The notes below the pieces were generated by a model. That model was not told the origin of the DNA. It saw only the letters and a program-made list of their open reading frames with translations, and did no database searches. The position numbers and the translations under genes were made by a program. 30,378 nt of DNA, from positions 1-30,378 of the IMG/VR virus record IMGVR_UViG_3300036900_000103. One strand, 5' to 3'. This DNA is from a virus. Below are positions 1 through 30,378 of this stretch, piece by piece. How positions within the stretch are numbered: position 1 is the first letter of the stretch; every line of letters begins with the position of its first letter.

Positions 1-215
1 CGCCGCGATCCCGACGCCCGGTGCGGGACCTGCGGCGTCCGCCTCGCGCGCGTCGACCGCGACCACGAGGACCGCTGTGGCCGGGAGGCGGCGGCCTCTA
101 TCGTCATCAGCACGACGCCAAGTGTTGCCGCGTCTGCCGCGCAATGCCGGCAGCTCCGGGCTACCGCTGCGGTGGCTTCCGGCTGGTTTGCAAGTCGGTG
201 TGCGATGCGGCTTAG
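1..215 (+). CDS. 3' fragment of a Cys-rich protein, possibly frameshifted
   Basis: This is the tail end of a gene that enters from the left edge. Coding character changes frame part-way. Frame 1 reads a plausible zinc-ribbon segment (CGTCGVRL, then HEDRCG) up to about base 90. Frame 3 then gives a second Cys-rich segment (CCRVC, YRCGG, LVCKSVC) and stops at 213-215. A -1 shift near the GGCGGCGG run at about 86-95 would join them. The stop overlaps the next start at 205, which fits the tight packing of this operon. It could be a real frameshift, a sequence error or chance. No function is assigned. Confidence 0.3.
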   Translation, partial: PRSRRPVRDLRRPPRARRPRPRGPLWPGGGGLYRHQHDAKCCRVCRAMPAAPGYRCGGFRLVCKSVCDAA

Positions 216-591
216 GTGCGATCGCTGCGGGGCGCCGAAGCCGGCCGGCACGCTGCACGACGACGCCGGCCTGCAACTCTGCGGGCGGTGCTATGCAGCC
301 ACGGTCGCACGGCCGAAAGTCCGGTACGTCGTCATCGCCGCCGCGGTGCTGGTCGCGGCGGTTGCCGTCGTGCGCGGCGCGCGCGGCGCTGAACAGCATC
401 CGGGGATGACCGCCGACCATCCGCCGGGCTGGCAGCTGCAGCGCGCGCTTCCCGGCGAGAAGTTCAAGCCGCGCGGCAAGTATTTCGACAACAAGAACGG
501 CTGCCCGCTCGACCTCGCCAGCGACCGTTGGGCGACGCCAAGCGGCACGCGCCTGGTCTGCCTGCATATCGAAAAGGGAACCGTCCGATGA
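205..591 (+). CDS. Zinc-ribbon membrane protein, hypothetical
   Basis: A 128-residue protein starting at ATG 205. The N-terminus has a CxxC pair (CDRCG) and a second pair (CGRC) about 20 residues later, as in a small zinc ribbon. A hydrophobic segment of about 15 residues (YVVIAAAVLVAAVAVV) follows near residues 44-59. The C-terminal half would lie outside the membrane and carries two further Cys (NGCPLD, RLVCLH). The stop overlaps the next start as ATGA. I do not recognise the family. A longer form from GTG 172 is possible, but the ATG keeps the zinc ribbon at the N-terminus. Confidence 0.55.
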   Translation: MRLRCDRCGAPKPAGTLHDDAGLQLCGRCYAATVARPKVRYVVIAAAVLVAAVAVVRGARGAEQHPGMTADHPPGWQLQRALPGEKFKPRGKYFDNKNGCPLDLASDRWATPSGTRLVCLHIEKGTVR

Positions 592-1559
592 CCGACCTGA
601 TCAGCGCGCCCGGCCTTTACGACGACATCGTCGAGAAGCGCTATCACCGAGATCCAGTGATCGAGCCGTCGCTGTCGTCGTCGATCGCCAAGCTCCTGGT
701 GCACCGGTCGGCCCGCCACGCCGCCTATGCGCACCCCCGCCTGAAAAAGCCGCTTGGTGACATCGAGAAGTACGACGCCAAGAAGGCGATCGGCACGGCA
801 GCGCACCGGACGCTGCTCGGCAAGGGCGGTGCCATCAAGACGGTGAACGCCGAGGACTTCAAGACGGCGGCCGCCCGCAAGCTGCGCGATGACGCGCTGG
901 CCGCCGGCATGACGCCCGTCCTGGTGGACGACATGGCCGAGGTCGAGCGCATGGTCGAAGCTGCGCGCGACCAGCTCGCCAGCACCGATCTCCGCGGCTA
1001 CTTCGAGGCGCCCGGCCAGTCGGAGGTCACCATGGTGTGGCGCGCCGGCGAGGTGTGGTGCCGCGGCCGACTCGACCGGCTGCCAGATGCCGTGCGCGAG
1101 GGCGGTCACGTCGTGCTGGCCGATCTCAAGACGACGTCCGGTTCCTCGCACTGGGACGACTGGGAGAGCGTGGCCTACGACCTAGCCTACGATATCCAAT
1201 CGGTGTTTTACCCGTTCGGGCTGCGCTCGCTGATCCCCGGCATCCGGTCCGTCGAATTCAAGTTCGCGGTGCTGGAACAGAAGCCGCCGTATGGCCTGAC
1301 AGTCTGCCAGTTCCCCGGCCTCGCGATCGAGGAGGCCGAGCAGGACGTCCAGCTCGCGATGAAGATCTGGGCGAACTGTCTGCGCACCGGCGAATGGCCG
1401 TCCTACGACGGCGGCACCGTCACATTGGAAAAGGCGCCTTGGCGCTCGATGCGCGCCGAGATGCGGCGCATGGCGCTGATGCGCATCGTCGAGCGCTGGC
1501 AGGGCATCGGCGCCACTAAGAAGCCCGGCGACTTACTCGCTGCGCCCGCCGCGGAGTGA
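588..1559 (+). CDS. PD-(D/E)XK exonuclease, RecE/YqaJ-like (DUF3799 type)
   Basis: A 323-residue protein, probably the 5'-3' exonuclease of the phage recombination module, which would make 3' single-stranded tails. Visible motifs fit the PD-(D/E)XK exonuclease fold: GTAAHRTLLG (His73), an acidic residue in RGRLDRL (Asp163), the D-x-K core in ADLKTTS (Asp179, Lys181) and Q-x3-Y (Gln204, Tyr208). The start at ATG 588 has an AAGGGA ribosome site about 10 bases upstream and overlaps the preceding stop. The cold-shock protein, RecF-like ATPase and RecA-fold ATPase downstream support a role in recombination. Family assignment rests on motifs only. Confidence 0.85.
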   Translation: MTDLISAPGLYDDIVEKRYHRDPVIEPSLSSSIAKLLVHRSARHAAYAHPRLKKPLGDIEKYDAKKAIGTAAHRTLLGKGGAIKTVNAEDFKTAAARKLRDDALAAGMTPVLVDDMAEVERMVEAARDQLASTDLRGYFEAPGQSEVTMVWRAGEVWCRGRLDRLPDAVREGGHVVLADLKTTSGSSHWDDWESVAYDLAYDIQSVFYPFGLRSLIPGIRSVEFKFAVLEQKPPYGLTVCQFPGLAIEEAEQDVQLAMKIWANCLRTGEWPSYDGGTVTLEKAPWRSMRAEMRRMALMRIVERWQGIGATKKPGDLLAAPAAE

Positions 1560-1595
1560 CCGCGGTTCTTCCCCACGACCAGGAGAACGAGAGAC

Positions 1596-1799
1596 ATGGC
1601 TACCGGAACAGTTAAGTGGTTCAACGCTCAAAAAGCGTTCGGTTTCATTCAGCCGGACGGCGGCGGTCGCGACGTGTTCGTGCACATCTCGGCGATCGAA
1701 AAGGCCGGTCTTCAGACCCTCACTGAGGGGCAGAAGGTCAGCTTCGACGTCGTCACGGAGCGCGGCAAGCAGGCCGCCGGCAACCTCAAGGCGCTCTGA
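1596..1799 (+). CDS. cspA: Cold-shock protein, CspA family
   Basis: A 67-residue single-domain cold-shock protein, an OB-fold that binds single-stranded RNA or DNA. It has the conserved KWFN start, the RNP1-like FGFIQPD and the RNP2-like VFVHIS, and full family length. An AGGAGA ribosome site lies about 9 bases before ATG 1596. It sits between the exonuclease and the RecF-like ATPase. No SSB or annealing protein is seen in the window, so it might serve as the nucleic-acid-binding partner of the recombination set, or act as an RNA chaperone early in infection. Both roles are inference. Confidence 0.95.
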
Positions 1800-1829
1800 C
1801 CGCCGCAACACACCGATAGGACACCGACC

Positions 1830-3221
1830 ATGACCGACGTTGCCGTCGCGGCCGAGAAGCCGCTCAAGATCGTCAAGCTCGTCGCCGAGAATGTGAAGAA
1901 GCTGCGAGCGGTGAGCATCACGCCGGACGGCAACGTCGTCCAGATCGCCGGGCCGAACGGGTCCGGCAAGACCTCGACCCTCAACTCCATCTGGTGGGCG
2001 CTGGCCGGTGCCGGCGTCGTCCAGGCCTCGCCGATCCGCAAGGGCGAGGAGACGGCCACCATCAAGCTCGACGTCGGCGAGGCAGCCGATGCCGTCGAAT
2101 ACGTCATCACGCGCCGCTTCCAGCGCACCGACGACGGCGACTTCACGACCTCGATCAAGGTGACCAGCCCCGACGGCGGCCAGTACAACAAGCCGCAGCA
2201 GATCCTCGATGGGCTCGCAGGCCCCGGAGGCCTGGCCTTCGATCCACTGGCCTTCGCGCGCGCCAAGGCGAAGGACCAGTTCGAGACGCTGCGCCGCTTC
2301 GTGCCAGGGCTCGACTTCGAGGCGACGGACCGCCTGAACAAGACGGACTTCGACAAGCGGACCACGGTGAACCGCGAGGCCAAGGAGAAGCGGGCCCAGG
2401 CGCATGCCATCGAGATCCCGGAGGCGACGCCAAGGGACCGGATCGACGAGACCGCTATCGTCGACGAGATCGCGGCAGTGGGCGACCACAACGCCATGAT
2501 CGAGCGGCGCAAGGAAGGGCGCGCGCAGGTCGCCGCTCAGGGCGTGGGTCATCGTGAGGATGCTCAGCGGGCGCGCGACAAGGCTGTCGAGCTCCGCAAG
2601 CAAGCAGATGCGCAGGATGCGCAGGCCGAGGCGAGCAATCTCCTAGCAAAGGAATGTGAGGACCGGCTCGCCAATGCGGAGCCCCTGCCTGATCCGAAGG
2701 ACGCCGCCGCCATCAAGGCCAAGCTCGAGGAGGCCAAGCGCATCAATGCCGCCGTCGAGCAGGCCCGCCGCCGCGAGCTGCTGATCGCCGAGGCGGCCGA
2801 GCTGGAGCGCGATGCCGAGGCGCTGACCGCCAAGATCGACGCCCGCAACGAGGAGAAGCGGGCCGCCATTGCCGCGGCCAAGATGCCGGTCGAGGGGCTG
2901 GGCTTCGGCGAGGACTGCGTCACCTTCAACGGAGTGCCGTTCAATCAGGCCTCGGATGCCGAGCAGCTCCGCGCCTCGATCGCCATCGCCATGGCGGCCA
3001 ACCCGCGGCTCAAGGTCGTCCTGGTCCGCGACGGCAGCCTGCTCGACCGGAAGTCCATGCAGTTGCTCGCCGAAATGGCGGACGCCCACGGCTGCCAGGT
3101 CTGGGTGGAGTGTGTGAATGACACCGGCGAAGTCGGGATCGTCATGGAAGACGGCATGGTCGTATCCACGCCGGCGACCAGGGCGGGCGGCAAGCCTGCC
3201 TCAGCGCAAGCGGCCGAGTAG
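1830..3221 (+). CDS. RecF/SbcC/SMC-like AAA ATPase
   Basis: A 463-residue ABC-type ATPase of the RecF/SbcC/SMC kind. The N-terminus reads as a DNA-repair ATPase start (IVKLVAENVKKLRAV) with Walker A GPNGSGKT at residues 41-48. Residues of roughly 180-350 are rich in Ala, Glu, Lys and Arg and look like coiled coil. The C-terminal lobe has a signature-like SDAEQLR and a Walker-B-like hydrophobic strand (LKVVLVRDG), where the usual hhhhDE pair is not clear. An AGGA ribosome site precedes ATG 1830. It follows an exonuclease, recalling the SbcC/SbcD pairing, but the partner here is a PD-(D/E)XK nuclease. Role in recombination or end processing is inferred. Confidence 0.85.
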   Translation: MTDVAVAAEKPLKIVKLVAENVKKLRAVSITPDGNVVQIAGPNGSGKTSTLNSIWWALAGAGVVQASPIRKGEETATIKLDVGEAADAVEYVITRRFQRTDDGDFTTSIKVTSPDGGQYNKPQQILDGLAGPGGLAFDPLAFARAKAKDQFETLRRFVPGLDFEATDRLNKTDFDKRTTVNREAKEKRAQAHAIEIPEATPRDRIDETAIVDEIAAVGDHNAMIERRKEGRAQVAAQGVGHREDAQRARDKAVELRKQADAQDAQAEASNLLAKECEDRLANAEPLPDPKDAAAIKAKLEEAKRINAAVEQARRRELLIAEAAELERDAEALTAKIDARNEEKRAAIAAAKMPVEGLGFGEDCVTFNGVPFNQASDAEQLRASIAIAMAANPRLKVVLVRDGSLLDRKSMQLLAEMADAHGCQVWVECVNDTGEVGIVMEDGMVVSTPATRAGGKPASAQAAE

Positions 3222-3226
3222 CCTCG

Positions 3227-3763
3227 ATGGCGAGCACGCTGAAACAGACGCGGCGGCCCTGCAGAACGAGGCCGCTTGACTGCGCCCAATGCGGCAGCCG
3301 CTTCTTCGCCTCGCACAGTCAGGCGAAATACTGCTCGCCCGAATGCGCTCGCGTCGCTGAGCGGGCCAGCTGGCGCGCCTACGGTGAACGGAACCGTGCG
3401 AAGCGGCGCCGCTATCATCAGGAGTTATATCGACGCGACCCGGAGGCCGTGGCCCAGCGCGTTAAGGCCTATCGGGAAACCGAAGCCGGTAAGGAAATGG
3501 CGAAAAGGTCCGGTGAGCGTCAGCGCCAGAAGCATCCGGACAAATACTCAGCCAGGCAGGCCGTCCTTATGGCGGTCAGATCCGGGCGGCTGAAGAAGGA
3601 ATCTTGTGCGGCCTGCGGCGAGACGAAAGTCCACGCCCACCACGACGACTATTCGCGGCCCCTCGATGTGCGTTGGCTTTGCGAGGCGCACCATCGCGAG
3701 CTTCACCCGCGCGGCGATGCGAAGGCAGCTGCGTCCATCCAAACGAGAAACACCCATGCCTGA
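3227..3763 (+). CDS. Zinc-finger/HNH endonuclease-like protein
   Basis: A 178-residue protein with an N-terminal zinc finger (Cys19-x2-Cys22, then Cys36-x3-Cys40), a long basic middle and a C-terminal module with CAACGE followed by VHAHHDDY, WLCEAHH and ELH. That pattern is the phage HNH-type zinc module. It may be a nicking or homing endonuclease, or only a DNA-binding protein. Its codons (TTA, TAT, AGA, AAA) are less GC-biased than its neighbours, which suggests insertion as a moron. Its stop overlaps the ATPase start at 3756 by 8 bases, so it is built into the operon. A protein of the same layout lies at 15012-15446. Confidence 0.75.
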   Translation: MASTLKQTRRPCRTRPLDCAQCGSRFFASHSQAKYCSPECARVAERASWRAYGERNRAKRRRYHQELYRRDPEAVAQRVKAYRETEAGKEMAKRSGERQRQKHPDKYSARQAVLMAVRSGRLKKESCAACGETKVHAHHDDYSRPLDVRWLCEAHHRELHPRGDAKAAASIQTRNTHA

Positions 3764-4865
3764 CACCACGATCCAGCCCTTCACCTTCTCGCCGGCCCGC
3801 CGCGAGCGCGTCGGCCTTTCCATCGCGCTGGCGGGCTCCAGCGGCAGCGGCAAGACGAAGTCGGCGCTGGAGATCGCCACCGGTCTCGCCGGTCCGGACG
3901 GCAAGATTTGCGTCATCGATACCGAGGGCCGGCGTGCCCTGCACTACGCGACGCAGTACCGCTTCGATCATCTCGACTTCCAGCCGCCCTACTCGCCGGA
4001 GCGCTGCACGCAGGCGATCAGCGATGCGCAAAGCGCCGGCTACGATGTCGTGATCTTCGACAGCGCGTCCGACGAGTACGAGGGCGAAGGCGGCCTCGGT
4101 GACATCCACGACGCCGAGGCGCGCCGCATGGCCACCTACGACGGCAAGCTGCAGGAATGGAAGATCGATGCCATGAGCGCGCCGGCCTGGCGTGCGCCGA
4201 AGCTCCGGCACAAGGCGAGCCTGATCCGGCGCATCCGCAGTTTCCCGGGCTTCGTCATCTTCTGTCTCCGCGCCGAGGAAAAAGTGCGCTTCGAGAAGGT
4301 GAAGGACGGCAACCGCGAGAAGACGGTCATCGTGCCGATCGGCTGGCAGCCGGTCTGCGAGAAGCGGTTCATGTACGACATGACGCTCTCGCTCACTCTG
4401 GCACCGGAGACCAAGGGCAAGCCGCGCTTCGATCTCACGCACAAGGTCATCGACGATCACCTGTCGTTCTTTCCCGAGGGCCAGTTCATCGGCCGCCGCG
4501 CCGGTGAATGCCTGCGGGCTTGGGCGACCGGCGCCGACATCCCGAAGGCCACGCCGGCCAGCGGCACGACGTCTGCGGCCCAGACCGACACCGCCGGCAA
4601 GCCATACAGATGGACCTCCGGCAGCGGCAAGGTCTCCGGCTGGGACACCGCCCAGGCCTGGAGCGAGGCCGTGATCCGCACCATGGGCAACTGGAAGGAT
4701 GACCAGCTGCAGCCCGCGCTCGACCGCAACATCGGCGAAATCCGCTCGCACATGAAGAACCTCGACGATGCGGACTTCGAGCATGCCAGCGCGATCCTGC
4801 GGGCGTTCTCGGATCGCGGGGTACTGCCGCCGCCGGCGAAGCCGGCCGAGGAACTGCCGCTGTGA
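3756..4865 (+). CDS. RecA-fold ATP-binding protein (AAA_24, Sak4-like)
   Basis: A 369-residue P-loop ATPase of the phage AAA_24 type, in some phages called Sak4, a RecA-core protein that aids single-strand annealing. Walker A GSSGSGKT spans residues 27-34, an acidic strand end VVIFDSAS gives Asp102, and the stretch ICVIDTEGRRA is typical of the family. Residues after about 250 are a less conserved tail (Ser/Thr-rich linker, then a helical end). ATG 3756 is chosen over upstream starts because it gives the usual MPxxxxxFxPA-like beginning and a short overlap with the HNH gene. The neighbouring exonuclease supports a recombination role. Confidence 0.85.
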   Translation: MPDTTIQPFTFSPARRERVGLSIALAGSSGSGKTKSALEIATGLAGPDGKICVIDTEGRRALHYATQYRFDHLDFQPPYSPERCTQAISDAQSAGYDVVIFDSASDEYEGEGGLGDIHDAEARRMATYDGKLQEWKIDAMSAPAWRAPKLRHKASLIRRIRSFPGFVIFCLRAEEKVRFEKVKDGNREKTVIVPIGWQPVCEKRFMYDMTLSLTLAPETKGKPRFDLTHKVIDDHLSFFPEGQFIGRRAGECLRAWATGADIPKATPASGTTSAAQTDTAGKPYRWTSGSGKVSGWDTAQAWSEAVIRTMGNWKDDQLQPALDRNIGEIRSHMKNLDDADFEHASAILRAFSDRGVLPPPAKPAEELPL

Positions 4866-5125
4866 GAGACCCTGAGCAGCCTGTCGACCAGGAGATCGAC
4901 TACATCATTACGGCCAACCTGCTGCGGCACTCCGAAACGCTCGGAGTGATCAGCGACGCCGAGACTTACCAAGTCGGCTACGACGGTGTGACCCGCATCG
5001 AGGCATTTACCAAGGCGGGCATGTATGCGGACATCCCTTACGTCCGCGTCTGGCGGGGCTCTGTCGCCCTCGCCGAGTTCTGTCAGCACAACATCGTCGG
5101 CGTCTACTTCAAGGAGCCGGCATGA
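4862..5125 (+). CDS. Hypothetical protein, 87 aa
   Basis: A small acidic protein starting at GTG 4862, whose bases overlap the upstream TGA (GTGA). It has no Cys cluster or membrane segment. The middle (YQVGYDGVTRIEAF) and the end (RVWRGSVALAEFCQHNIVGVYF) suggest a small alpha/beta fold. I do not recognise it. Its stop overlaps the next ATG as ATGA, so it is probably translated by coupling within the early operon. Confidence 0.6.
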   Translation: MRDPEQPVDQEIDYIITANLLRHSETLGVISDAETYQVGYDGVTRIEAFTKAGMYADIPYVRVWRGSVALAEFCQHNIVGVYFKEPA

Positions 5126-5331
5126 ACCGCTGCAACACCTGCTCGGCCTGGTCCGAGCTGATCGCCAAGAGCGAGGGCGGCGGCCCGGTGCAGGCCATCT
5201 GCCTGAAACCCGATTCGCCGATGCGCGGCCGCTACACCACCGGCCGCACCGGCTGCCATCAGCACTCAACTGATCCGCAGTTCGCCGATTATCCGAGCGA
5301 GCGGGCGCCGAACGCGGAGGCCCGCGGATGA
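5122..5331 (+). CDS. Small Cys-rich protein, 69 aa, putative zinc-binding
   Basis: A 69-residue protein with CNTCSAW at the N-terminus, a single Cys in the middle (AICLKP) and a C-x-H end (GCHQHS). This Cx2CxxW...C...CxxH layout occurs in many small phage proteins and probably binds one zinc ion. Its target is unknown. Start and stop both overlap neighbours by four bases (ATGA), in keeping with translational coupling. Confidence 0.6.
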   Translation: MNRCNTCSAWSELIAKSEGGGPVQAICLKPDSPMRGRYTTGRTGCHQHSTDPQFADYPSERAPNAEARG

Positions 5332-5585
5332 GCGATCCCCTCAATTGGCGCCTGGCCGTCATCCAGTGTCACGGCTTCAAAGACATCCTGCAGCTGCTCG
5401 ACCTCGACAAGCTGATTGAGGCCGGCAATTCAGCCGGGGCTATCGGCCCGATCCTCGACCCGACGCTCTACCGCGACAAAGGCGACGCCATGGAATGCGA
5501 TCTCGCCGTGTTGAAGGCGGCGCGGACGTTTATCGGCGCCATCGACGAGGCGATCGCCACAGCCAAGCGGCGAGCCGCCCGATGA
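5328..5585 (+). CDS. Hypothetical protein, 85 aa
   Basis: An 85-residue, mainly helical protein starting with MSDPLNWRLAVIQ. It is Leu/Ile rich (DILQLLDLDKLIEAG) and ends in a basic tail (AKRRAAR). There are two Cys but no metal-site spacing. It overlaps both neighbours by four bases. No family is recognised and no function is proposed. Confidence 0.55.
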   Translation: MSDPLNWRLAVIQCHGFKDILQLLDLDKLIEAGNSAGAIGPILDPTLYRDKGDAMECDLAVLKAARTFIGAIDEAIATAKRRAAR

Positions 5586-5782
5586 TGACGACGCTGCTCT
5601 GGCTCTACCTCGCCGTCGCCGCCTACTGGCTTGGCGAGTTCAATGGCGCGCCACCGTTCCGCGATCGGCCGACATGGGGCGACTTTGCCTGGAACGTCGC
5701 GGCTGCGGCGACCTGGCCGGTTGGGCTCGCGATCACTTGGACGATTGCGTTTCGGCGGCCGCTGCGGAGGGCGCGGCGATGA
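5582..5782 (+). CDS. Small membrane protein, 66 aa
   Basis: A 66-residue protein with two hydrophobic segments, near residues 4-17 (LLWLYLAVAAYWLG) and 38-56 (AAAATWPVGLAITWTIAF), ending in a basic RRPLRRARR tail. The positive-inside rule would place the C-terminus in the cytoplasm, giving a hairpin in the inner membrane. It is read with the early genes and lies far from the lysis cluster, so a holin role is unlikely. Start ATG 5582 overlaps the previous stop. Confidence 0.5.
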   Translation: MMTTLLWLYLAVAAYWLGEFNGAPPFRDRPTWGDFAWNVAAAATWPVGLAITWTIAFRRPLRRARR

Positions 5783-6018
5783 GTGAGCTCCCCGATCCCC
5801 TTGCCAACGCAACGCCCGTCGAGCTCGCCATCGCGAAGCTGGAGTTGAAGCCGGGCGACGTTCTGGTCCTGAAGATTAACCGCATGGTGTCTCACGATGT
5901 TGCCATTCGCATTCAAGAATGGGCCAAAGGAGTGGTGCCTGGAGGCGCAAAAGTAATGCTGCTCGACAGCACAGCCGATATTTCAGTCCTCCGAGCAGAA
6001 CCCGGCGAGGGTCGATGA
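5779..6018 (+). CDS. Hypothetical protein, 79 aa
   Basis: A 79-residue soluble protein. The core LELKPGDVLVLKINRMVSHDVAIRIQEW and the later GAKVMLLDSTADISVL form a plausible strand-helix-strand unit. The second half uses more A/T-ending codons (GCA, AAA, GTA, ATT, TCA) than its neighbours, hinting at recent acquisition. Start ATG 5779 shares four bases with the previous gene. The family is not recognised. Confidence 0.55.
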   Translation: MSELPDPLANATPVELAIAKLELKPGDVLVLKINRMVSHDVAIRIQEWAKGVVPGGAKVMLLDSTADISVLRAEPGEGR

Positions 6019-6485
6019 AGCCCGCGCTCACCACGTCTGCCGCGGTTCTTTTGCTCTTCACGACGGCCTGCCGCGCGCAGCAGCCGATCCTGACGTTCGA
6101 CGAACGGGTCGTGGCTCCAATTGTCATTTATGAAGCCGGCGGAGAAGAAGCCCAGTTTATCTTTGACTGGCCCGCTATAGAGAAGTGCGCGGTGCTGCCA
6201 TGGCCGAAGGCCTTCCTCGAGCGCTTCGGCGTCGCGGCATGCCGTGTGGCGCTCGACGCTCACTCCTGTCCGGCCAAGATCACTTTGGACATCCGCGAGC
6301 GCGGCTACGTGTTTCAGTGGGATCTCGACGGGTCGATGTTTGGGTTTTCTCTGCTGCTCCAACCGGTCAATCCCAAGACCCCGTCCTTCCGGTGGCCCGA
6401 GCCGGAGTACCCGCTGCGCTTCCTTGACACGGAACTCCTCATCCGTATCGCCAAAGCGGCGCGACGTTGCGAGGTGACCTCGTAA
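6015..6485 (+). CDS. Exported protein or lipoprotein, hypothetical
   Basis: A 156-residue protein with an N-terminal signal-like segment (MKPALTTSAAVLLLFTTACRAQ). It could be cut by signal peptidase I after CRAQ, or be a lipoprotein at Cys19, although the lipobox (TTAC) is poor. The mature part has three more Cys (EKCAVL, AACRVAL, HSCPAK) and one near the end. An exported protein in an early operon may alter the host envelope, for instance in superinfection exclusion, but this is a guess. The start overlaps the upstream stop as ATGA. Confidence 0.55.
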   Translation: MKPALTTSAAVLLLFTTACRAQQPILTFDERVVAPIVIYEAGGEEAQFIFDWPAIEKCAVLPWPKAFLERFGVAACRVALDAHSCPAKITLDIRERGYVFQWDLDGSMFGFSLLLQPVNPKTPSFRWPEPEYPLRFLDTELLIRIAKAARRCEVTS

Positions 6486-6586
6486 TGAAACCCGCCCTCA
6501 CCTTCCTCGCCTGGCTCGCCGTAGCTGCGTTCATCGTGATCGTAACGGAGAAGGCGCTCGAAGCCTTCATGGTCGGCCCGCCGTGA
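6485..6586 (+). CDS. Very small membrane peptide, 33 aa
   Basis: A 33-residue peptide beginning MKPALTFLAWLAVAAFIVIV, one hydrophobic helix followed by a short amphipathic tail. The start shares one base with the previous TAA, and the stop overlaps the next GTG (GTGA). The perfect fit between neighbours argues that it is a real gene despite its length. It shares its first five residues (MKPAL) with the exported protein just upstream. Confidence 0.45.
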   Translation: MKPALTFLAWLAVAAFIVIVTEKALEAFMVGPP

Positions 6587-6795
6587 CCGTCGCCTTCCTG
6601 GTCCCCCCGGTCGATCTCGGCGTCGGCGACCGCTTCGAGCTCACCCGCGAGGCCGGGCCGAAGCTGCAGCCGCGGGGTGTCCGGTTCGGCCGCATCCTCG
6701 CGGACATGGACGACTGCTGGAAAGTCCGTTTCGACGGCGCCAACCACACCCGGGTGATCCTCAAGCGGTTTATCCAGGCGGAGCGGCGGCGATGA
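6583..6795 (+). CDS. Hypothetical protein, 70 aa
   Basis: A 70-residue protein starting at GTG 6583. It resembles a small beta-barrel: VDLGVGDRFELT, VRFGRILADMDDCWKVRFDG, TRVILKRFI. The alternating hydrophobic strands and a C-terminal basic tail are compatible with a KOW- or SH3-like fold, which is only an impression. GTG is chosen because it overlaps the upstream TGA, as elsewhere in this operon. Confidence 0.55.
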   Translation: MTVAFLVPPVDLGVGDRFELTREAGPKLQPRGVRFGRILADMDDCWKVRFDGANHTRVILKRFIQAERRR

Positions 6796-7232
6796 CTGAA
6801 GCTTATCCACTGCGCTGGCCGGAGGGTTGGCCGCGCGCTCGGTCGCGGGACTGGGGTCGCTTTTCCAAGCACCTCGATACCGACCGCGCCTTTCGCGACC
6901 TCGAGGAGGAATTGAGCCGTCTGAAGGCGAGCAACGTGGTGATCAGCACCAACCTCAAGCCTCGCGGTGTGCCCAGCGATCCCAAAGCCGATCCGCGGCT
7001 CGACCCCGGCGTCGCCATCTACTTCCTCTACAACGGCAAGCAAATGAGCATGGCGCAGGACCGCTACGACACGGTGGCGAAAAATCTGCGCAGCCTGACC
7101 TTGGCCATCGACGCCATGCGTGCCATCGAGCGCCACGGCGGCGGCTACATGATGCAGCGGAGCTTCGATGGTTTCGCGCAGCTTCCGCCACCGGACGGCG
7201 TTGAGGATGCCCGCGCGGAGTTCGGTCAATGA
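6792..7232 (+). CDS. Phage protein like the N-terminal part of J-domain phage proteins
   Basis: A 146-residue protein with features of a phage family found in alphaproteobacteria: an opening YPLRWPEGWPR, then ASNVVISTNL, DPGVAIYFLYNGK, QDRYDTVAKNLRSL and ERHGGGYMMQRSF. In longer relatives this region is followed by a DnaJ-type J domain. Here the reading frame stops right after FAQLPPP plus about 15 residues, with no HPD motif, so the J domain is absent. Its molecular role is unknown. It overlaps both neighbours by four bases. Recognition is from memory of the family and has not been searched. Confidence 0.7.
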   Translation: MTEAYPLRWPEGWPRARSRDWGRFSKHLDTDRAFRDLEEELSRLKASNVVISTNLKPRGVPSDPKADPRLDPGVAIYFLYNGKQMSMAQDRYDTVAKNLRSLTLAIDAMRAIERHGGGYMMQRSFDGFAQLPPPDGVEDARAEFGQ

Positions 7233-7453
7233 GCGCGCCTACGAAAGCAGCCGTCCGCAAGGCCGACTGGGACCGCTTCAAGCTCGATGGCGGCGCGCTG
7301 GTGGTCTATCCGCCGCGAAAGGGCGGCGAGCTCGCGGGCATGGTGCCGATCTGGATCAGCGATGCGCCGCCTGCATCGGTCACAGTCCGCCCGATCCCTT
7401 TGGCGCCACGAGGAGGCGGAGGCGTCCGCAAGCTGGAGAAGGCCCATGGCTGA
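7229..7453 (+). CDS. Hypothetical protein, 74 aa
   Basis: A 74-residue basic protein (KAAVRKADWDRFKLDG, then a Pro-rich VYPPRKGGELAG and a Gly-rich RGGGGVRK end). It overlaps the start of the DUF5131 gene by eight bases and the end of the preceding gene by four. The family is not recognised. Confidence 0.5.
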   Translation: MSAPTKAAVRKADWDRFKLDGGALVVYPPRKGGELAGMVPIWISDAPPASVTVRPIPLAPRGGGGVRKLEKAHG

Positions 7454-8504
7454 CGGCAGCAGCATCGAATGGACGAACGCCACCTGGAACCCACTGGCCG
7501 GCTGCTCGATTGTCTCGCCCGGCTGTACCAATTGCTACGCGATGAAGATGGCGCATCGTGTCGGCCCGAACTTTCCGCATTATGCCGGCCTGACCACGCT
7601 CACGAAGGGCGGCCCGGTGTGGACCGGCAAGGTCACCGTGGCTCCGGACCACATCTTTCTGCAGCCGCTTCATTGGAAGAAGCCGCGCCAGATTTTCGTC
7701 AACTCGATGTCGGACCTCTTCCATGAGGACGTGCCCGACGCCGTGATCGATCGCGTATTCGCCGTCATGGCGCTTTGCCCGCAGCATACGTTCCAGGTGC
7801 TGACGAAGCGTGCCGACAGAATGCGTGAATGGTCGCTCCGTAACTCGACGGGCGGACACATTCTCCATGTCGCCAGCACGATAGGCCGGCCGCAGTCCGG
7901 AGTGTGGCCTCTGCCTGGCGTATGGCTCGGCGTCTCGGCCGAGGATCAGCGTCGAGCCGATGAGCGCATCCCGCTCTTGCTGGAGACGCCGGCGGCCGTG
8001 CGATGGGTATCGGCCGAGCCGCTGCTCGGTGCCCTTGATCTCCGGGCCTATCTTATTGGCCACGAAGAACACGGCGTCGACATGGCGCGCGAGGTCGGCG
8101 CCAGAGTAGGCGCCTGCATCGGCTGGCGGCCGCCACTCGACTGGATCGTCGCCGGTGGCGAGAGCGGCCCCAATGCGAGACCGTCGCATCCTGATTGGTT
8201 CCGCTCGCTTCGGGATCAGTGCGCCGCTGCCGATGTCCCGTATTTCTTCAAGCAGCACGGCGCCTGGGCTGACTATCGCCAGCTCGGCGCGACCGAATGG
8301 ACCTTCATCGAGGAGCGCGCCGGCAAGCGGTACGGCTTCATCGCTGACGACAAGTTCGGGATGTTCGGCGGCAGGCTGTTCGAGACGGCCTATCCGTGGG
8401 CGCGGGAAACCGAGGTTGGGCCGGGGCCGTGCATGGTGCGCGTCGGCAAGGGAAACGCCGGCGCCCTGCTCGACGGCCGCGAGCACCGGGAGTTCCCGCG
8501 GTGA
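7446..8504 (+). CDS. DUF5131 family protein (phage Gp37/Gp68), three-Cys radical-SAM-like
   Basis: A 352-residue member of the phage Gp37/Gp68 family. Diagnostic parts are IEWTNATWNPLAGC, SPGCTNCYA, FVNSMSDLFHEDVP, FQVLTKR, WLGVSAEDQ, WVSAEPLLG, WIVAGGESG and PYFFKQHG. Cys20, Cys27 and Cys30 form C-x6-C-x2-C, a spacing that resembles iron-sulfur-cluster sites of radical SAM enzymes. The family's reaction is not established to my knowledge. ATG 7446 is chosen because it places the IEWT motif at residue 7, as is normal. It is the largest accessory gene of the early operon and is followed by zinc-finger and ASCH proteins. Confidence 0.9.
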   Translation: MADGSSIEWTNATWNPLAGCSIVSPGCTNCYAMKMAHRVGPNFPHYAGLTTLTKGGPVWTGKVTVAPDHIFLQPLHWKKPRQIFVNSMSDLFHEDVPDAVIDRVFAVMALCPQHTFQVLTKRADRMREWSLRNSTGGHILHVASTIGRPQSGVWPLPGVWLGVSAEDQRRADERIPLLLETPAAVRWVSAEPLLGALDLRAYLIGHEEHGVDMAREVGARVGACIGWRPPLDWIVAGGESGPNARPSHPDWFRSLRDQCAAADVPYFFKQHGAWADYRQLGATEWTFIEERAGKRYGFIADDKFGMFGGRLFETAYPWARETEVGPGPCMVRVGKGNAGALLDGREHREFPR

Positions 8505-8782
8505 TTGTCGACGACGCCGACCCGCTGCCCGCCACGCGCCAGCTCTGCAGCCACTGCGGCGGCGGGGGCATGCTCTATACGTCGCGCTATGGCGGCAACG
8601 ATCGTGACGTCTGGCCGACCGGCGAATGCCCGGTCTGCGACGGCACCAGCTACGAGCTGATCGAGACCGAAGAGGTCGTTGACGACAACAGCTGCCCCGG
8701 CCACGTCGCGTCGCCGGACAACCCGAAGGTCTGCGGCCGGTGCGGCATCCACATCGACGAGCTGCGTCCGGAGGACGAGTGA
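8501..8782 (+). CDS. Small zinc-finger protein, 93 aa
   Basis: A 93-residue protein starting at GTG 8501, overlapping the upstream TGA. It carries CSHCGGGG and CPVCDG, the spacing of half a DnaJ-type zinc finger, and a third pair CGRCG near the C-terminus with a Cys in NSCPGH between. It is strongly acidic at its end (DELRPEDE). It may bind two zinc ions. Its partner and target are unknown. Confidence 0.6.
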   Translation: MIVDDADPLPATRQLCSHCGGGGMLYTSRYGGNDRDVWPTGECPVCDGTSYELIETEEVVDDNSCPGHVASPDNPKVCGRCGIHIDELRPEDE

Positions 8783-9174
8783 TGGTCGCTTATTCGTTCC
8801 AGCGCCAGTTCGCCGATCCGATCCTGATGGGCCGGAAGCGTCACACCGTGCGCGCACCCCGGAAGCGGCATGCCCGACCGGGCGAGGCGTTGCAGCTCTA
8901 CACCGGAATGCGCACTAAGAGCTGCCGGCTGATTGCGCGGGCGACGTGCGAATCGGTCGAGCCGATCGGGCTCTACTTCCACCGTCGGCCATCGAACGAT
9001 TGGGTGATGATCGGCGCCAGGACGCTCGACCGACCTGCGGCTCTCGACGAATTCGCCTATAGCGATGGCTTCGACGATTGGGGTGCGCTGCGAGCGTTCT
9101 GGTTGAGGCATCACGGAAGCCTGCAGAACTTCGACGGCCTCATCATCAAGTGGCGCGACATGGTGCCGGGGTGA
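8782..9174 (+). CDS. ASCH/PUA-like domain protein
   Basis: A 130-residue protein with the layout of phage ASCH-domain proteins: FQRQFADPILMGRKRHTVR, then PGEALQLYTGMRTKSCRLI. ASCH domains have a PUA-like beta-barrel that binds RNA or nucleotides and sits near translation or modification genes. Position 100 onward (FDDWGALRAFWLRHHG) is helical. The start at ATG 8782 shares one base with the previous stop. The reaction, if any, is unknown. Confidence 0.7.
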   Translation: MVAYSFQRQFADPILMGRKRHTVRAPRKRHARPGEALQLYTGMRTKSCRLIARATCESVEPIGLYFHRRPSNDWVMIGARTLDRPAALDEFAYSDGFDDWGALRAFWLRHHGSLQNFDGLIIKWRDMVPG

Positions 9175-9485
9175 AGCCGACCTATCCTGCCGAGGGCAAC
9201 GGGCGCACGATGCGCCTCGCCTGCTGCATTCCGTTCTGCCGGCGCACCTTCAAGAACGACAAGGCGGGCACGCCCTGGCCAGAGGGCGCTCAGGTGATGT
9301 GCGGCAAGCACTGGCGCATGGTCAGCCGGGATCGCCGCCGCCGGTACAGCAGGCTTCATCGGCTCTGGAAGAACAAGAAGGGCGCTGTGCAGGGCGAGAT
9401 CGCCGATCGCATCGTCAGACTGCTCAATGACGAGTTCGAGCGCTTCAAGAAGATCGCCACCGAGGCGGCGGCAGGGATCGGATGA
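9171..9485 (+). CDS. Small zinc-finger protein, 104 aa
   Basis: A 104-residue basic protein starting at GTG 9171 (GTGA overlap). An N-terminal metal site is likely from LACCIPFCRRTF and MCGKHWRMV, giving Cys and His ligands. A basic stretch (SRDRRRRYSRLHRLWKNKKG) and a C-terminal helix follow. The arrangement suggests nucleic-acid binding. No family is named with confidence. Confidence 0.55.
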   Translation: MKPTYPAEGNGRTMRLACCIPFCRRTFKNDKAGTPWPEGAQVMCGKHWRMVSRDRRRRYSRLHRLWKNKKGAVQGEIADRIVRLLNDEFERFKKIATEAAAGIG

Positions 9486-10030
9486 TGCTCACCTTCGGCA
9501 ACACCGCCGTGCCGTGGACCGTCGCCTGGTCCGGCGAGGAATCGTTCCACGTCGGAACCTGCCGCTTCACCGGTCGCCCCGCGATCTGCCAGGCCGATGC
9601 GCAAGGCGTCGGGAGACCGACCTTCGGGAAGCCGCACTGGCAGCGACAACGACAGGCGATCGCCGAGGGCCGCTGCGATCTCTGCGGCAAGCCGCTCAAG
9701 CTCGCGACCAAGGTGTCGCTATCGCATGCCCGGCCCGTCGGACATGGTGCCGAAGGGCTCGCCATCCTGCAGGTCGAGCCGCTGCTCCACAAAGCCTGCG
9801 CCGCCATCAGCATGCGGCATTGCCCGTCGCTGAGGCGCGACATCTCGGCCGGCACGCTGATGGTCCGGCAGGTCAACCGCTGGCGCGCGCAATTCTCAGT
9901 GTTGGGGCCGCAGTTCCTTCCGCTGTACGTGCCGGGTCACGTCGCCAAGCCGACGGACAGGATCATCGGCCATGCGAAGGTCGAGCTGCTGCGGTGGATT
10001 GACCGCGACGCCGGATGGCTGGACACCTGA
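9482..10030 (+). CDS. Putative zinc-binding/HNH-like phage protein
   Basis: A 182-residue protein. Residues near 65-100 contain CDLCGKPL, VSLSHARPV, VEPLLHKAC and, a little later, RHCPSL. This Cys/His pattern could be a divergent HNH or zinc module. The C-terminal half (VRQVNRWRAQFSVLG onward) has no recognised motif. The start at ATG 9482 overlaps the upstream TGA. It may be a third HNH-like protein of this genome, though key residues cannot be assigned. Confidence 0.55.
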   Translation: MMLTFGNTAVPWTVAWSGEESFHVGTCRFTGRPAICQADAQGVGRPTFGKPHWQRQRQAIAEGRCDLCGKPLKLATKVSLSHARPVGHGAEGLAILQVEPLLHKACAAISMRHCPSLRRDISAGTLMVRQVNRWRAQFSVLGPQFLPLYVPGHVAKPTDRIIGHAKVELLRWIDRDAGWLDT

Positions 10031-10031
10031 C

Positions 10032-10358
10032 ATGCTCCGCCTCGCCAACCTCGATCCCGATCCGGAGGACGACGCCGTGACCGTCGCCGTCGCGGCGCGG
10101 CGGTTGGGTTGCGCTCAGTCGACGGTGCGAGCATTGCTGGCGTGCGGTGAGCTCACTGGGCATAGGGTTGGCAAGTCGACCAAGCCCGGAGGCATTCGCG
10201 TGCACGCCATCAGCATCCGGGAATATCGGCAGCGGCACGCCATTGGGGCCAAGCCGGTGCCGGCTGATCGCGATCGCGTCGGCCGAGATAGCCAGGTTTC
10301 CCACAATCCCGGCGCCCGCGAGGCGCGGCGCGAGTTGCGCAAGCTCGGGATGCTCTAA
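10032..10358 (+). CDS. Excisionase-like helix-turn-helix protein
   Basis: A 108-residue protein with an N-terminal winged helix-turn-helix of the HTH_17/excisionase sort: VTVAVAARRLGCAQSTVRALL, then GELTGHRVG and HAISIREYR. A basic tail follows. It lies immediately before the integrase and about 1.3 kb from the attP core, which fits a recombination directionality factor that bends attachment-site DNA and promotes excision. It could instead be a transcription regulator. ATG 10032 lies one base past the previous stop. Confidence 0.7.
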   Translation: MLRLANLDPDPEDDAVTVAVAARRLGCAQSTVRALLACGELTGHRVGKSTKPGGIRVHAISIREYRQRHAIGAKPVPADRDRVGRDSQVSHNPGAREARRELRKLGML

Positions 10359-10371
10359 TACCGTCCACCCC

Positions 10372-11592
10372 ATGACGGTGTTCAAAAATCGCCAGCGCCG
10401 CAATGAATGGCGGTACGACTTCCGGCTCGACGGTCGTCGCTACTTCGGCGCCTGCATCATGCAGGGCGGGAAGCCCGCTGCGAACAAGCGCGAGGCCCTG
10501 GATGCCGAGGCCGCCATGCGCAACGCCGTCCGCGGCGCGGCGCGGACGACGCGCACGGTGGCCAGGGCGGGCACGTACACCTTCGGTCAGGCCATCATCG
10601 CGAGGCTCAATCGCAAGGTCCGAGGCTCCGATCTGCACAAGGCGAACCTCCGTCTCTATGGCCGAGAGCTGCTCGCGTTCTTTGGCGACATGACGCCGAT
10701 CGCCAGCATCACGCAGGCCGATATCGACGCCTACCGAGCGAAAGCGGCCGAGATGCCGGTCGCGGTGTGGCGTGGCGGCCCGCGCCGACGGGAGAAGATG
10801 CCGGCCAAGCTCGGGACGGGATCGCGCAAGCGGTCGCCCGCCAGCATCAATCATCGTCTCAACTTCCTAAGAGCCGTGCTCCGACAGGCACATCAGACCC
10901 GAGATCCCGTCGCCGACCGGCCGCTGCTGAAATATCCGCCGCTCGTGGAGCGCGTGCCGCAGCCCAAGCGGCAGCCCCGGCCGATGCCGGATACAGAATT
11001 CTACGCTCGAATCGACACGGCCCCGCCATGGGTCCGGGAGACGGCCGAGCTGGTGCGGTACTTCGGTCTACGGCGGGCGGAAGCGCTCGGCGTCGATCTC
11101 GGCCACATCGACTGCGACCGGAAGGCGATCCGGTTCGACGGCGACCATACTAAGAGCGGGCGGGACGAATTCGCCTATCCGCTGCCGGGCGGTTGGCCTT
11201 TCCTCCTGCGGCTTGCCAAGCAGGCCAAGGAACGCGGCCAGACCCGGCTCATCACCTGGCCGGGACCGGGATTGATGCGCGACTTCCTCGCCGGCGGGGA
11301 TGTGCCTAAGGACGCCTGGCGGCCGATCAAGAGCATCGGCACGGCCTGGCGGGCCACGGCCGGCAAGGCACAGATCGGCCGGCCCCACCGTCTGCACGAT
11401 ATCCGCGCCCGGTACATCACCGACGTGGCCAAGGTCGCCCGAGGCGTTGCCAAGGAGGCAGCCCGGCACGCCGACCCGGCGACCACTGAGCGGTACATCG
11501 CCTTCGAGACCTCGGACGTTGCAGAGGCGCTGAGAGGCGCGGCCAGACCGCAGCGGCCGGCGCTCCGGTCGGTGCGCGGCGGGAAGGCCTGA
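10372..11592 (+). CDS. int: Tyrosine-family phage integrase
   Basis: A 406-residue tyrosine recombinase that would join attP to the host tRNA-Pro gene. The N-terminal part has an arm-binding-like beginning (RNEWRYDFRLDGRRYFG) and a SAM-like core-binding domain at about 60-190. Catalytic residues are visible: Arg234 in FGLRRAEAL, probable Lys261 in HTKSG, His342 and Arg345 in LHDIRARYI, His366 in ARHADPATTERY and the nucleophile Tyr375. ATG 10372 is chosen because it begins a conventional N-terminus and clears the excisionase stop by 13 bases. No strong ribosome site is seen. The stop lies 107 bases before the attP core. Confidence 0.95.
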   Translation: MTVFKNRQRRNEWRYDFRLDGRRYFGACIMQGGKPAANKREALDAEAAMRNAVRGAARTTRTVARAGTYTFGQAIIARLNRKVRGSDLHKANLRLYGRELLAFFGDMTPIASITQADIDAYRAKAAEMPVAVWRGGPRRREKMPAKLGTGSRKRSPASINHRLNFLRAVLRQAHQTRDPVADRPLLKYPPLVERVPQPKRQPRPMPDTEFYARIDTAPPWVRETAELVRYFGLRRAEALGVDLGHIDCDRKAIRFDGDHTKSGRDEFAYPLPGGWPFLLRLAKQAKERGQTRLITWPGPGLMRDFLAGGDVPKDAWRPIKSIGTAWRATAGKAQIGRPHRLHDIRARYITDVAKVARGVAKEAARHADPATTERYIAFETSDVAEALRGAARPQRPALRSVRGGKA

Positions 11593-11596
11593 AACG

Positions 11597-11617
11597 TGTT
11601 TGGGAGAATGTTTGGGG
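11597..11617 (+). repeat. Left arm-type direct repeat pair of attP
   Basis: Two direct repeats, TGTTTGGGA at 11597-11605 and TGTTTGGGG at 11609-11617, are spaced 12 bases start to start just after the integrase stop. Matching repeats lie on the other side of the attachment core. Position, pairing and orientation suggest binding sites for the integrase N-terminal domain, but this is inference from layout. Confidence 0.55.
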
Positions 11618-11699
11618 AACGGGGCGGCGAACCACAGCAAACTGGGGCGTTCAGAAGCCCAAAATATCGCGGTTTTTCAGCGTTCTAGCTTTGCGCCGG

Positions 11700-11748
11700 T
11701 AGCTTCGGGAGCTAGGGGCCGGAGGTTCGAATCCTCTCACTCCGACCA
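11700..11748 (+). other. attP core: 3' half of a tRNA-Pro(CGG) gene
   Basis: The 49-base segment reads as the 3' part of a proline tRNA. It has an anticodon stem-loop (TAGC/GCTA at 11700-11703 and 11711-11714, loop TTCGGGA, anticodon CGG at 11706-11708) and a 5-base variable loop. The T arm follows (GGAGG TTCGAAT CCTCT), then acceptor strand CACTCCG, discriminator A and encoded CCA. A 3' G72 implies the C1 start typical of proline tRNA. No matching 5' acceptor (CGGAGTG) or D arm lies upstream, so it is not a tRNA gene here. Its place next to the integrase, with phage genes beyond, identifies it as attP. Confidence 0.85.
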
Positions 11749-11793
11749 ATGAAACCGGGGCTTTTCGGCGGTTTAGCTGGAAGGCCCCGGTGC

Positions 11794-11815
11794 CGTTTGG
11801 GAGCCCTGTTTGGAA
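11794..11815 (+). repeat. Right arm-type direct repeat pair of attP
   Basis: CGTTTGGGA at 11794-11802 and TGTTTGGAA at 11807-11815 repeat the motif found left of the core, in the same orientation and with a 13-base spacing. Together with the left pair they frame the 49-base tRNA core, like the P and P' arms of lambda-type attachment sites. Confidence 0.5.
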
Positions 11816-11965
11816 GTCCGGTCGGCGCCGCTCTCGCCGGCGTGGCCCGCCAACCCCGGAAATCTGCCCGTACAGAGGCGCCGGCCGGAAACGGCCCGGA
11901 GTGCCATCCAAGGCGCGCGCGCCTACGCCTTGCCCAAGCGCGCCGCGCCGGCCTACCAATCCGGA

Positions 11966-12289
11966 ATGGTCATTCCCTACCGCAAGATGGTCGCCGAGTA
12001 TCAGCGCCGGTACCCGCACCAGGTCCGGCTGCGGAACACCGGCGACTGGCGCTCCGACCACTGCAGCCGTGCCCACTACCAGGTGACCGGCGGCGCGCTC
12101 GTCTGGTGGCACGAGGGCACGGGCGAATCGATCTTCGGCTTCACATCGGCCGACCAGGCCGCGGCGTTCCAGCGCTGGGCAGATACCTGCGGGATCGACT
12201 GGACGGTGGAACCGCGAGCGCAGCCGCTGCCGCACCCGGAGAAGCCGCCGGAACGGCCACCGACATACGGCCCGACGCCGAGGCGCTAG
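11966..12289 (+). CDS. Hypothetical protein, 107 aa
   Basis: A 107-residue protein, the only + strand gene between attP and the late operon. The core HYQVTGGALVWWHEGTGESIFGFTSADQAAAFQRWADTCG is shortened here to its key parts: HYQV, a Trp pair, then SADQAAAFQRW and GIDWTV. This looks like a small alpha/beta fold with a Pro-rich tail (PHPEKPPERPPTYGP). No clear ribosome site precedes ATG 11966, and a TTG at 11930 in frame could extend it. Its stop overlaps the end of the convergent gene at 12286. The family is not recognised. Confidence 0.5.
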   Translation: MVIPYRKMVAEYQRRYPHQVRLRNTGDWRSDHCSRAHYQVTGGALVWWHEGTGESIFGFTSADQAAAFQRWADTCGIDWTVEPRAQPLPHPEKPPERPPTYGPTPRR

Positions 12290-12483
12290 GACCGCCTCGC
12301 CTTCGCCGCCGCCTCCTTGATCGTCAGCATGATGATCTCGTGCGCCGCCATGGCGAGACCTTGCCGGGCGACCTCCTGACCGAGCGGCCGGTCACCGAAT
12401 GCCGTTGCGATGGTCTTCAGGACGGCGGCCGTGACTTCGGTCGCGGTGACGGGCTCGAGGGCTCGGGTGCGTTTGGCGGCCAT
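12286..12483 (-). CDS. Hypothetical protein, 65 aa, late operon end
   Basis: A 65-residue helical protein (VTATEVTAAVLKTIATAFG, then GLAMAAHEIIMLTIKEAAAKARR). ATG 12483 has an AGGA ribosome site 8 bases upstream. It lies beyond the strong leftward terminator, so it would need read-through or its own promoter. It converges with, and overlaps by four bases, the + strand gene that ends at 12289. No function is recognised. Confidence 0.5.
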   Translation of the reverse strand: MAAKRTRALEPVTATEVTAAVLKTIATAFGDRPLGQEVARQGLAMAAHEIIMLTIKEAAAKARRS

Positions 12484-12608
12484 GGCGCGATCCTACCGGC
12501 GAACGGCCGCCGCCGGACGTGCGACATCTGGTGCTTCAGCACCGGCATCGGCAGGTCGGGCAGCTCGGCGCCGCAGACCGGGCACTTGTAGGGTTTCGGC
12601 TTGTGCAC
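12417..12608 (-). CDS. Small C2H2-type zinc-finger protein
   Basis: A 63-residue protein from GTG 12608. The N-terminal part has YKCPVCGAEL followed by KHQMSHV, a Cys2His2 arrangement with about a 12-residue spacing. The rest is a Pro/Arg/Ser-rich tail. The frame extends upstream to a TTG at 12653 directly after the terminator T tract, so the start is uncertain. It overlaps the next gene by 67 bases, more than any other pair in this window, and the tail may be non-native. It is a plausible but unproven gene. Confidence 0.4.
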   Translation of the reverse strand: MHKPKPYKCPVCGAELPDLPMPVLKHQMSHVRRRPFAGRIAPWPPNAPEPSSPSPRPKSRPPS

Positions 12609-12655
12609 GCCGATCAACGCGCGAGCGGCGGCGCCGGATGCCGTCTTCTGCAACG

Positions 12656-12693
12656 AAAAAAGCGCCCGCCGCGGCCGAAGCCGAGACGGGCGC
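12656..12693 (-). terminator. Strong intrinsic terminator of the late operon
   Basis: On the - strand a GC-rich hairpin (GCGCCCG paired with CGGGCGC, plus an inner CGGC-TTCG-GCCG stem) is followed by six T residues. The outer stems are 12687-12693 and 12662-12668, and the T tract is 12661-12656. It follows the last accessory gene of the lysis cluster, so it probably ends the bulk of late transcription. Confidence 0.85.
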
Positions 12694-12792
12694 GAAACGC
12701 AGGAGGCGTGGCGGCTCGGCCATGTGAGCCGCTCGCCGAGTTCTTATCAGGGAGGTCGTCTATCGCCGGGCGGGGGCCGCGCGGCGATCTCT

Positions 12793-13134
12793 TCAGCCGT
12801 CGCGACAGTGCGGCGGCAGTTCAGGCAGCGGGACCGTTTTGCCGGCCAGCGGATGGGTGCAATCGCCGAGGAATTGCAGCGAGCCGCCCTTGAGGAAGTA
12901 GTGGCAGCGCTCGGCATCGATCTTCACGCCATCGGGGAACGTGTGTTCCGGCGACGAGATATTGACGCTGGGCGAGAAGGTCGGCGCGGTGAGATTGCCG
13001 TCGAAGGTCCAGCGCGCGCCACAATGGTTCGGCGCATCGACTGCGATGTGGTGCATCTCCTCGCAGCCCGGGCACCAGTGCGCGAAGCCGTTTGTGCTGC
13101 GACGAAGGAAAGCGCTGGCTTGGCCCATCTTCAC
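12793..13134 (-). CDS. DUF6527 family protein
   Basis: A 113-residue protein matching the DUF6527 pattern: HWCPGCEEMHHI, then RWTFDGN, APTFSPSV, CHYFLKGGSLQFLGDCTHPLAGKTVPLP. The Cys and His residues suggest a metal site. Members are common in phage late regions next to lysis genes, and their role is unknown. The GTG at 13134 overlaps the upstream TGA (GTGA), while an ATG two codons later is an alternative. It is the last gene before the late terminator. Confidence 0.8.
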   Translation of the reverse strand: MKMGQASAFLRRSTNGFAHWCPGCEEMHHIAVDAPNHCGARWTFDGNLTAPTFSPSVNISSPEHTFPDGVKIDAERCHYFLKGGSLQFLGDCTHPLAGKTVPLPELPPHCRDG

Positions 13135-13559
13135 ATGCCGGTGGACGGTGGCACGAAGCAGAGGACGCCTGTGTTGGCGGTCCAGCAGAGGTGCCCATCC
13201 GGACCGCCTTGCTCCGGGTTGCGCTCGTGAATGATGCGGCGGTCGGGGATCTCGATGAAGTCGCCGCCGTGCGGCAGGCGCGCGAACCAGTGCGGCTTGC
13301 CATCGGTGCCCGTCGAGACGTGGGCCTCACTGGGCTCGCAGTCGCCTTCTTCGTGACCATCGGGACCGGTGAGCCGGGCATTGCAGCAGGAGCCCATACC
13401 GTCGGGACGCTGCCACTTGCTATAGAAATCGCGATGGAAGGGATGATGGTGCTGCGCGCCATCTTGCGCGCCGGCGGGCCGACTATTCAGGAGCATGTAG
13501 GCCCCGATCGCGGCCGCCAGCAGCAGGATGATCCAGGCCGCGAGGCGGTCGCCGCTCAT
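13131..13559 (-). CDS. Exported Cys-rich protein, hypothetical
   Basis: A 142-residue protein with an N-terminal membrane or signal segment (AAWIILLLAAAIGAYMLL). The mature part has FYSKWQRPDGMGSCCNARL, GDCEPSEAH, HWFARLPHG, IPDRRIIHERNPEQ and paired Cys near the end (HLCWT, VLCFVP). The SCC..DC motif is seen in small secreted proteins of alphaproteobacteria and their phages. It should act in the periplasm, probably with disulfides. A role in lysis or superinfection exclusion is possible but unproven. ATG 13559 overlaps the lipoprotein stop. Confidence 0.7.
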   Translation of the reverse strand: MSGDRLAAWIILLLAAAIGAYMLLNSRPAGAQDGAQHHHPFHRDFYSKWQRPDGMGSCCNARLTGPDGHEEGDCEPSEAHVSTGTDGKPHWFARLPHGGDFIEIPDRRIIHERNPEQGGPDGHLCWTANTGVLCFVPPSTGM

Positions 13560-13825
13560 GACGGCGGTGCCGATGGGCACGGCGTCGGCTTCGGAAGACC
13601 GAGCGCGGCGCGCAGCTCGTCTCGTTCGATGCCGTAGTCGTCGATCATCGTACGAAGCGCCGACCCTGTCGGCAGGGCCTCGTACTGCACCCGCGCCTGA
13701 CGTTCGAAGCTGCAGGCATAGGCCTTCGGCGTCGGCGCCGCGACGACGGGCGCCGGCGCGGCCGTCGGCGCGCAGCCGACGAGCGCCGCGATCATCGCGA
13801 GAAGGGCGAGCCTAGAATGTTCCAT
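13556..13825 (-). CDS. Outer-membrane lipoprotein, probable o-spanin (Rz1-like)
   Basis: An 89-residue lipoprotein. The signal segment ends in a good lipobox (ALVGC, lipid Cys18), followed by a Pro/Ala-rich linker (APTAAPAPVVAAPTPK), as in Rz1. The rest (YEALPTGSALRTMIDDYG) is longer than many Rz1 proteins. Its start lies inside the end of the upstream gene, which has one membrane segment and a helical tail. Such nested pairs are a hallmark of Rz/Rz1 spanins that fuse the inner and outer membranes at lysis. The assignment rests on topology and order. Confidence 0.6.
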   Translation of the reverse strand: MEHSRLALLAMIAALVGCAPTAAPAPVVAAPTPKAYACSFERQARVQYEALPTGSALRTMIDDYGIERDELRAALGLPKPTPCPSAPPS

Positions 13826-14039
13826 CGCCCAACCTCTTGTCGGTTTCGACCGGCTCGGCCGCGGCAGCGTTGATCCGCTTCTCGGCGTCGAGCGCGGCTT
13901 CGGCGTCGACCGTCTTCTGCTGCTGCTGGCCGAGCGCGATGGTGTCGGCGCGGGCCTGGCGCTGGCCGATCAGGGCCAGCAGCCACTCGCCGGCCGCCTT
14001 GAGGGCTGCGCCGGCGAGGCCGCTGAGGAGCGAGCCCAT
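13812..14039 (-). CDS. Single-span membrane protein, possible i-spanin (Rz-like)
   Basis: A 75-residue protein: an N-terminal hydrophobic segment (SLLSGLAGAALKAAGEWLLALIG) and then a charged helical tail (ARADTIALGQQQQKTVDAEAALDAEKRI) suited to a coiled coil. Its end overlaps the lipoprotein start by 14 bases. N-in/C-out topology plus an overlapping lipoprotein fits an i-spanin, although at 75 residues it is short for spanning the periplasm alone. ATG 14039 is chosen because it shares one base with the preceding TGA. Confidence 0.5.
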   Translation of the reverse strand: MGSLLSGLAGAALKAAGEWLLALIGQRQARADTIALGQQQQKTVDAEAALDAEKRINAAAAEPVETDKRLGDGTF

Positions 14040-14329
14040 CAGCCGCCAGAGGCGGGCTGAGCAGGCGTCGCCGGCATCGGCGCGATGAACGGCTGTGCGC
14101 CGGCGCACAGGATCTGAGCCGTCGATTCGGCCGTTGCCGCCGTCTTATTGGCGGCGTCGACAGCCTTGGTGATCTGCTCGGCGGTGGGCACCAGCGCGCA
14201 GCTGGCCGAGACGGCCGCCTTGACGTCGGCCGCGGTGATCGTCACCGGCTGGCCGGCGAGCGTGAAGGTGCAGGCGCCCATCGAGAGCGCCGCCACCGCG
14301 AGCGCGGTGGCAGAAGGGAATCTCATCAT
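14039..14329 (-). CDS. Exported or lipoprotein, lysis region, hypothetical
   Basis: A 96-residue protein with a signal segment (SATALAVAALSMGAC) that may be lipidated at Cys20, although MGAC is a weak lipobox. The mature part is Ala/Thr rich, helical (TAADVKAAVSASCALV, AANKTAATAEST), and contains two more Cys. A GGAG site lies about 10 bases before ATG 14329. Lying between the holin and the spanin-like pair, it may take part in lysis, but nothing proves it. Confidence 0.55.
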   Translation of the reverse strand: MMRFPSATALAVAALSMGACTFTLAGQPVTITAADVKAAVSASCALVPTAEQITKAVDAANKTAATAESTAQILCAGAQPFIAPMPATPAQPASGG

Positions 14330-14375
14330 TTGTCGGTCTCCTCGAAGTTGGCCGGAAGCCCCCGGCCGTGGGATT

Positions 14376-14936
14376 TCAGGCCGCGTGCGCGACGTCGGGC
14401 GTCGGCACCGCGATCGAGGCGGCAGACGGCGTCGTATTGAGCGTGAGGCGCGCCTCGATCTTCTGGGCCAGCAGATCGGGCGTGACGCCGAGGGTCTTGA
14501 TGGCGTCGGGCACGTGGTCGGCGGCATAGCGCGCCGCGATCGCCACGGCCTCGTTCTTGACGTCGACCATCAGCGGACCATTGCCGATCTTCCCGGCGAG
14601 CTGGCTCTGCGCGAAGGCGAGCCCATTGGTCATCGCGGTTTCCAGCATGCCGGAAAGCCGGGCGTTCTTGTCGAGGCCGAGGCGGACCTCGATCTGCCGC
14701 AGCGCCCAGACGCCGAGCAGGGCGACCAGCGAGCCGACGAACGGCAGTACGTAGTTCGCGAGCAGCGGGCCGACGTCGACCGATGTCGACGCGGGATCCG
14801 CTGCGGCGGCGAGGCCGGGCAGCAGGATCGCGAACAGGACCGCACCGACGACGGCAGCGGCGCGGCGGCCGCCGAGGATGGTCGCCAGGATGCAGGCAAG
14901 GCAAAGCGCGCGCAGAAGGCGCAGATGGTTCTTCAC
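14376..14936 (-). CDS. Holin, LLH family
   Basis: A 186-residue protein with N-terminal hydrophobic segments (AVVGAVLFAILLPGLAAA and YVLPFVGSLVALLGVWAL) followed by a helical domain typical of the phage LL-H holin family. Visible motifs are ETAMTNGLAFAQSQ, LMVDVKNEAVAIAARYAADHVPDAI and LGVTPDLLAQKIEARL. It would form membrane lesions that release the endolysin. GTG 14936 has an AAAGGA ribosome site. The gene is separated from the endolysin by an oppositely oriented HNH gene. Extra length before the family domain (about 50 residues) may act as a signal. Confidence 0.8.
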   Translation of the reverse strand: MKNHLRLLRALCLACILATILGGRRAAAVVGAVLFAILLPGLAAAADPASTSVDVGPLLANYVLPFVGSLVALLGVWALRQIEVRLGLDKNARLSGMLETAMTNGLAFAQSQLAGKIGNGPLMVDVKNEAVAIAARYAADHVPDAIKTLGVTPDLLAQKIEARLTLNTTPSAASIAVPTPDVAHAA

Positions 14937-15011
14937 GGGTCGGTCCTTTCAGGTTGTCGGGGGAGCGCCGGATAGGTGCGCACGTCCGGCTCGGCGTGCT
15001 AAAAAACTGGA

Positions 15012-15446
15012 ATGGCCAAAACAGCGGCGAAGCGGCGGTGCGCTATCTGCGCCAGGCCTTTTCGATCAAACTACCGGCATGCCAAGACATGCGGCGCGCC
15101 GGCGTGTCAAGTGGGCGCGAAGAGAGCGAGCAAGCGGCGCTGGTATCGTCGATATGCCGATCTAATCAAGGCGAAGAAGCGCCGTCGTTTTGCGACAGAC
15201 GCGAACGCAAGGGCGGCCATCCTGGCGGCATCACAGCACGCGAGATTTAACGGCCTGAGAGAGAGTCGCCTCAAGCTCGACGGCTATAAATGCTCATGCG
15301 GGAGAACGGATAGGCTTGTGGTTCGCCATAAGCGCCCAATGCCGACCCGCAGCACGACCGACAGAGTGAGCAAGCTGTGGGATTTAAAAACGATGTGCCG
15401 CGCCTGCAACCTCGCCATCAATTCAGGCCGAGCGCTTTTCGGCTAG
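15012..15446 (+). CDS. HNH endonuclease-like moron in reverse orientation
   Basis: A 144-residue basic protein with an N-terminal zinc finger (CAICARPF, KTCGAPACQ), a basic linker (SKRRWYRRYADLIKAKKRRR) and a C-terminal HNH-like module (YKCSCGRTD, VVRHKRPMP, WDLKTMCRACNLAIN). It is the only + strand gene within the late cluster. It sits between endolysin and holin and overlaps the endolysin end by 29 bases. AGA, AGT, TTT and AAA codons and a lower GC content set it apart. These are the signs of a mobile homing-type endonuclease gene. Its layout matches the protein at 3227-3763. Confidence 0.75.
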   Translation: MAKTAAKRRCAICARPFRSNYRHAKTCGAPACQVGAKRASKRRWYRRYADLIKAKKRRRFATDANARAAILAASQHARFNGLRESRLKLDGYKCSCGRTDRLVVRHKRPMPTRSTTDRVSKLWDLKTMCRACNLAINSGRALFG

Positions 15447-16212
15447 CCGGACCGATGATGCCATCGGACACCAGGCCGATGGCGTGCTGCCAGTCGGCAA
15501 TCACCCGGAAGGTCTGCGGACCAAAGGCACCGTCAACCGGCACGATGCCGAGTTTCCGCTGCACGGCCTCGACGTCGGGCCCGTGACAGCCTTCGAAGAG
15601 ATCGCGCGCGCCGACCGGCGGCGGTGGCGGGTCATTGATCGGGAGCTTCGGCCAATCCCTCGAGGCCGCCGCCGGCGCCACGATGCCTATGCTGGCGCGC
15701 GGCTCGACACTCTTGAGCCGGCCGAGCTCGTCAAGGCTGTGCACCTGGCGGTACGGATAGACCGGGCACGGCCGCGGATCGATCTCGCAATGGCCGTGGA
15801 AGGTCACCGGCGTGCCCAAGCCGAAGTAAACCGAGTCGATGGCCACCATGAGGGCGTGCGTCGCGGCCAGGCTCTCCGGGGTGAAGTCTTTGCTGCCGTG
15901 CGTCGAGATCGCAATCGTGGCGACGTTGCCCATGTGCACCATGGCCGGCTCGACCAGCGGCACCTCGCCGAGCTGCGCCGCCGGTGTCAGCTCGAGCGGG
16001 CGGCCGGTCACCACAACGCCCGCTTTGTCGACCACGAAATTATAACCGATGCCGGCCCACCCGTTGGCGAGGTGCCAGCGGTTGACTTCCTCGGCCAGGC
16101 CGACGCCGGCGAGCGCCGCGTTGTCGGAATCGGTGCAGTGCAGGAAGACGCGCGTCACCTTGCGTGCGGGCGCGCGAAAGCCTGCCGGGTCGAACGGCCG
16201 GAATTCCCACAT
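15418..16212 (-). CDS. Endolysin: N-acetylmuramoyl-L-alanine amidase with peptidoglycan-binding domain
   Basis: A 264-residue lysis enzyme that cuts the amide bond between N-acetylmuramic acid and the stem peptide. Residues of about 18-160 form an Amidase_2 domain with zinc ligands His25 (VFLHCTDS), His141 (HGHCEI) and Cys149 (RPCPVY), plus Tyr57 in IGYNF. A Pro-rich linker (INDPPPPPVG) leads to a PG_binding_1 domain at about 208-264 (GPDVEAVQRKLG, DGAFGPQT, DGIIGPASRKAL). There is no signal peptide, so it depends on the holin for release. Order and length are normal for the family. Confidence 0.92.
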   Translation of the reverse strand: MWEFRPFDPAGFRAPARKVTRVFLHCTDSDNAALAGVGLAEEVNRWHLANGWAGIGYNFVVDKAGVVVTGRPLELTPAAQLGEVPLVEPAMVHMGNVATIAISTHGSKDFTPESLAATHALMVAIDSVYFGLGTPVTFHGHCEIDPRPCPVYPYRQVHSLDELGRLKSVEPRASIGIVAPAAASRDWPKLPINDPPPPPVGARDLFEGCHGPDVEAVQRKLGIVPVDGAFGPQTFRVIADWQHAIGLVSDGIIGPASRKALGLN

Positions 16213-16230
16213 GGTCGGTTGTCCTTTGGT

Positions 16231-16563
16231 CTAGGGGTTGCCGCTGGTCGGCTGCGGCCGCATCGGCGTGAAGCCGAAGACGCGGCCCTCCACGACGCCG
16301 AGCCGGCGCTCATGCTCATCAATCCGCCCGGCCTGGCGCGCGCCGTCGGCGGTGTCCTTGGTGATGTAGGCCGTGAGTTCGCGGCGCATCGACTTCACCT
16401 CGCCGGTGAGGTCGGCAAAGAACCATCCGGCGATCGCTACCAGGGCGCCGACGAACGGCGGAAACACGACCATCGAGACGCGCGCATAGCCTTGAAGGGC
16501 GATGTTCCGCGCCACCGCCTCGATGCGCTTGCGCTCACCGTTGCCGTTCTCGATATCAGCCAT
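16231..16563 (-). CDS. Single-span membrane protein, lysis region
   Basis: A 110-residue protein with a charged cytoplasmic start (MADIENGNGERKRIEA), one membrane segment near residues 30-50 (SMVVFPPFVGALVAIAGWFF) and a charged helical tail likely to be a coiled coil (GRIDEHERRLGVVEGRV). It lies just before the endolysin in transcription order. Topology would allow a second holin-type protein or an i-spanin, so it competes with the gene at 13812 for that role. The family is not recognised. Confidence 0.6.
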   Translation of the reverse strand: MADIENGNGERKRIEAVARNIALQGYARVSMVVFPPFVGALVAIAGWFFADLTGEVKSMRRELTAYITKDTADGARQAGRIDEHERRLGVVEGRVFGFTPMRPQPTSGNP

Positions 16564-16579
16564 TCACACCTCCCCGAGA

Positions 16580-18136
16580 TCAGGCGTCGCGGCCGCGGCG
16601 ATCGGTCCAGCCGAGCGTGACGCACCGAACCGCGTCCGACGCACCGGACGCCGATATGCGGTAGCGCACTTGCGCGCTGGTGTTGGTGCGGACGGTCATT
16701 TGAGCGCCCGCGCTTTCGCCGGTGTTCACGCCGCCGAAGTTGTGGAAGCCGGTCGCGCGCACTGGCACCTCATCGCTGGCGGCGGGGTCGCTGATATAGC
16801 CGACGAAATCGTTGGAGCCGGTCGTGGCCGAAATCAGAAGCAGCGCCAGCACGCTCACGCCCGACGGCACGCCGGAGAGCGTCTTGCTGACCGCCGACGT
16901 GCCGGGGTTGGTATCGGCGAAGTCGGCCACCATCGCCGACCACCGGAAGTAATCGCCGTCCTGCGTAAATGCCAGGATGTGCGAGGAGCCATCCGTCTTG
17001 AAACTGCCGATGCGGCGCTTGAGCGTATAGCCGCTCGGCATGGTCGGCGCCGAGGCCGACGTCGACGCCAAGAAAGCCGTGGTGCCGTCCGTCTTGCCGA
17101 TGGCAAAGGCGTGATACCACGTCGAGGCACCGAGGCTGCCGGTGTCCAGGCCATTGGCGCCCGTCGTGCCGCAGTCGATCGTGCCGGCGGACATGGCGAG
17201 CATGGCGGCCGCCGTGCCGTCCGCGCATTGGCCAGCGGCGACGTCGATCTTGGTATTGGGCGTGCCGCCGTTGTTCGACATGCCGAGACCGGCCAGGTGT
17301 GAGCGAATCACCTCAGTGGCTGGCACCACGTAGTCGGCGATCCACTTCGACCGGGCGCCGTCCCAATCGAAGCGTGTCACGCGGCCCGGCGGCGCAGTGG
17401 CGAGGTCGGTGGTGTCGGCGCCGCCCGGTGTGAACGTCACGCCGTTGGCAGTGCTGCCGTAGGGATAAACGAAGACATAGGCGCCGTGGCCCATGCCGGC
17501 GGCGTCATGCGCCAGCATGGTGAGCGTGCGGCCCGCGGCCGAGCAGTCGAAGGCCAGCACCTTGCCGATATCATCGGCGGTGAAGGTGTAGGACGCCGCG
17601 CCCTTGTCCTCAAATTTCTTGCGCTGCGAGGCGGCGAAGATGTGGGTGGCGCCGGCGTCGAGACCGAGGTGAAACCGGCCCTCTTCGGCATGGCTCGCCG
17701 CGGCGGTGCGGGTGCCGCTGATATAGCGCTTCTTCGCCCATTCGACGGCGACGCCGATGGCAAAGTCGAGCCACATCGCGCCGGCCGGCAGCCAACCCGG
17801 CACGGCCGCGACACCGTTGACCAGGGCGGCGAGAAGATGCTTGGCCGCTGCCGCGTTCGGCGCGTTGTAGATGCGGTAAGGTGTCGTCTGCCAGTCGATG
17901 AGCGCGCCGCTCGAGCTCTCCTGCAGGGTCCGCGTCAGGGTGTCCGGCGTGCCCGTCGTGAAGATGCCATAGCCGATCTCCCAGATGGTGCCGGTGTCGT
18001 TGGTGGCGAGATAGAACGCGGCGTCACCGCTCGAGAAGCCCGAGCGCCAGGTGCGGAAGGCACCATAGGCCCCGCCCATCGCGAAGGTGCCCGTACCGGT
18101 GGTCGTGCTGGCTTCGCCGATCTTGTCAGCAAACAT
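16580..18136 (-). CDS. Tail fibre/tail tip structural protein
   Basis: A 518-residue virion protein. The first 80 residues (ASTTTGTGTFAMGGA, AAFYLATNDTG, WEIGYGIFTTGTPDTL) match a common N-terminal module of phage tail and fibre proteins, and a related copy starts the protein at 22996-23604. The middle (ASYTFTADDIGKVLAFD, GRTLTM) is beta-rich. The C-terminal part from about residue 320 (ADGTAAAMLAMSAGTIDCG, WYHAFAIGKTDGT, MPSGYTLKRRIGSF) resembles receptor-binding domains. An AGGAAGG site lies upstream. It is probably distal in the tail and involved in host recognition. Confidence 0.75.
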   Translation of the reverse strand: MFADKIGEASTTTGTGTFAMGGAYGAFRTWRSGFSSGDAAFYLATNDTGTIWEIGYGIFTTGTPDTLTRTLQESSSGALIDWQTTPYRIYNAPNAAAAKHLLAALVNGVAAVPGWLPAGAMWLDFAIGVAVEWAKKRYISGTRTAAASHAEEGRFHLGLDAGATHIFAASQRKKFEDKGAASYTFTADDIGKVLAFDCSAAGRTLTMLAHDAAGMGHGAYVFVYPYGSTANGVTFTPGGADTTDLATAPPGRVTRFDWDGARSKWIADYVVPATEVIRSHLAGLGMSNNGGTPNTKIDVAAGQCADGTAAAMLAMSAGTIDCGTTGANGLDTGSLGASTWYHAFAIGKTDGTTAFLASTSASAPTMPSGYTLKRRIGSFKTDGSSHILAFTQDGDYFRWSAMVADFADTNPGTSAVSKTLSGVPSGVSVLALLLISATTGSNDFVGYISDPAASDEVPVRATGFHNFGGVNTGESAGAQMTVRTNTSAQVRYRISASGASDAVRCVTLGWTDRRGRDA

Positions 18137-18164
18137 GATTGCCTTCCTGTCGTGGGTGGGCGGG

Positions 18165-19076
18165 CTAGATCAGCTCGCGGAGCTTGACGCCGGCGCCGAA
18201 CATGGCGCCCCCGGCGTCGAAAACCGGCGGCAAGGTGTAGGCCGCGGCGGCGGTGAAGACGCCCTGCATGGTGAAGCGGTGGAAGTCCGTGGAGGCCGCC
18301 GGATCGAGGCAGCAGATCACGTCACCCCAGAGACCCCGCAACCGCTGGATCTCGGCGGCGCCGTCGAAGGCCTCGCGGACAGTGAGTGCGTAGAAGGCGA
18401 TTTCGAACAGCCGCGCCGGGCTGGTGGTGCGGCGATCGGTGAAGGTCCGGCCGTAGGGCGTCTTCGACTGCACGTCCATCGAGTCGAAGCCGAGTGGCGT
18501 CCCGCCGATATCGAAGTTGAACGACGGCTGCCAGGCCTCGCCCAGCACCAGCCTGCCGGCTTCGAGATAGGTGAGCGCGAGCGAGGCGTCGGCGATGTCG
18601 ATCCGCCAGTATTGGAACAGCCCTGCCGCCGTCCATCGCACCAGCGAGGTGAAATGCGGCCAGCCCGGCGTGGTGGGCTTGCCGGTGACCGGCCACGCGC
18701 TCACCCATCCGGTATCGACCGCCGGCGCGGCGGTGAGGTTGGCCTCGCTGTCGGCACCGCGCACCCGCAGCGTACCGACGCCGCTGAGATTGTGGGCGAC
18801 CAGGGCGAGCGTGTCGGCGGCGATCGGGGCCGCGAGCACCAGCGTGAGCGCGGCTGTCGTGACGCCGTTGCTCCGCCACTTCTTCGCCGGGTCCATGTCG
18901 AGCAGGTTGGCCGCGCCGAGCGTCGTGACTTCCGAATCGGCCGTCAGCGTGCCGGCATCGGAGTCTGCCGGGTTGAGGATGAGCACGTTTTCGGAAGGCA
19001 TCGCTGCGGGCACCACGTAGGGGACAAGGGAACCGGAGGCGAAGGGCGCCGCCGCGATCGGGGTCGCGCCGAACAT
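18165..19076 (-). CDS. Phage tail-associated structural protein, 303 aa
   Basis: A 303-residue protein. The region of about 30-170 (NLLDMDPAKKWRSNG, LVLAAPIAADTLALVAHNLSG, GTLRVRGADSE) looks like a beta-sandwich of the discoidin or carbohydrate-binding kind. The C-terminal region contains TFTDRRTTSPARLFEIAF and GLWGDVICCLDPA. Similar proteins stand in the tail-tip regions of alphaproteobacterial phages, where the exact role is unknown. ATG 19076 is chosen over the GTG at 19145, since the extra residues are Arg-rich and out of character. A GGAA lies upstream. Confidence 0.6.
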   Translation of the reverse strand: MFGATPIAAAPFASGSLVPYVVPAAMPSENVLILNPADSDAGTLTADSEVTTLGAANLLDMDPAKKWRSNGVTTAALTLVLAAPIAADTLALVAHNLSGVGTLRVRGADSEANLTAAPAVDTGWVSAWPVTGKPTTPGWPHFTSLVRWTAAGLFQYWRIDIADASLALTYLEAGRLVLGEAWQPSFNFDIGGTPLGFDSMDVQSKTPYGRTFTDRRTTSPARLFEIAFYALTVREAFDGAAEIQRLRGLWGDVICCLDPAASTDFHRFTMQGVFTAAAAYTLPPVFDAGGAMFGAGVKLRELI

Positions 19077-19089
19077 CTGGAAGTTCCGA

Positions 19090-19350
19090 TCAGGGCGCCG
19101 GCGGAGTGGGCGCCGGAGACGCCGGCTTGCCGTCGCCTTGCGCATCCTTGTTCGCGGCCTGCAGACGCTTCACCTCGGCGCGCAGCGCAAGGTTCTCGGC
19201 GAAAATGGCCGCGGCGGCGCGGTTCAGCTGCGTGATCACGCCGTCGTAGTACTCGACCGAAAGCGTTGCCTTTGGCGTTTCCTGCGCCGCCGCCGGCAGG
19301 GCAATCGCCGCGGCAGCCACGGCCGCCAGAACCAGACGGTCCATTCTCAT
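19090..19350 (-). CDS. Small exported coiled-coil protein
   Basis: An 86-residue protein with a clear signal peptide (MRMDRLVLAAVAAAAIALPAAAQ, likely cut after AAAQ), a helical part (AIFAENLALRAEVKRLQAANKD) that looks like a short coiled coil, and a Pro-rich tail (PASPAPTPPAP). A GGGAGAGA ribosome site lies before ATG 19350. Finding a Sec signal among tail genes is unusual. It may be a periplasmic or envelope factor and not a virion part. Confidence 0.6.
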   Translation of the reverse strand: MRMDRLVLAAVAAAAIALPAAAQETPKATLSVEYYDGVITQLNRAAAAIFAENLALRAEVKRLQAANKDAQGDGKPASPAPTPPAP

Positions 19351-19364
19351 TTCACTCTCTCCCT

Positions 19365-21131
19365 TCAGAAGTTGACGCACGTCGTCACGCCGGGCCACCT
19401 GGCGAGCCATGCCGGATTGCAGGAGGCGTAGTTCATGGCGTCGTACTGGAACGGGTTCGCGGCATAGCTCCCGCTGGTCAGCGTGTAGGTGTCGCCGCTG
19501 AAGCTCGCGCTGTTGCCGACACCGCCCGCCATGCTCACCGCAATGATGGAGGTGCTGCCGTTCACGGTGATCGATCCCGCCCATGTCGATCCTGTCGATG
19601 GCGTGATGACATTGCCGCCGCTCGTATAGGCGCCATAGCCAGTGCTATCGACCGGGACCGAGAAGTGCGTCGCGTCGATCCTGGTCGCCGCCAGCGTCTG
19701 TCCGTTGATCTGCGTCATGCCGCCGACCGACGAGAAGTGGAACAGGTCGCCGCTGGTGACCGGGTTGCCGCCGGCAGCGATCGTCACGACCGCCGGGTTG
19801 GCGTTGGTGATGCCGGTGACCGTGTGCGAGGAATCGGAGTTCGTCTCGATGAAGAAGCCGGTGGCCGCCGTGATGGTCGGATCGTCGAAGACGACATCGA
19901 TGTTCCAGGTCGAATTGACGTTGCCCTTTTCGACCGTGGCCAGCGACCTCGCGTTTCTGACCCGAACGTTCTGAGCCTGGAAGTTCACCGAGTCCTTGGC
20001 CCCGCACATGCAGTTGATGCCGGGGTTTTCCATGTCGATGTTCTTCAGGAGACCATTGACGGTCGACCCGAACACGATGCCTTCGACCAGCGCGTTGCTG
20101 GTGCCGGTGGGCACGCAGTTGTCGATCGTCACGTTGGTGGCACCGGCCCGTCCGACCGGCGGCGCCGAGTCCCGACCCATCAGGCAGCTGATGCCGCCGT
20201 TGCCGTTGTTGTTCCACGTGATGTTGCGGATCGTGCTTCCGCTGATGCCATAGTTCTGGTGACCGACAACGATGAGGTCGATCTGCCGCGTCCCGGCCGG
20301 TGCGCTGCCGGTAAACGTGCTCGCGGAGGCACCCGTGGCGTTCCACTGAACGACGATATCCTGCGTGCGGACGCAGTAATCGATGGCGGTCGATGTCTGT
20401 GATGCGTCGTCGGTGATCGAGCAGTCGAAGTTGTCCGCCGACATCGTGACGGTCGCGTCGCCCGCGACCGCATGGATGCAGCCGAAGCCGGGCGACGCCT
20501 TGGCGGACATCGTGCAGCTACCGCCACTTAGCGTGACGCTGCTGCCGCCGACGAGGTTCGGCAGGTACATGCCGGCCACTTGGCTCGTCGTCGTGCTGTT
20601 CCATGCGACGTTCGTCGCGATGATCGCGACCTTCGTGGCACCGGGCGCGTATATCCCGTAGTCACCCCAATCCAGCGGCGTGAGGTTCGTCAGTTTGAGG
20701 GTGTATAGGCTCGCCGGGGCGCTCAGCGTCAGGAGCCGCCCGGTGCCGCCGGAGTCGAGCACCAGGCCGTCGAGGCCGATGGTTACGCCGCTCGCCCCCA
20801 CGGTCGATGATCCGAGCGTGGCATAGCCGGGGTTGATCGCCGAGACCGTGACATTGCTGGTGAGGGTGGCGCCGGCGTAGCTGCCCGGCGTGCCGGGACA
20901 GCCGTTCAATTTGACAGTGCCGCCGGCCGCTACGACCTGTACCCCGCGCGCCACCGTGGCGAGCGGACTGCTGGATCGGCCGTTTCCCATCACGTCATCG
21001 CCCACGCCGATGCCGCCGCAATTGACGGCGGACACGTACACCAGAGACGGCGCGACGATGTTGCCCGCGTAGTTGCCGCCTACCAGGAAGGCGATGATCG
21101 GAAGCGCGAGAAGGCGAAGGAGGCGCCTCAT
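19365..21131 (-). CDS. Right-handed beta-helix protein, tailspike-like, with signal peptide
   Basis: A 588-residue protein. The N-terminal hydrophobic stretch (LLRLLALPIIAFLVGG) resembles a Sec signal or anchor. The body has the repeating short strands and Asn/Thr/Gly-rich turns of a pectate-lyase-type beta-helix (VTVSAINPGYATLG, VTIGLDGLVLDSGG, IRNITWNNNGNGG, VTIDNCVPTG, LLKNIDMENPG). A C-terminal part is beta-rich with Cys (CNPAWLARWPGVTTCVNF). Beta-helix spikes usually bind or cut surface polysaccharide. No catalytic residues are identified. The start is three bases after the stop of the preceding gene. Confidence 0.7.
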   Translation of the reverse strand: MRRLLRLLALPIIAFLVGGNYAGNIVAPSLVYVSAVNCGGIGVGDDVMGNGRSSSPLATVARGVQVVAAGGTVKLNGCPGTPGSYAGATLTSNVTVSAINPGYATLGSSTVGASGVTIGLDGLVLDSGGTGRLLTLSAPASLYTLKLTNLTPLDWGDYGIYAPGATKVAIIATNVAWNSTTTSQVAGMYLPNLVGGSSVTLSGGSCTMSAKASPGFGCIHAVAGDATVTMSADNFDCSITDDASQTSTAIDYCVRTQDIVVQWNATGASASTFTGSAPAGTRQIDLIVVGHQNYGISGSTIRNITWNNNGNGGISCLMGRDSAPPVGRAGATNVTIDNCVPTGTSNALVEGIVFGSTVNGLLKNIDMENPGINCMCGAKDSVNFQAQNVRVRNARSLATVEKGNVNSTWNIDVVFDDPTITAATGFFIETNSDSSHTVTGITNANPAVVTIAAGGNPVTSGDLFHFSSVGGMTQINGQTLAATRIDATHFSVPVDSTGYGAYTSGGNVITPSTGSTWAGSITVNGSTSIIAVSMAGGVGNSASFSGDTYTLTSGSYAANPFQYDAMNYASCNPAWLARWPGVTTCVNF

Positions 21132-21134
21132 CGG

Positions 21135-22973
21135 TTAGTTGCCAGCCGTCTGGACCAGGGTACCGGTGAGGCCCTTGAGATGGATCGTGTCACCGGAATT
21201 GCCCGGGGTTGCGTTGAACGAGACCGTGAAGGCGCTCCCCGTGTTGATGGCCGACGTGGCATAGCCGGCCGTCGAAAACCCGAACGACGCCGTATTGCCC
21301 CACATCCACTGGCTGCTCGCGCTGTTGCTATTGCATATCTTGAAGTTGTTCCGACCGTTCTGCGGCTGCGTAACGGTCGCGCTCAGCAAGCCGGTCCCGC
21401 CCGTCGTGCCGTTTGAAGTGCCGGTGACGATGCGAACGATCTGCGTCCAGTTCGCCGGCGAACCTCCGGCGTTGAACTGCCAGCTGAGATCGGCCATGAC
21501 GCAGCCGTTGGTGCCGAGCACGCTGCCGGCGACGTTGCACCAGCCGAGGATCGTCTCGGCGACACCGCCCGTCACGGAGGCATCGGTCGACGTGTGGCAT
21601 TGGACGTAGGGCGTCGACAGGTTGGACGAAGCCCCCTGGCCCGTCGTTGATCCCGTACCGCCGTTGGCCTTCGCCACCTGCCCGGTAAGGTTTCCGGCCG
21701 TCAGGCTGGTGAGGTTTGTTCCGACGCCACTGCTTGGCGTGCCCAACGCACCGCCGTTCGTAACGAACGCCCCAGCGGTCCCGACATTGACTGCAAGCGC
21801 CGTCGCGACGTTCGTGCCCAAACCCGTGACGCTTGAAAGCGGCAGGCCGGTGAGGTTCGCGGCGGATCCTGACGAGGGCGTGCCCAGCGCGCCGCCATTG
21901 GTCACGAACGCGCCGGCGCTCCCGACATTGACCGCCAATGCGGTCGCCACGTTCGTGCCGAGCCCGGTGATGCCGGTCGACACCGGCAGGCCGGTGGCAT
22001 TGGCCAGCGTCGCGCTGCTTGGCGTGCCCAGTGCGCCGCCGGAATAAAGGACCGCGTTACCGTTGTACTGGAACGTCCCCGAGCCGGCCGGCTGGACGTT
22101 GATGCTGATGTTCGTGTCGGACGATCCGGCCGCGCCGATGCGCACCGCGCTGCCCGAGGCCGCCGCGGTGAAGGTGATGACGTTGTTGGTGGCGCCGAGG
22201 CCGTTGCCGAAGAAGCGCGCCAGCCGGGGCGTGACACCGCTGTCCGCGACGCCGCTGTTGTATTCCAGGTCGACGCCCGAGGTGCCCGCGCCGGCGATGA
22301 GCGCCGTCGCGTTGCCGCTGCCGGAGTCGACCGCCGCCAGGAGAGGCGTGCTTCCCGCGGACAGGTCCCACGAGGCCGTGCCACTCGGCTTATGGTATTT
22401 GAGGAGCTGAACGCCGCCGACCGCGAGGCCAAGGATATTCGAGCTGTTCAGGAACAGGCCGGACGTCGGATCTGCATAGAAGGAATAGGTCGGCGCGCCG
22501 GCCGTTCCAGCCGGCATCGCGAGTTGCGAGCACAGCGACACGGGCCCGGCGGAATTGCTCGTCGGGTTGCAGGGAACCTGGCCTGCGCCGAACGTCGTGA
22601 TCAGCTGATAGTTACTGTCCTTGAAACCCTTCCCGTCATCGCTCGCGATCGCGATGTTGCCGGGCGTAAGCGTGCCGCTCAGGACGGCCAACGCGCCCGA
22701 CGATCCCGCGTTCACGCCGAGCGCGGTGCTGATGCCGGTTCCGAGGCCGGAGAGGCCCGCAATCGGAAGCCCGGAGCCATGCTCCAGGCTGATGGTCGGC
22801 GCTGTCCCGAACACCAGGGCGCCGGTGCCCGTCGCATCGGGAACGACCGCGCGCAGTCGCGCGGAGCTCGTCTGCCCCATCGAGTCGAGGCCGGGCTTTC
22901 CGGTGGTCTGCGCAAGCGCAGCGGGCACCAGCGCCAGGGCGACCAATAGGCCGGCGAGAAGTCGACGCATCAT
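21135..22973 (-). CDS. Repeat-containing tail fibre-like protein with signal peptide
   Basis: A 612-residue protein starting with a good signal peptide (LLAGLLVALALVPAALAQ). The body carries LGTPSS/GLGTNVATALAVNVG repeats typical of phage fibre shafts, with two near-identical 48-residue units at about residues 329-424 and degenerate copies before them. The segment APTYSFYADPTSGLF occurs in many phage fibre-associated proteins. The C-terminal 130 residues (VAETILGWCNVAG, NWTQIVRIVTG) may be the tip. It is probably structural, but the export signal is unexpected for a cytoplasmically assembled virion. Confidence 0.7.
   Translation of the reverse strand: MMRRLLAGLLVALALVPAALAQTTGKPGLDSMGQTSSARLRAVVPDATGTGALVFGTAPTISLEHGSGLPIAGLSGLGTGISTALGVNAGSSGALAVLSGTLTPGNIAIASDDGKGFKDSNYQLITTFGAGQVPCNPTSNSAGPVSLCSQLAMPAGTAGAPTYSFYADPTSGLFLNSSNILGLAVGGVQLLKYHKPSGTASWDLSAGSTPLLAAVDSGSGNATALIAGAGTSGVDLEYNSGVADSGVTPRLARFFGNGLGATNNVITFTAAASGSAVRIGAAGSSDTNISINVQPAGSGTFQYNGNAVLYSGGALGTPSSATLANATGLPVSTGITGLGTNVATALAVNVGSAGAFVTNGGALGTPSSGSAANLTGLPLSSVTGLGTNVATALAVNVGTAGAFVTNGGALGTPSSGVGTNLTSLTAGNLTGQVAKANGGTGSTTGQGASSNLSTPYVQCHTSTDASVTGGVAETILGWCNVAGSVLGTNGCVMADLSWQFNAGGSPANWTQIVRIVTGTSNGTTGGTGLLSATVTQPQNGRNNFKICNSNSASSQWMWGNTASFGFSTAGYATSAINTGSAFTVSFNATPGNSGDTIHLKGLTGTLVQTAGN
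21702..21989 (-). repeat. Two tandem 144-bp (48-residue) coding repeats
   Basis: Units at 21846-21989 and 21702-21845 encode two copies beginning LPVSTGITGLGTN and LPLSSVTGLGTN and sharing AVNVG, FVTNGGALGTPSSG. A partial unit precedes them near 21990-22035. Third-position differences show they are not a very recent copy. Confidence 0.8.
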
Positions 22974-22995
22974 CTTTTGGAACCCCGAAGGAGAG

Positions 22996-23604
22996 CTAGA
23001 CGAGAAGCCACTCGTTGTCGGTGGTGAAGTGCAGCCACCATCGTTCGCGATCGCTGCTCAGCACGAGCGAGGCCTCGCCGTTGATCAGGTAACCGTTGGG
23101 ATCGGTCACCGTGATGTTGTTGGTGCCGGCATCGCCCTTGCCGTCGATGACGCAGACCTCTTGATCGGGCACCGGGTTGGCCGGCAGCGAAACGGCATGC
23201 GCCGCCCCGACCGTCTTCTTGATGACCACGACGCAGTCGTTGTCGGCCATCTCAGTCGACGTGCCCGACTTCTCGACGCGGCAGGCGTGATGCCGAATGC
23301 CGGCAAGGTCGACCAGGGAAACAGTCTTGGTTCCGGTCGAGAAGTCGACCGTCGAGGTCCCGGTGCTCGACCGCCGCGGCGTCGCCCGCGTGATGTAGTT
23401 CGGCGTGCCGGCATGAAAGGTACAGAGGGCCAGCTCGAATTCGGCGGCGGTCAAATGCTCGATGAGCCCGAGAAAGGTATCGCCATCGGAAAGCCCGGCC
23501 TCGGCAAAGCTCAACATGCGGGTCGTGGCGCCCGCCAGGTTGAGCGCGCCGGGACCGGATGACGTCGTCGTCTCCTGCGCGCGGTCGAGGATGCGATGCG
23601 TCAT
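22996..23604 (-). CDS. Tail protein with fibre-type N-terminal module
   Basis: A 202-residue protein starting at ATG 23604, four bases after the hub gene stop. The N-terminal half (DRAQETTTSSGPGALNLAG, YITRATPRRSSTGTSTVDF, TGTKTVSLV) follows the same pattern as the start of the 518-residue tail protein. The C-terminal half (AVSLPANPVPDQEVCVIDGKGDAG, ITVTDPNGYLINGEAS, WWLHFTTDNEWLL) is the small beta domain common in phage fibre adaptor proteins. It probably joins fibres to the tail tip. Confidence 0.7.
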   Translation of the reverse strand: MTHRILDRAQETTTSSGPGALNLAGATTRMLSFAEAGLSDGDTFLGLIEHLTAAEFELALCTFHAGTPNYITRATPRRSSTGTSTVDFSTGTKTVSLVDLAGIRHHACRVEKSGTSTEMADNDCVVVIKKTVGAAHAVSLPANPVPDQEVCVIDGKGDAGTNNITVTDPNGYLINGEASLVLSSDRERWWLHFTTDNEWLLV

Positions 23605-23608
23605 CGGC

Positions 23609-25360
23609 TCAACCCCAAAAGTGCAAGCGAACGACGCCGCCGGCGGCCTCGATGCCACACGTCAGCAGCGACTTGCTGGCGCCCCATCCGAGCCGGCCGA
23701 GGTTCTCGATCTGCGCGCGCTGACCGACGACATCGGCGAGCGAGTCCATCGCGATCTGGATCGCATACCGCCGGCGCGCCACGGAAAAGAGCGTCATCTG
23801 CCGGACCGCTTCGGCTTCCGCGTCGGCCTGGTCGCGATAATTTGCCAACAGGCTGACCGCCGAGGATGTCGGGTAGTTATTGGCCCGCCATTGATCGCCG
23901 AGCGCTGCATAGCGCGTCGGTTGGCTGTAGAGCTGGGCATCGGCCTGGCTGACGAACCCGGCGAGCTGGTTCTGGGTCATCACCGTGTAGTTGCGCTGGA
24001 AGCCCACGAACGTGGCGCGCCGGGGCGGCAGAACGTCGGTGATGACCGGCTCGCCGAGGCGGCACTGCTCGGCATCTTCCGCCGGGTAGGCCAGCAGCAG
24101 CGTGGCGCCATGATCGGCCGGGTCTTCCACCTGGCCTATCGCGAGCTGTCCGTTGGGGCGCACCGTCCACCAGCCGCAGACGCCGCCCAGTACTTCCGTG
24201 ATCGCCGCCGCCTTGCTGATCGCCTGCGCGCCGTCCCAGTACCAGCCGCATGGTGCCGGCTGCTTGTTCTCGAAGTCCTGGAATGCTGCGAAATCGATCT
24301 GCTCGGAATCCCTCAGCCGCACGGTTCCGAGACCAGTGGCGATACGGCGGACAATGCGGCCGCGACTGACAGGACCGGCGAGACCGTCGATGACATCCGC
24401 ATCGCCAACCACGTCGCATGTCGTGCCGAACACCGGCGCCGCACCGAGGCGGTAGAGACCCTGCGCCCGGCAGGTCGCATAGCTTCCCGGCGCAACGGTG
24501 GCTGCGGCAAGGGCGGAATAGTCGGAGTAATCCGCGCCAGCCGAGAGCGGTGACCGCCCGTCATAGACCGCCGAGATTGCCGACACCGAAGAACACGAAA
24601 CCTGGCCGATCAGCAACGCGGCATTGATCAGCACCGGCGTGATGTTGAACACATGGCCCACCGCATAGGGTTTCAGGTGGCCGGCGAGAGCGGCATCGCC
24701 ATCCAGCCCGCCGGCGCCGCCGTAGCGGTTGCCGTGGAGCTCGGCGTTGTCGAGCAGCCAGGTCAGGGGCCTGAGCTTGAGGGTCTTGGTCTGAAGATCG
24801 CCCACCAGGCCGGCCGAAATGAGCTTCGCGGCCGTCGACCAGGTCGAAAACCGATCACCGGGCGTGCCGCGTCTCAGCTCGATCGCGGCACCCTCCCATC
24901 CGAGCTCCAGAAGGCCTTCGAGGCCGCCGTCAGGATCGAAGATCTGGATATCGCCGAACCCGGCCTGGCCGGCCTGCAGGGGATCGGCGCCGCCGAAGAG
25001 CGACACCTGCGTCTGCACGGTGCCGTCGAGCTTGCCGGGGATGTACGCATTGGCCGGCGTGTCGTCAGGCGCGCTCGAGGCGCCGTGCGTCGCGGCGGGA
25101 TAGATGGTCGAAAGCTGACCCTGCGTGTCGAAAGCGTTGGCGGTTGGGCCGTCTATGGTCCCGAACGGCACCGGGCCCGGCGTCGCGACAACCACCTCAG
25201 GGTCGAACGGCGCCGCCACCAGAAGCAGGCCCTTGCCCTCATGGGCGCCGAGGTTCGCGGGGTCGACGCCCTCATAGATCGGGAAGGTCCCGACGTCGCC
25301 AGCATCAACCGCGCCGAACGGCGGGACCGGTGTCGCGTACTGATAGACGACGCTGGCCAT
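23609..25360 (-). CDS. Tail tip/hub protein
   Basis: A 583-residue protein directly after the tape measure in transcription order, where siphophages place distal-tail and hub proteins. The middle has FGDIQIFDPDGGLEGLLELGW and LKLRPLTWLLDNAELHG, as in hub-type proteins that describe ring-forming beta domains. The C-terminal part (DVLPPRRATFVGFQRNYTVM, RRRYAIQIAMDSLADVVG, QIENLGRLGW) resembles the FN3-free ends of alphaproteobacterial phage hub proteins. Assignment comes mostly from gene order. No enzyme motif is seen. Confidence 0.65.
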   Translation of the reverse strand: MASVVYQYATPVPPFGAVDAGDVGTFPIYEGVDPANLGAHEGKGLLLVAAPFDPEVVVATPGPVPFGTIDGPTANAFDTQGQLSTIYPAATHGASSAPDDTPANAYIPGKLDGTVQTQVSLFGGADPLQAGQAGFGDIQIFDPDGGLEGLLELGWEGAAIELRRGTPGDRFSTWSTAAKLISAGLVGDLQTKTLKLRPLTWLLDNAELHGNRYGGAGGLDGDAALAGHLKPYAVGHVFNITPVLINAALLIGQVSCSSVSAISAVYDGRSPLSAGADYSDYSALAAATVAPGSYATCRAQGLYRLGAAPVFGTTCDVVGDADVIDGLAGPVSRGRIVRRIATGLGTVRLRDSEQIDFAAFQDFENKQPAPCGWYWDGAQAISKAAAITEVLGGVCGWWTVRPNGQLAIGQVEDPADHGATLLLAYPAEDAEQCRLGEPVITDVLPPRRATFVGFQRNYTVMTQNQLAGFVSQADAQLYSQPTRYAALGDQWRANNYPTSSAVSLLANYRDQADAEAEAVRQMTLFSVARRRYAIQIAMDSLADVVGQRAQIENLGRLGWGASKSLLTCGIEAAGGVVRLHFWG

Positions 25361-25363
25361 CGC

Positions 25364-28300
25364 CTACATTCCGTTTGTGGTCGCGCTGCGCAGTTGGGCG
25401 ACCAGCACGGCGTTGTCGTTGCTCTGCTTGTCGACTTTCTCGGCAAGGGTCTGCACGATCTGCTGGAGTTGGCTGATGTTCGCCTGCAGCACTTGCACGG
25501 CCGTATTGATCTGCTGCGGGTCTGCGGCGGTGCCAGCCGGGGCGGCGCCGCCGCTGGCCACGGCCAGGACATCGCCGAGCTGCTGGCGAAGCTGCGCGGC
25601 CAGCGCGGCATACTCCGGGCCGCTGCCGGAATAGCGCTGCTGCGCCTGAGCGTAACCGATGGCAAGGTTGGCGAGGTTGGCGATGGCGGACACATCGCCG
25701 GTCTGGGCCTGCGCGAGGCCCGCCTGATAGCTGGCCTTTACCCCGGCGAGCTGCGTGGTCGGCGACGCGTTGGCGAGATCGCCGAAGGTCAGCCGCTGGA
25801 TCGCGTTCTGAATGTTGGTGATGCCGCCCTGGTAGAACTGGTCCTCGAGAGCGAGGCGCTGCTTGCCGTAGTAGTCGACGATCGCGTTGGTGTCGGCATA
25901 GACGCCGGCGACGTTGTCGTTGATGTACTTCGCCGAGGCGAGCGCCGAATCCTCGGCATCCTGCAGTGCCCGCATCTGCACCGCGAGCGGGTCCAGCATG
26001 TTGTCGATGAAGTCCTGCGCCGTCCGCTTGGTCTCCTTGGCGAGCTCGGCGTTGACCGGGTCGATGGACTGGCCGTAGCCGATGGCCTGCTGGCTGAGCG
26101 TCTGGAACTTCTGATTGAGCTGGTCGACGGCATCCTTGACCGTGTTGGTCGCCTTGCCGAGCTGGTCATAGGTCTTCGCGAAGTCGACGACGTCCTGCGC
26201 CGCCTTCGAGTTGGCCGGATCGACGGTCTCGAAGATGTTTTTCAGCGTATCGCTGACGCCCTTGACGGCGCCGTTGAGGACGTCGGCACGGAAGGCGGAC
26301 GCCACCAGCTTGTCGGCGGCATCTTGCACGGAGACGCCGGGGCCGGTGCCCGGGATGAAGGTCACCTGCCCCGTCGGCGAGCTGATATCGGCCTGCGTGT
26401 AGTTCTGGCCGACCCATTGCTGGCCGTTCCAGGTGTGTGTCGTGCCCGATGCGACGGTACCGCCATAGAGCTGGCCCGCGATCGGCGTCCCTCCGGCCCG
26501 GCTGATGAGGCTTAGCACCGACTGGCCGATCGCCAGCGCACCGGCCGCGTTCTCGCCGCCGGTATAGACCGCGTTGTTGGAATCGTAGTTGAAGCTGCCC
26601 TGCGAGTAACCGAGATCGGGCATTGGCGGGATCTTGGGACCGCCGCCGAGAACGCTCGGAAGGATGCTCGAGGCCAGGCTTATGATCGCGCCGGCCGCCA
26701 TCGTCCACGGCGTCGGGATCATCATCAAGGCGCCGCCAACCATCTGGCCGATGCCGCCGATGGTCTTTCCCGTGTCGCCGTTGCTCTGAGCAAGGGAAAG
26801 CGCGCCGGTACCGATCGACAGTGCGCCACTGAACCCTTGCCCGACCGAAAGGCCACTCAGGCTGCTGAGGCCGCCGGGACCACCAGCCGCGACCGACGCG
26901 CCGGTCTGGCCGCTGGCGATGAGCGAGCCCACATCCGGCGTCGACTGGAAGAACGAGCCGATCGGGCGGGCAAGGAAGTCGCCGAGGCCGAACATGTTGC
27001 CGCCGCCGAAGCCGCCACCGCTCGGGAGACCGATGTTGCCGAGGCCGCCGCCCGATCCTTGAAGGCCCGGCGAGAGCCCGCCGCCGCCGCCCAGAATGGA
27101 GCCGATCCCGCCGGAGCCCACGCCCTGGCCAAAGCCGAGCTGCTCCGCGGCCGCGGGCGAGAAGACGCCCTGCACGATCGGCTGCAGGATGGGCCGCACG
27201 ACCGCGATCACCGCCAGCTCGGCGAACAGCTTGATGAAGATGTTCTTGATCGTGTCGGCGAAGGTCTGCCAGACGTTCTTGCCGTCCTTGAGGATGTTCT
27301 CGAACAGCCCCTCAAAGCTGGTCTGGATGCCGTTGACGGCCTGGCTGAACGGCGCCAGCCAGAGCTGCGTCGACTTCTGGGTGGCGTCGATCGCCTCTTT
27401 GAGGTCGTACTGCCGGTTGACCGCAGCCTGCAGGCTCTGCAGCTGCTGGCTGTCGAGCGGGACGCCTTTGGCTTTGGCGTCAGCGATCTCCTTGTGGATC
27501 GCAAGCTGGCGGGCGATCTCGTCCGTGGTCTGGCCCTGCAGCTGGAGCTGCAGCTGGGTCTCGTCGTTCTGCTGCTGCAGGCTGTAGGCCTTGACGCCGA
27601 TGTCGCGCAGCGCGTTCTGGATCTTGGTCTGGTCGTTGAGATCGTCGAGCGCCTTCACCTGCGCGTTGACGGCCGCGTTGTTGGTGGTGAGCGCGCCGGT
27701 CTGGGCGTCGAACACCAGCTTCACGCTCTGGCCGCTCTTGATGTAGGCGTCGCTGACCTGCTGGAGGTCCTTGGTATGCACTTCCAGCTTGGACAGCGCG
27801 TCAGCACCCTGATCGGACGCGAACGCCATCGCCTTTGCGCCATCCAGCGCGATCTGGGCATCGTTGGTGAGCTTCTTCAGCCGGGCATCGAGCGATTCGC
27901 CGGCCGCCTTGTCGGCAGGATTTGAGACACCGGGAGACGACGACTTGTCCGGGACATCGGTCGGAAAGCTGCCGGAGACGCTCAATTGAGCGGCGTTCTG
28001 CTCGGCGAGGATGCGCATCCGTTCCGCGGGATCGGGCACGTTATCGATGCTTCCCGCGCTCTTGGTCATGTTCTCGAAGGCCTGGCTGGCCTTGTCGTAG
28101 GCGTGCTGGATCGAGGCGTTTCGCTTGTTCGCCGGGTCGAGCGCCTTCGCCCGCAACCGGTTGTAATTGGCGACAACCGCATCCTGCTCGTTCTGCGGGA
28201 GCACACCCTGATCGGCCAGATGGCGCATGGCGTCCATCTGCTGGAGCTTGCCGAGGATCTCGCCCAGGATGCTGTTGACGGCCTCCATCGCGGCCGTCGC

Positions 28301-29047
28301 GATGGGTGTCCCGATATTCAGCACCAACGCGTGCCACTTCGACGACGACGCTTCCGACTGGGCCTCGAGCTTCTTAAGCTGCTCGACCACGTCGTTGTCG
28401 ATGATGACGCCCGCCGCCGCGGCCTTCGAGGCCAGGACGTCCGATCCGGCGGCGAGATCTTTCAGCATCGGGATTACTTCGGCGCCGCTGCGGCCGAACA
28501 GCTGGATCGACAGGGCGACGCGCTTGGCGGGATCGTCCACCTTGAGCAGGGCCGCGGCGACGTCCGACAGGACGATCTCGGTTGGCCGTATCTTGCCCTG
28601 GGCGTCGAGCAAATAGACGCCGAGCGACTGGAAGGTATCGATTGCCTGCTTGTTGCCCTGCGATGCCTGGCCGACGGCATTCGAGAACCGCGTCATCGCG
28701 GTTGTCATCGTATCGGTGCCGATGCCGTTCTGATTGGCCGCGTAAGTGGCGGCCTGAACGAACGTCGTGCTGACGCCCAGCGATTGCGCGAGCCGCTCCT
28801 GCGCGAGCGCAGCCTTGCCGGCGTTCTCGAACATCTCGAGGAACTTCTCAGCGATCTTCACGCCGATGAAGCCCTCGGCATAGCTCTTCAGGCTTTCGAA
28901 GCTCTCGCCGAACTTCTGGATCGACGCGAAGCCATCGGAGATGCGGTCATCGATCGACTTCAGCGCGTTCTCGACCTCGGCGCCGCCGGACTTCGCGCCG
29001 GAGGAATCGATGACGATGCGAACGGTCCGGACGGCCTCCTGGTCCAT
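25364..29047 (-). CDS. Tail tape measure protein
   Basis: A 1227-residue protein, the longest in the window, right after the tail chaperones. It has an N-terminal helical part (VRIVIDSSGAKSGGAEVENAL) and a minor-tail-type region (ERLAQSLGVSTTFVQAATYA, ALSIQLFGRSGAEVIPMLKDLA). Long Ala/Gln-rich helices follow, then a Gly-rich stretch with hydrophobic segments near residues 650-790 (ALMMIPTPWTMAAGAIISLA) and a coiled-coil end. It fixes tail length and enters the host with the DNA. By the usual 0.15 nm per residue this predicts a tail near 180 nm (inference). ATG overlaps the chaperone stop (TGATG). Confidence 0.95.
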   Translation of the reverse strand: MDQEAVRTVRIVIDSSGAKSGGAEVENALKSIDDRISDGFASIQKFGESFESLKSYAEGFIGVKIAEKFLEMFENAGKAALAQERLAQSLGVSTTFVQAATYAANQNGIGTDTMTTAMTRFSNAVGQASQGNKQAIDTFQSLGVYLLDAQGKIRPTEIVLSDVAAALLKVDDPAKRVALSIQLFGRSGAEVIPMLKDLAAGSDVLASKAAAAGVIIDNDVVEQLKKLEAQSEASSSKWHALVLNIGTPIATAAMEAVNSILGEILGKLQQMDAMRHLADQGVLPQNEQDAVVANYNRLRAKALDPANKRNASIQHAYDKASQAFENMTKSAGSIDNVPDPAERMRILAEQNAAQLSVSGSFPTDVPDKSSSPGVSNPADKAAGESLDARLKKLTNDAQIALDGAKAMAFASDQGADALSKLEVHTKDLQQVSDAYIKSGQSVKLVFDAQTGALTTNNAAVNAQVKALDDLNDQTKIQNALRDIGVKAYSLQQQNDETQLQLQLQGQTTDEIARQLAIHKEIADAKAKGVPLDSQQLQSLQAAVNRQYDLKEAIDATQKSTQLWLAPFSQAVNGIQTSFEGLFENILKDGKNVWQTFADTIKNIFIKLFAELAVIAVVRPILQPIVQGVFSPAAAEQLGFGQGVGSGGIGSILGGGGGLSPGLQGSGGGLGNIGLPSGGGFGGGNMFGLGDFLARPIGSFFQSTPDVGSLIASGQTGASVAAGGPGGLSSLSGLSVGQGFSGALSIGTGALSLAQSNGDTGKTIGGIGQMVGGALMMIPTPWTMAAGAIISLASSILPSVLGGGPKIPPMPDLGYSQGSFNYDSNNAVYTGGENAAGALAIGQSVLSLISRAGGTPIAGQLYGGTVASGTTHTWNGQQWVGQNYTQADISSPTGQVTFIPGTGPGVSVQDAADKLVASAFRADVLNGAVKGVSDTLKNIFETVDPANSKAAQDVVDFAKTYDQLGKATNTVKDAVDQLNQKFQTLSQQAIGYGQSIDPVNAELAKETKRTAQDFIDNMLDPLAVQMRALQDAEDSALASAKYINDNVAGVYADTNAIVDYYGKQRLALEDQFYQGGITNIQNAIQRLTFGDLANASPTTQLAGVKASYQAGLAQAQTGDVSAIANLANLAIGYAQAQQRYSGSGPEYAALAAQLRQQLGDVLAVASGGAAPAGTAADPQQINTAVQVLQANISQLQQIVQTLAEKVDKQSNDNAVLVAQLRSATTNGM

Positions 29048-29825
29048 CAGGTCCTCCGTCCTTTCGTCATCGTCGCGGCGATGTGTTCGAGATAGACGCC
29101 ATCGAGCGCCTGGACGCCGAACACGAGAAGCTCGATCTCGTCGGGGTCTTCGATGCCGCGATCACGCGCCCAGGCGGTGATCACCGGATAGGGGATGGCG
29201 CCGACGCCCATGCCGGCGGCATTGCGCGATCCGGAAAGCATCGACCAGGCGGCATAGTAGAAGGCGGCCTGCTCGTTGAGCTCGGGGGCCGCATCGAGCT
29301 TGGCGACCGCGACGGGATCGCGGCCCGAGGCGGCGTTGCGCTCCAGTGTGCGGCGGTTGCTGCCGAGCTTCAGCTCCCAGCCGAGCCGGCTTTTCCCTGG
29401 TCGACGGCCTCGTTGTGCGAGGACATCCGGTAGTTCGCCGCCTTGTTGGCCTGCTCGCGGACAACCTCGTAGACCTCGGAGTACTCGGTGAGCAGCGCGC
29501 GAGCGCCCTCCTTGCTGTAGGCGACGGGGGCGCCATCCTCGCCCGGAAAGCCGCCGAAGTCGGCGACGCAGGCATCGGCGTAGAGGTTGCGGTTCAGCGC
29601 TTCGACCTTGGCCTGCGGCAGGGTGTCGTTGTCGAGCTGGTACTTGTAGGGCTTTCGCAGCGCCGTGGCGCATTGCGCGAACATGAGATTGTTGCCGCCG
29701 GCGCGGCGGACCTGCACCCAGCCGTTCAGGGTGGTGCCGTCCTTCAGCTCGAGCTCTATCTCGACGCGGATGCCGTCCTTCTCGAGGTCGGGATCGGCGC
29801 TGAGTTCCGGGATTTTCTTGAACAT
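29047..29825 (-). CDS. Tail assembly chaperone gpGT, -1 frameshift product
   Basis: The predicted fusion has 259 residues: the first 145 residues of gpG, then a -1 slip at 29391-29397 and 114 residues in the next frame (SRLGWELKLGSNRRTL to MTKGRRT). The T part has LNEQAAFYYAAWSMLSGSRN, IPYPVITAWARDRGI and FGVQALDGVYLEHIAA, and no credible start of its own. In lambda-like phages gpGT binds the tape measure and recruits tail tube subunits, and is absent from the virion. Its end overlaps the tape measure ATG by one base. Confidence 0.85.
29370..29825 (-). CDS. Tail assembly chaperone gpG
   Basis: A 151-residue protein, the normal (non-shifted) product, ending shortly after the slippery site (residues QGKAGSAGS). 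It has GIRVEIELELKDGTTLNGWVQV, NNLMFAQCATALRKPY and DACVADFGGFPGEDG. It stands between tail tube and tape measure, the place of gpG in siphophages. It coats the tape measure before tube assembly. ATG 29825 lies downstream of the hairpin that follows the tail tube gene. Confidence 0.8.
   Translation of the reverse strand: MFKKIPELSADPDLEKDGIRVEIELELKDGTTLNGWVQVRRAGGNNLMFAQCATALRKPYKYQLDNDTLPQAKVEALNRNLYADACVADFGGFPGEDGAPVAYSKEGARALLTEYSEVYEVVREQANKAANYRMSSHNEAVDQGKAGSAGS
29391..29397 (-). promoter_or_regulatory. -1 ribosomal frameshift slippery site GGGAAAA
   Basis: On the - strand the heptamer G GGA AAA lies in the gpG frame as CAG GGA AAA GCC. It fits the X XXY YYZ rule, so both tRNAs can re-pair after slipping one base to GGG AAA. 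Reading then goes on as AGC CGG CTC in the T frame. A short inverted repeat (AGCCG/CGGCT) follows at once and may help. Confidence 0.85.
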
Positions 29826-29845
29826 CGTGAAGCCTCGTCGGTGTG

Positions 29846-29879
29846 AAAAGGGCGCGCGGGCACCGACTCCCGCGCGCCC
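29846..29879 (-). terminator. Hairpin terminator/attenuator after tail tube gene
   Basis: On the - strand GGGCGCGCGGG (29879-29869) pairs perfectly with CCCGCGCGCCC (29860-29850) around an 8-base loop, followed by TTTT (29849-29846). The T tract is short, so partial termination is likely. It would keep tail tube mRNA more abundant than the chaperone and tape measure mRNA downstream. It lies 21 bases before the gpG start. Confidence 0.8.
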
Positions 29880-29923
29880 CCGTTCCGGCCGGTACGCTGT
29901 CGGTGGAAAAGGCCGCAGGCGCG

Positions 29924-30378
29924 CTAGACGTTGCGCGCGATGTTGAGCTGGCTCTCGCCGCTGCCGCCGATCTTCGCGATGAAGCTTAGCGACAGCATGC
30001 CGTCGCCCGAGGTGTCGTCGGCGGTGTGATCGGTGATCTCGGCGCGCGGCATCGTGAAGGTGTACTGCGCACCAGAACCGGTGCCGATTGTGAAGGCGAC
30101 CTCTCCCGCGGTGTTCGCGAGGGCGGCAGCATAGTGGGCCGGGTCTTCGAGATAGACCTGCGCGGTGCCGCTGATCCGGCTCTTGCCCATGCGGATGCCC
30201 TTGAGGCCGCGCTGGCCGAGGGCGGGCTGGCCGGCGAGATTGTTCTGGATGCCCATGTCGAGGCGCATCAGCGAGAAGCCGCTGAGACCGAACAGCGAGA
30301 CGCTCGACACCTGGGCATAGTCGGCGGGTTCGGCGACACCGGGATCGGCATAGGTGGCGCCCGCGATCTCGGCGCTGG
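29924..30378 (-). CDS. Major tail tube protein, 5' end outside window
   Basis: The last 150 or so residues of a gene that enters at the right edge. The frame is open to base 30378 (AGATYADPGVAEPADYAQVSS), so GTG 30310 is not the true start. Features are MRLDMGIQNNLAGQPALGQRG, RISGTAQVYLEDPAHYAAAL, FTMPRAEITDHTADD and a final Ser/Ile-rich strand. These fit the C-terminal half of a siphophage tail tube protein, and the position before the chaperones agrees. A strong hairpin follows the stop. Confidence 0.75.
   Translation of the reverse strand, partial: SAEIAGATYADPGVAEPADYAQVSSVSLFGLSGFSLMRLDMGIQNNLAGQPALGQRGLKGIRMGKSRISGTAQVYLEDPAHYAAALANTAGEVAFTIGTGSGAQYTFTMPRAEITDHTADDTSGDGMLSLSFIAKIGGSGESQLNIARNV

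Follow-up and report, generated by a model that had tools for sequence, protein, structure and literature searches.

Rhizobium phage 16-3 (DQ500118) possesses an attP/int system that targets tRNA-Pro(CGG) in Sinorhizobium meliloti, and the Sinorhizobium prophage 3LM21 resides in tRNA-Pro(CGG), where a 57-nt sequence is duplicated and integration restores the gene (PMC5537653). Among the 3919 islands of Islander, 2083 are centred on the anticodon (subsite A), 3760 carry 3' fragments and 159 carry 5' fragments of the target (PMC4383910). Here we analysed a 30,378-nt viral contig, referred to as the window in its entirety, in which positions 11597-11815 almost certainly constitute the attP of a temperate siphophage-like phage using a host tRNA-Pro(CGG) gene.

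A half tRNA-Pro(CGG) gene and its host counterparts

Positions 11700-11748 (+ strand) of the window correspond to the 3' half of a tRNA-Pro(CGG) gene, the 5' half being absent from the whole window. The segment reads TAGC TTCGGGA GCTA GGGGCC GGAGGTTCGAATCCTCT CACTCCG A CCA and comprises, in this order, the anticodon arm from its fourth stem pair inward, the variable loop, the T arm, the acceptor strand, the discriminator and CCA. The stem strands TAGC (11700-11703) and GCTA (11711-11714) enclose the loop TTCGGGA (11704-11710), which contains the anticodon CGG. Just outside the stem G11699 stands opposite G11715, the host genes having a C at the position of G11699, and the phage bases preceding the core, GCGCCGG, do not continue the tRNA. 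ARAGORN called zero tRNAs in the window, which therefore contains no complete tRNA gene. The initial annotation, which had described a 3' half of tRNA-Pro(CGG) with its parts in the correct order and no 5' half, was thus correct to the base.

The 49-mer was searched in 84,980 bacterial and archaeal species genomes, one per species, and was found exactly in 67 genome stretches; since all 49 bases are identical in each of them, the match is not a chance one. The titles of all 67 records indicate Alphaproteobacteria or unassigned Proteobacteria, and the taxa matched include Reyranella, Enhydrobacter, Vineibacter, Ferrovibrio, Zavarzinia, Hyphomonas, Parvularculaceae and uncultured Rhodospirillales. 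A complete gene ending in the 49-mer occurs in 66 of the 67 stretches, with the missing 5' half CGGAGTGTAGCTCAGCCTGGTAGAGCAC standing before it, and ARAGORN identified tRNA-Pro(CGG) in 25 of the 26 loci checked, the remaining one (L031) giving no call. The host sequence reads ...GAGCAC-TAGC... in the same 66 stretches, so that identity with the phage starts exactly at 11700 and not one base further 5', while 3' of CCA it continues for 0-4 bases. Host identity had previously been placed near 11700, an estimate sharpened here to exactly that base in 66 of 66 complete host genes. The border of the host-identical part lies within the anticodon arm, as in tRNA-gene attP sites of the anticodon sublocation.

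The 67th match, L031, comes from Rhodospirillales bacterium URHD0017 (G023). It represents a displaced 3' half, identical to the intact gene from the same base onwards. This fragment lies 30 bp past a tyrosine integrase gene, and behind it comes ATCGGGACAAACGGCGCGCAGCGATGCGCG, which in Reyranella relatives stands after the intact gene; the contig also contains the intact gene, 39.9 kb further upstream. L031 marks a different element that occupies this site with an identical left border and has another integrase. Among the largest genes of the 39.9 kb interval (G023:C21:90935-130852; L099-L101) are those for a KAP NTPase, a molybdopterin oxidoreductase, Ku and Prim-Pol, so that the interval is a genomic island; it was considered as a related prophage and rejected on account of its integrase, 22% identical over 299 residues, and its non-phage gene content.

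Extra copies of the segment were detected in 6 of 50 genomes matched by the 49-mer, seven copies in all, six of which lack the tRNA 5' half while the seventh (G026:C190) retains part of the D arm. The anticodon loop (TTCGGGA or TTCGGAA) is whole in every displaced copy and identity usually ends just 5' of it, which points to a crossover within the loop, probably used repeatedly by different elements. The intact gene and the displaced half share one contig in URHD0017, L102 and L103, these being other elements and not copies of this phage. No integrated copy of the phage itself was found in this set of one genome per species. The initial annotation had inferred a tRNA-Pro(CGG) gene as the host target and had suggested a search for alphaproteobacterial genes matching the 49 bases and for related prophages inserted there with a duplicated 3' half. 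Such genes were found with all 49 bases identical, and so were elements inserted in this way, most clearly the non-phage island of URHD0017, whose own integrase lies beside the fragment. The 66 complete genes together with the occupied sites support the proposed target gene.

Arms and integrase of the attP site

Two pairs of direct repeats flank the core. A scan of both strands of the 30,378 bases located the motif YGTTTGGRR at exactly four places, always on the + strand and twice on each side of the core. P1 (TGTTTGGGA, 11597-11605) is followed after 12 bp by P2 (TGTTTGGGG, 11609-11617), while beyond the core P'1 (CGTTTGGGA, 11794-11802) is followed after 13 bp by P'2 (TGTTTGGAA, 11807-11815). 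When the flanks were shuffled, repeat pairs on both sides arose in 0 of 5000 trials, and a variant of the test that presupposed no motif gave 0 of 300. Repeats on both sides of a core are typical of the arm sites of lambda-like attP, and the plan, including the 12 and 13 bp spacings, is conserved in two free phage contigs, L137 and L138, described below. The four repeats are thus those expected of arm-type sites and are probably bound by the integrase. No close match to an IHF site was detected near the core using the strict E. coli consensus, from which that of the host may differ.

The gene ending immediately upstream of P1 (10372-11592, +) encodes a protein of 406 amino acids that matched PHROG_1 integrase with an E-value of 3.3e-33. 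Pfam returned no match for this protein, the cut-off of Phage_integrase (PF00589) not being reached, and its relatives scored 18.5-26.6 bits against the cut-off of 27.1. A curated score cut-off is an aid to detection and not a biochemical criterion. In the family alignment the expected catalytic set R234, K261, H342, R345, H366 and Y375 is invariant between the window integrase and six relatives. The PHROG_1 match, these residues and the relatives, themselves below the Pfam cut-off, indicate that the protein is a divergent tyrosine integrase. Directly upstream, positions 10032-10358 (+) encode a small helix-turn-helix protein (Pfam HTH_17, E 1.7e-4; 22.2 bits against a cut-off of 27), and a similar protein precedes the integrase gene in the relative from genome G470. 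This product is a candidate excisionase (recombination directionality factor).

The genes to the left of the core are of recombination type, namely a PDDEXK-type DUF3799 protein, AAA proteins, DUF5131 and the integrase, whereas those to the right encode tail and tape-measure proteins. This arrangement bears on the possibility that the window represents a prophage end (attR), with host chromosome following 11748, as might be thought from the attR of URHD0017, which likewise consists of a displaced 3' half beside an integrase gene. In the window, however, phage genes lie on both sides, a second pair of arm repeats stands beyond CCA and identity to bacterial tRNA loci extends at most four bases past CCA, making such a reading very improbable. 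Because phage DNA and matched arm repeats flank the core on both sides, we consider it an attP and not an attL or attR. The proposal of the initial annotation that the segment is an attP core is therefore upheld, with the integrase just upstream, paired arms and the same layout in two related phages.

The DUF5131 gene (7287-8504) encodes a long protein with a Pfam E-value of 2e-89, and its DNA gave the sole megablast match of window positions 1-20000 to known phages, about 81% identity over 130 bp in Microcystis phages.

A 13-bp hairpin with no T run follows just past CCA (11757-11788, +), and the RNA fold of 11749-11830 reached -45.8 kcal/mol with a z value of -4.4. Since tRNA genes do occur in phages and this stable hairpin stands directly after the segment, a decayed phage tRNA gene, or a tRNA fragment with a role at the RNA level, could be envisaged with no relation to integration. 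We give this explanation hardly any credence: the segment is undecayed, its identity to host genes breaks off sharply at a single point within the anticodon stem, the integrase gene lies about 100 bp away, and the symmetric arm repeats are conserved in relatives carrying different tRNA halves. In the attP interpretation, the hairpin might bound the transcript of the restored tRNA after integration. Shortly downstream, the 17-mer CCCCGGAAATCTGCCCG (11854-11870) recurs at L137:2768, at L156:2629 and on the minus strand of L162, its copies standing shortly past attP or the integrase gene in several otherwise different phage contigs; L159 contains two copies of CCGGAAATCTGCCCG, a part of the same 17-mer.

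That the site is a non-functional attP relic of another element, the present integrase using a different site, would be in keeping with the failure to find a lysogen, but the repeats and their spacing agree with the sites of related integrases and YGTTTGGRR is found nowhere else in the window, so this explanation too is highly unlikely.

On the preferred reading, an attP whose phage has probably kept its ability to integrate, the integrase would bind the two direct repeats of each arm as well as a core that has the anticodon stem-loop at its centre. The phage core would recombine with its stem-loop counterpart in the host tRNA-Pro(CGG) gene, a putative 7-bp crossover (overlap) region, the anticodon loop at 11704-11710 (+), lying between the inverted half-sites TAGC and GCTA; retention of this loop in the displaced copies is consistent with such a position. 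Integration would then fuse the host 5' half and its promoter to the phage 3' half, keeping the tRNA gene whole, and would move the host 3' half to the far, integrase-side end of the prophage. The predicted lysogen junctions read GAGCAC-TAGC...CCA-ATGAAACCGGGG and GCGCCGG-TAGC...CCA-host.

Integrase relatives, probable host and the two tRNA halves

The 49-mer had no match in viral contigs, and the window integrase, used as a single query, returned no match in viral contigs, phages or plasmids (tblastn for the last two). It took searches of whole genomes, and alignments, to reach its relatives. Strong integrase matches were confined to one genome (G404) among 385 class-wide genomes, and relatives were detected in 8 of the 76 genomes of its order, which includes R. 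massiliensis (G016), Enhydrobacter (G036), Vineibacter (G003) and URHD0017 (G023). Matches of a wider integrase profile were again confined to this order. As at least 32 of the 76 genomes carry the exact 49-mer and integrase relatives occur in the same order, the host is likely a member of the Reyranella/Enhydrobacter/Vineibacter order.

The two free phage contigs, L137 (IMGVR_UViG_3300010885_035212; region L137:2500-2716) and L138 (IMGVR_UViG_3300044533_001341; region L138:4221-4425), encode related integrases, that of L138 being 46% identical. Both resemble the window in the succession of integrase gene, repeats 12 bp apart, half tRNA starting from the anticodon loop and repeats 13 bp apart. 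The distances from the P repeats to the core are 103 and 91 bp in the window, 104 and 92 bp in L137 and 105 and 93 bp in L138, and in the two contigs about 90 bp separate two GTTGGGG repeats from the half tRNA. Their arm repeats have the sequence GTTGGGGA instead of the TGTTTGGRR of the window, and they carry the 5' half of tRNA-Arg(TCT) (L137) or tRNA-Arg(CCT) (L138), antisense to the integrase gene, whereas the window carries a 3' half.

The same alternation was observed among integrated relatives. Genome G404 shows a displaced 5' half of tRNA-Arg(CCT) with the intact gene 35.8 kb away (C1:1594811 and 1630625), G435 a tRNA-Gly(CCC) 5' half beside the integrase gene with an intact copy at 50.3 kb (C272:5221 and 55512), and G456 a tRNA-Arg(TCT) 5' half with an intact copy at 8.6 kb (C1:2476027 and 2484612), while 5' halves of tRNA-Arg(TCT) and tRNA-Arg(CCT) stand beside the integrase genes of G451 and G469 respectively. 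The layout of the window recurs in R. massiliensis, where a 3' half of tRNA-Thr(TGT) stands beside an N-terminally short integrase and the intact gene lies 6.7 kb away. In the Vineibacter genome (G003) the integrase gene stands beside an intact tRNA-Pro(GGG) and the displaced 3' half lies at a distance of 51.5 kb, which resembles the arrangement in phage 16-3. Repeat pairs were found at both ends of the elements in G404, G435, G456, R. massiliensis and Vineibacter, and the integrated relatives, Vineibacter excepted, have the intact tRNA at one end and the displaced half at the integrase end. Within the G404 interval (C1:1594811-1630701), two related integrase genes stand 8.5 kb apart in the same tRNA-Arg(CCT), one of them with an in-frame TAG, possibly reflecting tandem or nested elements.

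In the frame of the integrase, again with the exception of Vineibacter, the order is constant for both halves, i.e., integrase gene, repeats, anticodon stem-loop, half tRNA and repeats, and only the tRNA strand changes between 3'-half and 5'-half members. The sense 3' halves derive from tRNA-Pro(CGG) and tRNA-Thr(TGT) and the antisense 5' halves from tRNA-Arg(CCT and TCT) and tRNA-Gly(CCC), and the layout of the arms is the same in both groups. The near-palindromic form of the stem-loop would permit use of either tRNA strand. In the integrase tree the 3'/5' labels require three changes in the best topology, with at least one forced, and 150 of 500 label shuffles gave values as low. In that topology a 3'-half member falls among 5'-half members, which suggests that the direction could have changed repeatedly.

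There is about an even chance that a single integrase family, seen so far in one alphaproteobacterial order and its phages, recognises several tRNA anticodon stem-loops in either direction and that its 5'-half phages replace the promoter. Since these relatives carry or displace the tRNA 5' half, the sequence upstream of the restored tRNA is element-derived in their lysogens, and the host tRNA promoter would be exchanged for one belonging to the phage.

Comparison with known tRNA-targeting systems

These results fix the integration site and the attP anatomy of a phage contig that was otherwise unassigned, together with its probable host order, and expose an integrase family that builds the same attP plan on either tRNA half. 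They also raise the testable question of whether an almost palindromic anticodon stem-loop enables a single lineage of integrases to alternate between 3' and 5' restoration, that is, between leaving and replacing the tRNA promoter.

The strategy itself is ordinary, rhizobiophage 16-3 exploiting this tRNA in the same manner, and is found here in a little-studied integrase family. The annotated attP core of 16-3, CTTTCACGTTCGGGACGTGGGGG, corresponds to the anticodon stem-loop and is followed by the 3' half through CCA, as in the window, whereas the stem and T-arm sequences differ. Comparison of the two integrases by blastp returned no significant match (best E 0.94) and hence no indication of homology. 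In 16-3 the integrase gene lies on the CCA side and reads towards the core, while in the window it lies on the anticodon side and would therefore stand beside the displaced fragment after integration. Prophage 3LM21 shares the isoacceptor with the window and has a different host. With the subsite A islands of Islander the window shares a putative anticodon-loop crossover, a displaced tDNA fragment and its 3' nature, while its 5'-fragment relatives are of a type with only 159 representatives among the 3919 islands. What is added to these known systems is that the half of the target tRNA carried by relatives of the window integrase is in some the 3' and in others the 5' one.
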